From positions 1 to 55,817 of IMG/VR virus record IMGVR_UViG_3300046474_000593: a stretch of DNA of 55,817 nt; one strand, given 5' to 3'. The position numbers and the translations under genes were made by a program. Shown piece by piece: positions 1 through 55,817 of this stretch; within the stretch, counting starts at the first letter, position 1; each line of letters begins with the position of its first letter. The notes under the pieces are model-generated. The model was not told the origin of the DNA. It searched no databases and saw only the letters and a program-made list of their open reading frames with translations. The stretch comes from a virus.

Positions 1-1176
1 GTGGCAATCTCGGACACCGCAGCCAGGCAGGCCAAGCCAAAGGACAAGGCTTACACGCTTCCAGACTCACTGGGGCTTTCCCTCTATGTAGCCACCAGCG
101 GCATCAAGAGCTGGCATTTCCGTTTTACTTGGCTTGGGAAGCAGGCGCGTATTTCGTTAGGGACGTACCCGGACACCGGCCTAAAGGAAGCGCGCGCACG
201 TAGAGACGCGGCGCGGGAAGACATTGCGACAGGAGTTGATCCGCGCAATTCGAGAAGGGAAAAGAAGGCCGAGATGATCGAGGCTGGGGGCCGCACGTTC
301 CGTCGGGTGTACGACGAATGGCTGGCATTCAGGAAAGGAAGCATTTCACCCGGGACATACCGGATCATCAGCAACCTGATGGAGCTGGATGTGCTGCCCG
401 CTTTCGGCGATCGGCAAATCGAATCTATCAAGCGCTCCGACGTCATCAGCCTGATACGACGTATCGAGAAGCGCGGGTCAGTGGCCACTGCTGTCAAAGC
501 ACGGCAGCGAACCGGGCAGGTGTTCAGCTACGCCATCGCCATTGGCCTGCTCGACGTCAACCCGACCGCCGAGATGCACGCCGTCACGGAGAAGATGGCC
601 CAGCACAAGCCGCACCCCTTCCTGCCCTTCAGCGAAATGCCGAAGACCATGGCCTCCATTCAGCAGTGCTCATCTGGTCAACAGTTGCGCACCGCACTCA
701 TGCTGATGATCTACACCGCCTCTCGCCCTGGCGAAGTCAGGCGCGCCGAATGGTCGGAGATTGATCTGGACGCCGCCATCTGGACCACGCCGGCCGCCAA
801 GATGAAGATGCGCAGGGACCATTCGGTCCCGCTGTCGACCCAGGCTGTCGCACTGCTGAAAAGCATGCTGCCCATTACCGGACACTTGCGCTACGTGTTC
901 ACTGGCCGGAGCGATTCAACCGCGCCGATCGGCACCAACTACGCGAACAACGTGATGGATGCCTGCGGGCTCACCGGAAAGCAATCGCCACACGGCTTCA
1001 GGCACTTGTTCTCTACGGAGATGAACGGCCGAGGCCATAATCGTGACTGGATCGAACGCCAACTGGCCCACGCCGACAGCAGCTTCATCCGTGACGTGTA
1101 CAACCATGCTGCTTACCTTGAGCAGCGCCGGGCGATGATGCAGGAGTGGGCCGATCTTGTAACGCCGCAGGCATAG
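1..1176 (+). CDS. int: P4-type tyrosine recombinase (phage integrase)
   Basis: Site-specific tyrosine recombinase of 391 aa that would integrate and excise the prophage. The N-terminus matches the DUF4102 arm-binding domain of P4-like integrases, and the C-terminal catalytic domain has the full set of residues: Arg242 (SRPGEV), His331 and Arg334 (HGFRH), His357 (LAHAD) and nucleophile Tyr367 (DVYNH). It ends in the family-typical LEQRR..MMQEWAD. The reading frame opens with GTG at the first base of the window, so promoter and ribosome site are not visible, but the protein start matches the family. It converges on the lysis genes (2 bp gap). On the circular phage it would follow the AlpA-like gene at 54519. 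Confidence 0.95.
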   Translation: MAISDTAARQAKPKDKAYTLPDSLGLSLYVATSGIKSWHFRFTWLGKQARISLGTYPDTGLKEARARRDAAREDIATGVDPRNSRREKKAEMIEAGGRTFRRVYDEWLAFRKGSISPGTYRIISNLMELDVLPAFGDRQIESIKRSDVISLIRRIEKRGSVATAVKARQRTGQVFSYAIAIGLLDVNPTAEMHAVTEKMAQHKPHPFLPFSEMPKTMASIQQCSSGQQLRTALMLMIYTASRPGEVRRAEWSEIDLDAAIWTTPAAKMKMRRDHSVPLSTQAVALLKSMLPITGHLRYVFTGRSDSTAPIGTNYANNVMDACGLTGKQSPHGFRHLFSTEMNGRGHNRDWIERQLAHADSSFIRDVYNHAAYLEQRRAMMQEWADLVTPQA

Positions 1177-1178
1177 AC

Positions 1179-1694
1179 CTATCGGCCGAGACCGTCATAC
1201 GCCTGTTCGCAGGTCACTCCGCGGGCTCTGGCTTGGTCAGCAACTTCAGCCAGATCGCCCGCTCGCTGGTCAGCGCGCTTGAGCACGTCGGCAAGCACCA
1301 TTGCGGCGCGGGTAGCTGCCTGGCTTGCGGCGGCAGTGCAGGAATTGCCGCTGGCTTGACTGGCTGCGAGGCGACGGGCAAGGTTGTCGGCTGCCCCGCG
1401 CAGGCTGTCAGCAGAAGCGCGAGCAGCGGCAGCATCAGCAGTTGCTTGGTCAATGATCTGTTGGCCATCTTGAATCGCCTTGTTGATGGAGAGTTGACGG
1501 GCTTGCTCTTTGTCGCGCTCGACGGCTTCGTTTGCAGCCTTGGCGAGCGCGTCCGATGTGTCGCGTGCGTTCCATTTGGCCTGCCATGTCACGTTTGTGA
1601 CACTCACCCCGTGGTGATAGGCGCCAAACAGTGCGCCAGCCACCAGCAGCGCCGCCGCTATATAAGGAAGGATCCGTAGCCAGATGGAAGTCAT
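1179..1694 (-). CDS. Rz: i-spanin (Rz-like, DUF2514-type)
   Basis: A 171-aa inner-membrane spanin subunit. It has one N-terminal membrane segment (about residues 7-27, ILPYIAAALLVAGALFGAY) followed by a long Ala/Lys/Glu/Gln-rich, probably coiled-coil periplasmic region. With the o-spanin it is expected to disrupt the outer membrane after the endolysin acts. Its start overlaps the endolysin stop (ATGA), and a lipoprotein gene lies inside it in another frame, the classic Rz/Rz1 arrangement. Confidence 0.85.
   Translation of the reverse strand: MTSIWLRILPYIAAALLVAGALFGAYHHGVSVTNVTWQAKWNARDTSDALAKAANEAVERDKEQARQLSINKAIQDGQQIIDQATADAAAARASADSLRGAADNLARRLAASQASGNSCTAAASQAATRAAMVLADVLKRADQRAGDLAEVADQARARGVTCEQAYDGLGR
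1214..1468 (-). CDS. Rz1: o-spanin lipoprotein (Rz1-like), nested inside Rz
   Basis: An 84-aa gene fully embedded in the Rz gene in a different frame. The N-terminus is a lipoprotein signal: basic MANRSLTKQ, hydrophobic LLMLPLLALLL, then lipobox LTAC (Cys about residue 23). The mature part is proline-rich (PTTLPVASQPVKPAAIPALPP), as in Rz1 proteins. It should be lipidated, sent to the outer membrane and pair with the i-spanin. Length, location and lipobox all fit, and no better explanation is seen. Confidence 0.85.
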   Translation of the reverse strand: MANRSLTKQLLMLPLLALLLTACAGQPTTLPVASQPVKPAAIPALPPQARQLPAPQWCLPTCSSALTSERAIWLKLLTKPEPAE

Positions 1695-2242
1695 GCCAGC
1701 ACCTTCAGCGCCGAGGCATAGAACGCTTGGCGTTCGGCCAGGCCGTTTACCCCGCCATTGATGCGCCGGGTGACCAGCTCGAAATCACCGGCATCGGCCG
1801 GCGCATTGATGTTCCGCGAGTTCCAATACCACGCCGCCGACTTGCAGGCCCACTCGGCCTGCTCGAGCAGCTCAGGCGTGCGCAACAGCCGATCGTCCCC
1901 GAACAGTGCCTTGCTGCACGCCAGGTAATTGTCGTGCCCGGTGATCTGGATCAGGCCGCGCCCGCGGTACTTCTGCCCGTCTCCGTCAGCCTCGGGCGTA
2001 TTGCCCAGTCGCTTGGCCAGCGCCCCGGTGTCGTACTTGCTCAGGTATTGGTCGCCGCCCAGTTCCTTCACCCAGTTGAACTGGCCGGATTCATGCCCGA
2101 CCTGGGCAATGAAGGCCGCCATCCGCAGCCGGGTGTTGATCTGGTAGCGGTCCATCGCCAAATTCAACGCAGACGCAAAAACGCCGGCTTGTTTGCTGGC
2201 GTTCGGGAGGATCTGCAGCAGTTGCTGCGCGGTGATGGGCAT
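1691..2242 (-). CDS. endolysin, glycoside hydrolase family 19 (chitinase-like)
   Basis: A 183-aa peptidoglycan hydrolase of the GH19 chitinase/endolysin type. Typical motifs are visible: FIAQVGHESGQF with a candidate catalytic Glu, WVKELGG with a second acidic residue, then YRGRGLIQITGHDNY. There is no signal peptide, so release depends on a holin. The start at 2242 (MPITAQQ) is preferred to an upstream ATG because GGAG lies 6-8 nt before it and the longer version would run through the terminator at 2260-2281. It is the first gene of the endolysin-Rz-Rz1 lysis group. Confidence 0.88.
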   Translation of the reverse strand: MPITAQQLLQILPNASKQAGVFASALNLAMDRYQINTRLRMAAFIAQVGHESGQFNWVKELGGDQYLSKYDTGALAKRLGNTPEADGDGQKYRGRGLIQITGHDNYLACSKALFGDDRLLRTPELLEQAEWACKSAAWYWNSRNINAPADAGDFELVTRRINGGVNGLAERQAFYASALKVLA

Positions 2243-2259
2243 GGCTTTCTCCAGACATG

Positions 2260-2281
2260 AAAAAGCCGGCGCTAGGCCGGC
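2260..2281 (-). terminator. intrinsic terminator upstream of the endolysin
   Basis: Minus-strand hairpin: a perfect 6-bp stem GCCGGC/GCCGGC around the loop CTAGC, followed by five T. It sits between the tail-fibre chaperone and the endolysin ribosome site, so late transcription must read through it or the lysis genes have a separate start. Confidence 0.75.
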
Positions 2282-2373
2282 GGATTTAGATCTGATTAAT
2301 CTTCGGATAGCTGGATCATTTGATTTCAACTACCATTATTGACCTACCCAACTATCACGGCCCAGGATCGAAC

Positions 2374-2568
2374 ATGGAACGTAATAAGCCCGACCCTATG
2401 TGGAATGACGATCCTGACGAAAGATCGCTCACGCTGAAAGATCTAGCCAAGATTATGCTGGGCGCCTTCGCTATTCTTTTGGTGGTTGCTGCGCTTTCGT
2501 GGGTCTTTACGGACACAAATCTCCATTATGGAGATATTCCTCATACCAGCGCAGCAACTTTCAGGTAA
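2374..2568 (+). CDS. small single-pass membrane protein, candidate moron
   Basis: A 64-aa protein of unknown function, encoded against the direction of the late operon. The N-terminal part is charged (MERNKPDPMWNDDPDE), then one membrane segment follows (about residues 27-43, IMLGAFAILLVVAALSW) with a short polar tail. AGGA lies 6 nt before the chosen ATG. It converges on the tail-fibre chaperone gene (7 bp between stops). The opposite strand and independent placement suggest a moron expressed from the prophage, but no convincing promoter was recognised. Confidence 0.55.
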   Translation: MERNKPDPMWNDDPDERSLTLKDLAKIMLGAFAILLVVAALSWVFTDTNLHYGDIPHTSAATFR

Positions 2569-2575
2569 GGAAAGC

Positions 2576-3040
2576 TTATGTCGGGGCAACCGGCCAGATA
2601 GGGCTTGATGCACTAACATCGACCGCCTGAAGTGCTCGGTAATATGTCTGCCAGGCTCTCGCGTTAACGGTCTCATCATCAGTCGCATCGCCAAGCTGGA
2701 GTGACACTAGAATCGGCGCCATGGCCTGTGATGCTTGCATTATTAACGCCGCACGCACAGCCTCATTTGCAGCAAGGATCTCTTCTGGGGATGGTTGATA
2801 AGGAACGGGCGCAGCGAATACAGTGCCGTCGAAGGTCCAGCCAAGCTGTGGCTGTGGATCGAGATCCGTGATGTCAACCATCGTCGCCACTAGCGCAGCC
2901 GGGAAACGCAGCTCAATAGGGATCTCTTCGCCAATACGGCTTGGATCACCCTCAATCCAGTCCCATGCCTCTGAGTCATAAGCTCTTGGCTCAATAAGCT
3001 CCATGAAGATTCCGCGGTCAATTCGTGCGTATGTTTTCAT
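2576..3040 (-). CDS. tail fibre assembly chaperone
   Basis: A 154-aa protein directly downstream of the tail fibre gene, sharing the TAATG junction at 3040. Content and position fit the caudoviral tail-fibre assembly family: an N-terminal segment beginning MKTYARIDRGIFME, a central WTFDG-type region, and a C-terminal helical part with WQTYYRALQAVDV and a terminal WPVAPT. Such proteins help trimerise or attach the fibre and may stay bound to it. The function is inferred from family resemblance and adjacency. Confidence 0.75.
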   Translation of the reverse strand: MKTYARIDRGIFMELIEPRAYDSEAWDWIEGDPSRIGEEIPIELRFPAALVATMVDITDLDPQPQLGWTFDGTVFAAPVPYQPSPEEILAANEAVRAALIMQASQAMAPILVSLQLGDATDDETVNARAWQTYYRALQAVDVSASSPIWPVAPT

Positions 3041-4743
3041 TATGCCCACTCTCTGATTGTTACTAAACCTGGGGCGCCAGCGCCACCAGCTTTTGGTGCA
3101 GCAACCGATGCGCCGCAAGCAGCGCCAGAACCGCCACAGCCAGGGCTTGCAGCGTTATTGCCTACCGCGCCAGTCGTTGCGACGCCGCCAACTCCGCTAG
3201 GACCGGCACCATAACGAGAGCTGCCTCCCGTACCACTTTGTGGAGTAGTTGTGTAAAGAGAGAAATCCCCTACCCCTCCATCAGCGTTGATGTCGCCACC
3301 ACTGCCAGTTCCACCAATAGAGATGCCAAACGGGATGCCGGTTGCCGTTGCGGCAGGACCAGTCACTACAGCGAGCCCACCCGTCGCACTGATAAGTGCG
3401 CCGATAGCACTTGTCCCGCCCGCCTGGTTGGCGCTTGAAGTGCCACCAGCACCAACAACAATTGTTGCGCCGTTGAATGACGCGATTGCAGCCCGCTTAT
3501 ACGACCATCCACCGGCACCTCCACCTGGCCCCGCTGAAATTTGTCCAGCACCGGTAGCTGCAGCGTTAGCGCCTGATGCTCCACCGCCAAGGACCTCTCC
3601 CTCCGCGAAGATCGCCGAAGTGTGCGCTACAAAAGTAGACCCGACGTTAGCGAATGCGGCCCCGTCTACCGACGACTGCAGCGTGCCGCCGTTATTTCGA
3701 TAGATCGTCGTACGCAACAATCTTCCAGTTGCCTGCCCAAGTTGAATGGCATGCTGGGATTTAGTGGCTGGCGCGATTTGCTGTCCGCCACCAGTCGAGT
3801 CAACCAGCACCCAGGAGCCGGCACCAATGGAGCTATTCCACTGCAGCCAAAGATCACCGCTGGCTACCACTTCACCGCCCTGCAGCGCCGCATGTGCCCC
3901 ACCAACAATCGGAGATGGGGCGATGACACCCGGAGCAGGAGTAAAGGTGCTGGCAGTGGTGTTAGCGTTTGTCGCCTTAATGCAAAGCATCATCCTGTCG
4001 GTCAGCGCGGTAATCGCTGGCGTAAAGTTGGCCGCGTAGGCGTTTGCAGTGCCTATATCAATGGCCCCAGCAGTTGCGCCGTTCTGCACGGCCTGTAGCA
4101 ACCCGCTCGGCAACATGGGGGCGCCGCTGTACTGCGCGATGCTTGCGCCAGTGATGGTGGTCTGACCGAAAGCAACGGTCACCACGTAGAGGCCGATGTA
4201 GCCAGCATCCGGTGCCGGCGTCACCTGACTGCCGGTAACTGCAGAAGCGCCCGCTTTAACGGCGACAACGGCAATACCCTTACGATTGGTATTTTGGGTC
4301 AGCCCATTGTTACCCATGCCGCTGTAAGGCAGTGCAGGGTTGGCGCTGTTGTAATAAGGCAGCAGGACTGGCGTCGAATCGGAGTCCTGATAGGTTACCT
4401 GCACCAGGTAGTTGATCGATTGGCCGGTCGTGCCAGGCGCTGGACAACTCAATGTCACACCATCAAGCAGAATGCCCTGCTTCATGATCGAGTGAGTGGT
4501 ATCGGCCGGAAGGGTCGAATATGCCAAGGCGTCGATACTGGTAAGGCTATAGATCTCGCCTGGAGCACACACCACCTGCAACGAAGCAGGGCCCGTCGGC
4601 GTAACGGCAAAACCGTTGGCCATGGTGCTGGTGCCGAGCACGGCCGAAGACAGTTTGGCTAAGCCAATCATTGCGTCTTTCGCCATCTGGAGCAGGCTGG
4701 TTTCTGGCAGAATTTGGCCCGGGTAAACGATCTGTCTGTCCAT
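3040..4743 (-). CDS. tail fibre / receptor-binding protein with glycine-rich C-terminal domain
   Basis: A 567-aa virion protein. The N-terminal half (about 1-300) resembles baseplate-attached fibre proteins (MDRQIVYPGQILPE), with Thr/Ser/Ala-rich beta structure. The last roughly 200 residues are extremely glycine-rich (GGGAGGW, GGTGSGGD, GGAGAPGLVTIREWA). This resembles glycine-rich adhesin tips, where loops between polyglycine helices contact the receptor. It lies after the baseplate genes and before a fibre chaperone, so it is the likely host-recognition fibre. It carries no DGR variable repeat. Confidence 0.78.
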   Translation of the reverse strand: MDRQIVYPGQILPETSLLQMAKDAMIGLAKLSSAVLGTSTMANGFAVTPTGPASLQVVCAPGEIYSLTSIDALAYSTLPADTTHSIMKQGILLDGVTLSCPAPGTTGQSINYLVQVTYQDSDSTPVLLPYYNSANPALPYSGMGNNGLTQNTNRKGIAVVAVKAGASAVTGSQVTPAPDAGYIGLYVVTVAFGQTTITGASIAQYSGAPMLPSGLLQAVQNGATAGAIDIGTANAYAANFTPAITALTDRMMLCIKATNANTTASTFTPAPGVIAPSPIVGGAHAALQGGEVVASGDLWLQWNSSIGAGSWVLVDSTGGGQQIAPATKSQHAIQLGQATGRLLRTTIYRNNGGTLQSSVDGAAFANVGSTFVAHTSAIFAEGEVLGGGASGANAAATGAGQISAGPGGGAGGWSYKRAAIASFNGATIVVGAGGTSSANQAGGTSAIGALISATGGLAVVTGPAATATGIPFGISIGGTGSGGDINADGGVGDFSLYTTTPQSGTGGSSRYGAGPSGVGGVATTGAVGNNAASPGCGGSGAACGASVAAPKAGGAGAPGLVTIREWA

Positions 4744-4754
4744 GGAATCCCCAT

Positions 4755-4777
4755 AAAAAAGCCCGCACTAGGCGGGC
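4755..4777 (-). terminator. intrinsic terminator upstream of the tail fibre gene
   Basis: Minus-strand hairpin with 6-bp stem GCCCGC/GCGGGC and loop CTAGT, then a run of six T, just before the start of the tail fibre gene. It has the same design as the hairpins at 2260 and 13943. Confidence 0.75.
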
Positions 4778-4797
4778 ATAGAGTTGAATGAGTGAAA

Positions 4798-5454
4798 TCA
4801 GTTGGTGATCCGATACCAGATCGTTGAGCCGTACATCTTCGTAGCTTCGATGGCCGCGACAATGTCAGCATCGGAAACACTGGAGAAAAGCTGTGAGGCT
4901 GGGACTAACCCGCTAGTTAGCGAGAGTCCGAACCAATTAGTGGCGATTCCCGGCCAGTTGCCAGCACCGCTCCCTTCAGGCCTGTAGGCGGTGACGAAGG
5001 CCTGATATGGACAGCTTGTCGATCCAAGAGGGCCGGCAACCCCAAGGCCGAGCGTCAAGCCAAGGCAGCCACAGTCATCGGGTTTCGCTGGCTCGATGAT
5101 CAGCGGGTGACGCCCCGTCAGGTCGAACAGCACTTGATCCATGCCGCGGCGCGTGGCTCGCTCCCTGAAAATGTTGATCAGGATTCGATTCCGATAGCTG
5201 GGGTCGAGCTGGCTGGAAAGCCTGATCAGGTTGTTGCCGAAGAAGTCCAGGCCGATCAGATCGAGCCAGCCGTCCGTGGCGGTCTTAATTCGCGTCTGGT
5301 CCTTGGCATATAGATAGAGGGTGAACCCCCATGACAACGCCTGGGCATAACCCCACAAAAGCGCATCCCTGACCGGATTGCTGTCACCGAACCAGCCAGG
5401 AGGCAAAAGGTTCTTCAGCCGGCCGAACATATCCGTTTGATCACCAACACTCAT
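4798..5454 (-). CDS. baseplate wedge protein (P2 gpI / Mu gp48-like position)
   Basis: A 218-aa protein just after the baseplate J gene. The order J then I/gp48 then fibre is conserved in Mu- and P2-like tails. The N-terminal half is rich in aromatic and hydrophobic helices (LLPPGWFGDSNPVRDALLWGYAQ, DGWLDLIGLDFFG), and a central FRERATRRGMDQVLFDLTG segment is typical of this group. It would link the baseplate wedge to the tail fibres. The family assignment rests mainly on order and overall resemblance. Confidence 0.72.
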   Translation of the reverse strand: MSVGDQTDMFGRLKNLLPPGWFGDSNPVRDALLWGYAQALSWGFTLYLYAKDQTRIKTATDGWLDLIGLDFFGNNLIRLSSQLDPSYRNRILINIFRERATRRGMDQVLFDLTGRHPLIIEPAKPDDCGCLGLTLGLGVAGPLGSTSCPYQAFVTAYRPEGSGAGNWPGIATNWFGLSLTSGLVPASQLFSSVSDADIVAAIEATKMYGSTIWYRITN

Positions 5455-6582
5455 TTAAGCCACCGTCACTGTACCCGGTCGGATGACCTGTTTATTGGTT
5501 GCGCCAACGTCGGCAGTGCTGCCATTGAGCAGGACGCCGGAGACGTTCGTGATCGCTGGAGAAACGGCATAGGCGATGGCGGCAAGTTGCGTGTAAGGCA
5601 GGATCTGACCCAGAGTTAGACCGGAGATATAGGTTTGTATCGCGGTCGTCACTTGAGCGACCAGAACGCTGTGCGTCACGGAGGGGTCGGTCGTGATGGT
5701 CATGGCAACGTTAGCTGTCACCAGGTTTGGGGCAAACACACCGTATCGAGTGGTGAATCCTCTGACTGACTCGATAGCCGCGCCGGCAGACACCAGAAAA
5801 GCACCAGACGGCGCCCCGCTTCCGTCATCAACCACGGCGTAAAAATACCCATAAAGCGTGTTGCCACTGTAATCTTGGTTCTCGGTCAGCGTGTAGGAAA
5901 CGCCTTGCTGCATCGAGGACAGCGCATACCCGATCGCTGCCTTCGTCGCCTTTGACAGCGACTGCACCCAGAGCACGAACCGCGCGCGGAAGGCCTCATC
6001 GCTCTCGGGGTCGACGCCATTGGCGAAAACAGTGGTGTTCGTGACCGTATCGACTCCAGCAATACTGCCGACGATGACAGTCACCGTCCCGATCAGCGCG
6101 TTCCCAGCTGCGCCGGCTGTGCTGGCAATAACAGGGACAGTCGCCGAAGCCGTGCCTGCCGGGATCAGATAACCGCTCAAAGTGGCGCTATACATCACAT
6201 TGGTCGTATCGACCGTTACTGAGAACTGTTGCGAGCCGTCAGTTGAGCCGACCAACGCTCCGATCGGAATCAGCGCCGAGTTGGTCGGCGTGAAGCGCGA
6301 ATAAGTGACGCTGCCTGTGGCAAAGCTGGCGGAAAGCCTGAAGAAGCCGAAGTCAGCCATCCAGCTATCAAGATCGGCGCCGGATGAAGTTGCCGCCCTG
6401 GTCGTTGCCAGCAGGGTGACAATCAGCTGTTGAAGCCATTGCAGGACGCTGGCGTTGCTTTCGGTGATGGCCCGCAACAGCGAACCGATAGTGAAGTCGA
6501 CGAGCCCGGCCGCCCTGCCCTGGATGGCAGTCACCTGATCCCGGACCAGCGTGGTGAAGTCCTTGATATTGAGCGATGCCAT
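5455..6582 (-). CDS. baseplate assembly protein J (Mu gp47-like)
   Basis: A 375-aa Baseplate_J family protein, a structural component of the baseplate wedge. It opens with the family-typical helix (LVRDQVTAIQGRAAGLVDFTIGSLLRAI), then GADLDSWMADFGF, a beta-rich middle and a conserved DPESDEAFRARFVLWVQSL region about residue 190. It follows the gp46-like gene by 1 bp and abuts the next wedge gene. Confidence 0.9.
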   Translation of the reverse strand: MASLNIKDFTTLVRDQVTAIQGRAAGLVDFTIGSLLRAITESNASVLQWLQQLIVTLLATTRAATSSGADLDSWMADFGFFRLSASFATGSVTYSRFTPTNSALIPIGALVGSTDGSQQFSVTVDTTNVMYSATLSGYLIPAGTASATVPVIASTAGAAGNALIGTVTVIVGSIAGVDTVTNTTVFANGVDPESDEAFRARFVLWVQSLSKATKAAIGYALSSMQQGVSYTLTENQDYSGNTLYGYFYAVVDDGSGAPSGAFLVSAGAAIESVRGFTTRYGVFAPNLVTANVAMTITTDPSVTHSVLVAQVTTAIQTYISGLTLGQILPYTQLAAIAYAVSPAITNVSGVLLNGSTADVGATNKQVIRPGTVTVA

Positions 6583-6583
6583 A

Positions 6584-6949
6584 TCAGCGATCTACCTCAA
6601 ACGAGAGCGTCACCGGTTCGCCCGAGGCAGAATCGGTGTAGCCGATATTGACGGAGAGTGTTTCGTTCGATGGCGTAACGGAAATGACCGGCTTGGGCTT
6701 CTTCGCTACGCAGTCTTCCAGCAGGACCTGACCACGAATCAGCGAGATGATTTCCGGGATGTTCATTAGCGCACCGACGTATCGGCCCAGCCCTGCCCCA
6801 TACAGTGGATGGAACAAGTAATCGCCAGGGTTGGTGATGAGTCGGCGCAACACTCGTTGCTTGCCGCGCTCGATGCCTTCTACGGGCGACAGGCTCCCGG
6901 TCGGGGACAACGAAAGGTCGTCGCCGACGTAGTGATTCAGGTCTTTCAT
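6584..6949 (-). CDS. baseplate wedge protein, gpW/gp25 family (Mu gp46-like)
   Basis: A 121-aa gpW/gp25-like protein, part of the baseplate wedge and equivalent to T4 gp25. Recognisable features are GIERGKQRVLRRLITNPGDYLFHPLYGAGLGRYVG and the central ALMNIPEIISLIRGQVL, which resembles the conserved EPR-type helix region of gp25. Its start overlaps the end of the spike gene by 4 bp (ATGA), consistent with translational coupling. Confidence 0.85.
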   Translation of the reverse strand: MKDLNHYVGDDLSLSPTGSLSPVEGIERGKQRVLRRLITNPGDYLFHPLYGAGLGRYVGALMNIPEIISLIRGQVLLEDCVAKKPKPVISVTPSNETLSVNIGYTDSASGEPVTLSFEVDR

Positions 6950-7557
6950 GGCACCGGCACTCCGGAAGTACCGCCACCCGTGGTGACGCCGCTCGTGCGG
7001 TGGGTTTTCAATCTGATCGTGTCGGCCTTGACGTCGCCACCGACGACTTCGATTCCAGCGGCATCGGTCACGGTCAGCTTGTGATCCATTGCAACCGGGC
7101 CGCCAGTGAAGTTGTGCTGCGGAGCGTCGTAGTTGATGACGGTGTCCGAATGTACGCCAAGGGCCGCAACGGTGTGCAGTGTCACGGTGCCGTCGGTGTT
7201 GAACTTGAGCAATGAACCTGAATGGTGAACCACCCAGACTTCCCCTGAGGGAACTGGAAGCGGAAGGTTCTGACTGTTCGTATGCCGCGCCGTGACTTTC
7301 CCGAGGTTAGGGTCTGACGAGTCAAAACTTACGGTCACCTCATCGCCGATCTGCGGGCCGATCTGCACGCCCCAGCCATTCCCGACGCCCGGACAATCAA
7401 GCTTGATCCAGTTGGTTTCCCTACCTTCTGGCTGGATCGCCACCTTGACGACGCCATTGCTCTTGTCGTAACTGGTGATGGTTCCGGTGCGCGGTCCGGT
7501 CGTGTCGGTCTGACTATGCTGATACAGCGCGTTGCTCAAACTGCCGAATGCGCTCAT
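6946..7557 (-). CDS. baseplate spike protein (gpV / Mu gp45-like)
   Basis: A 203-aa central spike protein. The N-terminal OB-fold part (about residues 20-100) contains GTITSYDKSNGVVKVAIQPEG and IGDEVTVSFD, and the C-terminal half is a beta-helix needle (KFNTDGTVTLHTVAALGV). The end reads LKTHRTSGVTTGGGTSGVPVP, the position where P2/Mu-type spikes usually have an HxH metal-binding tip. Here only one His is kept. The spike would pierce the outer membrane on sheath contraction. Confidence 0.85.
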   Translation of the reverse strand: MSAFGSLSNALYQHSQTDTTGPRTGTITSYDKSNGVVKVAIQPEGRETNWIKLDCPGVGNGWGVQIGPQIGDEVTVSFDSSDPNLGKVTARHTNSQNLPLPVPSGEVWVVHHSGSLLKFNTDGTVTLHTVAALGVHSDTVINYDAPQHNFTGGPVAMDHKLTVTDAAGIEVVGGDVKADTIRLKTHRTSGVTTGGGTSGVPVP

Positions 7558-8669
7558 GGCTGCACCAGTGAATTGGGGTTATGGTTCTTGGCCGTCAGGC
7601 TCATGGTGTAGCCCGACTCGAAGCTCAATGAGCGGCGGACAGAATCCACGTAATAGAGTTGGTCGAAACCTGAACCGGTCCCTTCCTGCCGCACAATCGT
7701 GTTCGGCATCAGCGAGTTGTCGCCGGGCATCGAGCAGGAGAGCCGCATTTCGTGGTCGGTGATCTGTTTGTGGATCTTCTGTGCGAGTTGTTGCGCAGCG
7801 TACTGGTCAAGGCCGTTTCGCTTGATCACGTACACTTGGCGTTTAGATGTCGACTGGCCTGGCGAAATACCCTTGGCCGACCTCGTTGGATACGTGGCGT
7901 TGACGGTCTTACCATCCTTGTAGGAAATCACCTGAACCGTCACACCGCGCGCCAGGGTCAGGTCGCGCTCGAATACGATGTCATCCGACGTATTGGACTG
8001 TGGATAGGACAGCTCGCCAGGGTCAACCCAACGAATCAGGTATTGGTCGGTGGTTTCTGGATCAAGCGCCGGCTCGTAATGCAGTTCGGTGCCGGTCACG
8101 TAGACCTGAAATCCATCGAGGCCAGCGAAATAGGCCAGCAGGTCCCATTCGGTGCGTTCATCCGTGACGTGTGCATGGTCCCACTTGGTGATGCCGCCCA
8201 CCTGCGTCTTGGTGGTGGTCACAACCGGCGTCAGCCCGCGGCGCTCAGCCAAGAACGTGGCCACCTGGCTGGTGGTCATGTTGGCGAACTTCTCGTTGGT
8301 CTTCGTATCGATCAGTCTGCTGGTGTAATCGCGCCCATCGAGATACACCTCAAACTTGGCCATGCGGACACTCAGGTGGTCAACCGTCCCCACGATCAGC
8401 GTTCGCCAGTCTTCGATGTTCTGGTCGATCAATCCCACGGAGATCGAGACTTCGATTGAAGTCTGCGCGCCCCACCATTTGATGGTGTTGTAGGGAGCCG
8501 GAAGATCGGACATCGGCAGCACAACCGAGAAGGTGTCGGCTGAGTAGAAGGCATTGCTGTCGATATCGAATGAGTAAAACGGAACCTCGACCCCATTTAA
8601 CAGCAGGCGGCCGACTACCTGCCGGACGACTTGCTCTGTCGCAGCTGTATTCAGATCCAACTTATTCAC
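7554..8669 (-). CDS. baseplate hub protein, late control D family (Mu gp44-like)
   Basis: A 371-aa protein of the gpD/gp44/gp27-like hub family, which forms the trimeric platform between tail tube and spike. Visible family features are an N-terminal beta domain (RLLLNGVEVPFYSFDIDSNAFYSADTFSVVLP), the DGRDYTSRLIDTKTNEKFANMTTSQVATFLAERRG segment and a C-terminal SLSFESGYTMSLTAKNHNP. It overlaps the LysM hub gene upstream by 8 bp and the spike gene downstream by 4 bp. Confidence 0.85.
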   Translation of the reverse strand: MNKLDLNTAATEQVVRQVVGRLLLNGVEVPFYSFDIDSNAFYSADTFSVVLPMSDLPAPYNTIKWWGAQTSIEVSISVGLIDQNIEDWRTLIVGTVDHLSVRMAKFEVYLDGRDYTSRLIDTKTNEKFANMTTSQVATFLAERRGLTPVVTTTKTQVGGITKWDHAHVTDERTEWDLLAYFAGLDGFQVYVTGTELHYEPALDPETTDQYLIRWVDPGELSYPQSNTSDDIVFERDLTLARGVTVQVISYKDGKTVNATYPTRSAKGISPGQSTSKRQVYVIKRNGLDQYAAQQLAQKIHKQITDHEMRLSCSMPGDNSLMPNTIVRQEGTGSGFDQLYYVDSVRRSLSFESGYTMSLTAKNHNPNSLVQP

Positions 8670-9645
8670 CTATGGGGATTTTTATCGTCTGAATGCCATC
8701 GAGTTGCGGGTCGACGATGCTATTGGCCGCGGCAATCTCGGTCCAACGCGATTGATCGCCGTAACTGTCAGCTGCGACCTTCTGCAGGGTTGAGTTGCTG
8801 GTGGTGACACTGGATGTGCCGTTTGCCAGCGGGCCGGCCAACACATTCTTCTGCATCCGCTCCAGTACGCTTTGCATCTGGTACAGCGGCGCGAGCTGAG
8901 TCAGCGCGGCGCTCTGCCGGAGCACGTTATTCGCTGCCGTCGACACCGGGTTGCCAGGAATCAGCCCGCCCAGCGTGGTGATGTCGTTGACCGATGCGCC
9001 GACCTGGGCGATGACGGACTGAACGACCTGCTGCGCGGCAACCAGCGGCCGAATTACCGTCTGAACTGTATCGATGGTGGCATTGGCGAAGCCTTGCACC
9101 TGTGAGACGGCATCCTTGACGGTGTTGATCGATCTGGTGACCACGTCCGAGTTGATGATGCTGGCCAGGCCGAGCGATTCACCGACATCGCTGTTGATCA
9201 ACGAATCCAGGGTTCCGGCCAGCGCGTTTTCGGTAATCGGCGCGTCCAGCCGCGAGACCACCAGCAGATCAATGCTGTAGTTGCGCCGGTAGACATGCTC
9301 GAACCTGGCGTTGAAATACTGGATGATGACGTTGAAGTAATAGCCGTCCATGTTGAATGTCAGCGGGAGGCCGGCATCGCGCAAGATCTCGAGTTCAGTG
9401 ACTCGATCTCCTGCGGTAGCGCCAGTCATCCACCCGGACCACGACAGGTTGTCGTAGTCCACCCCCAACACGTCAACAATCCGCCTGCCGCCCACCAACT
9501 TGTGCACGACCAGCTGCTGTTTGGCGCCGACGGTGACTGACTCCGGCACCTCAAGGCCCGTGAACTCGACATCACCGACGATCAAACGCGTGGCAAACGG
9601 ATCCCCACCCGGAGCGAAGTTGTCCAGGAAGCTTGTGAGGCTCAT
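8662..9645 (-). CDS. LysM-containing baseplate hub / tail protein (Mu gp43 position)
   Basis: A 327-aa tail protein between the tape measure and hub genes. The N-terminal about 120 residues are beta-rich (LSWSGWMTGATAGDRVTELEILRDAGLPL), the middle is a long helical linker, and the C-terminal about 50 residues look like LysM (STLQKVAADSYGDQSRWTEIAAANSI..IKIPIGE). LysM tail proteins of this type bridge tube and hub and may contact peptidoglycan. The gp43-like role is inferred from gene order. Confidence 0.75.
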   Translation of the reverse strand: MSLTSFLDNFAPGGDPFATRLIVGDVEFTGLEVPESVTVGAKQQLVVHKLVGGRRIVDVLGVDYDNLSWSGWMTGATAGDRVTELEILRDAGLPLTFNMDGYYFNVIIQYFNARFEHVYRRNYSIDLLVVSRLDAPITENALAGTLDSLINSDVGESLGLASIINSDVVTRSINTVKDAVSQVQGFANATIDTVQTVIRPLVAAQQVVQSVIAQVGASVNDITTLGGLIPGNPVSTAANNVLRQSAALTQLAPLYQMQSVLERMQKNVLAGPLANGTSSVTTSNSTLQKVAADSYGDQSRWTEIAAANSIVDPQLDGIQTIKIPIGE

Positions 9646-9648
9646 CGG

Positions 9649-11754
9649 TTATCCCCTTGGGTAGGCTGTGCTCGGGGTTCCAGGCATCAGCATGCTGCGA
9701 GTTGGGTCGAAGCCCTGCGTCCCGGTCCGCGGCTTGGCGGCCTCCTTGGCGGCGCGCTGAATCACTACGTCGGTCAGCTTCTTGCCGTCCAGGTACAGGT
9801 TGATGTTCTGCTCATCGCCTCCCGACGACTTCGCCGGCACCGGCGCCACCAGCGGCGACCAAGGCTCACGCGGGGCGCTCTTGCCCCTGAAGTCGTCGGC
9901 GAAGGTGGTTTTCGATATCTGCATCGACGCGGGCAGAATCAGGTTCGCGCCGGCGATCAGAGTGTTGAATATCGTCTGCCAGCCGGTCAGAAAGACCAGT
10001 GCGAACGACTTGAACGCACCGCCGATATCGCCCTGGAACAGTTTGACGAACCCGGTCTTCATGTCATTCCACATGAGTGTCAGCGCGCCGCTGATCTCTT
10101 TCCAGTTGTTCCAGAGCAGGAAAGCAGCTGCTGCGATCGCAGTGATGACAAAGCCGACCGGTGTCATAAGCAATGCGCGACCAAGAAATAGCAGGCCTTG
10201 CCCCAAAAGCTTCAGCGGAGACAGGAAGGCCATGACGATCCCACGCAGAAAGCCAGATGTCAGGAACATTCCGACCGCCTTGAAAGCGTCAATGACGAAG
10301 ATCACCAAGTAGGTTCCGAATCTGGCAACTATCGGGAGGAGTTTTGCAAATCCGGTGGACCCTACAAAAAATAGGGCTTTTCCGAGCAGCCAAAAGCCTC
10401 GTCCAGCGGCGATAACCATATTGATCAAGCCACCACCAATCAAGAATGCAGACAATCCCAACAACGCATAGGTAAAGCCTTTCACCTTGCCTTGGTTGTT
10501 TTCCATCCATTTGGCGAGGTCTTTCAATGCAGGGTTCAACTTGTCGAGTACCTTGATGGCCAGCGGCAGAACGACAGCGCCCAGATTGAGCATCAGGTCG
10601 CGCCACTTGGCGCCGAACTCCAGCTGCTTGCCGGAGAGCGTATTCTTGGCGTTTTTGTCGAGTTCGTTGATGCCGGCCGCGCCTGCGTTCAGCTTCATGT
10701 TCTTTTCGATGTTTGCTTGTTGCAAAAACATCGTCGAATAGAGGTTTGAAGCCGTCCGATTCGTGAAAATTGCACCGATTTCGTTAAGGATTGCCTGCTG
10801 AGAGGTGATTCCTTTACTGGCGAAGGCCGGCAGCATCACCTTCTGCATCCACTGGAACGGGTCCTCGACCATCAAGTCGGAGCCATTGACGGCCCCGGGC
10901 TTGATCTGCTTGATATTGCCAATTTTGTTGTAAATGACCTTTTTCGGATCAAGCATGCCAAGCCGCATCAGCTCTTCGGCGGCCCGCGCCGTGGTACGCC
11001 CTTGCACCAGGTTCTGATAACCAGACATCAGACCAGTACCTACCCGGAAACCGCCCATCTCTTGGATAAGTGGCTCCATGTTGTAGTAGAACTTGTCGTC
11101 TCGCATGCCTTTGGCGGCAACGCCACCAGTCTTGATGAAGTTCAGGTATTCGTTAGCACCTACACGACCGCCGGTTGCTGTCTGCACCTGCTGGATCATG
11201 TTCGCCTGTTTGTTAAATGCTTCCTCGCTCTTCAAGCCACCACGCATCTCAATGACCTTGAGCATATCCATGAAGGCTTTGTCCTTCATGGCGCCGCCTT
11301 CGTCGCCATACAGTGCGGCGTTGGCAAATTTCATCTTGGAAAGGAGTGGAACGACCATCTGTGCTTCATGGAAGTCGCCAAACACCGTCTGCGCATCGCG
11401 CAACAGGCCGAGGTTCTCGCGGATACTGGTGCCGTAGGTGTTCATGCCGCTGGCGAACTTCACCGCGTCATTGGTGACCTTGTCGCCCAGCCCCAGGGAG
11501 CGAAAGCGCTCAACCTCGTTCTGAAACTTCTTGGCTTCATCCAGTGGGGCTTTGAACATGGCGGCGATACCAAGGCCGCCGGCGAACATGAGGCCCCCAA
11601 TAGCGCCTTGCTTGCCAATAGATGACAACTTAGCATTGAGCTTGTCGACATCCTGACCTGCTGCGGCCAGACTTTTACTGATCATCAGCATGCCAGCGCT
11701 GACGTGGTTGATCAGAGAAAGCTTGACGGCGACGGAATACGCCTCAAATGCCAT
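9649..11754 (-). CDS. tail tape measure protein
   Basis: A 701-aa tape measure protein that sets tail length and is expelled during DNA entry. It is mostly helical with hydrophobic segments: GGLMFAGGLGIAAMFKAPL near residue 55 and several putative membrane helices at about 430-560. An N-terminal Mu/phage TMP-like region precedes AKKFQNEVERFRSLGLG. ATG at 11754 is chosen over the upstream TTG because AGGA lies 9 nt before it. It lies downstream of the tail chaperone, as expected, but is separated from it by two opposite-strand genes and a gp10-like gene. Confidence 0.88.
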   Translation of the reverse strand: MAFEAYSVAVKLSLINHVSAGMLMISKSLAAAGQDVDKLNAKLSSIGKQGAIGGLMFAGGLGIAAMFKAPLDEAKKFQNEVERFRSLGLGDKVTNDAVKFASGMNTYGTSIRENLGLLRDAQTVFGDFHEAQMVVPLLSKMKFANAALYGDEGGAMKDKAFMDMLKVIEMRGGLKSEEAFNKQANMIQQVQTATGGRVGANEYLNFIKTGGVAAKGMRDDKFYYNMEPLIQEMGGFRVGTGLMSGYQNLVQGRTTARAAEELMRLGMLDPKKVIYNKIGNIKQIKPGAVNGSDLMVEDPFQWMQKVMLPAFASKGITSQQAILNEIGAIFTNRTASNLYSTMFLQQANIEKNMKLNAGAAGINELDKNAKNTLSGKQLEFGAKWRDLMLNLGAVVLPLAIKVLDKLNPALKDLAKWMENNQGKVKGFTYALLGLSAFLIGGGLINMVIAAGRGFWLLGKALFFVGSTGFAKLLPIVARFGTYLVIFVIDAFKAVGMFLTSGFLRGIVMAFLSPLKLLGQGLLFLGRALLMTPVGFVITAIAAAAFLLWNNWKEISGALTLMWNDMKTGFVKLFQGDIGGAFKSFALVFLTGWQTIFNTLIAGANLILPASMQISKTTFADDFRGKSAPREPWSPLVAPVPAKSSGGDEQNINLYLDGKKLTDVVIQRAAKEAAKPRTGTQGFDPTRSMLMPGTPSTAYPRG

Positions 11755-11785
11755 AATCAAAATTCCTGTTCTGTGGGTGAATCAC

Positions 11786-12028
11786 ATGGCAAATGGGCAT
11801 CGCACGTATCAGTGGGTGAATGGCCGCATCCAAGACGTTGGCTCTATGCGATCAATAGAGATGAAAGAGGCGAAACCAAGGCCCACGAAGAAGGCCGCGC
11901 GGCATACGACAGGTTTGGATTTTCAGACTGGACTTCTCGTTTTCACTTGCAGCAGCCTTGTCATGGTTTTCGCAGGCGGTGCGCTATGTGCCCTTCTGTT
12001 CATCCTCTATGCAATCTTCATTCGGTGA
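11786..12028 (+). CDS. small membrane protein, candidate moron gene 1
   Basis: An 80-aa protein of unknown function on the strand opposite to the tail genes. It has a basic N-terminal half (MKEAKPRPTKKAARH) and one long hydrophobic C-terminal segment (about 53-79, LLVFTCSSLVMVFAGGALCALLFILYAIF). It is followed after 4 bp by a secreted protein gene, so the pair looks like a two-gene envelope module. The ribosome site is weak (GGGTGA, 5 nt before ATG). Superinfection exclusion is one possibility but not demonstrated. Confidence 0.55.
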   Translation: MANGHRTYQWVNGRIQDVGSMRSIEMKEAKPRPTKKAARHTTGLDFQTGLLVFTCSSLVMVFAGGALCALLFILYAIFIR

Positions 12029-12032
12029 CTGC

Positions 12033-12341
12033 ATGAAAAAGGCATTGATGCTTGTGGTGATGTCCTTGCTTTCCGCCGCCGCGATGGCGGCCGAACTGAA
12101 ACTCGATGGCGAATATGGTTGCGAAGACCAGGGCACTCAGCAATCACGCCAAGTGCTGATGCAGAACATCATGTCCGACATCCCGCATTACGTGGCTCAA
12201 CGGGCCGAGATGCGTGAATCGCTGATCAACCTGTCGACCTACATGTGCAAGCCACTATCCGGGCAATTCAAGGTACTCAAGCGCGAAGGCGCATACACAC
12301 AGATCAAGACCGAAAGCGGTCCTATATGGGTCACGGAGTAG
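12033..12341 (+). CDS. secreted small protein, candidate moron gene 2
   Basis: A 102-aa protein with a clear N-terminal signal peptide (MKKALMLVVMSLLSAAAMAAEL, cleavage probably after AMA). The mature part has two Cys (GCEDQ and YMCKP) that could form a disulfide in the periplasm. Its function is not recognised. It starts 4 bp after the membrane-protein gene and its end overlaps the convergent gp10-like gene by 11 bp. Export plus the opposite strand support a lysogenic-conversion or exclusion role, but this is inference. Confidence 0.6.
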   Translation: MKKALMLVVMSLLSAAAMAAELKLDGEYGCEDQGTQQSRQVLMQNIMSDIPHYVAQRAEMRESLINLSTYMCKPLSGQFKVLKREGAYTQIKTESGPIWVTE

Positions 12342-12816
12342 AGTCGTAGCCAAGCGATTTGTGAATTGCCATACCGCCAATCAATCCTGAAACGGTAGCC
12401 ATCCCCAGCACGCGCCGGATGTACTCTTTGTTGCGCAACACCGCCGGTCCCATCACCGGCCGAGCCGGCATCCTTGGCGTACCAAATTCGTGATAGAACA
12501 TCTTCTCGTCTGTTGAACCAATCACCGTCTCTAGCGCATGAGTTTTATGCGAGATACTTTTCTGCATGTCGCCGGAGGCCAGTAGTGGTGCATCCATCGG
12601 GTAACCAGCTAAAGACTTTGCCGCCTCGGTGGCGTCGGCCAACGCCTCCCACTTCGGGAATGGTCCGATACCATCCTGGTAAAAACCGATTTCATCCTTT
12701 GCAGACCGCTCAACCCTTACCGCGCACTTCTCAAGACCGGCATGGAGACTGGCCAGCAGCGAAACTTCCTGACCTGCCAAATGCAGTGCCAGGCTGCCGA
12801 GATTCTTGAATTCCAT
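12331..12816 (-). CDS. HK97 gp10-like / virion morphogenesis protein
   Basis: A 161-aa protein with features of the HK97 gp10-like (tail completion / head-tail joining) family, notably the C-terminal EKMFYHEFGTPRMPARPVMGPA, which matches the conserved YxEFGTxxMPARPFLxPA pattern. The middle, GDMQKSISHK, also fits. It starts 2 bp after the stop of the frameshifted tail chaperone. In many phages this gene precedes the tail tube gene, so its place between chaperone and tape measure is a rearranged order. Confidence 0.7.
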   Translation of the reverse strand: MEFKNLGSLALHLAGQEVSLLASLHAGLEKCAVRVERSAKDEIGFYQDGIGPFPKWEALADATEAAKSLAGYPMDAPLLASGDMQKSISHKTHALETVIGSTDEKMFYHEFGTPRMPARPVMGPAVLRNKEYIRRVLGMATVSGLIGGMAIHKSLGYDSTP

Positions 12817-12818
12817 GG

Positions 12819-13411
12819 TCAGTCCTTCTTGTCGAACTGCATGCTCGACCAGTTCCAGACCCCCGAACCCTCGAATTCCGAGAACAGGATGGAAAAGGCG
12901 AAGCGCTCGTAGTCGGTCAATGGCCCGCAATCGAACAAACGATCAAACGGAACCCCGTTTTTCACCAGCCAACAATCCCGGCGAAACTCGGGGTTCGTTG
13001 CTAGTTTTTTGCTGCGGCCTGCTCGGCGCCGAGGCCTTCCTGAAGTGCTTTGGCATCGGCTTCAGCTTTGGCAGCCTCATATTTTTTGAGGAAGTGGGCG
13101 TTGATCGCCTCCATGCCCTCTTCGCCAAGCTCGCTCAGCACTGCGTCGATCTGCTTCTGTGACTGCGGCAGGCCGAAGCCGGTGTCGTCGATGTAGACGA
13201 CCATGGCGGCCGGCAGCGCGAAGCCTGACATGTAGGTCTGGTTGCCGGCAGCCTCGCCGCCAACCGCCATCACAATGCGGCCCTGCTCCAGCGGCCCCAG
13301 CTTGCGCAGCTGAATGGTGCGGCCTTTCGAATCCTGGATCGTCTCGAAGCGCGGCTTCTGATCGACAACAGCCGGCGGCGCGACGTCTTTGTTCACGGTT
13401 ACTTTGGTCAT
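12819..13411 (-). CDS. tail assembly chaperone, frameshifted long form (gpGT-like)
   Basis: The long product made by a -1 ribosomal frameshift at 13004-13010, about 197 aa. The first 136 aa are the short chaperone. After the shift, translation continues as LATNPEFRRDCWLVKNGVPF and on to SSMQFDKKD, stopping at 12819. The NPEFRRDCWL..NGVPFD and FAFSILFSEFEG..WNWSSM segments are typical of the T part of G/GT pairs in contractile- and long-tailed phages. The long form is expected to recruit tube subunits to the tape measure. It has no start codon of its own, so frameshifting is the sensible explanation. Confidence 0.88.
12950..13010 (-). promoter_or_regulatory. programmed -1 ribosomal frameshift signal
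   Basis: On the minus strand the in-frame end of the short chaperone reads gcA AAA AAC TAG. It contains the canonical heptamer A_AAA_AAC (13010 to 13004) directly before the stop. Seven nt further downstream an 8-bp stem can form, CGAACCCC-type bases at 12996-12989 pairing with 12957-12950 across a 31-nt loop. That distance is the usual one for a stimulatory structure. The -1 frame stays open to 12819. Confidence 0.85.
13001..13411 (-). CDS. tail assembly chaperone, short form (gpG-like)
   Basis: A 136-aa chaperone located between tail tube and tape measure. It starts MTKVTVNKDVAPP, has a conserved RFETIQDSKGRTIQLRKLGPLEQGRIVMAVGG core, and ends in a Lys/Ala/Glu-rich helix. Its stop lies immediately after the slippery run, so it is the in-frame product of a G/GT pair. 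Confidence 0.85.
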   Translation of the reverse strand: MTKVTVNKDVAPPAVVDQKPRFETIQDSKGRTIQLRKLGPLEQGRIVMAVGGEAAGNQTYMSGFALPAAMVVYIDDTGFGLPQSQKQIDAVLSELGEEGMEAINAHFLKKYEAAKAEADAKALQEGLGAEQAAAKN

Positions 13412-13501
13412 GGATGAAACCTCTGGTCAGCGAGTCGTCAAAGGTGCATGGCGTGCGGGGTGACGAGGCCCACGCCCTGCCGGGCTGCCATGCATAACGG
13501 G

Positions 13502-13927
13502 TTAAACCTTGATGCGGCGGCGAGCAGTGAAGGACATGGACTGACGGATCGTCTTATCCCCTTCCTTGTCGCCCGCGTTGTCGAGGGTCAGGATCACGTT
13601 GGTGTAGCGCCAGGTCGTGACACCGCCGCCGACTTCCTCGATGGTTTCAGTGATCGTTGCCGGGCTTCGATTGACGCCGGCGTAGTAGTCACTTTCGAAC
13701 TGCGCCCACCAGTCATCGAGTGTCGAGTCGATACGCTCAGCATCGAAGCTGCCGGTCCAGCCCTTGGGGATCTGCAATTCATCCGTTTGGCCGTTGAGCG
13801 GCACAATTTCGGTGTTGCTCACCTTCGGCTTGGATTTGAAGTTCATGATCTTGCCGAGCCGTAGAGGCCCGGTCGGGGTGTTGATGTCTACCGAGACATC
13901 CTTACCCGTGTTGTATCCACCTTGCAT
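13502..13927 (-). CDS. tail tube protein
   Basis: A 141-aa tail tube protein of the contractile-tail type, located between sheath and chaperone as usual. It has a predicted all-beta composition with KIMNFKSKPKVSNTEIVPLNG, PKGWTGSFDAERIDSTLDDWW and YTNVILTLDNAG, and ends SMSFTARRRIKV. Start 13927 (MQGGYNTG) is chosen because GGAG lies 6 nt upstream. The longer alternative starts within the ribosome site. Confidence 0.85.
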   Translation of the reverse strand: MQGGYNTGKDVSVDINTPTGPLRLGKIMNFKSKPKVSNTEIVPLNGQTDELQIPKGWTGSFDAERIDSTLDDWWAQFESDYYAGVNRSPATITETIEEVGGGVTTWRYTNVILTLDNAGDKEGDKTIRQSMSFTARRRIKV

Positions 13928-13942
13928 GGCGTTCTCCAAATG

Positions 13943-13964
13943 AAAAACCCGGCGCTAGGCCGGG
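13943..13964 (-). terminator. intrinsic terminator between sheath and tube genes
   Basis: Minus-strand hairpin with 6-bp stem CCCGGC/GCCGGG and loop CTAGC, followed by five T. It is placed 16 nt before the tail tube start and may set sheath-to-tube expression ratios or require antitermination. Confidence 0.75.
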
Positions 13965-13984
13965 CTGGATAGTGGTGTCAGCGC

Positions 13985-15541
13985 TTAGGTGCGCGGGGTA
14001 GCGGATGCAACGATCGAGACGGACTGACCGGCTTCGAGGTTGACGAGGAAGTAACGGATCACGGACAGGTATTTCACCTGCACGTCGGCCTGCATGTAGC
14101 CCAGGGCGACGCGTGCATCGGGGTTGTTGGCAGCATCGATCTGAACCGAGAAAGCCGGCCCACCGTTGACATTGCCGATCATTCCTTGGTCAACCAGCAC
14201 CTGAAGGAAGCTTTCCATGGTCGACTTCGTTTCGCGGCGCACATCCGGTGTCTGGAGTCGGCCAATCACGTCGCCAAACGAGGCGGCAATGGTCAGCGAG
14301 ATGAAGTTCGTCATCCTCGTGTAGTTGTCGCCGTTCACCGCCGAGTTGCTGGACACGTTCAAGCCGGATCGGCAGCCGAAGTAGCTGCCGCCCGGGCAAG
14401 GATTGGTGATGACGTCCAGGCGCGCAGTGTTGATCGCGCCGATCTCGGCGATGCTGTACGGCTGCTGCGACAGGTTGCGCTGAGTCGCTACCGCGTTGCT
14501 GATCGGCTTGTTCAGCGGGCTCTGATGCGGCGCGAGTGCGGCGAGCTTGGCGGCGGCGAAGGTTGCCGGAGCAATCATGCGCTGCTGACCGTTCACCTGG
14601 TCTTGCCAGTAGACCCAGTCGCCTACCATGACCTTCAGTGCATAGCTGTCACAGCCGGCAGTGGTCAGCGCGGTCGATACGGTCGCATAGGAAGCCCCGG
14701 CCGCGCCCTGGGAAACCATGTAGCAGCCTTCGGACAGGCCGAAGGTCAGCATGGTCGGCCACTGGGCGCCGTCAGTAACGTCGATCAGGTTGGCGACTTG
14801 GGCGCCACTGCCGCGCAAGGCGTACATGCCTTTGCGCGTCGAGCCGGTCACGCCATCCACGCCGATCAACACGGAGTCGGTGATGGTCGTGTTGCCGGAA
14901 GTGCCGGAGGTGAAGGCGACGGTCTGGGTCGAGACAATCGGCGCCAGAACCGAGACGCCGACGGTGGCCACCACCAGCTGCGACGGACCACGAATGCCGG
15001 ACTGACCGTTGTTCACGGCGCTGACGATGTTCTGCCAGAGCGCCAGGCCGGAGCCGAGGATGTTGTCGAAGACTTCCGGGGCAACGCCTGGCAGCGAGAT
15101 GACCAACTTCCAGCTGGAGGCGGCTGAGCCGGTCGACAGCGTGGCGCTGAGCGAGTTGCCCAAGGTGCCGGTGTAGAACGCGGTCAACGTCGCGCCAGTG
15201 GCGACGGCAGTGTCCTTCAGGGTGGCGGTTGCCGCAGTATCGGTGCCGTCAGTCACGCGCACCGCCCGAATGTTCGAGGCGCCGACCTGGATCGACACCG
15301 CGATCGCCGTGCACAGGTCGTATTTGCGCACGACCTGGGTGCCGAACTTCTGCGAAGCATCACCCGGCGAGCCGATCAGGGTCGAAGCACCGACCGGGCC
15401 CCAGTCAGCAATGCCGACGATGCCGAGAATGTCGGTCGCCACACCATTGATGTAGCGAGTCTTGGGCGGAACGATCTGGATGTAGAGATCCGGGGCCTGA
15501 AGAGCCGCCGTATTCAAGCTGCCTGCCGGGTAAATGGGCAT
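13985..15541 (-). CDS. tail sheath protein (Mu gpL-like)
   Basis: A 518-aa contractile tail sheath protein, the polymer that drives the tube through the envelope. It begins MPIYPAGSLNTAALQAPDLYIQIVPP, has the N-terminal GVATDILGIVGIADWGPVGASTLIGSP segment, and a conserved C-terminal region with ITNPCPGGSYFGCRSGLN.., NYTRMTNFISLTIAASF and a strand-exchange-type end. It identifies the particle as a myovirus. It sits upstream of the tube gene and downstream of a bidirectional terminator. Confidence 0.92.
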   Translation of the reverse strand: MPIYPAGSLNTAALQAPDLYIQIVPPKTRYINGVATDILGIVGIADWGPVGASTLIGSPGDASQKFGTQVVRKYDLCTAIAVSIQVGASNIRAVRVTDGTDTAATATLKDTAVATGATLTAFYTGTLGNSLSATLSTGSAASSWKLVISLPGVAPEVFDNILGSGLALWQNIVSAVNNGQSGIRGPSQLVVATVGVSVLAPIVSTQTVAFTSGTSGNTTITDSVLIGVDGVTGSTRKGMYALRGSGAQVANLIDVTDGAQWPTMLTFGLSEGCYMVSQGAAGASYATVSTALTTAGCDSYALKVMVGDWVYWQDQVNGQQRMIAPATFAAAKLAALAPHQSPLNKPISNAVATQRNLSQQPYSIAEIGAINTARLDVITNPCPGGSYFGCRSGLNVSSNSAVNGDNYTRMTNFISLTIAASFGDVIGRLQTPDVRRETKSTMESFLQVLVDQGMIGNVNGGPAFSVQIDAANNPDARVALGYMQADVQVKYLSVIRYFLVNLEAGQSVSIVASATPRT

Positions 15542-15556
15542 GGCGTCCTCCTAATG

Positions 15557-15584
15557 AAAAAACCGCCTCAGTGGGCGGTTTTTT
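15557..15584. terminator. bidirectional intrinsic terminator upstream of the sheath gene
   Basis: An 11-bp stem AAAAAACCGCC/GGCGGTTTTTT with a 6-nt loop, flanked by A and T runs on both sides. It can work on either strand and lies between the small gene at 15603 and the sheath start. Confidence 0.85.
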
Positions 15585-15602
15585 GTGTGTGGGTTTCGCC
15601 TG

Positions 15603-15788
15603 TTAGGCGTTGGCGACTTTCAGGACGTTGCCCGCGCACTCGCCAGCCAGAACGGCGGCGACTTCATCGGGATCGGTGATCTGTTGGCCGACCTGGTAGT
15701 CAGCGAAGGCGAACTTCACGGTCAGCTTGAATGGCGATGTGGCTTTGGCCTTGGAGGCCGGCGCAGTAACTGGGGTATCGGAGTCCAT
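15603..15788 (-). CDS. small phage protein upstream of the sheath, unknown function
   Basis: A 61-aa protein in the slot where Mu-like phages keep a small joining protein. The N-terminus is Ser/Thr/Ala-rich and low in structure; the C-terminus, KFAFADYQVGQQITDPDEVAAVLAG, looks like a compact fold. Start 15788 has GAGG 6 nt upstream and replaces a TTG-initiated version 12 nt longer. No family was recognised. Confidence 0.65.
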   Translation of the reverse strand: MDSDTPVTAPASKAKATSPFKLTVKFAFADYQVGQQITDPDEVAAVLAGECAGNVLKVANA

Positions 15789-15846
15789 GTCGGGCCTCAA
15801 GGGTTAGAGTGATCTGAGTAAGCTCGGAGTGGGCTGGGTTTAACGA

Positions 15847-18537
15847 TCAGGTACGAAGCGCTCCAACCCAAGCCGATGTAACTTCGGCGTACTGCCGTCG
15901 AGAACGCTCATCGAAATGCACAGAGTCGGACAACTGACCATATTCAACTCCAGTGCTTGCGTTGGTTGACTCTACAGTGATCGGCCAAGCGTTTTCTTGG
16001 GACAGATGCGCGTGCATCGGCAGGAGCCAGACCTTCGTGTCACCGGCAGCCCGCTTGGATTTGACGAAAGCCAGATGCGGAAGGATTGCCGCGTTGACGC
16101 AGGTAGTCCAGCTCAGATCCGCGTTGACGCCACGTGGCCGAGGATTGGTGACAAACGCGATATGGGCGTTTGGCAGGGCTTCGCGGATCTGGGCATACAT
16201 AATGGTCATGCCGCGATCAATCTGCCCGGTTGCCACTGTCTCTGTCTGCTGCAAAATATCGTTCGTATACAGGTTGCAGATCACGAAGTCAGGATCTGCG
16301 AAACTGAATCGATCCAGGTAGAACCGCATGTCAAATATGTAGCCATTCTTGATCATGGTCGGCTTGTTGGTGTTGTCGGCTGTAGTCGGCACCTTTAGGA
16401 ACGGGTTACTGGTCAGCTTGCCAGCTTCGTTGGCCAGATACGCCGCCTCGCTACCGACAGCCACTGGGCTAACAGCATCGGTATGCTCATAGATGTAGTC
16501 GGCATACTCGCGACTCTCGCGACCTTCCGCCTGTGCGCCGTTGTTGTTCATGGTGCCGATCATGGTAGCTGTGAGCCCCATCGCCGCCAGACGCTCTTGC
16601 AGGTAAACCACGGTAAACCGGTTCGTCAGGCTGTCTCCAATTGATAAGACCTTTACCGTCCCGGCGGCACTAGCAGGCGCCACATACGTCGACAGCTCCA
16701 GTCGGGAGCGATAATTAAGAATGCCGGCGCCAAACCGACGAACACCAAACGTCGCCGTTGAGCCGACACGGTCGCCGTCTACCAGTAACGTATCCCGGGA
16801 TTGGTTAATCCAAGGTCGGTTGTTCTTCAGCGTCGAGAACGTCAGATTGAAGTTGGTTACATCGCTGCGCTCCTGCATCACGTTGGCCGCGAAGATCGGC
16901 AGTTGCTGACCAGCGTTCAAGAACATATGTGGCGGAAGAAGAACGTTAACCGCCGTGTCAGGAAGCTTTTTCTCAAGTGCAGCAAGGCGATCATCGGTGC
17001 CAAGAGCGGAAGGGTAGTCGCCCTTTCTAATCCAGAACGCTGGGGTCTGGCTAAGATGCGCTTGTACGCCAGCTACCAAAACGTTCGCGGATGTGGCCTG
17101 GCTCTCGGTACCGATCAGGTAATAAAGCAGGTCATTACGATCAACAATCTGGACGCTGGCACTGTAGATGCGAACCGTGTTAGGCGCACCCACCGGAGAG
17201 ATGTCTGCCTCGAGAGTCAGGTTGATGGTTTGGACGGAAGCGCTAGAAGTCCAAATAAACACCCGAGGAGTGCCGAACACTCCGGCCTGATCGGTCTGGT
17301 AGTACGCCCGGAAAAACGCATGACTGCCACCAAACGGAGTACTCAGGTCCATGCCGACATATGGTCGACGAGCAGTCGGGTCGGCGGCGCCGCGGGTCAA
17401 TCCAAGGGCCGTCAACACTGCACTCGACACGTCAGCTATTACGGTGCTGCCAAAGCGGCGCGGGAAGCTATCTGCGTTGATGCCGTAGGGACATTGATTT
17501 TTCACTGAGCCGCCGGGTACATCGCCGGCCACTGGAAGCTGCGTGCTAACTACCTTGTTAAGCGACCTGGCAAAAATTGCAGTTTTCCATCCGCTAGCCC
17601 TCGGCACGCTGTTTCCGGTTATCACTTTCTGAGCGGTCAGTCCCCGGTCTGCTGCCGCTTGGTCGTGAACGTGGGAAACTGCAGAAGAAGAAGAAACCGA
17701 GAGCGCCTGCCGGAAGTAGCCACTACCGTCGGCAGGCGTCAGAAGAGTGCCAAGACCCGCACCAGCTGAACGGTAGTAATAGGGCGGAATCAGCAGTTCG
17801 CTTCCGTCAACTATCAGGGCGCCACTAGGGAGAACAATTTGCTCTGCCAGATTTTCCGCGTATGCGAAATCTATTTCCGATACTACGGACAATCCGTTAA
17901 TCGACATCAGCTGAATTATCTGGTCGAACTTCTCAGTCGGAAGTACGGGCGAAACCCCAGTAAAAGAAGCCACTTTGTATAAGTTTGCCGCTATGTCGTA
18001 CCACAGGTAGTTAATGCCAGTAGTGACGATCACCAGCTTTACATAGCCTGGGAGCTCCGTCGAATCCGCAGGACCTGCGTTGCTGATGTTCATTACCACG
18101 CTGCCGCGCTTCTGATAAACGGATCTAGGCATGTAGACAGCCGGGCCGCCGCCGTAAGCGCCACCGCTGTCGATAACAGGTCGCAGGCTGCCGAAGGAAA
18201 TGGTGGTGGGGCTTATTACAGCATCTACAATTGCCCCATTTTGAGTACGGCCAACTTCGACCTGAACGCCAGAATCGTTGCGGTACCGGACCTCAAATGT
18301 CCCATCCTGCGCTGGTACTGTGAAGAACCGGTTATTCGTTCCTGTGCCGCTTGTAGCAGCAAGACCGTCGGCAATGGTCGTATAGCTACTCATGCTTGCC
18401 AGGAACTGGGCATAAATCTTCTTCAGGGTCGGGACGGTCACCCCATTGATCGTTACGGTGTCATTATTCGACAGAAACAGGGCGTTCGCCTGACTCACAA
18501 GCTGCTCAAACAGCAGTACATCAGCCGTCCCGCTCAT
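15847..18537 (-). CDS. tail fibre / tailspike-like protein with C-terminal SGNH (GDSL) hydrolase
   Basis: An 896-aa virion protein. The N-terminal about 100 residues resemble fibre proteins with a short phage-type module (ADGLAATSGTGTNNRFFTVPAQ). The middle is beta-rich. The C-terminal about 260 residues form an SGNH hydrolase: block I LSIGDSLTNR (Ser636), the block III-like LYTND, and block V DSVHF with Asp871 and His874. SGNH domains in tail proteins often deacetylate O-antigen or capsule, so it is a candidate depolymerising or deacetylating fibre. It lies between the connector genes and the sheath, not with the other fibre near the baseplate. Confidence 0.8.
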   Translation of the reverse strand: MSGTADVLLFEQLVSQANALFLSNNDTVTINGVTVPTLKKIYAQFLASMSSYTTIADGLAATSGTGTNNRFFTVPAQDGTFEVRYRNDSGVQVEVGRTQNGAIVDAVISPTTISFGSLRPVIDSGGAYGGGPAVYMPRSVYQKRGSVVMNISNAGPADSTELPGYVKLVIVTTGINYLWYDIAANLYKVASFTGVSPVLPTEKFDQIIQLMSINGLSVVSEIDFAYAENLAEQIVLPSGALIVDGSELLIPPYYYRSAGAGLGTLLTPADGSGYFRQALSVSSSSAVSHVHDQAAADRGLTAQKVITGNSVPRASGWKTAIFARSLNKVVSTQLPVAGDVPGGSVKNQCPYGINADSFPRRFGSTVIADVSSAVLTALGLTRGAADPTARRPYVGMDLSTPFGGSHAFFRAYYQTDQAGVFGTPRVFIWTSSASVQTINLTLEADISPVGAPNTVRIYSASVQIVDRNDLLYYLIGTESQATSANVLVAGVQAHLSQTPAFWIRKGDYPSALGTDDRLAALEKKLPDTAVNVLLPPHMFLNAGQQLPIFAANVMQERSDVTNFNLTFSTLKNNRPWINQSRDTLLVDGDRVGSTATFGVRRFGAGILNYRSRLELSTYVAPASAAGTVKVLSIGDSLTNRFTVVYLQERLAAMGLTATMIGTMNNNGAQAEGRESREYADYIYEHTDAVSPVAVGSEAAYLANEAGKLTSNPFLKVPTTADNTNKPTMIKNGYIFDMRFYLDRFSFADPDFVICNLYTNDILQQTETVATGQIDRGMTIMYAQIREALPNAHIAFVTNPRPRGVNADLSWTTCVNAAILPHLAFVKSKRAAGDTKVWLLPMHAHLSQENAWPITVESTNASTGVEYGQLSDSVHFDERSRRQYAEVTSAWVGALRT

Positions 18538-18586
18538 TTGAAGTCCTCAATTTATGCGGCACGCGAATGGCGGCCAAAAGTTTCGA

Positions 18587-19465
18587 TCAGTCACCGGTGT
18601 ACCAAGGATCAAGCGCACCGTTGAGCAGGTAGTTCATGTTTTGCAGGTCGGTATCGAGCGCCTCCTCGACAGAGCTGGCCTGACCGTTCAAGTCCATCGT
18701 TGGAGCGATGATCTCGGTCGCCTGCTGGATCTGCGTGGTGGCGTAGTCGATGGTGTAGAACAGGTCCATCCGATAGAGATCGGCCTTTTGGAACTGGTCG
18801 GTCATCAGTGAGCCGGATGATCGGATGATTCCTGAGGAGCCATCCGTAAACGCGATGTTGTTGCCGTCGGACAGGGCCGAGTCGATCGGGTCTGCCACAG
18901 CGGCGCGGTCGTCAGGAGAGTTCGCCCAGATGATGATCTGGACAGTCTGTTCCTGGCGCTTCGTTTCCTTGATCGCGGTACCGAAACCGCCAACGCGAGT
19001 GACGATGCTGTGCGCGCCGGTAATGGTGATGACCGGGCCGACGCTGGAAGCGCCGGGAGTCATCGAGGCGAGCGCGGCTGCCGCCGATGTGAGCGTGTCG
19101 GTCGTCTGCATCGCGTACACGTAGTTGACGCCATTCAGGTTGATCAGCAGGTTCTGCTTGCTGATCGTGCCGGAGAGCGTCACGACCGACCCGGATACCG
19201 TCATCACAACGGTATGGACCGGATCCGTCAGGGGCTCCCATCCGCGCCCCAGGTAGCGCGTGGTCTTCCGGTCCTTGCCATACGGGTAGACGCTGATGTG
19301 CGCCCAGCCAGCGGTAAGGTCTGTCTCGAGCACGTTCGGCACTGGCCATCCAGGGTAAACCCGCACCGGGATACCGGCAGCGCTCGGCTGCCCGGTCCCG
19401 TTCGGGTAGGCAAGCGCGGCAACCTGCGCGGCAACCTGCTTCATTACGTCGGTCAGGCTCGCCAT
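18587..19465 (-). CDS. structural protein, probable tail terminator / head-tail joining protein
   Basis: A 292-aa protein in the connector cluster. The start (MASLTDVMKQVAAQVAALAYPNG) and the RVYPGWP..HISVYPYGKDRKTTRY segment resemble phage tail-terminator or neck proteins, although it is long for that group because of an inserted beta domain (about 90-180). ATG at 19465 is chosen over an upstream GTG, with AGG 7 nt before it. It precedes the SGNH fibre gene. The function is inferred from order only. Confidence 0.6.
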   Translation of the reverse strand: MASLTDVMKQVAAQVAALAYPNGTGQPSAAGIPVRVYPGWPVPNVLETDLTAGWAHISVYPYGKDRKTTRYLGRGWEPLTDPVHTVVMTVSGSVVTLSGTISKQNLLINLNGVNYVYAMQTTDTLTSAAAALASMTPGASSVGPVITITGAHSIVTRVGGFGTAIKETKRQEQTVQIIIWANSPDDRAAVADPIDSALSDGNNIAFTDGSSGIIRSSGSLMTDQFQKADLYRMDLFYTIDYATTQIQQATEIIAPTMDLNGQASSVEEALDTDLQNMNYLLNGALDPWYTGD

Positions 19466-19467
19466 CG

Positions 19468-20106
19468 TCACACCTGCGCTTGCATTGCGGTGATGCGCCA
19501 GCCCATATCGGTCAGTTCAGCGCTCGAAATCATGTATTTGCGGTCGAGGTCGTCGCGGATGATGTCGCTGGTGCGGAGCACGATGCCGGGGTAAGCCGGA
19601 AGCAGGATCAGCCACCACGGGGTTTTGACGTCCTGAGGCAGCTTCGCCTCGTTCGTCTCGCCCTTGGTGCCCTGCAAGATGCTGGCGGGCCAGCCCTGCA
19701 TGATTGGCACCTCGTCGGCGCGCACACCGCCGGACCAGCCCCCAAGGCCTACGCCGCCATCCTGGCCAACCCGTAGCACATCGACGGTGCGATTCGTCTG
19801 TACGCAGTAGATCGGCAGCGTGTCCTGCATGGCGGCGATGAAGAACGTACCCTGCCGGCCGACAAGGAAGTCACCAACAGCGAACTGCCGACCATCGAAC
19901 AGGCCAAGCCACGTTGCCTCGCCGTATTTGTTGGGCGCGCTGTAGGTGAATTTGGTCGTGAAAGAGACCGGCAGCGTCTGCAAAGCGGTTGTCGACAGCG
20001 GGTCATTGGCGCTCGTCGCGCGAAACTGCTGGTAGTCGAAACCGATTCGCTTGGCGGCCTTGCCGTAGCCGATGTAGATCTTGGCCTGAAGCTTTGTTCC
20101 GTCCAT
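19468..20106 (-). CDS. head-tail connector region protein
   Basis: A 212-aa protein of the head-tail interface, starting MDGTKLQAKIYIGYGKAAKRIGFDY. A repeated pattern of short beta strands (FLVGRQGTFFIAAMQ, PWWLILLPAYPGIVLRTSDIIRDD) fits structural proteins encoded between adaptor and tail terminator. It follows the adaptor gene by 1 bp. No specific family is claimed. Confidence 0.6.
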   Translation of the reverse strand: MDGTKLQAKIYIGYGKAAKRIGFDYQQFRATSANDPLSTTALQTLPVSFTTKFTYSAPNKYGEATWLGLFDGRQFAVGDFLVGRQGTFFIAAMQDTLPIYCVQTNRTVDVLRVGQDGGVGLGGWSGGVRADEVPIMQGWPASILQGTKGETNEAKLPQDVKTPWWLILLPAYPGIVLRTSDIIRDDLDRKYMISSAELTDMGWRITAMQAQV

Positions 20107-20107
20107 G

Positions 20108-20500
20108 TCAGCCCCTTGCCAGGCTGATGCCGCCGTCGCCCAGTGACGGACCAGGCGGCACGCCGAGGAAGCCGCACAACTCGCGGCGCCAGATCCGATA
20201 AAGGTTCATGCGGTCGCGCACTTCGTTCTTGTTGTGCACCCAAACGGCGGCCTGATCCGTATCAAGGTTCTCGGTAGAGGACAGCACATCCGCCTCGAGG
20301 CCCGCAATCTTGGTCAGAAACGAGGTCATCGTGACCTCTTCCTCTGGCCGGAGGTTGTTGAGCCGGTGATTCATGGTCTGCCAGATCATCGGCGCGACCC
20401 AGCCCCAAGCCGTGTCGCGTCGGTCATCGAGCGTCACGTCGCCCTGCATCGGGTAACCGGCGTAGCGACGGGCGTCCGACTTTTGCTGGTCAGTAAGCAT
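20108..20500 (-). CDS. head-tail adaptor-like protein
   Basis: A 130-aa, mostly helical protein downstream of the coat gene: MLTDQQKSDARRYAGYP, then WVAPMIWQTMNHRLNNL and a helix about RIWRRELCGFLGVP. Helical proteins of this size and position commonly form the adaptor ring under the portal. The assignment is by size, helicity and order. Confidence 0.6.
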   Translation of the reverse strand: MLTDQQKSDARRYAGYPMQGDVTLDDRRDTAWGWVAPMIWQTMNHRLNNLRPEEEVTMTSFLTKIAGLEADVLSSTENLDTDQAAVWVHNKNEVRDRMNLYRIWRRELCGFLGVPPGPSLGDGGISLARG

Positions 20501-20528
20501 GATCGGCTCCTGCTACGGTTATCGGTGG

Positions 20529-20792
20529 TTACACTGCTGCGTCGAGCAATGCTTGCAGCGCGGCTTGATCGGCGGTCTCGTCGAAGGTAATGCCCTTCTC
20601 TGTCAAAGCGACCTTCGTTGCCTCAAGCTTGGCAGCGGCTTCAGCAACAGCAGCGTCCAGAGCCTTCTGCTCTTTGGCGGTCAGTTTCTTTGGTGCGTAC
20701 AGCTCGTGCTCACCTTCAACGAAGTCTTCCTCGTTGATGAGGACAAAATCGCCCTGCCCTTCACCCCACGGCTTTACTTGAACGGTGCCCAT
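20529..20792 (-). CDS. small structural-region protein with HeH/LEM-like C-terminus
   Basis: An 87-aa protein beside the coat gene. The N-terminus is short and beta (MGTVQVKPWGEGQGDFVLINEEDF), then a Lys/Ala/Glu helix follows. The end (ALTEKGITFDETADQAALQALLDAA) resembles the HeH/LEM helix-extended-helix motif often seen in small proteins next to phage coat genes. Its function is unknown; assembly or DNA end binding has been suggested for relatives. Confidence 0.6.
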   Translation of the reverse strand: MGTVQVKPWGEGQGDFVLINEEDFVEGEHELYAPKKLTAKEQKALDAAVAEAAAKLEATKVALTEKGITFDETADQAALQALLDAAV

Positions 20793-20843
20793 ATGTTTCT
20801 CCTGGAAAGAGTGCGCCCGAGGCCAAAGCCCCGGGCGCAGTCA

Positions 20844-21998
20844 TTACGCCAACAGCAGCGCGGTGTGTTCCGGCTTGACCATCGCAACACCCCAGGCCAG
20901 TGCGATTTCGTACTGGATCTGGCGATATTGCTTGTACAGCGAGATCTCGAACGACAGACCGCTGGTTGGGTCGGTGATGATCATGCGGTCGGAGGCGCTG
21001 TCGCCGCCTTCTGGCAGAGCTGGCGCGCGAGTGGCAACCGCCAGAGCCGAGCGGGCAAACGCCATGTTGCGAGTGGTTGCAGCGATGACGGTGATCGCGA
21101 CAGCCGAGGCAGCGAGTGCCTTGCGCAGGCCAGGGGCTGCCAGCGTAATGGTGCCGCCGTTCGAGACATCGCCGTCGCCGGAGGCCAGCACGTATTTGTT
21201 GGTGTCACCGGCAAAGGTGATCACGTCGCCAGCCAACAGAGTACCGGTGCCGGCAGAGGCCAGAGTGATCACGGTCGCACCGACGGCATAGCCGGCAGTG
21301 TTGGTGGTCGCCGACGCGCCGGTACCTGCAATGATAGTCTTCACCTGAGCAGATTCACGAATCGCGAAACCGTGCACGTCCAGCAGCACACCACGGCGCA
21401 GCAGGTTGGTGTCGGCCGCCTCGTTCGCCTTGGTCAGCTGACCCAAGGTGCGCATGCTGGCGCCTGCAGTGGTGTCGAGCACCATTTGCAGGTCGCTCAT
21501 TGGCGAACCGTTATCGGCCAGGATCTTGCGCATTTGCGCCGCTTCGGCCAGGTTGGTGGCGAATGGTACAGTGCCTGGAGCGCCGTAAGCCCGGGAAGAC
21601 TTCAGGCACAGGTTGGCGATGTCGCTTTCGACTTCGTTGACCAGTGCGCGCATGCCTTGGGCGAGCTGGTCGCGCAGGATGACGTTGTACGAGGCGCCGT
21701 TGTTGTCCAGGCCGCGTTTCTCTTCACCATTCCAACGCACCGGCACCCGGCGAGCTTTGGTAATGGTCATCGACACGGAGCCGATGGTCTGGTCGCCGTC
21801 GTTTGGCGGGGTCACCGCCGGGGTGATGTCGGATGCGGTTGCAGCCGGCGCCACTGGCGAGGTGACGGTCTGACCTACAGCGGCGCGGTCGTAGGTCATG
21901 TCGGACGAAACGGACGGAATGAAACCGACCAGTTCGCGCGATACGACGTCCAGGGCGTTGTAGATCGTGGTGGTAAGGCCGGTGAGAGTGTTGCTCAT
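20844..21998 (-). CDS. major capsid protein, P22 coat-like
   Basis: A 384-aa coat protein. The N-terminal MSNTLTGLTTTIYNALDVVSRELVGFIPSVSSD and the KARRVPVRWNGEEKRGL stretch resemble the P22 gp5 coat family. A beta-rich insertion about 225-300 (YAVGATVITLASAGTGTLLAGD..NGGTITLAAPG) could correspond to the surface insertion domain of that family. It follows the scaffold gene, as in P22-like head modules, which use no maturation protease. Confidence 0.82.
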   Translation of the reverse strand: MSNTLTGLTTTIYNALDVVSRELVGFIPSVSSDMTYDRAAVGQTVTSPVAPAATASDITPAVTPPNDGDQTIGSVSMTITKARRVPVRWNGEEKRGLDNNGASYNVILRDQLAQGMRALVNEVESDIANLCLKSSRAYGAPGTVPFATNLAEAAQMRKILADNGSPMSDLQMVLDTTAGASMRTLGQLTKANEAADTNLLRRGVLLDVHGFAIRESAQVKTIIAGTGASATTNTAGYAVGATVITLASAGTGTLLAGDVITFAGDTNKYVLASGDGDVSNGGTITLAAPGLRKALAASAVAITVIAATTRNMAFARSALAVATRAPALPEGGDSASDRMIITDPTSGLSFEISLYKQYRQIQYEIALAWGVAMVKPEHTALLLA

Positions 21999-22014
21999 GG
22001 ATTGCTCCTAGGGA

Positions 22015-22773
22015 TCAGTCGGTAACTTCGCCGCCCGCAGAGACGTGTGCATGTTTGCCCATGGGGTCAAGTGCATCGAATTGCGTACGGGAGATGGTTT
22101 TTTTGCCTTGACCGCCATTCCCACCGTTGTTCGAGGCGCCAGAGCCGGAAGCCCCAGAACCTTTCAAGATGTGATCGCGGTGCGGGTATTGCTCAACAAG
22201 GGATTCGATTGCTTCGTCGAAGTCAGCGAATTCGCCAGGACGCGTGCGGCTGTAGATCTTGTTGCCGTGCTGGTCGTAGGCGATGGTTTTGCCATCCTCG
22301 ACTTTGAAGGCGGCGCCGAATTTGGACTGGACCAGGTCTGCAGGGATTGCCAGCTTCTCGCTGATGTACTTGGAACGGCTGAATGCACCGCCGATCTTTT
22401 CTTCGTAGAGCTGCTTTTCGAAGGTCTGCGCCTTGGTGGACCATTCATCAACCTGGCCTTTGTAGGCCTTGCTGATTTCTTCCTTCACCTTCTCGATCTC
22501 ACCGGCATCCACCAGCTTTTTCTGATCAAGGTTGGCGACGATCTCCAGGGCTTTCTTGGCAGCAGCGCCGTCCGTGATCCCCTCGAACGCTTTCAAAGCG
22601 GTTTCAGCCGCCTCTTTGCCTTCGCGATGGGTCTTGGCTTCAGCGTTGAGCCGAGTGATCGTGTTCACGGTGCCAGGCGCATCGAATGCCACCTCTTTGC
22701 CGTCGTCGTACACGTACACAGGCTTGCCGTCTTGCAGTACAACGTGGCCTTGGTCATCCAATTTCAGTTTCAT
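22015..22773 (-). CDS. putative scaffolding protein
   Basis: A 252-aa, highly charged, mostly helical protein with Ala/Lys/Glu heptad-like stretches (NAEAKTHREGKEAAETALKAFEGI) and a Gly/Ser-rich linker near the end, directly upstream of the coat gene. This composition and position fit an internal scaffold. Start 22773 has GGAG 8 nt upstream; an ATG 18 nt earlier overlaps that site. Confidence 0.72.
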   Translation of the reverse strand: MKLKLDDQGHVVLQDGKPVYVYDDGKEVAFDAPGTVNTITRLNAEAKTHREGKEAAETALKAFEGITDGAAAKKALEIVANLDQKKLVDAGEIEKVKEEISKAYKGQVDEWSTKAQTFEKQLYEEKIGGAFSRSKYISEKLAIPADLVQSKFGAAFKVEDGKTIAYDQHGNKIYSRTRPGEFADFDEAIESLVEQYPHRDHILKGSGASGSGASNNGGNGGQGKKTISRTQFDALDPMGKHAHVSAGGEVTD

Positions 22774-22851
22774 TGATGCATCTCCGGGCATCCGCCCATT
22801 TGTTGAGCCATCCGGCCCGGCGCGGCGCTATCCATCCGGAATCGCGCCCAT

Positions 22852-22877
22852 AAAAAAGCCCCGGCGAGTGCCAGGGC
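22852..22877 (-). terminator. intrinsic terminator between portal and scaffold genes
   Basis: Minus-strand hairpin of about 8 bp with one mismatch (GCCCTGGC/GCCCCGGC-type arms) and a 4-nt loop, followed by six T. It lies between the portal end and the scaffold start. Confidence 0.7.
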
Positions 22878-22892
22878 TGTATTCGGTGTTCG

Positions 22893-24281
22893 TTATTGCT
22901 GCGCGGACTTGGTCGGATCGAGCTTTATGGGCTGATTAGCAACCTTCGCCTTCTCCTCGTCCCAGTCGATCTCGTCACTGAGCAAGCCGCGGCGCTGCAC
23001 CTCATGGAACAGGCTCTCATCGGATAGGATCCGTGCCTTGTTGAGGCTCAGCAGGAACGGCATGGTCGTTTCAGGACTGAAGTCGACGTCGAAGTTGCCT
23101 TTGACCTTCACGTGCCCACCATCATCGAGCTTCATCCAAAGCGCGAAGTATTGGAGCACCTGGTCGAGCGCGTCTTCGAGTTGCCCGGCCATGGTCTGTA
23201 GCGGGCTCATCTCCTGAGCGGCCTCCTCCTCAGACTGCGAGGCTGTCTTGACGGCCTGCTTCTCCTTCTGGAGCAGCTTCGCCCCGGCGAGACGCATGTC
23301 CTCGACCAGATCAAGCAGTGACGTGCGTCCGGCATCAATGGCTTTGCCAGTGTGCTCGACCCACTTCATGTCGCAGTCTTTTGGAAGGCTCGTCGCCGAG
23401 CCAGCGCCGACAGTGATCGTCTGCCCCTCATCGAGACCAATCACTGCGAGCATCGGCACCCGGGCTACGTGCAGGATGTTGTCCTGATCACTCTGGGACT
23501 GCCAATGCTTGATGTTCATATTTGCCAGCTCGAGCAGTGGCGGTGTGGCGGTCAGGAAGCCGGTGCGCTTGGTGTAGAAGGTCGTCAGCGGGATGACCGA
23601 GAGACTGGTCAGCCCCTCATCATCCTTCTGCCAAGTCTTCTGCCCTTTGCCGTCGTCGACTTCTCGGTATGTCGCCCAGCCACCCGGCACCAGCACGCGG
23701 ATCTGATCCACGCTCTTGGTGCCGAACGCGCCATCGTCAACTTCGACGCACTCCATATAGCGGAACTGCGTCAGCACCTGCTCGCCGTTCTTGTTCATTG
23801 ATCGCCAACCGAGCACCTGCCCCGGCTTGATGACCACCGCATAAGGCCGAACGCCGGCTGATTTCTCTTCGGCCTTGGTCTTGATGCCTTCTGCCTTTGG
23901 ATGGTCAACCAGCACATGGAAGAGCCCGTGCGATAGGCCGCCACTGAAGAACGACTGGGCCCAGACCTGCAGGTTGTTGCCCTGAAGATCGAAGTCCTCG
24001 GCCATTTCCTTGATCTGGTCCGGCACGTCTTCGGTCAGCGTGATCGGGTCAGCGAATACGCGGCCGGTCATGTTCTGCACGGTCTCGCTCAGTGCTGGCA
24101 ATAACGTCGAGGTATTGAGCCTAGCGCTGTAAGCGTCGCCCTCCTCCTTCGGCCACTGCGGCAGGAACTTCTTGCCGGCCTTGCGCATGGCCCTGGTGCC
24201 GCCCATAAGCGCGTCGATGATGGCCCAGTCTTCGCGCATGGCGTCCACTGCCGGCAGCGTTTTGCTTGGGTCGTCAGACAT
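22893..24281 (-). CDS. portal protein (DUF4055 type)
   Basis: A 462-aa portal protein forming the dodecameric DNA gate of the head. It starts 2 bp after the large terminase ends, the usual order. Features: N-terminal DDPSKTLPAVDAMREDWAIIDALMGGTRAMRKAGKKFLPQ, the ALSETVQNMTGRVFADP segment, central WRSMNKNGEQVLTQFRY, and a C-terminal helical crown (PLQTMAGQLEDALDQVLQYFALWM). The start at 24281 (MSDDPSK) avoids a low-complexity basic extension that overlaps the terminase. Confidence 0.85.
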   Translation of the reverse strand: MSDDPSKTLPAVDAMREDWAIIDALMGGTRAMRKAGKKFLPQWPKEEGDAYSARLNTSTLLPALSETVQNMTGRVFADPITLTEDVPDQIKEMAEDFDLQGNNLQVWAQSFFSGGLSHGLFHVLVDHPKAEGIKTKAEEKSAGVRPYAVVIKPGQVLGWRSMNKNGEQVLTQFRYMECVEVDDGAFGTKSVDQIRVLVPGGWATYREVDDGKGQKTWQKDDEGLTSLSVIPLTTFYTKRTGFLTATPPLLELANMNIKHWQSQSDQDNILHVARVPMLAVIGLDEGQTITVGAGSATSLPKDCDMKWVEHTGKAIDAGRTSLLDLVEDMRLAGAKLLQKEKQAVKTASQSEEEAAQEMSPLQTMAGQLEDALDQVLQYFALWMKLDDGGHVKVKGNFDVDFSPETTMPFLLSLNKARILSDESLFHEVQRRGLLSDEIDWDEEKAKVANQPIKLDPTKSAQQ

Positions 24282-24283
24282 AG

Positions 24284-25768
24284 TCAGATTCTCAGAGGTG
24301 CGGTGGATGCGGTGCGTACACGCTTGGTCTTCGCGACGGCGAAGTATCTGAAGGCGTCGGAGCCGTGTGAGGTGCGGTCGTGGAGAGGCTTGTCCTTCCA
24401 GCAGCCGCGGTTCTCGTCCCACTCCTTGCGGTAGTTTTCGAGGTGTCCGATGCCTTCTTCGCACTTGGACTCGTCGAACACGCAGAGGGGAAGGATCTCC
24501 CGCGCCGCCTCGATGCCGGTATCAACGGCTGTCTTGGGCACGACCTGAAACCGGATGGAGTACTTCTCGCCATCGATCACATAGCCCTCTTTGGCGATGT
24601 CCTTGCGGCTCTTGGCGTCGCTGCCGAACTCCCGGTTCTCGATGTCGTGCGGCCCCCAGTGCTCGGAGTAGGTGTAACCCTTGTCCTTGAGCACCTTCAT
24701 GTAGTGCCTCAGGCCTTCGCCGGAGTTCTCGTAGTAGTCGATGACGTGGTATTCGGTGCCGACCTGACGCACGAACCAGATGGCCGTGGAGTCGCCGACA
24801 CCGATGTCCCAGAAGGTCATCACAGGCAGATGGCTGTTGTCCGGCACAACCCCTATGCGCTTGTTGGCATAGAGTTTGGCGAACTGCTTGGCGTAGTAGG
24901 CGCCCTCGACAGACTGCTGGAACGCCTCCACCGGGATCGATGGATACTCCCGCTTCATGTCGTCGCCGAGAGACTTCTCTTTGGCCGCGTACCAGGCGCG
25001 CTGGCCGTCGTTCGTGATGATTCCGTGCTTGGCTGCCAACTCATTGAAGTAGTCGGTCAGGCGCTGCGGGATGACCACGCCGGCAGGATCAAGCCGGTAG
25101 TCTTTGTTCTTCCACCAGCTGAAGAAGAAGAATTTCCAGTCCAGCAGGCCCAGGGGCACGCCGGATAGTTGCTGCTTCTCCGCGCTCTGGGAGTAGTCGA
25201 AGAAGTAGCCCGCCCTGCCCTCTGCCGTCGATTCGATCGTGACAAAGCAGTCGGTGGCCACAGCCTCGAAGGCGCCAGTGACGATCTCACGGGCCTTGTG
25301 CGGGAACTTGGCGCATATCTTCCCGAACTCGGACACGTGCAGGTAACGCAGCGTGCCGCCTCGGAAAGACGTGGAAACGTAGATCGAGCCGCCCTTGCTG
25401 AACACCAGCTCGCCCGACGCATCGTTGCGTGCAGGGTTGGCCTTGCGGATCTCAACCGGCAGGTTGTCGTAGGCGTACTTCACCTTCTCCCGGAACAGAC
25501 GCTTGGCGTCGTTCAGGGTGTGAGCAATCAGTGCGCACTTGGCTGACTCGAACAGAGCCGCGTCCAACTGGATGATGCAGCACTCGGTGGTGAAGCCCAG
25601 CTGTCGAGCCTTGAGGATGATGTTGCGAGTATGCAGCCCGTCGAAGTACTCGACCTGCTCGTCCGTCATCCGGAAGCGGACCTTCTTGCCCTGCTTGTCC
25701 GTGATGAAGTAGAGATTGTTCAGCCTCCAACGCTTGTCCCGGAGCAGCGCTATGTGCTCGGGCTTCAT
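24284..25768 (-). CDS. terL: terminase large subunit
   Basis: A 494-aa DNA-packaging motor. The ATPase domain shows a variant Walker A at about residues 50-60 (LKARQLGFTTE) and a Walker B-like LRYLHVSEFGK. The nuclease domain has FWDIGVGDSTAIWF with the first catalytic Asp and a final HGSDAFRYFAVA with another. Start 25768 is chosen for AAGGA 8 nt upstream; it begins 1 bp before the end of terS. The order terS-terL-portal-scaffold-coat is canonical. Confidence 0.93.
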   Translation of the reverse strand: MKPEHIALLRDKRWRLNNLYFITDKQGKKVRFRMTDEQVEYFDGLHTRNIILKARQLGFTTECCIIQLDAALFESAKCALIAHTLNDAKRLFREKVKYAYDNLPVEIRKANPARNDASGELVFSKGGSIYVSTSFRGGTLRYLHVSEFGKICAKFPHKAREIVTGAFEAVATDCFVTIESTAEGRAGYFFDYSQSAEKQQLSGVPLGLLDWKFFFFSWWKNKDYRLDPAGVVIPQRLTDYFNELAAKHGIITNDGQRAWYAAKEKSLGDDMKREYPSIPVEAFQQSVEGAYYAKQFAKLYANKRIGVVPDNSHLPVMTFWDIGVGDSTAIWFVRQVGTEYHVIDYYENSGEGLRHYMKVLKDKGYTYSEHWGPHDIENREFGSDAKSRKDIAKEGYVIDGEKYSIRFQVVPKTAVDTGIEAAREILPLCVFDESKCEEGIGHLENYRKEWDENRGCWKDKPLHDRTSHGSDAFRYFAVAKTKRVRTASTAPLRI

Positions 25769-25769
25769 G

Positions 25770-26369
25770 TCAGGCTTCCTTCGATAGGTCATCCATCAGT
25801 TTGGATAGTTCGTCCGAGTCTCCGGGCTGCTCTTTGTCGTCCAGGCCGAATGCCTGACGCTCAAGGACCTGCAAGTTCTTCATGGCCGATGACAACTGAA
25901 ACAGCGTCTTTGCGTTGCTCGGCAGGCCGACAGCGGAAAGCATGGTTGCCCGCCGCATGCCATTACTATCTTCCTTGGTCTCTTCGTCGATCGAGTCTTC
26001 GATCTCTTCCCGCTTGCTGATGGTCGTCAGCAGATCATCCATCAGCAGGTTCGCAAGGTTCGTGGCTTTGCGAATGTCCCGGCGATGACTGCGAACAACC
26101 CGGGCGCCTTCCTCGGCAGCCTCCTCGACGATCTCGGCATCACGCTCAGGGTTCGCACATTGATCTTCGCGAACCTCGCCGCGAACCAGCTTGTTGCGAA
26201 CCTCTTTACGCACCTGCTCGGAAAGGTCTCTCGCCCATCCAGAGGCCTTGGCCTTCTTGCGGATAGCGGTGTCGCTTATCCCATTACGGTCAGCGATGGT
26301 TCTGATGGAAAGCGCACCAGCCCGGTAGGCTCGTTCAATCGCCTCCCAGTCGGGTTGCTTTGCCGCCAT
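25770..26369 (-). CDS. terS: terminase small subunit
   Basis: A 199-aa DNA-recognition subunit of the packaging motor. The N-terminal helix-turn-helix is clear (RAYRAGALSIRTIADRNGISDTAIRKKAKASGW), followed by a long acidic/basic helical oligomerisation region (VRKEVRNKLVRGEVRE..DAEIVEEAAEEG) and an acidic C-terminus. It lies directly upstream of terL. Confidence 0.85.
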   Translation of the reverse strand: MAAKQPDWEAIERAYRAGALSIRTIADRNGISDTAIRKKAKASGWARDLSEQVRKEVRNKLVRGEVREDQCANPERDAEIVEEAAEEGARVVRSHRRDIRKATNLANLLMDDLLTTISKREEIEDSIDEETKEDSNGMRRATMLSAVGLPSNAKTLFQLSSAMKNLQVLERQAFGLDDKEQPGDSDELSKLMDDLSKEA

Positions 26370-26381
26370 GTTGAATTCCTT

Positions 26382-26813
26382 CTACTGCTCGACCTTCACG
26401 GTGAGAGTTCTGATCTTGCCGCCAGTGCTGGTGTCACGCTTGGCTGCCATCTCGACTGCTTGGTAGGCAGTTGCGCCCATGTCGAAGGCGGTATAAGCGT
26501 GATCCGAGCCGCTGCCGATTGCATATGGCCTGTCAAGCACACACGGTGCTTTCCACAGCTTGCCTTGAGCATACCCAATCAACGTCAGGTCGCCGTCATG
26601 CAGAACAAGGGCGCTTGCCTCACATTCACCGACAATCTCTTCGCCAAACCAGGCGCCAATCAGTTCGTTGATCTCGCCTGTCGCGCCAGTGCCGAAGAAA
26701 TTCACCCCGTCACGTTCGCGCATCTTGTCGAAGTCGTCGTAAACGATGGTTCCACCTCGCGAGACTCGACCGTCATAGGCGATGATCCCGTCCTTGTAGG
26801 CGATGGTCGTCAT
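26382..26813 (-). CDS. HslV/proteasome-like Ntn-hydrolase
   Basis: A 143-aa protein resembling the HslV/20S proteasome beta fold. After the initiator Met it starts TTIAYKDGIIAYDGRVSRGG, which places a Thr as a possible N-terminal nucleophile and a Gly/Asp-rich strand as in HslV. Later it has YAIGSGSDHAYTAFDMGATAYQAVEMAAKRDTSTGG, matching the GSGxxYA helix of that fold. It is 12 bp upstream of terS. Roles could include virion protein processing or host-protein degradation. The fold is a confident call; activity is not shown. Confidence 0.75.
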   Translation of the reverse strand: MTTIAYKDGIIAYDGRVSRGGTIVYDDFDKMRERDGVNFFGTGATGEINELIGAWFGEEIVGECEASALVLHDGDLTLIGYAQGKLWKAPCVLDRPYAIGSGSDHAYTAFDMGATAYQAVEMAAKRDTSTGGKIRTLTVKVEQ

Positions 26814-26833
26814 AAGGTTTCACCTTCTGGCAC

Positions 26834-27010
26834 TTACTGTTGATCGCTGGGCTGCTCGATCTCGCGATACCGGGTCGCCTTCCGTCCTTGGGCCTCAAGC
26901 TTTTCGGTGTCGACTTCGAGGCCAGCCATATAGGCGAAGGTATTGACCGCCACCACATAGAGGCGGAACCACCATGGGTGATAGGCGAGCAGGAAGACTT
27001 TCCGGGCCAT
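26834..27010 (-). CDS. small membrane-associated phage protein, unknown function
   Basis: A 58-aa protein with one hydrophobic stretch near the N-terminus (FLLAYHPWWFRLYVVAVNTFAYMAGL) and a charged tail. Start 27010 is supported by GGGTGA 4 nt upstream; earlier ATGs lack a ribosome site. It lies between lysis-type membrane proteins and the Ntn-hydrolase. No family was recognised. Confidence 0.55.
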   Translation of the reverse strand: MARKVFLLAYHPWWFRLYVVAVNTFAYMAGLEVDTEKLEAQGRKATRYREIEQPSDQQ

Positions 27011-27066
27011 ATCGTCACCCATGGATGTAGAGAGTGGCGCCCGCACGAAGCCAGGCACCCTTTGGT

Positions 27067-27324
27067 TTAACAGGTGATGCGGATCTCGTTCGGCAGCAGG
27101 TCGCGAGCTTCGCGCACCCGGAAGCCGTGGTAGTCCAGCGGCGGGTCAAATCGAACGCCACCACCAAGCGGAAAGATCGCAGGCTTACTCAACTCTGGCG
27201 TGATCTTCACGAACACCGTCTTCAGGTGCTCGGTGATCGACTTCCACTGCTCAGGCGTTGGCTGCTGGCCTGCCGTCAATTCGGTGTAACCCTGGAGCCA
27301 GTAGGCGAACTGTTCTGGAGTCAT
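27067..27324 (-). CDS. conserved-type phage protein, unknown function
   Basis: An 85-aa protein starting MTPEQFAYWLQGYTELTAGQQPTPEQWKSITEHLKTVFVKITP, a pattern I recognise from many Pseudomonas phage genomes near the lysis/terminase border, without an assigned role. It overlaps the upstream membrane-protein stop by 4 bp (ATGA). Confidence 0.7.
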   Translation of the reverse strand: MTPEQFAYWLQGYTELTAGQQPTPEQWKSITEHLKTVFVKITPELSKPAIFPLGGGVRFDPPLDYHGFRVREARDLLPNEIRITC

Positions 27325-27590
27325 TGTGACGCCTCCGGGATCTTGCAGATGTGACCGCGCCGGGCGATCGCATACAGGATCACCGCAGCATGCAGGGTCA
27401 TTGTGAACGGACTGACCGGATGGCCCTTGATGTTGAAGATGAAGCTGCCGAACGCGGCGATGGCGACCAGGTAGAACGAGATACTGAGCAGTGGCTCGTC
27501 CATGGGGCGCACGCGGCGCAGGTACTCAGCGGCAGCGATCACCACCAGCACGCAGAGGAATGCGTCGACGACCTGAAGGATGGTATGCAT
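27321..27590 (-). CDS. small multi-pass membrane protein, possible holin partner
   Basis: An 89-aa protein with about three hydrophobic helices (ILQVVDAFLCVLVVIAAAEYL; LLSISFYLVAIAAFGSFIF; MTLHAAVILYAIA). It follows the holin-like gene through a TGATG junction and has GGAGG 6 nt before the start. Paired small membrane proteins at this place may act as holin and antiholin, but which is which cannot be read from sequence. Confidence 0.6.
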   Translation of the reverse strand: MHTILQVVDAFLCVLVVIAAAEYLRRVRPMDEPLLSISFYLVAIAAFGSFIFNIKGHPVSPFTMTLHAAVILYAIARRGHICKIPEASQ

Positions 27591-27904
27591 CACGCACCTC
27601 CTGTGGCGCCGAACTTCCCTGCCAGGGCCTTCAGGCCCGGAATGATGTTCATGGCCAGCAGGCCGATCAGGAAGGCAACGCCGTACTGAGTTTCACCGCC
27701 CGGCTCAAGCTTGAAGAATCCAACCGCCAGCGGCGTGCAGAAGATCGCCGAGCTGAACCCAGTGAAGAAGGCCCATGCCGCCTGCTTGCGGGTCAGACCC
27801 TGCAGGAACGTCAACGAGAGGATTGCTCCAGCAAATCCGGCAATGATGATGCCGTACTTGGCGAGCAAGACGCCGGCGGCAGTGGTGCTCGCGGGTTCGG
27901 CCAT
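27590..27904 (-). CDS. putative holin
   Basis: A 104-aa protein with three predicted membrane helices (YGIIIAGFAGAILSLTFL; AAWAFFTGFSSAIFCTPLAVGFF; YGVAFLIGLLAMNIIPGL), the size and topology of a phage holin. It is the first gene of the late minus-strand block, separated from the endolysin by about 25 kb. A terminator hairpin precedes its start. Confidence 0.65.
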   Translation of the reverse strand: MAEPASTTAAGVLLAKYGIIIAGFAGAILSLTFLQGLTRKQAAWAFFTGFSSAIFCTPLAVGFFKLEPGGETQYGVAFLIGLLAMNIIPGLKALAGKFGATGGA

Positions 27905-27922
27905 GGCGCAACTCCAAGGAAT

Positions 27923-27947
27923 AAAAAAGGCCGCAGTGTGGGCGGCC
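27923..27947 (-). terminator. intrinsic terminator just upstream of the holin
   Basis: Minus-strand hairpin with stem GGCCGC/GCGGCC and a 7-nt loop followed by six T, ending 19 nt before the holin start codon. Confidence 0.7.
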
Positions 27948-27978
27948 GAACCCGCTGGGGAGCGGTGGATTGGGAAAT

Positions 27979-28008
27979 AAAAAGCCCAGCTGGTTTATGG
28001 CTGGGCTT
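27979..28008 (-). terminator. second intrinsic terminator upstream of the late genes
   Basis: Minus-strand hairpin with a 9-bp stem AAGCCCAGC/GCTGGGCTT and a 9-nt loop, followed by a T run. Together with 27923 and 28438 it makes a triple terminator between early-left and late genes. The 27905-28558 stretch holds no credible gene. Confidence 0.75.
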
Positions 28009-28283
28009 GCCGGGCGATTTGAGCATCGTCGAGAGGCTTGCCGGACTTGAATAGGCACCGAGGCACCGCCCATCAGTCGGTCAACTTCTTTTGGCTCCCT
28101 GAAAACTCTCAGATCTACGCCGCAGAGGGTTGACGCCCCATGCTCTGGTGCGGATGGCCGGCGCTGATCTCCGGCATGGCTCAGTCACGATCGGCTGCGG
28201 ATCCTGCTTTGACGGCAGGACGGTGACACGTTTAATCCGCAAGCGTTGCCTTTGTGCGCTCATCAGCCTGAGGATTCATCTGC

Positions 28284-28419
28284 ATCGAGAAGCAATTCGC
28301 GTCTTTGCGGGGCTTCGATACCCGCATATTACGGTCTTGCCGCTGCCTTGCATTTAGGCTATCCGACTTCTTGGCTAGCGCGCTCCGGAACGAGTCAGCC
28401 AATCGAATTGCTTCTCGAT
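28284..28419. repeat. 16-bp inverted repeat with 104-nt loop
   Basis: Perfect inverted arms ATCGAGAAGCAATTCG (28284-28299) and its complement (28404-28419) enclose 104 nt without a gene. The left arm is preceded by GC, giving GCATCG at its edge, as in the two other long inverted repeats of this prophage (38825 and 40702). It may form a long RNA stem in the early-to-late leader. Its function is unknown. Confidence 0.6.
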
Positions 28420-28437
28420 AAAGACGATCCACAAAGC

Positions 28438-28468
28438 AAAAAGCCCGACGCAATGTCCGGGCTTTCTT
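28438..28468. terminator. bidirectional terminator after the early-left operon
   Basis: Hairpin with arms AAAGCCCG/CGGGCTTT and a 10-nt loop, with A run on the left and T-rich sequence on the right. It would stop minus-strand early transcription about 90 nt after the last early gene unless antiterminated. Confidence 0.7.
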
Positions 28469-28558
28469 TCCTGCATCACCTACATGCGCAAGTACGACAG
28501 GATGGGTAAATATTACGAAGTGGCGAAATGAAATGCAAGCACTTTTTATGCCATTTCG

Positions 28559-29224
28559 CTATGCAGCCTCCTCACCCAATACTCCGGCCTGCTCGAGGAT
28601 GATTTGTGCCTCCACCAACGCATCGTCCACAAGGCTTTCCAGAGCCTTCTTGATCGCCTTGTTCCAAAGCTGATAGGTCCGCTCGGTCATGCCCTGATTG
28701 TCCCAGGTGTTCATGTCGTAGTTCGAATCGGCGAGGACTATCGCGCCATCCCGCTGACAGGTGCCACGCTTGGCCGCTGATGCGTTTGCGCGCTCGATGG
28801 CGGCCTTTGCTGCTTCCGCCCGCCACGCTGGTACGTCTTCGTCGAACTCAGGCGCCTTGGCCTTCACGGGCTCCCGGCGAACCCCCTTGATCTGAGGTAT
28901 AGCCCATGCGGTGACAGCCTTGCGCGTGAACAGCGCCGGCGCCGGACTGGTTACGATCGCCACCAGTCGCCCGGTCGCTTCGATCTTGCGGCCGCTGTGC
29001 GTGCTGAACTTCGCGGTCAGGGCGAACCAGTGGCGTTGACTCAGGACCTGGTGCAGCAGCTTGTGGACGATGCAGTCCTGAAGCAGCGCAGCCTCCTTCC
29101 CGACGATCTCCCCCTTCTGCTTGGCGCACTGGACCTTCGGCTCAAAGTCACACCCGCCAGCCGAGTTGATGGTCTCGGCGGCCAGAGCGCGCACCACTGC
29201 AGACACCACGTTACGGTAAGTCAT
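28559..29224 (-). CDS. last early-left gene, unknown function (position of lambda Q)
   Basis: A 221-aa protein. The first half (MTYRNVVSAVVRALAAETINSAGGCDFEPKVQCAKQKGEIVG) includes two Cys, the middle is KFSTHSGRKIEATGRLVAIV, and the C-terminal part is helical (YQLWNKAIKKALESLVDDALVEAQIILEQAGV). I recognise it as a type found in Pseudomonas phages but not with a proven role. It is the last gene before the terminators and the late block, where lambda keeps its Q antiterminator, so a late-regulator role is a hypothesis from position only. Confidence 0.6.
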   Translation of the reverse strand: MTYRNVVSAVVRALAAETINSAGGCDFEPKVQCAKQKGEIVGKEAALLQDCIVHKLLHQVLSQRHWFALTAKFSTHSGRKIEATGRLVAIVTSPAPALFTRKAVTAWAIPQIKGVRREPVKAKAPEFDEDVPAWRAEAAKAAIERANASAAKRGTCQRDGAIVLADSNYDMNTWDNQGMTERTYQLWNKAIKKALESLVDDALVEAQIILEQAGVLGEEAA

Positions 29225-30360
29225 GCTGCAACCTCCTTGAGCATCGACGGATGTACGGTGTGACGGGCCACTTCGCCGTGCTCACGGTGCAGGACGATGG
29301 CCTTCATGTTCTGGCGTGATCTCCAGCCGCCGGCGGTGGCGTAGCTGTCGTTCGGGGCCAAGGTGTTGAACGACTCCACGGTGCAGCCCGGGTATTCCTT
29401 CTTGCTTTCGTGGTGGATGTGCCCAGTCCACCAGTAGCGATGCAGGGTTTCACCCCAGTCCTTGGCGCGGTCGGTTGCCATGACGCCCGGCAGCTTGTCG
29501 GCCTTGCTGGTATGCCCGTGGTGCATGCCAATGAGGTTCTTGCCCCAGCGGTAGTAGCTGAAGACGCTCGGCGAGGTTTCGACGGTGACGCGCGGCTCAT
29601 TGGCGTACAGATGGGCGAACAGGCGGCTCAGCCAGACGGCGCCGGTTTCGTCGTGGTTACCGATGACGTGGACCACATGCACGAATTTGTGTTTAGTCAG
29701 GGCCGACTCGACACACTGGCGCATGGCGAGGATAAGGATGTCGACCATCTTGGCGTAGCGGCTGTCGGCGTCCAGGTGGTGGCCGCTGCGCGGGGTGATG
29801 GCTGCCATGGAGTCGTAGTGCGCCGCATCCCCGAGGTTGACGATAATCGCCGTCTCGGTGGGTGGCGCTGAGTCGACCAGCGAAGCCATGGCGGCACAGT
29901 GCACGCGCTCGGCGATGCTCAGGTCCCAGTCTTCGCCGCACTCCTCCGCCCAGATGTATTCGCCAAAGTGCGGGTCGCCGATGGGGTAGGCCGTCATCAG
30001 GTCTGGCAGGTAGTTGCCGGCGAACGGTCGCGCCGGTACGTGCGGCAGATCCTTCACCGCCGCCTCACATGAGGCCTGAATGAGGGCCTCTAACGCCTCA
30101 CCGTCAGTATTCGTTTTGATCCAAGACAGCAATGGCTCCGTCTCGCCGCGGCGCATGAGCTGCGAGGTGCCCTTGATCTTCAGGAACGGCGGCAGCTTGG
30201 TCTCGATGTGCATCTCGGGGATGTGACCCTTCAACGCCATCCGCGCCTTACGCTTCTGCAGCGTGCGGATGTTGATCCCAAGATAATCGGCAGCCTTCGC
30301 CACGCTCATGGTACTGAGCGCTTCGGCGACCTGCTCGTCAGTAACCTTTTGCTCGACCAT
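29221..30360 (-). CDS. HTH-containing calcineurin-like metallophosphoesterase
   Basis: A 379-aa protein. An N-terminal helix-turn-helix (DEQVAEALSTMSVAKAADYLGINIRTLQKRKARM) is fused to a metallophosphoesterase with metal-ligand motifs DPHFGE, NLGDAAHYD, VIGNHDET, HHGH and WTGHIHHE, all in order. Substrates could be nucleotides or nucleic acid; a DNA-targeted role is suggested by the HTH. Start 30360 follows the kinase gene with a 1-bp overlap. The longer upstream extension is low-complexity and out of keeping. Confidence 0.85.
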   Translation of the reverse strand: MVEQKVTDEQVAEALSTMSVAKAADYLGINIRTLQKRKARMALKGHIPEMHIETKLPPFLKIKGTSQLMRRGETEPLLSWIKTNTDGEALEALIQASCEAAVKDLPHVPARPFAGNYLPDLMTAYPIGDPHFGEYIWAEECGEDWDLSIAERVHCAAMASLVDSAPPTETAIIVNLGDAAHYDSMAAITPRSGHHLDADSRYAKMVDILILAMRQCVESALTKHKFVHVVHVIGNHDETGAVWLSRLFAHLYANEPRVTVETSPSVFSYYRWGKNLIGMHHGHTSKADKLPGVMATDRAKDWGETLHRYWWTGHIHHESKKEYPGCTVESFNTLAPNDSYATAGGWRSRQNMKAIVLHREHGEVARHTVHPSMLKEVAA

Positions 30361-30899
30361 TACTGAGCTCCCGCAAGGGCTTGATCGACGCTGACCTTCA
30401 GTGCCTCGATCGTTCCATGGTTGCTGATGACCAGGTCGGCCACGGCTGAGATATCGAACTGCTCGCTTGCGTGCGCGCTTACCGCTCCAGCTCCTGCCCG
30501 TTCCAGCGCGATGACTTGGCCGCCCTGCTCTTTCACCCAAAGCACTTCGTTTTCAAAACGCACGTCAGTAATGACCAGATCCTCGCCGGCCGCCCGAGCT
30601 GCTTCCCACCGGCGCTGCGCCATCAGAACCCACAGCTGCGGGTGGACCAGTTCACGCCCCCACTCGGTGCCAAGAGTCTGAGCCATCTGCCGCGGGCTCT
30701 TACCCAGCCAGTCGATGACCTCTTCCTTGGTGTCGCGATTGATCAGGTCCGATGTAGGGAAAGCCCCAAGAGCACCAAGCATTGCGCGGATCGGGTCGGC
30801 AAATGCGTACTGGCCAAAGCCATGACGCTCGACCAAATGAGCGCCGGCCGTATCCTTTCCACTTCCGGCCTTCCCTGCGATACCGATCAATCTGCTCAT
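30360..30899 (-). CDS. deoxynucleoside monophosphate kinase
   Basis: A 179-aa P-loop kinase of the phage dNMP kinase type (T4 gp1-like). Walker A is GKAGSGKDT (residues 9-17) and the body has SPRQMAQTLGTEWGRELVHPQLWV, typical of this family, then DLVITDVRFENEV. It would phosphorylate dNMPs for phage DNA synthesis. Confidence 0.88.
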   Translation of the reverse strand: MSRLIGIAGKAGSGKDTAGAHLVERHGFGQYAFADPIRAMLGALGAFPTSDLINRDTKEEVIDWLGKSPRQMAQTLGTEWGRELVHPQLWVLMAQRRWEAARAAGEDLVITDVRFENEVLWVKEQGGQVIALERAGAGAVSAHASEQFDISAVADLVISNHGTIEALKVSVDQALAGAQ

Positions 30900-31243
30900 G
30901 CCGCCACCTCTTCCGCCGCGTGAATGACTTCCATGCCAAGGCGCTGCGCGACCAGCACTTCAAGCTGAGCGCCTTTTGAGTTCTCCCAGCCTGGGAGCAA
31001 ATAAATCGCTCCACAGAGCCCAAGGCGCGTCAGGTCATAGGCCAGATAGTCGGCCCAATCGGCGCCGTCGACGATTCCATGCTCGGCAGGATTCTCGACT
31101 GTCCACCCGCCGCAGCGCAGAAGGTCGGCAGCAGCATTGAACGCTGGGAAGTTGAAGTCTTCGATCCCTGTCATCGGACCGGCAACGTAGATACGGTCTG
31201 TGCGCTCGCTTCGCAACGTGACGCCTGATTTGACTTCGCTCAT
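30896..31243 (-). CDS. DUF4406 / nucleoside deoxyribosyltransferase-like protein
   Basis: A 115-aa protein with the DUF4406 signature: RIYVAGPMTGIEDFNFPAFNAAADLLR near the start and the YDLTRLGLCGAIYLLPGWENSKGAQLEVLVAQRLGMEV segment. The fold is that of nucleoside 2-deoxyribosyltransferases, although the activity of DUF4406 members is often untested. It overlaps the kinase start by 4 bp. Confidence 0.82.
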   Translation of the reverse strand: MSEVKSGVTLRSERTDRIYVAGPMTGIEDFNFPAFNAAADLLRCGGWTVENPAEHGIVDGADWADYLAYDLTRLGLCGAIYLLPGWENSKGAQLEVLVAQRLGMEVIHAAEEVAA

Positions 31244-31437
31244 GCTGCTTTCCCCTTGGTCAATTCAAAATGGTCGCAGCAGGCCGCCTTGGCCTTGTCC
31301 AGATCCTTGCCCGAGTGCAGGATCTTCCCCGCCGGCGTCCGGGCGACATAGGCCGCACCGAATTCCAGCTTGTACTTGCTGAGCAGATAGCCTTCGTCGC
31401 TGGACATGCAGTGCTTGCTGATGGCTTTCCAGTTCAT
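31240..31437 (-). CDS. small early protein, unknown function
   Basis: A 65-aa protein (MNWKAISKHCMSSDEGYLLSKYKL..) with a beta/alpha pattern and two adjacent Cys (ACCDHFEL) near the end. It is linked to both neighbours by 4-bp ATGA overlaps, which fixes its start at 31437. No family was recognised. Confidence 0.65.
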   Translation of the reverse strand: MNWKAISKHCMSSDEGYLLSKYKLEFGAAYVARTPAGKILHSGKDLDKAKAACCDHFELTKGKAA

Positions 31438-31703
31438 GGCCGACCCCCGTGCAACTTGATCCAAGCAGCCACGCGGCGGCGGCTGTATGAGACAAACAAC
31501 GGCCCTCCTCCAACCTGCATGCGATCGCGCACAAACCAGCGAGGCTGGCCATCCGCGACGATGTAGGCGGGAGTGACTTCTGCTCTGTCGCTGAGGACCT
31601 GTATTGCGCGAGGCTGGTAGTGAATACCGTGAGCACCGATGCAAACCGATGGATACCAAAGCGTCTGGCCGGCGCGAAGATTTTCGGTATTTGGCTTCCT
31701 CAT
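31434..31703 (-). CDS. small early protein, unknown function
   Basis: An 89-aa basic protein (TLWYPSVCIGAHGIHYQPRAIQVL; VSYSRRRVAAWIKLHGG), possibly nucleic-acid binding by charge. It is tiled by 4-bp overlaps into the operon. No family was recognised. Confidence 0.65.
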   Translation of the reverse strand: MRKPNTENLRAGQTLWYPSVCIGAHGIHYQPRAIQVLSDRAEVTPAYIVADGQPRWFVRDRMQVGGGPLFVSYSRRRVAAWIKLHGGRP

Positions 31704-31828
31704 TTCACACCCCGCGCAATCCGGTCCCGGCGCATCAGTCGACGAATCCCCTCAATGCAGCCGCCGCCGATCACCAGCATCCCGGCAAGGTAGAAATGGA
31801 TCAGGTTCTCGCTTACGAAATTGATCAT
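31700..31828 (-). CDS. 42-aa membrane microprotein
   Basis: A very short gene filling the gap between ninG and the next gene, overlapping both by 4 bp (ATGA at each side). The product has one hydrophobic segment (IHFYLAGMLVIGGGCIEGI) and a basic tail (RRLMRRDRIARGVK), so it is probably a positively anchored membrane peptide. The exact overlaps are the main support. Confidence 0.65.
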   Translation of the reverse strand: MINFVSENLIHFYLAGMLVIGGGCIEGIRRLMRRDRIARGVK

Positions 31829-32406
31829 GCGGCCGTCCTCTTGAGTTCACGGGTCTTGGCGCGGTATTCGGCGGTGATGGCCTTGAGGTCTTCGATGGTG
31901 TAGCGCTTGGCCTCATGAGGGCCTTCCAACCACTCAACCTTCTCCGCGCCGATCCGCTTCACCAGCTCGATGCGGTAGTTCACGATGTCGCCGGACTTGT
32001 GCGTGTTGCAGGGCGAACATTGGCGGTGGCAGTTCAACGGCTCGAAGCGCAGCGCAGGGTTGCTGCCGACAGTGCGGTAATGCCCGGCGTCGTACTTGCC
32101 TTGGTGGTGACGACAACAACTGATGCACGGCAGCTTGGCGTCACGCTCGCGCACCCAGGCGTTAAATGCGGTCTGGGCCTCACGCATGTACTGACCTTTC
32201 GACTTAATGCGCTCCTTGGCGGCCTGCAGCTCCTTGCGCCCTACATCGGCAAGAGCCTTGCGCGCCTTCTCCTGGTTCTTCGGTGCATCGAGGATCGCGC
32301 AGGCCGGGCTGCACACTGCTTGGCCAAGGCGCGACGGGACGAATGAGGCCCTGCACGTTTCGACACGGCATTTCTTCGGGCGCGGTTGCTTGGTTGGGAG
32401 GGTCAT
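31825..32406 (-). CDS. ninG: NinG-like recombination protein
   Basis: A 193-aa protein of the lambda NinG/Rap family. It has an N-terminal zinc-binding part (KCRVETCRASFVPSRLGQAVCSPACAI) and a C-terminal HNH-like region (LPCISCCRHHQGKYDAGHYRTVGSNPALRFEPLNCHRQCSPCNTHKSGD). Rap is a Holliday-junction endonuclease supporting recombination with the Red-type genes, which are encoded here on the other early operon. Confidence 0.88.
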   Translation of the reverse strand: MTLPTKQPRPKKCRVETCRASFVPSRLGQAVCSPACAILDAPKNQEKARKALADVGRKELQAAKERIKSKGQYMREAQTAFNAWVRERDAKLPCISCCRHHQGKYDAGHYRTVGSNPALRFEPLNCHRQCSPCNTHKSGDIVNYRIELVKRIGAEKVEWLEGPHEAKRYTIEDLKAITAEYRAKTRELKRTAA

Positions 32407-32627
32407 GCCGCAATCCCTCCGAACATATCCAGCTGCCCGCGCGGAACATTGAGATAGGTATGCGCTCGGCGGTGCGCCATGTTCTTGCGGAAGGCTGCGC
32501 GCTCCAAGCGACGATCAGCAGGACCTGCGCCGTAGTATTGGTAGAACGCGAGACTGGAACGTGCGCGGTCCGACCAGAACTGGTGATTCGCTTTCGGGCA
32601 AATGCTGATTTCTTCGAGGGTAGTCAT
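32403..32627 (-). CDS. small basic early protein, unknown function
   Basis: A 74-aa protein rich in Arg/His (FWSDRARSSLAFYQYY, RRLERAAFRKNMAHRRAH). It is overlapped by 4 bp with ninG and the NinB-like gene, so translation is probably coupled. No family was recognised. Confidence 0.65.
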   Translation of the reverse strand: MTTLEEISICPKANHQFWSDRARSSLAFYQYYGAGPADRRLERAAFRKNMAHRRAHTYLNVPRGQLDMFGGIAA

Positions 32628-33094
32628 GCGGCCTCCTTGCTCAGCAGGTCGCCGAAGAACACGCCTTTCTCTGTGAAGTCGGCAACGATGCGGTCCGTGT
32701 AGGCGATACCCTGTGCGCGATTGAACAGGCTGGTCACCGGGAACCCGTCAGGCCCGAACAGCTTGCAGTCGCCCATCATGGCCAGCTTCTCTTCGTAGGG
32801 AAGATGGCGCATTACCCGATACCAGGCCTCTTGGAACTCCGGGTCATCGTTCAGCAGGATCTGCACGCCGAAGTGCAGCTTGCAGTGTTTGCGCGCGTCC
32901 GTTGCATCACCGATCTGCGTCATCTCGGCGATGCGCTTGTAGAATGCAAACCACAGGGCGTTCTGGTCGAGCGTGCGGTCTTTGCCCGGGCGAAGCGACA
33001 CCACCACGAACTTCTTCTCGCGGAACATGGCGGTGAGCATGCCGATGGCTTCGGTGAGCTTGCTGGAGCTGTTCACGCTGATCTTGTCAGTCAT
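32624..33094 (-). CDS. ninB: NinB-like recombination protein
   Basis: A 156-aa protein with an N-terminal strand-helix-strand (KISVNSSSKLTEAIGMLTAMFREKKFVVVSLRPG) followed by KDRTLDQNALWFAFYKRIAEM, matching the RSLDQNRKLWA core of lambda NinB (ssDNA-binding recombination mediator). Start 33094 is set by the overlap with the 57-aa membrane gene. Together with ninG it forms a nin-like pair. Confidence 0.75.
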   Translation of the reverse strand: MTDKISVNSSSKLTEAIGMLTAMFREKKFVVVSLRPGKDRTLDQNALWFAFYKRIAEMTQIGDATDARKHCKLHFGVQILLNDDPEFQEAWYRVMRHLPYEEKLAMMGDCKLFGPDGFPVTSLFNRAQGIAYTDRIVADFTEKGVFFGDLLSKEAA

Positions 33095-33264
33095 GGCCGC
33101 GCTCCCCGGAAGAAACACTGATAGGCCAAAAACAGCAGATAGACCGGCCAAAGAATCGAAGCAACCAAGAAAACGAGCGCTGTCGGAACAGTGAACTCCT
33201 CCTCTGGAATCAGTAGGCAATTAATGGTCCAGATGCTGATAGCGATCATGGTGTAGACGCTCAT
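33091..33264 (-). CDS. 57-aa two-helix membrane protein
   Basis: A short gene with 4-bp overlaps on both sides. The product has two hydrophobic segments (YTMIAISIWTINCLLI and ALVFLVASILWPVYLLFLAYQCFF) separated by an acidic turn PEEEF. Its function is unknown. Confidence 0.65.
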   Translation of the reverse strand: MSVYTMIAISIWTINCLLIPEEEFTVPTALVFLVASILWPVYLLFLAYQCFFRGARP

Positions 33265-33476
33265 AGCCGCCGCACTCCCTGCTTCACCAGCGCTTTACGC
33301 TCAGCACAAGGCGTGCACAGCTTCACCCCCGGAATAGCCAGACGACGGCCTTCAGGGATCTCTTCGCCGCACTCGCATTCAGTGGCGCTGATGCCGGTGT
33401 AACGGGGGATCTGGGCAAGCGCGTGCTCGCGGATTTGGTCAATTACAATGTCGGCGTCATCTGCTACGTCGCTCAT
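33261..33476 (-). CDS. TraR/DksA-type zinc finger protein
   Basis: A 71-aa protein with the C4 zinc finger typical of phage TraR/DksA homologues: CECGEEIPEGRRLAIPGVKLCTPC. The N-terminal helix is acidic (DVADDADIVIDQIREHALAQ). TraR-like proteins bind RNA polymerase in the secondary channel and alter host promoter choice, a plausible role here. Confidence 0.82.
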   Translation of the reverse strand: MSDVADDADIVIDQIREHALAQIPRYTGISATECECGEEIPEGRRLAIPGVKLCTPCAERKALVKQGVRRL

Positions 33477-33829
33477 TGCCCGAACTCCTTCAGCAATTGG
33501 CGAGCGCCCATAACCGCACCTTTGTCGCCGGATGTGCGGCTAATGTCCTTGAGCCATTCCAGCATTCGAGTGTTCTGCGCTTTCAGGTCGATGACCATGC
33601 CAAGCAACTCATCCCCGTCAGCGTTCATGTCGGCCTTGAGTGCCTTACCAATCGCGCCAATGTCGCAAGCAGCCGCCAGAAGCATGCGTTGGTTGCGCTC
33701 CAGGTCGGCGATCAACTCAAGTACCACTGCTGGCGGTACTGCCATCCCGTAATCATTTAGCGCGACATAGTCGCCGCAGTCGTTCTTGGCGGCCTCGGCC
33801 AGAGCCTTCAGCTTTTCGTAATCGCTCAT
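33473..33829 (-). CDS. early protein, unknown function
   Basis: A 118-aa, mostly helical protein (MSDYEKLKALAEAAKND; LELIADLERNQRMLLAAACDIGAIGKALKADMNAD) resembling Ead/Ea22-type accessory proteins in composition. Start 33829 has GAGG 7 nt upstream and overlaps the previous stop by 4 bp. Confidence 0.65.
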   Translation of the reverse strand: MSDYEKLKALAEAAKNDCGDYVALNDYGMAVPPAVVLELIADLERNQRMLLAAACDIGAIGKALKADMNADGDELLGMVIDLKAQNTRMLEWLKDISRTSGDKGAVMGARQLLKEFGQ

Positions 33830-34173
33830 GGCGTCACCTCGAATGCCGCGCACGGACCCTCATGCCCCGAAACACGACTGCACTCCCAGCCCTCTGGCGG
33901 AACGTCACACATCGGAGCAACGTGCAGCCCCGCATCGCTGATAGCCATCGCCAAGTCCTTGTTGTAAACGGTGAACCGCTTGCCTTTGGCGTCGATCACA
34001 CGCCATGCAGTTGCTGATACGACACCGGAAGGAAGGCGCGATGCCTGCCATGCGAGCCAGCAGTACTGGATCGTCGTGCTGAAGTACTCGCCGTCGGTGA
34101 ACTGGCCCATGTTTTGGTTTGGGTATTCACTCAGCACCCACGCCTCGTACTCTTCACGCATCTTGTCGGTCAT
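33826..34173 (-). CDS. early protein, unknown function
   Basis: A 115-aa protein with aromatic-rich N-terminus (EEYEAWVLSEYPNQNMGQFTDGEYFSTTIQYCWLAWQASR), a pattern seen in many enterobacterial and Pseudomonas phage accessory proteins, and a C-terminal VPPEGWECSRVSGHEGPCAAF with Cys/His that could bind metal. Confidence 0.65.
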   Translation of the reverse strand: MTDKMREEYEAWVLSEYPNQNMGQFTDGEYFSTTIQYCWLAWQASRLPSGVVSATAWRVIDAKGKRFTVYNKDLAMAISDAGLHVAPMCDVPPEGWECSRVSGHEGPCAAFEVTP

Positions 34174-34886
34174 TGGGAAAGCTCCTGAGTCTTGTTCTTG
34201 CCGAATTTCGCGAGCAGCAGTGCGCGGGCAGACTTGCCGTCGGCCGGGATGCCTTGCTGAATGATTCGGGCTTGGGTTTGTTGGTCGGCCAGTTCGTTGG
34301 CCAATTCGAAGGCGGTCTTCTGGCTGTCGTGGCCGATGCCGGTGAGGATCTTCCCGTCCAGCGGCTGGCCTTCCTGAGCGCGGCGGATGACGATCGCGTA
34401 GGCCCGGTCGAAGCGAGCCCGAAGCGATTTGTCTTCCTGCTTGGCGGCGCGCAGGTCAAAGATCCCGGTCTCGTTGGCGGCGATGTGAACGCCCTCATGG
34501 CTGTAGGTGCCGATCAAAGCTTCCATCCATGCGTCTGCTGGGGACGGCATGCCGAAGTCCTCAGCGCTTGGCGTGCACATCGCGATGAACTCACCCACAC
34601 TCGGCGCGAACGGCTTGCTGAGCTTGCGGCACTTCTGCACACCGAACTCGATCTGCTCCAGGGTGCGAATACCGACGGCGGCGAATTCCTTGATCCACTC
34701 GGCTTTGGCAGCGTCCAATGCCTCAGTCGACGGCCAGGCCTGACGCCATGCCGGAAAGATCCCGCGCAGGCGGCGGAACAGATCGTTCACGACCTCGGCT
34801 GTCTGTGGCATCACTGGCAGCGGCTGGGCATCACTGGCAGCCGGCAGGTTGCCCATGGTCGCCATGAGCTGGTTGACTGGCTTCAT
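34170..34886 (-). CDS. replication protein P-like (helicase loader)
   Basis: A 238-aa protein in the P position after an O-like gene. The segment VVNDLFRRLRGIFPAWRQAWPSTEALDAAKAEWIKEFAAVGI matches the lambda P family core, with further helices to LAKFGKNKTQELSQ. It is expected to deliver host DnaB helicase to the origin. Start 34886 overlaps the O-like stop by 4 bp. Confidence 0.82.
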   Translation of the reverse strand: MKPVNQLMATMGNLPAASDAQPLPVMPQTAEVVNDLFRRLRGIFPAWRQAWPSTEALDAAKAEWIKEFAAVGIRTLEQIEFGVQKCRKLSKPFAPSVGEFIAMCTPSAEDFGMPSPADAWMEALIGTYSHEGVHIAANETGIFDLRAAKQEDKSLRARFDRAYAIVIRRAQEGQPLDGKILTGIGHDSQKTAFELANELADQQTQARIIQQGIPADGKSARALLLAKFGKNKTQELSQ

Positions 34887-35716
34887 GTGGTCACCACAAG
34901 GCCTTCGGCCCACGCACTGCTGTCGAAGTCAGGTTCGTTGGACTGGCGACGAACAGGGAATGGGCGAACGTTGCTGGCTGAGGCGAAATCACGCTTGACC
35001 CACTTCACCAGCAGGCTCACCCAAGACGCCTGGGTCTCGAAGCGGCCCGATGCCGAGTAGTGGCAGACGAATGCGGCTGTTGCTTCATCCGTAAAAGCGT
35101 TGACAGGAAGCGCCATGCGCAATGCATAAGCCTTCAGCAGCTTTTCATCAGGCTGCCACTCAAGGGTCATCTCGCACGGGGACTTTGGGTCGATTGAAGT
35201 TTCAACGCCCGCGCCTAGTGTGTTGTGTTCTTCAGGTATCAGTGGATCAGGTATCAGGGCGTTATCTAACGGTGGATTAACGTTAGATAACTGTTTCTTA
35301 ACGTTAAGCTCCGGTGAGTCAACGTGGATGCGCCTCGCGGTGCCGGTAACAACACCATTGGCTTTCCTGTCATTAATCGTCAGGAATCCGTTCTTGTCCG
35401 GCAGGACGCTGTCCTTCTCCGTGCCGTGTGGCCGCTGATGTTTCTGGAAGCTCAGTATCTCGAGAATGGAAAGCTCGCCAACCTGGTAGCGATCGACAAA
35501 GCCATTGTTTGCAAGGGATTCGAGCCCGGCAGAAACGTCGTAGGAGTCACACGGAAACAACTCCATCTTGATGCGCTTCGGACGTTCTTCCAGTCGGCCT
35601 TCGCGATCAGCAAGGCACCACAGACCGATGAACAGAAGACGATCAAAAGGAGGAAGATCTGCCAGGACTTCATTGGTGAAAAATCCCGGTTTGATGTTGC
35701 GTGCTCTGGCCATCAT
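34883..35716 (-). CDS. replication initiator O-like / DnaT-domain protein
   Basis: A 277-aa protein. The N-terminal winged-helix region (RARNIKPGFFTNEVLADLPPFDRLLFIGLWCLADREGRLEERPKRI) is typical of phage replication initiators. A low-complexity linker (LIPDPLIPEEH) is followed by a DnaT-like C-terminal domain (ATAAFVCHYSASGRFETQASWVSLLVKWVKRDF). It should bind the origin that its own linker DNA may contain (35232-35308). The start is taken as the first of two adjacent ATGs, with GGGGG upstream. Confidence 0.82.
   Translation of the reverse strand: MMARARNIKPGFFTNEVLADLPPFDRLLFIGLWCLADREGRLEERPKRIKMELFPCDSYDVSAGLESLANNGFVDRYQVGELSILEILSFQKHQRPHGTEKDSVLPDKNGFLTINDRKANGVVTGTARRIHVDSPELNVKKQLSNVNPPLDNALIPDPLIPEEHNTLGAGVETSIDPKSPCEMTLEWQPDEKLLKAYALRMALPVNAFTDEATAAFVCHYSASGRFETQASWVSLLVKWVKRDFASASNVRPFPVRRQSNEPDFDSSAWAEGLVVTT
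35232..35308. other. candidate phage replication origin inside the O-like gene
   Basis: AT-rich repeats are concentrated in the linker-coding part of the O-like gene. They are two direct copies of TCAGGTATCAG (35232-35242, 35247-35257), a 10-bp inverted repeat GTTATCTAAC/GTTAGATAAC (35261-35270 and 35282-35291), and the palindrome CTTAACGTTAAG (35297-35308). Lambdoid phages keep ori with iterons at this same place. Position and repeats support the call, but no function is shown. Confidence 0.5.
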
Positions 35717-35862
35717 GCTGCCCCCTGTGAACTGGAGCAGGGGCGGCGCTGGTGATCGGCGGAGGGAGATCGTTCTGTATTAGTGCGCGACACATTTTCA
35801 GATTCAACAAAACGTGTCGCAGACTTATTCAGGCCCTGTACAACTCGGTTGTAGATATGCAT
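35713..35862 (-). CDS. 49-aa small protein upstream of the O-like gene
   Basis: A short open frame (MHIYNRVVQGLNKSATRFVE..) with GAGG 6 nt before its ATG and a stop overlapping the O-like start (ATGATG), giving translational coupling. Its function is unknown. It could be a leader peptide or a very small cII-slot protein. Its middle contains a 7-bp inverted repeat (GCGACAC/GTGTCGC). Confidence 0.5.
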   Translation of the reverse strand: MHIYNRVVQGLNKSATRFVESENVSRTNTERSPSADHQRRPCSSSQGAA

Positions 35863-35900
35863 AATCGGCCTCACAGAGTTGTTTCAAATGCAACGAAAGA

Positions 35901-35927
35901 AACCGGGATTGCGCCCCGGTTTTTTTT
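35901..35927 (+). terminator. intrinsic terminator between regulator genes and the replication genes
   Basis: A 7-bp stem AACCGGG/CCCGGTT with a 7-nt loop and eight T on the plus strand. On the minus strand the tail is only TTTCTTT, so it could act weakly there like lambda tR1, between the Cro-like and O-like genes. No plus-strand gene that it would end is seen. Confidence 0.6.
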
Positions 35928-35949
35928 CGTCTTCGATTTGGTGTCTGGT

Positions 35950-36198
35950 CTAGTCATGGGTCTCATCAGTCCCTCGCCTGCCCTTTTGAGGGCCTCTTGA
36001 GTCCACGTTAGGGTCTCGTTTCACTACTGGAAGAAGCCGAATCTTTCGGGCTCCTTTTGGCCTGGACTTTTCAATGAGAGATTCTTTACCGAGCGCCGCC
36101 GCGTATTCCTCTGGCGTTATTCCTTCCTGTTTTGCCAGCCGCTCAAGCTTTTCGTAAAGATCCCCATCAATGCCATGGCATATCGTGGTTTCAGGCAC
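35950..36198 (-). CDS. small early regulator-like protein
   Basis: An 82-aa protein with a GTG start and a strong AAGGAGG 5-7 nt upstream. It starts TTICHGIDGDLYEKLERLAKQEGITPEEYAAALGKE, which resembles a ribbon-helix-helix or short HTH, and has a basic C-terminal half (SRPKGARKIRLLPVVKRDP). DNA binding is plausible; no family is assigned. Confidence 0.62.
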   Translation of the reverse strand: MPETTICHGIDGDLYEKLERLAKQEGITPEEYAAALGKESLIEKSRPKGARKIRLLPVVKRDPNVDSRGPQKGRRGTDETHD

Positions 36199-36218
36199 AA
36201 AGGCCTCCTTTAGGGCCT

Positions 36219-36413
36219 TCAGGCCGATGTGCGATGAGAGGTAACATCCCGTTCAACGATGCTTTCCAGCTTCTCTTCGACGCACATTCGTACGAACACG
36301 GCGAGTTGCAATTTGTGGAGCCTGGCGAGCGCTTTCAGCGCCTCGTATGTCTCATCGTCATAGCGAGACTTTATTTCTCGGTCCTTGGTGTGACGGGGGT
36401 TGTCATAGGACAT
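36219..36413 (-). CDS. ribbon-helix-helix (Arc/Mnt-like) protein
   Basis: A 64-aa protein with a probable RHH fold: basic strand DREIKSRYDDETYEALKALARLHKLQLAVFVRMCVEEKLE. AAGGA lies 8 nt before the start. It is cotranscribed behind the Cro-like gene and probably fine-tunes early expression. Confidence 0.7.
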   Translation of the reverse strand: MSYDNPRHTKDREIKSRYDDETYEALKALARLHKLQLAVFVRMCVEEKLESIVERDVTSHRTSA

Positions 36414-36441
36414 AGGTTGAATCCTTGCGGTGGGTAATGGG

Positions 36442-36684
36442 TTAGGCGGCGTTGCGACGGCGCTTGGGCTGAGAAAGAAGCTCGTGAAGATCGGGGCGCA
36501 AACCCTCGAGAGTGAGGACGCCTTTGCTGCTCTTGTTGAGGCGCGCGGCTAGCTCTACGGATGCCTTTCTATGGCCACCGGCGAGCTGCCAGAGGTAACC
36601 AACAGACGTGCCGGCGGAGTCCGCCAAAGCGGTTCGCTCATCGTCTGTATGGCTGTTTAGCCAGTCTCGGACTTGGGTGGACAT
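36442..36684 (-). CDS. Cro-like HTH repressor
   Basis: An 80-aa helix-turn-helix protein (RTALADSAGTSVGYLWQLAGGHRKASVELAARLNKSSKG) of the YdaS/Cro-like type, the first gene of the leftward operon, divergent from the S24 repressor. By position it should compete for the TTTAGC operators and favour lytic growth. Confidence 0.82.
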   Translation of the reverse strand: MSTQVRDWLNSHTDDERTALADSAGTSVGYLWQLAGGHRKASVELAARLNKSSKGVLTLEGLRPDLHELLSQPKRRRNAA

Positions 36685-36710
36685 GGGAATTCTCCTTTGA
36701 ATACGAGGAG

Positions 36711-36739
36711 AATTTAGCGCACCGCTAAACTTAAGGCAA
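36711..36739 (-). promoter_or_regulatory. leftward early promoter
   Basis: Reading the minus strand: -35 TTGCCT (36739-36734), a 17-nt spacer, and -10 TAAATT (36716-36711), upstream of the Cro-like gene. The 17-bp operator at 36713-36729 covers the spacer and the first bases of the -10 box. The geometry is the same as that of the rightward promoter at 37923. Confidence 0.7.
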
Positions 36740-36786
36740 GCAGGAGTTTAGCCACTTGTATATTTCAAAGTTAGCGCCGGGCTGTA
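36713..36786. promoter_or_regulatory. operator cluster at the genetic switch
   Basis: Three related sites lie between the divergent Cro-like and repressor genes: a perfect TTTAGC-GCACC-GCTAAA (36713-36729), a degenerate copy starting TTTAGC (36747-36763), and GTTAGC-GCCGG-GCTGTA (36770-36786). The middle site overlaps a TATATT -10 candidate (36759-36764) for the repressor gene. Confidence 0.7.
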
Positions 36787-36797
36787 ACCTTGGCGGC

Positions 36798-37571
36798 ATG
36801 GATATCAAATCGATTCGCCGAACAAACATGGTCGCCCTGCTGAAGGGACGATCTAAGGCTGTGTGCGCAGAGCTGTGGGGGACTTCGCCGTCCTACCTGA
36901 GCCAGATGCTGTCGGAGAACGCCACTCGCAGCGTGGGCGACGTCATGGCGCGCCGAGTGGAGATGGCCGAGCTGTTGCCGCACGGATGGCTTGACCAGGT
37001 GCACGATACCGCCGATCACTCCGAGCTAAACAATGTCTTCCAGCTGCCGATAGCCCGGGAGAGTGAGTTGCACCTGATAGGGGAGATTTCACCTTGGGGT
37101 AGCGACACGCCACTGGAGAGTGAGGAGGTTGAAGTGCCCTTGTATAAGGAAGTCGAGATTTCTGCGGGCAATGGAGCTACTTCAGTCCAAGCCATTCCAG
37201 GGCGGTGCATCAGGCTTTCAAGATCGACATTAAGAGATGCCGGAGTAGAGCCGGCCAATGCGATGGCGGCGACCGTGGCGGGCAACAGCATGTCACGCCT
37301 TATCCTGGACGGCTCCACGGTAGGAATCGACAAGGGAACCACCAACATCATCGACGGGGAGATTTACGCGATCGAGCACAGCGGCATGCTGCGGGTGAAG
37401 TACCTCTATCGCCAGCCGGGCGGTGGATTGCGCCTTCGGTCAGAGAACTCAGAAGAGCACCCTGACGAAATTTACTCGGCTGACGAGGTTGCTGAATCTA
37501 TCCGAATTATTGGTTTCGTTTTCTGGTGGTCCACGATTCGCCCAACCCGTGGGCGCGGCAGAACGCTGTAA
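36798..37571 (+). CDS. S24 (LexA/CI-type) prophage repressor
   Basis: A 257-aa repressor. The N-terminal HTH (AVCAELWGTSPSYLSQMLSENATRSVGD) is followed by an S24 autoprotease domain with Ser164 (AGNSMSR), Lys201 (LRVKYLY) and a likely cleavage pair Ala123-Gly124 (ISAGNG). RecA-stimulated self-cleavage would trigger induction. Start 36798 is chosen because the upstream extension runs through the operators. It faces the Cro-like gene. Confidence 0.9.
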   Translation: MDIKSIRRTNMVALLKGRSKAVCAELWGTSPSYLSQMLSENATRSVGDVMARRVEMAELLPHGWLDQVHDTADHSELNNVFQLPIARESELHLIGEISPWGSDTPLESEEVEVPLYKEVEISAGNGATSVQAIPGRCIRLSRSTLRDAGVEPANAMAATVAGNSMSRLILDGSTVGIDKGTTNIIDGEIYAIEHSGMLRVKYLYRQPGGGLRLRSENSEEHPDEIYSADEVAESIRIIGFVFWWSTIRPTRGRGRTL

Positions 37572-37575
37572 CGCC

Positions 37576-37803
37576 CTACCCTTCCTTTCTGGCAGTGCGC
37601 TGGTCAACCCCGGCGCCCTTGTAATCCGTTCGATAGACTCCCAGTTCGTCGCGGATCAGCTGCCTCGCGGCATCAGTCCCCACCTCCTCTACCAGAAGCC
37701 GAACCGCCAATGCGGCCAATTCGCCAGCGCTGGTGACGTTCTTCTTTACCTCCTGATCCGCCCACTTCGCTTCAACCCCTGCCCTAACTTTCACACCAGC
37801 CAT
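37576..37803 (-). CDS. small protein convergent with the repressor, unknown function
   Basis: A 75-aa protein (MAGVKVRAGVEAKWADQEVKKNVTSAGELAALAVRLL) of basic/helical character. Start 37803 has GGAGG 5 nt upstream; a GTG one codon earlier overlaps it. It lies on the opposite strand 4 bp past the repressor stop and upstream of the second operator cluster, so it could be expressed in the lysogen. No family was recognised. Confidence 0.55.
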   Translation of the reverse strand: MAGVKVRAGVEAKWADQEVKKNVTSAGELAALAVRLLVEEVGTDAARQLIRDELGVYRTDYKGAGVDQRTARKEG

Positions 37804-37884
37804 CACAGCCTCCCGTCTTTTTTCTCTTAAGAGCCGAGATTTATTTCTCTACAGGCTCAGACCAGTCACGCCTACCTTTTATCC

Positions 37885-38011
37885 TTTAGCTAAATTTTCT
37901 TCAACTATTTAGCGACAAGCTATTGACCGATCTTTAGCAGCGAGCTAAATTCTGTTCAACGCCACAGAACACCGAGGCGCCAGGGACTGAAAAGCCCGCC
38001 AGATCTTTAGC
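37885..38011. promoter_or_regulatory. second operator cluster, upstream of the early-right operon
   Basis: Copies of the switch operator occur 1.2 kb away: the palindrome TTTAGCTAAA (37885-37894), TTTAGC-GACAA-GCTATT (37908-37924), a perfect TTTAGC-AGCGA-GCTAAA (37933-37949), and a half site TTTAGC (38006-38011). They surround the rightward promoter and should place it under the same repressor. Confidence 0.75.
37923..37951 (+). promoter_or_regulatory. rightward early promoter
   Basis: -35 TTGACC (37923-37928), a 17-nt spacer and -10 TAAATT (37946-37951). The perfect operator at 37933-37949 fills the spacer and overlaps the -10 by 4 bp, and the operator at 37908-37924 touches the -35. It would drive the plus-strand operon starting with the HNH gene. 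Confidence 0.75.
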
Positions 38012-38260
38012 GACACCCCTTGCCGGATCACCACCGGCCCAGCAGGAAAGGCAGCGATGAGTCGGCCTTAACGACTCAGAGGGGTGGCAACTACCCCGGG
38101 CGCGCAGCGTAAAGCGCCAAGACAAGTTATCCAGCGGGAGAACAAGCCGAAAGGCCCGCGGCTGGAGAGAAAGATTTAGAGATTACCGGCTCGCCATGGG
38201 TGGGCCGGATGCTCTCCAGGCTGCATTCATCGAGTGCAGCGCGGAAAGCAAGAGGAACTC
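38012..38260 (+). promoter_or_regulatory. structured leader of the early-right operon
   Basis: About 250 nt without a credible gene but with several stems: GAGTCG/CGACTC near 38054-38072, GGGGT/ACCCC near 38080-38096, CTGGAGAG/CTCTCCAG (38162-38169 with 38212-38219) and GCTGCA/TGCAGC (38220-38240). It could be an antitermination or regulatory leader; no known RNA family was recognised. Confidence 0.4.
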
Positions 38261-38800
38261 ATGCCAACAGTTATGAAAGACGACGTTGAAATTGATCTGC
38301 TCAGGTCGCTCCTGTCGTACGACCAAGACACTGGCTTACTTCACTGGAAGATTGGCAGCTTGACTCGCTCTATAGGTCAGGTTGCCGGCGCAGCCACAAA
38401 TCGCGGGTACGTAAAGGTCTGCATCAGCAATAGCTTTTATCTCGCACATCGAATCGCGTTTGCCATCCACTATGGAAGATGGCCTTCGGGCGAGGTTGAC
38501 CATATCAACCAAGTCAAAAGCGATAACCGAATTCTCAATTTGCGCGAATGCACGAAATCGGAAAACTGCCGAAATCGAGCGTTAACGAAAGCCAATAAAT
38601 CTGGCTTCCGTGGCGTTTTCTGGGATCCGCGCAGGAAGAACTGGCGAGCAGGCATAACTTTCGATGGGAAGCGAACAATGCTTGGCAGATTCCCTACGCC
38701 AGAACTGGCCTACGAGGTATTCCTTGCAAAAGAAGCAGAAATGCTTAAAGCGCGTGAAGAGTTGAAAGCAACAACCAACGCCACGACAGCCTGTCGTTAA
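38261..38800 (+). CDS. HNH endonuclease with AP2-like C-terminal domain
   Basis: A 179-aa protein. The HNH core is AHRIAFAIHYGRWPSGEVDHINQVKSDNRILNLRECTKSENCRNR. The C-terminal KSGFRGVFWDPRRKNWRAGITFDGKRTMLGRFPTPELA is an AP2-type DNA-binding repeat. This is the architecture of free-standing phage homing endonucleases. Start 38261 has GAGGA upstream. It is the first gene behind the rightward promoter, so it could alternatively serve a phage-specific nicking role. Confidence 0.85.
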   Translation: MPTVMKDDVEIDLLRSLLSYDQDTGLLHWKIGSLTRSIGQVAGAATNRGYVKVCISNSFYLAHRIAFAIHYGRWPSGEVDHINQVKSDNRILNLRECTKSENCRNRALTKANKSGFRGVFWDPRRKNWRAGITFDGKRTMLGRFPTPELAYEVFLAKEAEMLKAREELKATTNATTACR

Positions 38801-38824
38801 CTGCCCGATCCTCTCTATGAGAGC

Positions 38825-38970
38825 GCATCGGGGTGTGATCTGAATGCGCAGGCTGATGCGAGAAGCGCAAGCGAAGAAAATGTCGATGAGTCCACCGGCT
38901 GATGTCGGTTAAAGGCAAGGATCGACACCTTAAGCCGGAGATCAGCGCCGGCCAGATCACACCCCGATGC
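38825..38970. repeat. 18-bp inverted repeat with 110-nt structured loop
   Basis: Perfect inverted arms GCATCGGGGTGTGATCTG (38825-38842) and complement (38953-38970). Inside, CCGGCT/AGCCGG (38895-38900 with 38933-38938) and TGTCG/CGACA pair as a nested stem. The stretch 38801-39174 has no other gene on either strand that I can support, so a structured RNA is likely. Confidence 0.6.
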
Positions 38971-39174
38971 GGATGCACGCCCAGGCTGATGGGCAGGTTT
39001 GAAAACTAACAGTTCCGAGAGTGAGCGCTGACCGGCTAAGTACTATTTTATGCCCGCGCGGTACCGGCTCGTAATAACTGGTATTGAGGTAGGCGCAAGC
39101 CGTTGACCTCGGCATGACTCTCAACCCGGAGATCAGCACCGGGCATCTGCATTACACCCAAACCGGAGAACACC

Positions 39175-39318
39175 ATGCTCCAGATCATCCTGATCGGCGC
39201 AGCGCTCAGCCATGCGCGGCCAGAACCGCCACCTGATGACGGCCTGCCAACCGATCCACTGACGCAAGTGCGTGAGCGCTGGCGAACATCCACCGGGGTC
39301 GCAGTGTTCTGGCGCTGA
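39175..39318 (+). CDS. 47-aa small early protein
   Basis: A short frame, MLQIILIGAALSHARPEPPPDD.., with GGAG 6 nt before the ATG. The product has a short hydrophobic start followed by a proline/acidic stretch and a basic end (REWRTS-like). Its function is unknown. Confidence 0.5.
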   Translation: MLQIILIGAALSHARPEPPPDDGLPTDPLTQVRERWRTSTGVAVFWR

Positions 39319-39416
39319 CTTCCCCGCCAAAAACCCACAACCATACTGAGCGATACCCAGGATACAAACTTGATGCTTCAACCGGTCGCTGCCTCCAGTA
39401 GAGAGCGACCGGATAT

Positions 39417-39458
39417 CAGATGGCGGCCTGCTGTTTCAGGCTGGCCATCTGTTTGTTT
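39417..39458 (+). terminator. hairpin with T-rich tail
   Basis: Nested stem CAGATGGC/GCCATCTG (39417-39424 with 39444-39451) around GCCTG/CAGGC, followed by TTTGTTT. A separate 9-bp stem CCGGTCGCT/AGCGACCGG precedes it (39382-39412). It may attenuate the early-right transcript. Confidence 0.45.
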
Positions 39459-39514
39459 CACAAATGCGGCTTAAAACCCCTAAGCTGCATTTGGAAGCGA
39501 ACAGAGGATTCCCC

Positions 39515-39700
39515 ATGGACAAGAAAGAATTGCAGAAGATGGCGCCGGAGCTGCTGGCGGCTCTTGAGGCACTGTATTCGGCATATGCAGAGGCAAGACA
39601 TGCTGAGCGCGACTACCCCGATTCTGAGTGGTCGCCAGAGCGCGACGAAGACATGGCTGCGCTCGAAGCTAAACGCCTGATCAACCTCGCCAAGCAGTAA
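39515..39700 (+). CDS. small helical early protein, unknown function
   Basis: A 61-aa acidic helical protein (MDKKELQKMAPELLAALEALYSAYAEARHAERDY) with GAGG 7 nt before its start and a terminator 19 nt after its stop. No family was recognised. Confidence 0.65.
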   Translation: MDKKELQKMAPELLAALEALYSAYAEARHAERDYPDSEWSPERDEDMAALEAKRLINLAKQ

Positions 39701-39718
39701 CCGGCGACGATTCACAAG

Positions 39719-39741
39719 AGCCCGCACTTCGCGGGCTTTTT
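39719..39741 (+). terminator. intrinsic terminator within the early-right operon
   Basis: Stem AGCCCGC/GCGGGCT with a 5-nt loop followed by five T. Genes continue downstream on the same strand without an evident new promoter, so read-through is expected. Confidence 0.8.
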
Positions 39742-39774
39742 CATGCGCGTTTGAAAGCAGAGGAGCAAGACGAA

Positions 39775-39864
39775 ATGTTTGCCCTGTTCATGCTTTACCT
39801 CATGACCACCGAAACCAAATCGGCCAAGCCCGAACCTGTCTACCACCACATTTGCGACTACTGA
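39775..39864 (+). CDS. 29-aa microprotein
   Basis: A tiny frame, MFALFMLYLMTTETKSAKPE.., with GGAG 9 nt upstream. It has a short hydrophobic N-terminus and a charged tail, and is followed by another small gene 14 bp later. Confidence 0.4.
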   Translation: MFALFMLYLMTTETKSAKPEPVYHHICDY

Positions 39865-39878
39865 GGAGCAATACAGCC

Positions 39879-40016
39879 ATGGCTGAGAAATCCCGCATCA
39901 GCTTCACCCGGAACGTCCTGCTGCCATGGCTGGTGAAAATGCTGGCCGGTCCCAAACGCTATCCGACAGAAGCCGAACAAGAACAGCTCAACACTCAAGC
40001 ATCCAGCGCTATCTGA
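39879..40016 (+). CDS. 45-aa small early protein
   Basis: A short frame, MAEKSRISFTRNVLLPWLVKML.., with GGAG about 10 nt upstream, overlapping no other supported gene. It has a basic amphipathic N-terminal helix and an acidic C-terminal helix. It lies immediately before DGR target gene 1. Confidence 0.45.
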   Translation: MAEKSRISFTRNVLLPWLVKMLAGPKRYPTEAEQEQLNTQASSAI

Positions 40017-40043
40017 GCGCCGACCAGACAAGGAGCACAGAAC

Positions 40044-40622
40044 ATGATGACTCATATCACTTGCGGCGAATCGACGATCAGCAGCCCCGACAAGGCGCTG
40101 GTGCTGATGTTTGCGAACATGGTTCTTGGCGGCGAGCAAGCCAAGGCGCCGGCGGCGAACAGCGACGTTCCGGCGATCGGCACTTACTGGGCGGGGCAAG
40201 GCGGAATCTACGCCGGCATCCGGCAGGGTGAGGATGGCGAGCTTTACCACCTGATCTTCGCCGACGAAGACATCGGTGAGCATGCCTGGGGCGAGTACGG
40301 TACCGAGACCGCCGCCACCAGCAAGGTCAACGGCATCCTGAACACCACGACCCTGCTTGAGGCTGATGGATCGTTCCCGGCAGCAGAGGCAGCCGGCAAT
40401 CACTCCGCCGACGGTCGCCACGACTTCTACCTACCAAGTATTGGCGAACTGAATCACGCCTGGCAGACCATCGCCGAACACTTCGAGAAGACTTGGTACT
40501 GGTCAAGTTCGCAGCGCTCCGCCGACAACGCGTTCATCATGAACTTCGATGTTGGCGGTCAGAACACCAGCGACAAGGGCCTCACCGCGCGCGTCCGCCC
40601 CGTCCGCAGATTGCCTATTTGA
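40044..40622 (+). CDS. DGR target protein 1 (CLec / DUF1566-like fold)
   Basis: A 192-aa protein whose last third is a C-type-lectin-like domain ending in a DGR variable repeat. It has HDFYLPSIGELNHAW, then TWYWSSSQRS and the variable segment, then ARVRPVRRLPI. The N-terminal 60 residues contain no signal peptide, membrane helix or recognised tail-attachment domain, but share the GQGGIYAG pattern with target 2. The CLec scaffold would present 12 or more diversified residues for ligand binding. It lies about 9.4 kb upstream of the template, the remote target of the system. GGAG precedes the first ATG by 8 nt. Confidence 0.9.
   Translation: MMTHITCGESTISSPDKALVLMFANMVLGGEQAKAPAANSDVPAIGTYWAGQGGIYAGIRQGEDGELYHLIFADEDIGEHAWGEYGTETAATSKVNGILNTTTLLEADGSFPAAEAAGNHSADGRHDFYLPSIGELNHAWQTIAEHFEKTWYWSSSQRSADNAFIMNFDVGGQNTSDKGLTARVRPVRRLPI
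40509..40612 (+). repeat. DGR variable repeat 1 (VR1)
   Basis: 104 nt aligned to the template at 50047-50150 without gaps. I count 12 differences, each at a template adenine (to G, C or T), within codons such as AAC-to-GAC, AAT-to-GGT and AAC-to-CTC. The non-adenine positions are identical. The GC-rich 3' end (ACCGCGCGCGTCCGCC...) is the shared initiation region. Confidence 0.95.
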
Positions 40623-40701
40623 TTATTCGTTTATTGCTTTTGATTTCCGTGCACGTCGGCCGGACGCAAAGCGGCCCGATATCTCCATGGTGATGGAGAG
40701 T

Positions 40702-40821
40702 GCATCGGAAGTGATTGAGGCGGCTCAGCCATAGATTGAGCGCAACCCGCCCGGCAGGATCAATTCCAAGCTGGCCAAATTGCGAATGGGATCGGCTCCA
40801 TTCCTCAATCACTTCCGATGC
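40702..40821. repeat. 19-bp inverted repeat with 82-nt loop
   Basis: Perfect inverted arms GCATCGGAAGTGATTGAGG (40702-40720) and complement (40803-40821), downstream of DGR target 1. The left arm starts GCATCG like those at 28282 and 38825. The region 40623-40989 has no gene that I can support other than this element and a terminator. Confidence 0.6.
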
Positions 40822-40936
40822 AGGCGATGACCATGAATAAAGCCTTTGCATCCCAGTAGCGCGGAGGATTTGCAGCCATGTGACAGACAGCCACGATCCG
40901 ACGCCTCATGCGCCCGGTCGTTACGTAAGGTGGTAA

Positions 40937-40959
40937 AGCCCGGTTCGTCCGGGCTTTTT
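40937..40959 (+). terminator. intrinsic terminator downstream of DGR target 1
   Basis: Stem AGCCCGG/CCGGGCT with loop TTCGT, then five T. More same-strand genes follow. Confidence 0.8.
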
Positions 40960-40989
40960 ATTGTCTTCGATCCCGTAGGTATAGCCGCC

Positions 40990-41115
40990 ATGAAGCGCAC
41001 AACCGCACTCCTCCCCCGCAAGCCCCGCCCCGACGTCCACGACTGCGCAAAAGGCCGGATGCATGACGCACCTCGGAAGGTCGTTACCACTATGCCGGGC
41101 GGGTATATCGCCTAA
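40990..41115 (+). CDS. 41-aa basic microprotein (tentative)
   Basis: A short frame beginning MKRTTALLPRKPRPDVHDCAK; very basic, with one Cys-His pair. The ribosome site is weak (AGG 11 nt upstream), so this is a tentative gene between the terminator and the zinc-ribbon gene. Confidence 0.35.
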   Translation: MKRTTALLPRKPRPDVHDCAKGRMHDAPRKVVTTMPGGYIA

Positions 41116-41134
41116 CCAAACACTGGAGGTCGCC

Positions 41135-41401
41135 ATGGCTGCAACAGTTGATGTGAGTTGCGCATGGTGCAAAGGCACCTTCAGTGCGCGAATTGCTGAC
41201 CGCAAGCGCGGCTGGGGAAAGTTCTGTTCCAAGTCCTGCAAGGCCAGCAAGCAGGAAAAACGCACCGGCCAGAACGCCGCATTTCAGGATCGGCGCACCG
41301 AACGCAGAAACGCTGAAGCTGTTGGAGATGACATTCTGGACGGCATGTCCGACATGGATTTCGGCGCCAGTGATGGCGGCGGTTACGAATCAATACGTTG
41401 A
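41135..41401 (+). CDS. zinc-ribbon-like early protein
   Basis: An 88-aa protein with CAWCKGTF and KFCSKSCKASK Cys pairs that probably bind zinc, then a charged tail. GGAGG lies 7 nt upstream of ATG. Nucleic-acid binding is plausible but unproven. Confidence 0.7.
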   Translation: MAATVDVSCAWCKGTFSARIADRKRGWGKFCSKSCKASKQEKRTGQNAAFQDRRTERRNAEAVGDDILDGMSDMDFGASDGGGYESIR

Positions 41402-41415
41402 TCCTGGAGGCGACC

Positions 41416-41862
41416 ATGAACGCAGCATTGAAGATTTGTCAGGCTTGGCACGATGCGCAGTTGCCTCCTGAAGTCAGCGAGACGGAAGAAGAGCGGGAAT
41501 GGTTGGAATATTCGGCGGAGCAGCTGGTTCGCGGTTGCGATGTTACTTGGAAGCGCCGCCGTGGTACTCCGCAGAAGGTGACTGCTGCCCAGTACGCGAC
41601 CTACCTGCAGCTCTACCTGAATGAGCGCCAGATCGACGGGTTGGACGACCGAGATTCGTTCGCCAGGTTGGTCTTGAGCGTGATCGTCGGTAGCCAAAGC
41701 GAGGCCGTCACTCACGCCAAGTATCTGCTCGGCAACGAACAGCCACGCCAGTGCCTGGAAGAGATCGCCGCCGAGTTCCTGCGCGACCACGCTACCGACG
41801 CAGTAGCAGCCCAGCGCGAAGCCGCAGAAGACGATGTGGAGTCGACCTGTGAATCATCATGA
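41416..41862 (+). CDS. early protein, unknown function
   Basis: A 148-aa protein (MNAALKICQAWHDAQLPPEVSETEEEREWLEY; ATYLQLYLNERQIDGLDDRDSFARLVLSVIVG) with acidic helices and a C-terminal Glu/Asp-rich tail. GGAGG precedes the start. It overlaps the next gene by 14 bp. No family was recognised. Confidence 0.68.
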   Translation: MNAALKICQAWHDAQLPPEVSETEEEREWLEYSAEQLVRGCDVTWKRRRGTPQKVTAAQYATYLQLYLNERQIDGLDDRDSFARLVLSVIVGSQSEAVTHAKYLLGNEQPRQCLEEIAAEFLRDHATDAVAAQREAAEDDVESTCESS

Positions 41863-42058
41863 AATCGCGGTGAACGCCATCGATTCGGCAATCGACACCA
41901 TGTTGCTCCCGGGCGCCGGCGATGTTGATGAGGCCAGAGCAGAAACCCTTGTAGTCGCCTACTTCTCGATCAATGCCATCGACCCTGAAGAGTTCAACCA
42001 CTACTGCGAGCGCGTCCGGCGCATTGCCGTGCGCACCAGGCAAGGAGATGCGACATGA
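41849..42058 (+). CDS. small early protein, unknown function
   Basis: A 69-aa acidic helical protein starting from GTG (MNHHEIAVNAIDSAIDTMLLPGAGD), with GGAG 7 nt upstream. It is tiled with the neighbours. No family was recognised. Confidence 0.6.
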   Translation: MNHHEIAVNAIDSAIDTMLLPGAGDVDEARAETLVVAYFSINAIDPEEFNHYCERVRRIAVRTRQGDAT

Positions 42059-42192
42059 CCATCATCGCCGGATCATTTGAAGGAATCGTCGAGGCCCTGA
42101 GAAATCAGGGTTTCTTGTTTCTGGTCGATGTGAAGTGGATCGACCAGCCATGCAAATGCTCGGGCCGGTGGACCTGCAAGGTGATGCCATGA
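42055..42192 (+). CDS. 45-aa Cys-containing microprotein
   Basis: A short gene overlapping both neighbours by 4 bp. MTIIAGSFEGIVEALRNQGF.. is followed by CKCSGRWTC, which could bind a metal. AGGAG lies 7 nt upstream. Confidence 0.6.
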   Translation: MTIIAGSFEGIVEALRNQGFLFLVDVKWIDQPCKCSGRWTCKVMP

Positions 42193-42338
42193 GGAACAAG
42201 TACGCAGGCGTCTGCTACCGGTGCCACGGCAACGTACCACCAGGTGCAGGTCACTTTGAGCGCCATCAAGGCCAATGGCGGACCCAGCACGCCGACTGCG
42301 CAATCAAAGCCAAGCAGGAGAAGGAGTCGAACTCATGA
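42189..42338 (+). CDS. 49-aa zinc-finger-like microprotein
   Basis: A small protein with CYRCHGNVPPGAGHFERHQGQWRTQHADC, a Cys2-His-Cys pattern consistent with zinc binding. Its start overlaps the previous stop (ATGA). Confidence 0.65.
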   Translation: MRNKYAGVCYRCHGNVPPGAGHFERHQGQWRTQHADCAIKAKQEKESNS

Positions 42339-42466
42339 AACGCCTAGCCACCCGCGTCTACACATTCCAAGAACTGATGAACCGCATCGATATGGAGTTC
42401 TGGTCTGTCCATCACCACGGACAGGAGCAGTACACGTTCGTGCCGGTTCGGTACAAGGGGAAATAG
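42335..42466 (+). CDS. 43-aa microprotein
   Basis: A short gene (MKRLATRVYTFQELMNRIDM..) with AAGGAG upstream, overlapping the previous stop. Basic then His-rich (VHHHGQEQ). Its function is unknown. Confidence 0.55.
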   Translation: MKRLATRVYTFQELMNRIDMEFWSVHHHGQEQYTFVPVRYKGK

Positions 42467-42468
42467 CC

Positions 42469-42588
42469 ATGAAAACCTTCTACTGGATCCTCGCTTTCGG
42501 CCTGACCATCCTGCTCATGCAGTACAGCCTGTTCAAAGAGAACGGCGAGCCGCGGCGCATTGAGCTTCCTATCTCGGTGTCGCGATGA
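42469..42588 (+). CDS. 39-aa membrane microprotein
   Basis: A short gene whose product has one hydrophobic segment (FYWILAFGLTILLMQYSLF) and a charged tail. It is coupled to the next gene by ATGA. Confidence 0.55.
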   Translation: MKTFYWILAFGLTILLMQYSLFKENGEPRRIELPISVSR

Positions 42589-42773
42589 ACATCTCGATCG
42601 TGCAAATCATCATCGAGGTCGACGGCCAGCTTTGCAACGCTAAGGTTCCTCAGGGTATGGAACACATGATCCTGAGCATCTTGCAGGCCAACGACGATGG
42701 CAAGATCGCAGCTGTGAAACTGCCGCCATCGTGGAAGAAGATCAGCTTGGCTGAGGCGGTGGCTGGTGACTAG
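42585..42773 (+). CDS. small early protein, unknown function
   Basis: A 62-aa protein (MNISIVQIIIEVDGQLCNAKVPQGMEHMILSILQANDDGKI) with a beta-beta-alpha-like pattern. It overlaps the upstream gene by 4 bp and the next by 8 bp. No family was recognised. Confidence 0.62.
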   Translation: MNISIVQIIIEVDGQLCNAKVPQGMEHMILSILQANDDGKIAAVKLPPSWKKISLAEAVAGD

Positions 42774-42882
42774 CTACCAGCGCGCCAAACGCCTCGTTAT
42801 TTGGCGTGGCTCAGCTGTTGTCCTCCTCGGCACCACCTTCGTCATGCTGGCCAGCTCCTACGTCAGCCAGCTCACGCAGTAA
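42766..42882 (+). CDS. 38-aa membrane microprotein (GTG start)
   Basis: A short frame with GTG start, GAGG 9 nt upstream. The product has a basic N-terminus and one hydrophobic segment (SAVVLLGTTFVMLASSYV). The 229 nt after it hold no gene. Confidence 0.5.
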   Translation: MTSYQRAKRLVIWRGSAVVLLGTTFVMLASSYVSQLTQ

Positions 42883-43111
42883 TTCACCCTCGCTGGGAGG
42901 GCCTTAACTGGATGGCCCAGACGCGCAAGGCGGCAAGAGCGCGATAAGACATCACCGCCAATCAGGGCGAATAGGAGCTGGTCCTTCACCTGCAAGGCTG
43001 TCTGTGGAGACCTAGCCAAGCGGGCTAACCCAGACCGTTTGTGACCTGATATCCCCTCCTCACTCAATAACTCGAACTCATACGCCGCCTGCATGGCGGA
43101 AGGAACTCCCC

Positions 43112-43930
43112 ATGTCCGCAGTAATGAAGCAGGCCGACAACTTACCCGCGCTATCAGAGACGGCACTCGTTGAGGTTTTGAGCAGCAGCTTGTACCCAGG
43201 CGCCGCACACAACTCGGTCGTTATGGTCTTGGCCTACTGCCAGGCTGCGCACCTGGACCCGATGTTAAAACCTGTTCACATCGTGCCGATCTGGAACAAA
43301 GACACGAAAAAGATGCAGGACACGGTAATGCCGGGGATCGGCCTGTACCGCATTCAGGCCGCGCGCACCGGGCAGTATGCCGGGATCAGCGACCCAGAAT
43401 ACGGACCTTCGATCACCACGAAGCTTGCGGGTGTCGACGTCACCTACCCGGAATGGTGTCGGGTGACCGTAAAACGCCAAATGTCCAACGGGCTTGTCGC
43501 CGAGTTCACCGCCAACGAGCGCTGGCTTGAAAACTACGCGACCTCCAGCAAAGACAGCGTGGCACCGAATGCGATGTGGAAGCGCCGCGCCTTTGCCCAG
43601 CTCGCCAAGTGCGCCGAGGCCCAGGCCTTGCGAAAGGCGTTCCCTGAAGTCGGCTCTGCTCCGACAGCGGACGAGATGGAAGGCAAGGCCTTCGAAGAAA
43701 CTCCGCGCGACGTAACGCCAGTCCAGCAGGCCCAGCCCGAACCGGAAGCGCTGCCAGGCTACCCGGACGAGTTGCTGAAAGAGAACGTCGTCAAGTGGCA
43801 GCCATTGATCGACTCTGGGCGCACCAGCCCTGAACACTTGATCTCGACCATCCGCAGTAAGTACGCGCTGAGCCCGGCGCAGATCGAAACCATCACCAAC
43901 CTCAAAGCCATCGATGGAGACGCAGCATGA
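43112..43930 (+). CDS. bet: single-strand annealing protein (Bet/RecT family)
   Basis: A 272-aa recombinase of the Red-beta/RecT group: NSVVMVLAYCQAAHLDPMLKPVHIVPIWNKDTKKMQDTVMPGIGLYRIQAARTGQYAGISDPE is a hallmark stretch, followed by MWKRRAFAQLAKCAEAQALRKAFPEVGS. It anneals single-stranded DNA made by the exonuclease encoded next (4-bp overlap). AAGGA lies 7 nt upstream of the ATG. Confidence 0.92.
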   Translation: MSAVMKQADNLPALSETALVEVLSSSLYPGAAHNSVVMVLAYCQAAHLDPMLKPVHIVPIWNKDTKKMQDTVMPGIGLYRIQAARTGQYAGISDPEYGPSITTKLAGVDVTYPEWCRVTVKRQMSNGLVAEFTANERWLENYATSSKDSVAPNAMWKRRAFAQLAKCAEAQALRKAFPEVGSAPTADEMEGKAFEETPRDVTPVQQAQPEPEALPGYPDELLKENVVKWQPLIDSGRTSPEHLISTIRSKYALSPAQIETITNLKAIDGDAA

Positions 43931-45552
43931 AAATTCATAACGTTGCCCAAGGCTCCGCCGAGTGGCATGCACTGCGCGCCAAGCACTTCACCGCATCCGA
44001 AGCCCCGGCAATGATGGGCGCATCGAAGTACCAGACCCGCACCGAGCTGCTGACGATGAAGAAGACCGGCATCGTCGCCGAGGTAACCCCGTCGCAGCAG
44101 TACATCTTCGACAAGGGTCACGCTACCGAAGCAGCGGCCCGCCCGCTGGTTGAAGTGCAGATAGGCGAAGAGCTGTACCCAGTGGTTGGCACGCTGGGCA
44201 ACCTGCTGGCCTCTATGGATGGCGCAACGATGCTCGGCGAGACGCTGTTCGAGCACAAGCTGTGGAACGAATCGCTCGTCGCCCAGGTGAAGGCTGAAGA
44301 TCTCACCCCCCACTACTACTGGCAGCTTGAGCAGCAACTTCTGGTCAGCGGCGCCGAGCGCGTGATCTTCGTTTGCTCGGACGGCACCGCCGAGAACTTC
44401 GTCAGCATGGAATATCGCCCAGTCGCCGGTCGCGCCGAGCAGTTGGTCGAAGGCTGGAAGCAGTTCGAGGCTGATCTGGCGAACTTTGAAATGGCCGACG
44501 CGCCTTCAATCGTCGTCGGCAAGGCGCCTGACGAGCTGCCAGCGCTGCGCATCGAGCTGACCGGCATGGTTACCGCCAGCAACCTGAAAGTGTTCGAGCA
44601 ATCGGCGCTGGCGGTCATCGATTCGGTGAAAACCGAACTGACGACTGATCAAGACTTCGCTGACGCAAAAAAGGCCGTTAAGTGGTGCGGCGATGTCGAA
44701 GAGGCGGTCGCAGCAGCCAAGAAGCAGGCCTTGTCGCAAACCGCCACCATCGACGAACTGTTCTCGTCTCTGGACCGCATCTCGGCACATGCCCGCGAAA
44801 CCCGCCTGAAAGTAGACAAGTTGGTGAAGGCGCAAGAACTGCTGGTCAAGTCGAACATCAAGCAAAAGGCCGAGCAGGCGCTGGCCGATCACATCGCAGC
44901 AATCAACAAGACCCTGGGCAAAGTTGTCATGCCAACAGTCGCCTCCGACTTCCTTGGCGCCATGAAGAACAAGCGCACCATTGCCAGCTTGCAGGACGCC
45001 GTCGATACCGAGCTGGCCAGGGCGAAGATCGATGCCAGCCAGTCCGCCGACTGCATTCGCTTGAACCTGACCAGTCTTGCGGAACTGGCCGCCGATCACG
45101 CGTTCCTGTTCAGCGATATTCAGCAGTTGGTGACCAAAGCCAATGATGACCTGGTGACGCTGATCAAGTTCCGGATCTCGGAGCACGATAAAGCCGAGGA
45201 AGAGAAAGCCGAAGCCACTCGCAAGCGCATTCGCGAAGAAGAGCTGCAGAAGATCGCCGATGCTGAAAAGGCGAAGCAGGTCGAGCCGGTAGCCGTCGCT
45301 CAGCCATCCGTGAGAACTGAGCAGTCTGCACCGCGCGTTTCGGCAGTGACCCCATCGGCCAAGGTTCAGCCAAAGCCGATGAAGCTCGAAGCACGGGTGA
45401 CCGACCTTGAAGCGCTGGTGAAGGCTGTAGCGGCCGGCCAGGCACCCATCAGCGTGCTGACTGTCAACTGGCAGGGTCTTGATGATCTTGTCGATGCTCA
45501 AGGTTCTGAATTCAACGTGCCGGGGGTAATCCTGGAGCAGGTGGCAGCATGA
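43927..45552 (+). CDS. YqaJ-type exonuclease with long C-terminal extension
   Basis: A 541-aa protein. Residues 1-190 are a YqaJ/lambda-exonuclease-type nuclease with GHATEAAARP (Glu68), LLASMDG (Asp98) and FEHKLW (Glu109, Lys111) as probable metal and catalytic residues. Residues 190-540 add a helical region with coiled-coil character (ALSQTATIDELFSSLDRISAHARETRLKVDKL; EKAEATRKRIREEELQKIADAEKAKQ) and a DUF1351-like feel. It would degrade 5' ends to load the annealase encoded upstream. Confidence 0.88.
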   Translation: MKIHNVAQGSAEWHALRAKHFTASEAPAMMGASKYQTRTELLTMKKTGIVAEVTPSQQYIFDKGHATEAAARPLVEVQIGEELYPVVGTLGNLLASMDGATMLGETLFEHKLWNESLVAQVKAEDLTPHYYWQLEQQLLVSGAERVIFVCSDGTAENFVSMEYRPVAGRAEQLVEGWKQFEADLANFEMADAPSIVVGKAPDELPALRIELTGMVTASNLKVFEQSALAVIDSVKTELTTDQDFADAKKAVKWCGDVEEAVAAAKKQALSQTATIDELFSSLDRISAHARETRLKVDKLVKAQELLVKSNIKQKAEQALADHIAAINKTLGKVVMPTVASDFLGAMKNKRTIASLQDAVDTELARAKIDASQSADCIRLNLTSLAELAADHAFLFSDIQQLVTKANDDLVTLIKFRISEHDKAEEEKAEATRKRIREEELQKIADAEKAKQVEPVAVAQPSVRTEQSAPRVSAVTPSAKVQPKPMKLEARVTDLEALVKAVAAGQAPISVLTVNWQGLDDLVDAQGSEFNVPGVILEQVAA

Positions 45553-46205
45553 ACGCATACGTCAGCACCGAACTCAGCATGATCCAGATGCTCGACCCTC
45601 AACGCCACGAACTGGCCCTGCTTCAGGAGGCCTTCTTGAACAAAGGAGGGACTATTGAGGTATTGCAGGGTCCGAGCTTCATTCCGCCGCCGGTTAGGCA
45701 TGAGCCGCCACCGAAGAAGAAGATGCCCAAACCAGCAGCGGCCGAGCCTGCGGCTGCGCTCCATAAACCAACCAAAATGACCCTGCGCGAGATTGAGCGC
45801 GAAGAGCGGGCCGCCATTGCCGCAAAGGACCGCGCCGAACTCGTAGAGCGCGTCAAGAAACTCGCCGCGACAATGAACTACTCCCAGGTAATCCTGCGCA
45901 CCGGGCTGTCACGAAAGGTCCTGTATTCCATCGCGAAGGAACATGGGTTCAAGTTCCAGCCGGCCGACTACAAGGGCTCACGCGGTCAAAAGCGTGGAGT
46001 TATCGACGATGCGAATGACGCGAAGCTGGCCGAGCGCATCAAGGCCTTCATGGAGATCGGACTGACCCGCAGCAAGGCCATGGAACAGACCGGGCTCACG
46101 TTCAAGCCATTCATCCGCATCCTGGCCAAGTTCAATATCGACTACCCGAAGCGCAGAGCAGGGCCTCATCCGGCCCTCTTTCCAAAGGAGCCGAAGCAGG
46201 AGTGA
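45549..46205 (+). CDS. putative HTH DNA-binding early protein
   Basis: A 218-aa protein with a disordered Pro/Lys/Ala-rich linker (PPPKKKMPKPAAAEP) and two helix-turn-helix-like repeats in the C-terminal half (MNYSQVILRTGLSRKVLYSIAKEHGFKF; IGLTRSKAMEQTGLTFKPFIRILAKFNIDYPKR). It overlaps the exonuclease gene by 4 bp. A DNA-binding role is inferred. Confidence 0.68.
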   Translation: MNAYVSTELSMIQMLDPQRHELALLQEAFLNKGGTIEVLQGPSFIPPPVRHEPPPKKKMPKPAAAEPAAALHKPTKMTLREIEREERAAIAAKDRAELVERVKKLAATMNYSQVILRTGLSRKVLYSIAKEHGFKFQPADYKGSRGQKRGVIDDANDAKLAERIKAFMEIGLTRSKAMEQTGLTFKPFIRILAKFNIDYPKRRAGPHPALFPKEPKQE

Positions 46206-46207
46206 CC

Positions 46208-46519
46208 ATGGCAGCCGAACCAAAAGAGCGCTCAGCCAAGACTGCGGCGAGGCGAAAGACTCGCGGCGAGGAAGAAATCAGGCTGCACTGCATGGCCGGC
46301 ACACGTCAGGCACTGGCTGATCTGATGACCTGGAGCGGCATCGAGGAACAGGGCGAAGCCATTACGCTGATGATTCACCACCTTCATGCGTTAGGGCCTC
46401 AAAAGTCCGCTCCGCTTCTGGCCCCGCCGCGACACGAAATCATAATCAGTGAAAACGTGTCGGCAAAACTGGCTATCGCCTATCAGCGCGAATCGCTGCG
46501 CATCTGCAACGACGAATAA
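46208..46519 (+). CDS. ribbon-helix-helix-like early protein
   Basis: A 103-aa protein with basic N-terminus and a possible RHH core (GEEEIRLHCMAGTRQALADLMTWSGIEEQGEAITLMIHHLHALG). Start 46208 has GGAG 5 nt upstream. It is probably a small transcription regulator. Confidence 0.62.
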   Translation: MAAEPKERSAKTAARRKTRGEEEIRLHCMAGTRQALADLMTWSGIEEQGEAITLMIHHLHALGPQKSAPLLAPPRHEIIISENVSAKLAIAYQRESLRICNDE

Positions 46520-46575
46520 CCAAACCCATCTGTCGCATCCGGTTACGGAGGGCGGCGCCTGACTGGAAATCACTC

Positions 46576-47640
46576 ATGACCCCTTCCCATCAGATACTGG
46601 TCGGCGACTGCATCGACATGATGCGGACTCTGCCCGACCAGTCAGTGCAGTGCTGCGTAACCAGCCCGCCCTACTTCGGGCTGCGGGATTACGGTGTTGA
46701 CGGGCAGATCGGCCTCGAGCAAACACCGGGCGAGTTCATCGGGCGGCTGGTCGAAGTGTTCCGCGAAGTGCGCCGAGTACTCCGCAACGACGGCACAGCT
46801 TGGGTGAACATGGGTGACAGCTATGCGGCGCGCTCAACGGGGAATCTGTCATTTCGACGTGATAGAGCTGCCGTCTCGCCAGATCGTGCACCGCTGGCAG
46901 AAGGGATCAAGGTCAAGGACATGATGGGGATGCCTTGGCGGCTGGCCTTTGCACTCCAAGATGACGGCTGGTACCTGCGTCAGGACATCATCTGGCACAA
47001 GCCGAACCCGATGCCAGAAAGCGTACGAGACCGGTGCACTAAGTCGCACGAATACATTTTCCTGCTCAGCAAATCGCAGAAGTACTACTTCGACCAAGGC
47101 GCGATCCTCGAACCCTGTTCGCCGAACACTCACAACCGGCTTTCGCAAGATGTCCTCGCACAGATCGGCAGCGACCGGGCCAACGGCGGGGCCAAGAGCA
47201 ACGGTAACATGAAGGCGGTGGCCAGGAAATCGAACGGCGTTGGCTGGGGCCATGGCACCGACGGTGATGAGCGCGGCCGGGGCCGGATCAAAGACAACGA
47301 GTCAATGAATTCCGCCCTTGCGGTGATGCCGAACGAGCGAAACAAGCGCACCGTCTGGACGGTACCGACACACAGCTTCAAGGGCGCCCACTTCGCTACC
47401 TTCCCGCCCGACCTGATCCGGCCATGCATTCTGGCCGGGGCCCCTCGCGGCGGTGTTGTACTCGACCCGTTCGGCGGTGCCGGTACCACGGCGGTGGTCG
47501 CCATGCAGGAGGGTCGCAAGTCAGTGCTTTGCGAGCTCAATCCAGAGTACGCCGCCATGGCCGAGCGCCGGATCGCGGCGGCCTGGCTCGACGGCGCAGC
47601 GCAGATGGATGTGTTTCACGATTCGCTGCCAGCCGCCTAA
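46576..47640 (+). CDS. DNA methyltransferase (N4-cytosine/N6-adenine, beta class)
   Basis: A 354-aa methyltransferase. The catalytic TSPPYFG motif is near the N-terminus (SPPY at residues 30-33, most often N4-cytosine or N6-adenine). The SAM motif LDPFGGAGTTAVVA is near the C-terminus, the beta-class order. A central variable region probably holds the target-recognition part. No restriction enzyme is adjacent, so it is probably an orphan that protects phage DNA. Confidence 0.9.
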   Translation: MTPSHQILVGDCIDMMRTLPDQSVQCCVTSPPYFGLRDYGVDGQIGLEQTPGEFIGRLVEVFREVRRVLRNDGTAWVNMGDSYAARSTGNLSFRRDRAAVSPDRAPLAEGIKVKDMMGMPWRLAFALQDDGWYLRQDIIWHKPNPMPESVRDRCTKSHEYIFLLSKSQKYYFDQGAILEPCSPNTHNRLSQDVLAQIGSDRANGGAKSNGNMKAVARKSNGVGWGHGTDGDERGRGRIKDNESMNSALAVMPNERNKRTVWTVPTHSFKGAHFATFPPDLIRPCILAGAPRGGVVLDPFGGAGTTAVVAMQEGRKSVLCELNPEYAAMAERRIAAAWLDGAAQMDVFHDSLPAA

Positions 47641-47683
47641 CCCCACCCCCTTCCAACTCAACCTCACCCTTCCGGGAGGCCCT

Positions 47684-47845
47684 ATGTCATCCAAAGGAAA
47701 GCTCGCCGCGGGCTACATGGAGCTTCACTTTTTCTGCTCCTACTGTCAGCGCCCGCGCACCAAAGGCAACCATGACAAATGCAGCAAAGCCCGGCAGCGG
47801 GAACACGCACGGAGGAATGAGCATGACAGCCAAGTTATCGCCTGA
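47684..47845 (+). CDS. 53-aa zinc-finger-like protein
   Basis: A small basic protein with CSYCQRPRTKGNHDKC, a Cys/His pattern likely to bind zinc. GGGAGG precedes its ATG. It overlaps the next gene's start in another frame. Confidence 0.6.
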   Translation: MSSKGKLAAGYMELHFFCSYCQRPRTKGNHDKCSKARQREHARRNEHDSQVIA

Positions 47846-48146
47846 CTCGGTCGGGCTGATTTTCAACATGCACGCAGAGGGCAATTCGATTGACGACATC
47901 GCCGCCGCAGTCGGCTGTTCATACCCGACCGTCGTGCGCTACCTCAACGCCGCCGGGATCGTGCTCGGCAACAAGGGCAAGCCCAAACAGCTCACGACTG
48001 AGTACCTGACGATGGCGCTCGACATGCGCGCCGCCGGTTCAACCTGGCACGACGTCGAGCGCCATATCGGCTTCCACCGCAAAACATTCCAAGGCGAGCT
48101 TCGTTCAATGAAGCGCGCCAGCCAATCACCGCACCTCACCTCGTAA
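47823..48146 (+). CDS. HTH DNA-binding protein
   Basis: A 107-aa protein with two helix-turn-helix-like units (GNSIDDIAAAVGCSYPTVVRYLNAAGIVLG and GSTWHDVERHIGFHRKTFQGELRSMKR). Start 47823 has GGAGG 7 nt upstream. It lies 10 bp before DGR target 2 and could help regulate it. Confidence 0.68.
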   Translation: MTAKLSPDSVGLIFNMHAEGNSIDDIAAAVGCSYPTVVRYLNAAGIVLGNKGKPKQLTTEYLTMALDMRAAGSTWHDVERHIGFHRKTFQGELRSMKRASQSPHLTS

Positions 48147-48156
48147 GGAACACACA

Positions 48157-48762
48157 ATGAAGACCAAAACGATTTCCATTGAGGCTGACGGCCTCAAGAT
48201 CAAAGGAACCTCTGAGCGGATGGTGCAGGTGCTGATGGCTAGCCTGCTCGCCCAGACCCTGCCGCCGGCGGCCAATGTTCAACCTGTCCAGGTCGCAGCA
48301 GGTGTTCCCGCGCTCGGCACAGAATGGCCAGGCCAAGGCGGTTTCAACGGTGGGTTCATACCAGCTCGCGGCGATGTCCCTGCGCACTATCTGATCATCG
48401 CTGCCAATGATGTTGGTGACCATGAGTGGGGAAATCGCGGCAAAGAATCAGGCGCCACCAGCAAGACTGACGGACACGCGAACAGCGTCATCCTGCTGGC
48501 TGATGGAGGTCATCCTGCAGCAGAGGCCGCTGATGAATACACCGCCGACGGACACACGGACTTCTACCTGCCCGCCTGTGCCGAGCTGTACCACTGCTGG
48601 GTGAACGTGCCGGACCTGTTCGCGAAAGACACCTGGTACTGGTCATCTTCGCAGCGCTCCGCCAACGGCGCGTTCGGCATGCACTTCGGTGGTGGCGGTC
48701 AGGACTACTACGGCAAGGACGCCACCGCGCGCGTCCGCCCCGTCCGCAGATACTTTATTTAA
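48157..48762 (+). CDS. DGR target protein 2 (CLec / DUF1566-like fold)
   Basis: A 201-aa protein with the same layout as target 1: short N-terminal part (MKTKTISIEADGLKIKGTSERMVQVLMASLLAQTLPP), GQGGFNGGF, HTDFYLPACAELYHCW, then TWYWSSSQRS and the variable repeat ending ARVRPVRRYFI. It has no signal peptide, membrane helix or tail domain. A terminator follows 33 bp after its stop. It is immediately upstream of target 3. Confidence 0.9.
   Translation: MKTKTISIEADGLKIKGTSERMVQVLMASLLAQTLPPAANVQPVQVAAGVPALGTEWPGQGGFNGGFIPARGDVPAHYLIIAANDVGDHEWGNRGKESGATSKTDGHANSVILLADGGHPAAEAADEYTADGHTDFYLPACAELYHCWVNVPDLFAKDTWYWSSSQRSANGAFGMHFGGGGQDYYGKDATARVRPVRRYFI
48649..48751 (+). repeat. DGR variable repeat 2 (VR2)
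   Basis: 103 nt aligned gap-free to the template; I count 17 differences, all at template adenines (for example AAC-to-GGC, AAC-to-CAC, AAC-to-TAC, GAT-to-GGT, GAC-to-GGC). It is the most diversified of the three repeats. Confidence 0.95.
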
Positions 48763-48795
48763 TCCTTCATTCATCCGTTCTTGATCCGGCACCGG

Positions 48796-48815
48796 GGCGC
48801 AGCAGCGCCTTTTTT
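48796..48815 (+). terminator. intrinsic terminator between DGR targets 2 and 3
   Basis: Stem GGCGC/GCGCC with loop AGCA and six T. It ends 25 nt before the start of target 3. Confidence 0.7.
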
Positions 48816-48840
48816 GTTGCCTTCGAAAAGAGGAAAGACC

Positions 48841-49461
48841 ATGTCCGCAGCAGAGCAAGTCGCACCAGCAGCCATCCTCCCGGAAATCGGCCAGCCTTTC
48901 GGTGGCGGGTTCTTCACCGGCATCACCCGTGACCCGGGCACCGGCAAACGTTACCTGAACATCACCGTCGGTGCGGCTCACGAACTGGTCGGTGCCTGGG
49001 GCGAGTACGGCGTGAAGATCGAAGGCGCCGACAGCTTCACCAGCAGTCGGGCCAACACCGAAGCCATGGCAGCCGCAGGCAGCGAACTGGCACAGAAGGT
49101 TATGGCGCTGGATATCGGTGGACATACCGACTGGGCGATCCCGGCGCGTGACGTGCAGGAGCTGCAGTACCGCCATTTCAAGCCGACCACCGAAACGAAC
49201 TGGCAATACGGACGCAGCGGTGACAACCCGAACAGCGAGCCTGTCGGGCTGCTGCACACCGAAGAGTCGCCAGCACAGACCACGTTGGCCGTCTTTCAGG
49301 CTGGCAGCGCTGAAGCCTTCAAGCCAACCTGGTACTGGTCATCTTCGCAGCGCTCCGCCTACACCGCATTCTACATGACCTTCGTTGATGGCACTCAGCT
49401 CAACCTCGCCAAGAGCGTCACCGCGCGCGTCCGCCCCGTCCGCAGTCAATTGATTGATTAA
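48841..49461 (+). CDS. DGR target protein 3 (CLec fold)
   Basis: A 206-aa protein. The core differs from targets 1 and 2 (FGGGFFTGITRDPGTGKRYLNITVG; HTDWAIPARDVQELQYRHFKPTT), but the end is the same: TWYWSSSQRS, a variable repeat, ARVRPVRSQLID. GAGG lies 7 nt before the ATG. It has no signal peptide or tail domain and is probably a soluble binding protein. It is directly upstream of the avd-like gene. Confidence 0.9.
   Translation: MSAAEQVAPAAILPEIGQPFGGGFFTGITRDPGTGKRYLNITVGAAHELVGAWGEYGVKIEGADSFTSSRANTEAMAAAGSELAQKVMALDIGGHTDWAIPARDVQELQYRHFKPTTETNWQYGRSGDNPNSEPVGLLHTEESPAQTTLAVFQAGSAEAFKPTWYWSSSQRSAYTAFYMTFVDGTQLNLAKSVTARVRPVRSQLID
49345..49445 (+). repeat. DGR variable repeat 3 (VR3)
   Basis: 101 nt aligned gap-free to the template; I count 14 differences, all at template adenines (AAC-to-TAC, AAC-to-ACC, GAT-to-GTT, AAC-to-CTC, GAC-to-GCC and others). 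Confidence 0.95.
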
Positions 49462-49475
49462 TTTGCTTATTTAAT

Positions 49476-49493
49476 CCGGCCGCTTGCGGCCGG
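49476..49493 (+). repeat. hairpin 30 nt downstream of VR3
   Basis: Stem CCGGCCG/CGGCCGG with loop CTTG. Hairpins just after the variable repeat are needed for homing in the Bordetella DGR, so this could have that role; the other two targets have less perfect hairpins. Confidence 0.5.
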
Positions 49494-49518
49494 TTGCTCT
49501 TCATGGAGATTCACCGCA

Positions 49519-49875
49519 ATGGGAATGCATACAGAATTGAGCATCTACAAGGTGTCACTGGGCCTGCTCCAGATGGCGACGAACCTCACCCGCAACATCC
49601 CCCGAGATCTCAAGCAGTCTCTCGGGAAGCGCGTCATCGATGAGTGCATCGACGTGCTGATGTTGATTGCCCGGGCCAACTCGACCCGGGACAAGCACCC
49701 ACACCTGACCCTGCTGGTAGAGAAGGTCCAGGTCATCGAGTTCCTGATGCGACTCTTCAAGGAGAGTCGGTTCATCAGTGTCGGGCAGCATGCCACTTCG
49801 ATAGAGGTTACTTCCTCGATCGGTAAACAGGCCACTGCCTGGAAACGCGCCACCCCAACCGCGCCCGCCATCTGA
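49519..49875 (+). CDS. avd: Avd-like DGR accessory protein
   Basis: A 118-aa basic, all-helical protein with the composition and length of the DGR accessory variability determinant (a four-helix bundle of the S23 family). It starts LSIYKVSLGLLQMATNLTRNIPRD and continues KRVIDECIDVLMLIARAN and LLVEKVQVIEFLMRLFKES. In known DGRs Avd binds the reverse transcriptase and template RNA and is required for mutagenic cDNA synthesis. It sits between target 3 and the template, as usual. Confidence 0.85.
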   Translation: MGMHTELSIYKVSLGLLQMATNLTRNIPRDLKQSLGKRVIDECIDVLMLIARANSTRDKHPHLTLLVEKVQVIEFLMRLFKESRFISVGQHATSIEVTSSIGKQATAWKRATPTAPAI

Positions 49876-50046
49876 GAGTCACGGCTTTCAGGTCTGTGCG
49901 AATTGAATCTGGTCGTGCCGCTGACCTCTGGGTCACCGCCATGCGCATCAGAGATACCGACGGCCTAAAGAGTCCGTGCAGGTCTCGCGCAGTTTCCTTG
50001 CTGATCGGCTCTGCCTTCGGCTTGGCGACGTAGATAGCACGATAGG

Positions 50047-50150
50047 TCGCAGCGCTCCGCCAACAACGCATTCAACATGAACTTCGATGATGGCAATCAG
50101 AACAACAACGACAAGAACAACACCGCGCGCGTCCGCCCCGTCCGCAGATT
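50047..50150 (+). repeat. DGR template repeat (TR)
   Basis: 104 nt that matches all three variable repeats except at adenines. It is AAC/AAG-rich in the variable part (about 28 adenines across 20 codons) and ends in the same GC-rich block as the VRs. Read in the VR frame it would encode SQRSANNAFNMNFDDGNQNN and similar Asn-rich text, the typical DGR template. It has no start codon or frame of its own as a target and overlaps the start of the reverse transcriptase gene by 64 nt. Confidence 0.95.
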
Positions 50151-51247
50151 CGAATGTTGGTCCCTACCCGTTCAGCGAGCTTGTTCAGGCCTATTACGAC
50201 TGCCGCCGCTCGAAGCGCAACAGCGCCAGTGCATTGGCTTTCGAAATGGACCTGGAGCGCAACCTGATCGGCCTACACGACGACCTGATCGCCGGCGCCT
50301 ACCGGCCAGGCCGCTCGATATGCTTCGTGGTCACCCGACCGAAAGCCCGAGAGGTTTGGGCCGCTGCCTTCCGGGACCGCGTCGTCCACCACCTGCTGTA
50401 CAACCGTGTGGTCCCGCGCTTCTACGCCAGCTTCATAGCTGACAGTTGCGCGTGCATTCCCGGGCGCGGCACGCTGTACGCCGCCACCCGGCTTGAGGCG
50501 AAGATCCGCAGTGCCAGTCAGAACTGGTCGAAGCCATGCTGGTATCTCAAGCTGGACCTGGCCAACTTCTTCGTCGCGATCGACAAAGAGGTTCTGCGCA
50601 AGCAGCTGGCCGCCAAGATCACCGAGCCCTGGTGGCTGGCACTCGCCGAACAGATCCTTATGCACGACCCTCGCGAAGACTACGAGGTGCGCAGCCCGGC
50701 CCATCTGTTCAACCGGGTACCGCAGCACAAGCGGCTCACCGCGCAACCTGCCCGGCTTGGCCTGCCCATCGGCAACCTGTCGTCGCAGTTCTTCGCCAAT
50801 GTGTACCTCGATGCGCTGGATCAGTTCGCCAAGCACCGGTTGGGCGCCAAGCATTACGTCCGCTACGTCGATGATTTCGTGTTCCTGCACGAGTCACCAC
50901 AACAGCTCAACGCCTGGCTGGCAGAGGTTGAAGCGTTTCTGCCCAGCCTCGGCGCCAAACTGAACCCGAGCAAAACTATCCTCCAGCCCGTGGATCGCGG
51001 CGTCGACTTCGTTGGCCACGTCATCAAGCCGTGGCGCCGATCAACCCGTAAGCGGTCACTGGCCCAGGCACTGAAGCGCACCGCTGCTGCACCGGCCGAA
51101 GATCTGCGCGAAACCGCCAACAGCTACTTCGGCCTGCTCAGTCAGGCCAGTCACAGCGAGAAAGACCGGGAGAAGCTGGCCAACGTCGTCCTGCGGCGCG
51201 GCCACGCAGTAAACGGCGCGCTGACCAAGACCTACCCGAAGAAATAA
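50087..51247 (+). CDS. DGR reverse transcriptase
   Basis: A 386-aa group II-intron/DGR-type reverse transcriptase. Visible motifs are RDRVVHHLLYNRVV, KLDLANFFVAIDKEVL (first catalytic Asp region), LPIGNLSSQFFANVYLD with the DGR/retron-type SQ motif, and YVDDF (Tyr260-Asp263) as the active site, then FVGHVIKP. Upstream the frame is closed by TGA at 50078-50080. The only plausible starts are the ATG pair at 50087/50090, which lies inside the template repeat, with no clear ribosome site. It would make the adenine-mutated cDNA from TR. Confidence 0.92.
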   Translation: MMAIRTTTTRTTPRASAPSADSNVGPYPFSELVQAYYDCRRSKRNSASALAFEMDLERNLIGLHDDLIAGAYRPGRSICFVVTRPKAREVWAAAFRDRVVHHLLYNRVVPRFYASFIADSCACIPGRGTLYAATRLEAKIRSASQNWSKPCWYLKLDLANFFVAIDKEVLRKQLAAKITEPWWLALAEQILMHDPREDYEVRSPAHLFNRVPQHKRLTAQPARLGLPIGNLSSQFFANVYLDALDQFAKHRLGAKHYVRYVDDFVFLHESPQQLNAWLAEVEAFLPSLGAKLNPSKTILQPVDRGVDFVGHVIKPWRRSTRKRSLAQALKRTAAAPAEDLRETANSYFGLLSQASHSEKDREKLANVVLRRGHAVNGALTKTYPKK

Positions 51248-51321
51248 GCAAGGTCATTACCAGAACACTACGCCGCCCTTGTCGGGCTATCGATGATTGC
51301 AGATTGGCAGGAGATCTTGAG

Positions 51322-51681
51322 ATGGATGATGTGAAGAGATACCGATTCAAAGGTGCGGCAGGCGAATACGTCTATGCAAACGACTTCGACGCCGCACTGG
51401 CCCGTGAGGCTGCGCTGCGGGAAGAGCTGGCAGATCGAGAAGCAGATGTCAGAGCGCATGCAGGTAGAAGAGTAGCCGCCGAGCAGCGGAATGCGATCGC
51501 GACCGAAGTCTTCAGCGCACTTCAAGATGATCCACGGCTCTGGATAATGATTTCTTCTGACACGGCCGTAAAGATCAACGAATTTCTCAAGCATAAACCC
51601 ACCGAATCAGGAGCAAGCGATAAAAAGTGCTGTGACCGATTTCCAAAATGCATATGCGGCGAAGGAGCTGATGGGCTATGA
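51322..51681 (+). CDS. early protein with C-terminal Cys cluster, unknown function
   Basis: A 119-aa protein (MDDVKRYRFKGAAGEYVYANDFDAALAREAALREELADREADVR) common in style to phage accessory proteins, ending in KKCCDRFPKCICGEG. GGAG lies 8 nt upstream. It is the first gene after the reverse transcriptase. Confidence 0.65.
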   Translation: MDDVKRYRFKGAAGEYVYANDFDAALAREAALREELADREADVRAHAGRRVAAEQRNAIATEVFSALQDDPRLWIMISSDTAVKINEFLKHKPTESGASDKKCCDRFPKCICGEGADGL

Positions 51682-52256
51682 CCAACAAACTCGAAATCGA
51701 CCGGAAACTGGCGGAGCGCCTTGAGCGCGCTTTGAACCAAGTCGGCGTGCAGGATCATTTGTGCGATTACGCCCTGGTTGCAAACATGAAACGAGAGCTG
51801 CGCGCCCTACTCGCCGCCCCAGTCGTCGAGCGCCAAGAGCCGGTGCCACTGACAGCGGTCGCAGTGCTGCGAGATGATGAAGATGGTGGCCTTGAACCGG
51901 AATGGCTGCTTGAAGGAGGCACCGCCGAACTATTCGAAGGTGCTGTACTTCTGATCGCTGATCTTGATCAGACTCTTTGCGAGGAAGATGGACACTGCAC
52001 CCTGTATCGCGAGCAGCCCGCGCCGGTAGCGGTGGTGAGCTTGCGCAATTTCGCCAATGCCATGATTGATATCGCGCTTGAAGGCTGCGACGCCGACGGG
52101 GCACAGATTCAGGAGCTTGCAGTAGAGCATGGCCTGCTGAAGCCTGAGCATCGCACCGAACGCTGCGGCGATGCCTGTTCCTGCGCTGAATACGCTGACT
52201 TCCCGGTTGAGTGCTTTCGCAAGGCCGATGAGCTGAATCAATCCAGCGCAAGCTGA
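51678..52256 (+). CDS. early accessory protein, unknown function
   Basis: A 192-aa protein; the N-terminus MTNKLEIDRKLAERLERALNQ is helical, the C-terminal third has CGDACSCAEYADFPVECF. The layout resembles the phage Ea22-type accessory proteins. It overlaps the previous gene by 4 bp. Confidence 0.62.
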   Translation: MTNKLEIDRKLAERLERALNQVGVQDHLCDYALVANMKRELRALLAAPVVERQEPVPLTAVAVLRDDEDGGLEPEWLLEGGTAELFEGAVLLIADLDQTLCEEDGHCTLYREQPAPVAVVSLRNFANAMIDIALEGCDADGAQIQELAVEHGLLKPEHRTERCGDACSCAEYADFPVECFRKADELNQSSAS

Positions 52257-52327
52257 TCGCCCCTCTCGCAATTTCGCAGTAACTCCCTTCCCTTCAAAGT
52301 CAGCCGCTATAGCGGCAAGGACGACTC

Positions 52328-53224
52328 ATGCCCAGAAAAAACCACCTGATCGTCGACTCAGGTTGCACTCAGGATAACGAGCGCTGGGCGCTCTCGGCCT
52401 GCGGCCTGAACGAAGAATCCGAAGTTGAGTGGGACGGCACCCACCAGCGCGACTTTGTCAGCTGCAAGCGATGTTTGGCGAAAATGGCCAAGCCACGCCC
52501 GGCTCCTGAACCCTTCCATAAAGAGCGGCCCATTCTTTTCAGCGGGTCCATGGTTCGCGCGATTTTGTCCGGGCAGAAAACGGTCACGCGCCGGCTGGTC
52601 AAAGGCAACCAGATCCCGAGCCGCAGCAAATCTGACTCACCGGAACACCAGTGGATCGCCGTTGTTCAAGACCATCCGCGCTGGGGGTTCGCTGCTTTCG
52701 GTGCAACTGAGGAGAAATGCGCGGCTGAACTGGTCATGTACGGCGGCTGCCCCTATGGACGGCGAGGCGATCGCCTATGGGTGCGCGAGACGTGGTACTG
52801 CGATCACAACGAGGTCATGTGCGGACCCTACCTCAAACCGGACGACTTGGATGTGAGCGAGGCACGCGACGACGGCACGCTGGTGTACGCCGCCGACGGG
52901 CTGACCCCATATGAAACCGATCAGTCAGTTTGGAAGCCGAGCATCCACATGCCGCGCTGGGCCAGCCGCATCATTCTGGAAATCACCGACGTACGCGTCG
53001 AACGGTTGCAGGACATCAGCGATAACGAGATCGAAGCTGAGGGGATTGATCTCGATGCGCTGTCAGATGGGCAGGACCGGTACGACATGTGCCATGCCGG
53101 CTCAGGTGCTGATGGCCGTCCGACCTTGCGAACTGCATGGCGCCACCTTTGGGAATCCACCGGTGGCGACTGGGCCGCCAACCCTTGGGTCTGGGTCGTC
53201 GAGTTCAAGAGGGTGACGCAATGA
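52328..53224 (+). CDS. ASCH-like domain phage protein
   Basis: A 298-aa protein with an N-terminal Cys-containing segment (SGCTQDNERWALSACG..CKRCLAKM) and then ILFSGSMVRAILSGQKTVTRRLVKGNQIPS, the hallmark of ASCH-like phage proteins. It ends WANNPWVWVVEFKRV-like. ASCH domains may bind RNA or nucleotides; relatives are sometimes annotated as morphogenetic protein, without proof. Confidence 0.75.
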   Translation: MPRKNHLIVDSGCTQDNERWALSACGLNEESEVEWDGTHQRDFVSCKRCLAKMAKPRPAPEPFHKERPILFSGSMVRAILSGQKTVTRRLVKGNQIPSRSKSDSPEHQWIAVVQDHPRWGFAAFGATEEKCAAELVMYGGCPYGRRGDRLWVRETWYCDHNEVMCGPYLKPDDLDVSEARDDGTLVYAADGLTPYETDQSVWKPSIHMPRWASRIILEITDVRVERLQDISDNEIEAEGIDLDALSDGQDRYDMCHAGSGADGRPTLRTAWRHLWESTGGDWAANPWVWVVEFKRVTQ

Positions 53225-53370
53225 CTCACCAACCCAAAGGCGGTATGTGTCGCACCTGCGTCCACGCCCACCGCAATTGCAGCCACCTTCCCTTCAGCAC
53301 CATGCCGGCGCTCGCCCGGGACGCTCAGACCGTGATCGTCCGCTGCACTGAATTCCAGCGCCGCAAGTAA
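53221..53370 (+). CDS. 49-aa Cys/His-rich early protein
   Basis: A small protein with CRTCVHAHRNCSHLPF and RCTEF; possible zinc binding. It overlaps the ASCH gene stop by 4 bp. Confidence 0.65.
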   Translation: MTHQPKGGMCRTCVHAHRNCSHLPFSTMPALARDAQTVIVRCTEFQRRK

Positions 53371-53420
53371 CCCCGCCCCATTTATCCCTGCTTGCCGCCG
53401 CGCGCGGCCGGAGCATCCCT

Positions 53421-53615
53421 ATGTCTCGCATTGAAGAAAGAGAAGGCTGGAACCTGGCTGATCAGTTGATCGAGGCCGGGCGTTTGGTAGATCCGATATT
53501 CGGCGGCGTCGAGCGGGTCATCGCGAACATCCAGCGTACCGCGGCAGAACGGCCTGAGAGTTACCGGACAGGCATCCAAAGACGAATTGAGGCAGAACGC
53601 CATGTCCAGCATTGA
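53421..53615 (+). CDS. small early protein, unknown function
   Basis: A 64-aa protein (MSRIEEREGWNLADQLIEAGRLVDPIFGGVERVIANIQ) with GGAG 7 nt upstream, overlapping the next gene by 14 bp. No family was recognised. Confidence 0.6.
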   Translation: MSRIEEREGWNLADQLIEAGRLVDPIFGGVERVIANIQRTAAERPESYRTGIQRRIEAERHVQH

Positions 53616-53814
53616 TGTGCACGAACGCAGACCAGACGGCGCCGTCGGCAAGCTGCTCGATGTTATCGACCGCCAGCCTGAGCACCGCAAGACCGGTCAA
53701 TTCGTCGAGTTCGACGGCGAGATGCACCCGGTCCTGACCGGAATCCGCAACTTCATCATCGTCACCAAAGAGCGCTGGGCGCGGGTGTCGGCTGCTACCT
53801 GGAGAAAATCATGA
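53602..53814 (+). CDS. small early protein, unknown function
   Basis: A 70-aa protein (MSSIDVHERRPDGAVGKLLDVIDRQPEHRKTGQFVEF) with GAGG upstream and a 4-bp overlap with the next gene. No family was recognised. Confidence 0.6.
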   Translation: MSSIDVHERRPDGAVGKLLDVIDRQPEHRKTGQFVEFDGEMHPVLTGIRNFIIVTKERWARVSAATWRKS

Positions 53815-54119
53815 GCGAACGCCAAAGCGCTAAAGAAGCACTCGAAAACATGACCCAGAAGGACTGGGAGATTGTCGGGCTGAAAGCGACAGGCGCACAG
53901 CAGGCGCAGATGATCGAGCACCTTCGTGGCGGCTCGATCCCCTGCTACACCACCACCGATATCGCCAATGCTGATGCCGATGGCTTCAGGAATGGATTTG
54001 CAACGGCCATCAAATCGCTACCGGAGCAGCAGTACTTCACCAACTGGGCAGCATATACCGAATGGCGCTCTGCACAGATCGAAGCACTTGGTGATTACGG
54101 CGCCGAGGTGAAGCCATGA
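53811..54119 (+). CDS. early protein, unknown function
   Basis: A 102-aa protein with a helical N-terminus (SERQSAKEALENMTQKDWEIVGLKATGAQQAQMIEHLRGG), an aromatic-rich C-terminus and 4-bp overlaps on both sides. Confidence 0.62.
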   Translation: MSERQSAKEALENMTQKDWEIVGLKATGAQQAQMIEHLRGGSIPCYTTTDIANADADGFRNGFATAIKSLPEQQYFTNWAAYTEWRSAQIEALGDYGAEVKP

Positions 54120-54547
54120 GAAACCTGTTTCAGGAAACGCACGCCAGCTTCAAGAACTTCCACCGGAGCCTGTGCGCCCGGTTCGGCTATGTCCACGATG
54201 ATCGAGACTGGCAGCGCGACCAGGTATCGCTGGAGGAACATATCGCCGGGCAACTCAATGACCTGAAGGCCAAAACCGAAAAATGGTGCGGCTATGGCGA
54301 TAACCACCGCATGCATACGTTTTACGGCAATGCCGAGGCGATAACGGAGCTTGGAAACGTAATCTGTGCAGTCGAGGGATTCCGCGAAGCGCTGATGACA
54401 ATCCTCGATTCTTCGAGCGACGGCGCGGCGCGAAAATGCGCTTCCGATGCACTGGCAGTACATAAGCAGATCTGGGCCAACACGCGCAGGACTGACGAAA
54501 CGAGTGGAGAGGGTTTAGATGAACAAATCAACGACAGAGACCATTGA
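54116..54547 (+). CDS. early protein, unknown function
   Basis: A 143-aa protein (MRNLFQETHASFKNFHRSLCARFGYVHDDRDWQRDQVSLEEH), mostly helical, acidic at the end. Its last 29 bp overlap the AlpA-like gene. No family was recognised. Confidence 0.62.
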   Translation: MRNLFQETHASFKNFHRSLCARFGYVHDDRDWQRDQVSLEEHIAGQLNDLKAKTEKWCGYGDNHRMHTFYGNAEAITELGNVICAVEGFREALMTILDSSSDGAARKCASDALAVHKQIWANTRRTDETSGEGLDEQINDRDH

Positions 54548-54776
54548 CCGCTTCCTGCGCCTCGACGAGGTGTTGCACACCACCGGCCTGGGCCGTAACA
54601 CGGTTTATCGTCGCATCAGGGAAGGCACCTTCCCAAAACAGGTTAGAATAGGTCCCAACTCAGTCGCTTGGCGCCAGTCAGCCATCGCTCAATGGATGAT
54701 CGATCTGCCCCCAGCAACGACCAATCAGTACATTGATCAGTACACCAAAAACAACTCCTCGCGACAAACCCTCTAA
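54519..54776 (+). CDS. AlpA-family excisionase / regulator
   Basis: An 85-aa helix-turn-helix protein of the AlpA/MerR-like type: [50 protein letters not shown]. AlpA-like proteins act as excisionases or integrase activators in P4-like elements. It is the last phage gene on the right, next to the integrase in the circular form. It is followed after 23 bp by queD. Confidence 0.85.
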
Positions 54777-54799
54777 ATTCAAGCCTTACAGGTCATACC
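54777..54799. other. probable right attachment region (attR boundary)
   Basis: The 23 nt between the excisionase stop and the queD start codon mark the phage-to-host switch. No matching copy can be checked because the left junction is outside the window, so the exact core is not known. Confidence 0.35.
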
Positions 54800-55156
54800 G
54801 TGGAAATCTTCAAAGAATTTACCTTCGAATCCGCCCATCGCCTGCCCCACGTACCGGACGGCCACAAGTGCGGCCGCCTGCACGGTCACTCGTTCAAAGT
54901 GGCGATTCACCTGAGCGGCGACCTCGATCCGCACACCGGCTGGATCCGCGATTTCTCGGAAATCAAAGAAATCTTCAAGCCGCTGTACGAGCGCCTGGAC
55001 CACAACTACCTGAACGACATTCCCGGCCTGGAAAACCCGACCAGCGAAGTGCTGGCCAAGTGGATCTGGAATGAGTTGAAGCCGTTGTTGCCGGAACTCA
55101 GCGCGATCCGCATCCACGAGACCTGCACCAGCGGTTGCATCTATCGCGGTGAGTAA
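54800..55156 (+). CDS. queD: 6-carboxy-5,6,7,8-tetrahydropterin synthase (QueD)
   Basis: A 118-aa host enzyme of queuosine/7-deazaguanine synthesis, converting dihydroneopterin triphosphate to carboxytetrahydropterin. Zinc-binding His residues are visible in FESAHRLPH and LHGHSF, with catalytic Cys in [10 protein letters not shown] and a Glu near the C-terminus (HETCTSGC). The start is GTG at 54800, with AGG 7 nt upstream, as read from phage-side DNA. A terminator follows. This is chromosomal flank. Confidence 0.93.
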
Positions 55157-55214
55157 GCCGATCCCAGGCACGGACGCTCCCGCAAAGGGAAATGCGTTTC
55201 GTCAGTGAATAGAG

Positions 55215-55240
55215 AAACAGCCTTCAATGGCTGTTTTTTT
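55215..55240 (+). terminator. intrinsic terminator after queD
   Basis: Stem AAACAGCC/GGCTGTTT with a 6-nt loop and seven T, 58 nt after the queD stop. Confidence 0.85.
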
Positions 55241-55283
55241 ATGCCTATGCTTTTGGGCTCGCACACGCCAAGAGGACGCCCCC

Positions 55284-55817
55284 ATGACTGACTGGCCGCT
55301 GGCTCAGACCTATCGTTTCAACGGGCACTCCGTTCGCTACGCCGTACGTGGCGACGGTCCGCCGCTGGTGTTCGTGCATGGCACGCCCTTCTCTTCTCAT
55401 GTGTGGCACCGGATCGCGCCGCACTTCATCACCACGCACCGGGTGTATTACTTCGACTTGCTGGGTTACGGGCAGTCCGCACAGCCGGACGACGATGTAT
55501 CGCTGGGCGTGCAAAACCAACTGTTGGCGCAATTGCTGGAGCACTGGGGCCTGGAACGGCCAGACGTGGTGGCACACGATTTCGGCGGCGCCACTGTGTT
55601 GCGCGCGCATCTGCTCAATGGCAAGGATTACCGCAGCCTGACGCTGATTGACCCGGTGGCGCTGTCGCCCTGGGGTTCGCCGTTCGTGCAGCATGTGCGT
55701 CAGCATGAAGCGGCGTTCAGCGGGCTGCCTGATTACATTCAACGGGCGATTGTGCCGACCTATATTCGTGGCGCGATCAAGCGCGAGATTTCCGATCAGG
55801 AGCTGGCGCCTTACGTG
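55284..55817 (+). CDS. alpha/beta hydrolase (haloalkane-dehalogenase-like), 3'-truncated by the window
   Basis: The first 178 codons of a host alpha/beta hydrolase that runs off the window edge. It starts MTDWPLAQTYRFNGHSVRYAV; VFVHGTPFSS is the oxyanion-hole region, and the nucleophile elbow is AHDFGGA, with Asp as nucleophile as in haloalkane dehalogenases. GAGG lies upstream of the ATG. Together with queD it defines the chromosomal side of the junction. Confidence 0.88.
   Translation, partial: MTDWPLAQTYRFNGHSVRYAVRGDGPPLVFVHGTPFSSHVWHRIAPHFITTHRVYYFDLLGYGQSAQPDDDVSLGVQNQLLAQLLEHWGLERPDVVAHDFGGATVLRAHLLNGKDYRSLTLIDPVALSPWGSPFVQHVRQHEAAFSGLPDYIQRAIVPTYIRGAIKREISDQELAPYV

Follow-up and report, generated by a model that had tools for sequence, protein, structure and literature searches.

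Diversity-generating retroelements (DGRs) of phages are generally explained as devices by which a tail switches receptors, which raises the question of what such an element is for when the proteins that it diversifies appear to be stand-alone early proteins. The locus that poses this question lies in IMG/VR record IMGVR_UViG_3300046474_000593, analysed here over its whole stretch of 55,817 bases (the window) and read as a temperate Pseudomonas prophage or phage. The temperate lifestyle is indicated by a tyrosine integrase (1-1176), a CI-like repressor (36756..37571, plus strand; PHROG transcriptional repressor, 1.7e-35) and an excisionase-type regulator (54519..54776, plus strand; PHROG, 2.8e-15). 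A queD-type bacterial gene (6-pyruvoyl tetrahydropterin synthase family, as assigned from sequence) is located at 54800-55156, at the right end of the record, suggesting that the record probably includes host flank.

The window carries one complete DGR, all of it on the plus strand, consisting of the accessory variability gene avd (49519..49875; Pfam bAvd 1.6e-11, over the cut-off; PHROG 'Avd protein of DGR' 2.5e-29), an RT-15 structured RNA (49859..50049; Rfam RF03018, 181 bits, full length) that runs into the template repeat (TR), a TR core of 102 nt with 32 adenines (50047..50148) and a reverse transcriptase (RT) gene (50087..51247; RVT_1 2.2e-19; PHROG RT 1.8e-117). The RT is 90% identical to that of phage Cruim01 and 32% identical to Brt of BPP-1. 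Ahead of the conserved RT N-terminus, the reading frame offers start codons only inside the TR, so that ~20 RT codons would overlap the TR.

Variable repeats (VRs) were located by searching the whole 55.8 kb with every TR adenine set to N. Exactly four copies were present, the TR itself and the C-termini of three plus-strand genes, T1 (40044..40622; VR 40509-40610), T2 (48157..48762; VR 48649-48750) and T3 (48841..49461, ATG at 48841; VR 49345-49446), and the scan found no fourth VR in the window. The VRs of T1, T2 and T3 differ from the TR at 12, 17 and 15 positions, respectively, with 44 of 44 differences falling at TR adenines and 0 of 210 non-adenine positions (70 per VR copy) changed, which rules out chance repeats as the source of the VRs. 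The final 24 nt of the TR, an IMH-like GC-rich 3′ end, are common to all VRs except for the last base, which is changed from A to T in T3. GC-rich hairpins at 48794-48811 and 49476-49493, 44 nt past VR2 and 30 nt past VR3, may be terminators or homing elements as described for BPP-1. Across 63 related loci, 139 VRs were changed at 2124 of 4533 template adenines versus 389 of 9923 other sites, the latter count including target-specific edges. In thirteen target pairs the constant parts are at least 98% identical, yet 10-21 sites differ within the last 140 nt, indicating that diversification is recent. The cassette in the window is intact and, as far as retrohoming activity can be judged from sequence, the DGR is of a working type.

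All three targets are on the strand of the repressor, recombination and excisionase genes, opposite to that of the tail genes. The plus-strand block is headed by the CI-like repressor, 2.5 kb upstream of T1, and continues through an HNH gene, T1, a single-strand annealing protein and a RecE-like exonuclease (43112..45552; PHROG 1.1e-105 and 1.8e-228), a DNA methyltransferase directly upstream of T2 (46576..47640; PHROG 7e-83), T2, T3, avd, the RT-15 RNA, the TR and the RT, to the excisionase-type regulator that closes it. The annealing protein and exonuclease are predicted early recombination genes, and gene content and synteny match those of a lambdoid early operon of the pL type and point to early expression. 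Scans for promoters and terminators gave no excess of hits over shuffled sequence and were not used. The late block (3040..25792, minus strand) encodes fibre, baseplate J, tape measure, sheath, capsid, portal and terminase proteins, a tail gene set of contractile type, and holds no VR. The description given by the initial annotation, of three free-standing lectin-fold targets in an early rightward block far from the tail genes, was confirmed. It had also stated that both real fibre genes lack a VR; the masked-TR scan found none in either 3040-4743 or 15847-18537, but only the former matches tail-fibre PHROGs, while the latter, which encodes an 896-aa protein between the sheath and head genes, shows only a weak match to GDSL esterases at its C-terminus and a match to a family without assigned function, and is at most a putative fibre gene. 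Two structured RNAs scored slightly over their gathering scores, a Proteo-phage-1 RNA in the early block (RF03044, 42887-42963, plus strand) and an abiF RNA (RF03085, 28009-28044, minus strand). The abiF RNAs are associated with abortive-infection genes.

The targets are short proteins (192, 201 and 206 aa for T1, T2 and T3) whose VRs lie within a C-type lectin-fold domain, as indicated by Lcl_C matches for all three and by the predicted structure of T2. Their Pfam Lcl_C (PF07603) scores of 29.1, 25.6 and 28.3 bits (E-values 1e-5 to 1e-6) fall below the curated cut-off of 34.9, and the domain is accordingly classed by profile as a divergent Lcl_C relative. T2 has an N-terminal beta-hairpin and helix (residues 5-34), a linker and the lectin domain (55-201). 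This small hairpin-helix is conserved in T1, while T3 lacks it, begins directly at the lectin domain and carries an insertion of ~50 aa before the VR. In the predicted T2 structure, most of residues 55-160 are modelled with pLDDT >90 and the VR loop is of low confidence; the T3 prediction, with a pLDDT of 42, was too poor to judge alone and was set aside. Among solved structures, the sequence profile matched significantly only the C-terminal domain of Legionella Lcl (PDB 8q4e, PF07603; E 3.2e-4), which is of the same fold family and also took Foldseek rank 1 (E 0.036), although Lcl is an extracellular collagen-like adhesin and the targets contain no collagen repeats. Pseudomonas phage D3 orf68 was among the top predicted viral structures.

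A Pfam and PHROG search of T1-T3 returned nothing beyond Lcl_C and one PHROG of unknown function. No tail-attachment domain was found, all Pfam, PHROG and structure matches being confined to the lectin domain, nor did any target contain an effector domain (NTPase, protease or adapter); the targets stand alone. A fold search with the T1/T2 hairpin-helix produced no hit above noise level (gpW, VapB and Lsr2, with E >3), and this element, as modelled, does not correspond to a recognised tail-docking domain. The initial claim that the targets have no tail-attachment domain thus stands insofar as none was recognised, and is refined by the conserved hairpin-helix of T1 and T2, for which the proposed single-target structure prediction gave no match, while providing a confident lectin domain for T2. 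The claim that they have no membrane helix was borne out by simple hydropathy, which detected no transmembrane helix or strongly hydrophobic segment in T1-T3, and no lipobox was present. The N-terminal helix is moderately hydrophobic in some T2 relatives (Kyte-Doolittle up to ~1.7), and given this, T1 and T2 may be exported or contact the membrane.

The short form is general. A total of 181 targets was collected from related loci, with median lengths of 195, 201 and 206 aa for the T1, T2 and T3 types, and all but a handful of the ~180 recovered are ~160-206 aa without a long N-terminal domain. A long tail domain concealed upstream was considered and rejected, as the longer open reading frames (at most 304 aa) result from extending the frame ahead of the conserved start, and elsewhere they reach at most 277 aa. 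One T3 relative (L050:10641-11250) is split into two frames of 137 and 112 aa, possibly a pseudogene or a sequencing error.

Short length and a lectin fold would also suit virion adhesins or decorations made early and supplied in trans, which would dock through the hairpin-helix or the T3 insertion on a generic tail or capsid surface and extend the range of receptors in the manner of Mtd in BPP-1. Wherever the role of a phage DGR target has been demonstrated, it is receptor binding, and a global survey found mainly tail-like viral targets in DGR clades 1, 4 and 6, other viral targets being classed only as unknown (PMC8144416). Mtd is likewise a separate protein, and the conserved mini-domain of T1 and T2 could dock, although T3 has no such mini-domain. 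Moreover, the same lectin domain family ends long phage proteins, including one with collagen repeats, so the fold alone does not exclude adhesion.

The location and tail comparison (TAIL INDEPENDENCE) bears directly on this explanation. It covered 50 IMG/VR records with a T2 relative, each searched whole, of which 47 contain a tyrosine integrase. A repressor was detected in 45 records, and in all of them it shares the strand of T2 and is encoded 2.8-11.8 kb upstream of it. An unambiguous tail marker was present in 39 records (15 contractile, Baseplate_J; 24 non-contractile, Phage-tail_3) and is on the strand opposite to T2 in 38 of them; the median distance is 35 kb (range 16.7-59 kb), and in the sole same-strand case, G032, the marker is 59 kb off in an 86-kb record. 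In the BPP-1 control, by contrast, mtd adjoins the tail genes on the same strand, so that the BPP-1 feature of a target in the late or tail transcription unit is absent from the window and from 38 of the 39 relatives, where the target is on the opposite strand and far from the tail genes. Both the strand arrangement and the contrast with mtd count against adhesins.

The relation of T2 to tail type was measured on a tree of its constant part (VR removed) with the tail labels shuffled 500 times. Tail type changes 13 times on this tree, compared to a shuffled mean of 12.8, with 343 of 500 shuffles as low, and at least 8 of the changes are forced by well-supported branches. The T2 constant part is common to contractile- and non-contractile-tailed phages, and this lack of clustering, which also speaks against adhesins, indicates that T2 lineages occupy phages with unrelated tails as if the tail were irrelevant. 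A co-evolving tail partner was rejected, as the T2 tree carries no signal of one. Lambdoid phage early genes recombine freely, and missing linkage to tail type is therefore a necessary sign of tail independence, not a sufficient one. A distant homologue in PMBT3 is found at the end of an apparent late operon, after the lysis genes. Plasmid carriage was dropped as evidence of a non-viral role, because CP124671 carries a phage early block (S24 repressor, ERF, YqaJ) and looks like an extrachromosomal prophage.

The BPP-1 DGR (mtd-avd-TR-brt) has the same order of target, avd, TR and RT and an adenine-specific C-terminal VR in a lectin-fold protein, but its single target of 381 aa is inside the tail operon, whereas the three targets of ~200 aa here are in an early block on the opposite strand. 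The DGR of Burkholderia phage Magia (genes 44, 45, 47 and 57) has a related RT, 67% identical to that of the window, and likewise short lectin-fold targets in an early leftward block, one beside avd and the RT and one near the repressor, although its scaffolds are highly divergent and only 120-154 aa long. The Magia announcement flags two 'relatively short reading frames', early 'lectin fold' genes, as potential DGR targets and makes no functional or comparative argument (PMC7883833). Between the annotated potential target and avd, an extra short lectin-fold relative with a helical N-terminus is encoded in Magia (gp46, L087:32316-32780) and in QDWS (L088:1971-2441); it looks like a further DGR target, unflagged by the annotators. 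Homologous targets in non-tail blocks also occur in Pseudomonas phages Cruim01, Aurca01, Medea1, Haboob and phPA-G, mostly annotated as 'hypothetical protein', with the RTs of Haboob and phPA-G being 72% identical to that of the window. Cruim01 and Aurca01 are reported siphoviruses and Haboob has siphovirus-type tail genes, in contrast to the contractile set of the window. A literature search, in which subscription papers were thinly covered, found no account of phage DGR targets as early intracellular proteins and no report of orphan DGR targets in jumbo phages; the early-target class has precedent in annotation, not in argument.

Further evidence came from T3-like genes in phages without a detected RT, namely D3/phi_D3, PMG1 and nine Wroclawvirus jumbo phages. 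At the DNA level these orphans are ~88-90% identical to the target gene in the DGR of Haboob, a temperate phage, and they differ from the Haboob template at 17-23 of 36 adenine sites and at only 6-18 of 74 other sites, an adenine bias that makes them look like frozen DGR products. The jumbo phages (L159-L164, L166, L167 and PA5oct, L085:11962-12453) carry several distinct, protein-conserved VR alleles, at least four in all. Within two jumbo groups, each sharing an identical VR protein, the eight variable VR codons are 8 synonymous and 0 nonsynonymous, whereas the constant part has 18 synonymous and 23 nonsynonymous ones (Fisher p = 0.0046), indicating that the frozen binding face is conserved at the protein level. 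According to a survey of 2021, lectin domains of the FGS type are absent from jumbo phages. The Deifobo and Paride annotations miss the orphan, with antisense ORFs called over it instead. The D3 orf68 reference (L084:11787-12347) is frameshifted in the VR, possibly through a sequencing error in an old record, and phi_D3 (L169:1812-2489) is intact.

The near identity of these orphans in jumbo phages with unrelated virions is a further point against adhesins. The PA5oct orphan, gp379, is one of the small genes that make up a block in the terminal repeat. It has no ESI-MS/MS flag in the virion mass-spectrometry annotation, whereas other proteins of the record, including gp444, gp434 and gp431 of the same terminal repeat, are flagged, although a missing flag is a weak negative. 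A virion role is therefore disfavoured by tail independence and, weakly, by this missing flag, and we regard virion adhesins as unlikely. The initial proposal that the targets are not dedicated tail proteins holds well beyond the window, given the short relatives, the absence of clustering by tail type and the RT-less orphans in unrelated virions.

The orphan adjoins cI on the same strand in D3, PMG1 and FBPa42, and the D3-like orphans appear to sit in early regions. Together with the position of T1 shortly downstream of the same-strand repressor, this arrangement would be expected if the lysogen produced the targets, or lysis set them free, and they coated the host surface or incoming phages, excluding superinfection by masking. 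The nearest solved structure is that of Lcl, a binder of surface glycosaminoglycans, and the hydrophobic N-terminal helix of some relatives would also be consistent with masking. However, in the PMG1 annotation the cI transcript is divided from the target by a terminator and by a distinct promoter, T1-T3 contain neither a recognisable lipobox nor a strongly hydrophobic segment, and retention of the gene by lytic jumbo phages disfavours any purely lysogenic role, all of which make masking very unlikely. The same retention weighs on the idea that the targets regulate the phage switch or other prophages, for example as variable antirepressors that bind heterologous repressors, since jumbo phages have no known lambdoid switch and nevertheless keep frozen copies. 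Regulation would account for the constant placement in the repressor-to-integrase block, and conflict between lysogens would supply a changing intracellular ligand, but the targets contain no known antirepressor fold or DNA-binding domain, and we consider this the least probable of the explanations.

Three possibilities had been raised at the outset, action inside the cell, entry into the virion by an unspecified route and action on other phages or host factors, and intracellular action is now the best supported. We consider it reasonably likely that the three targets are small variable binders made with early genes of the lambda pL type that function within the cell during infection or lysogeny, probably in conflicts of phage with host or of phage with phage. 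This reading has a precedent in intracellular bacterial DGR targets of the CLec type in Thiohalocapsa and relatives, which are multicellular; several are predicted to be cytoplasmic, and they have been proposed as antigen sensors of conflict systems (PMC10907252). Most of those sensors are joined, by fusion or linkage, to modules of the NTPase, protease or adapter type, unlike the effector-free targets of the window. If the targets do act as intracellular binders, the RT would rewrite their lectin face, and selection would retain those variants able to bind, through this face, an intracellular partner that itself keeps changing, most likely a component of host defence or of a competing phage. 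The constant scaffolds (the T1/T2 hairpin-helix and the T3 insertion) would serve self-assembly or a shared downstream contact, and successful variants would then spread by recombination, even into phages without an RT.

The RT-15-associated class is widespread in temperate phages of Pseudomonas and, by gene order, is also found in Burkholderia and Shewanella phages. The frozen copies in jumbo phages offer ready-made fixed variants for ligand fishing, which makes the question of what a non-tail DGR target binds directly testable. More tentatively, the class could represent a hypermutating intracellular phage 'antibody' repertoire directed against host defences or rival phages, from which proven alleles pass to lytic giants that lack the mutator and are there selectively kept unchanged. 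Should the ligands prove to be defence proteins, the parasite's side of the arms race would be using somatic-like hypermutation.
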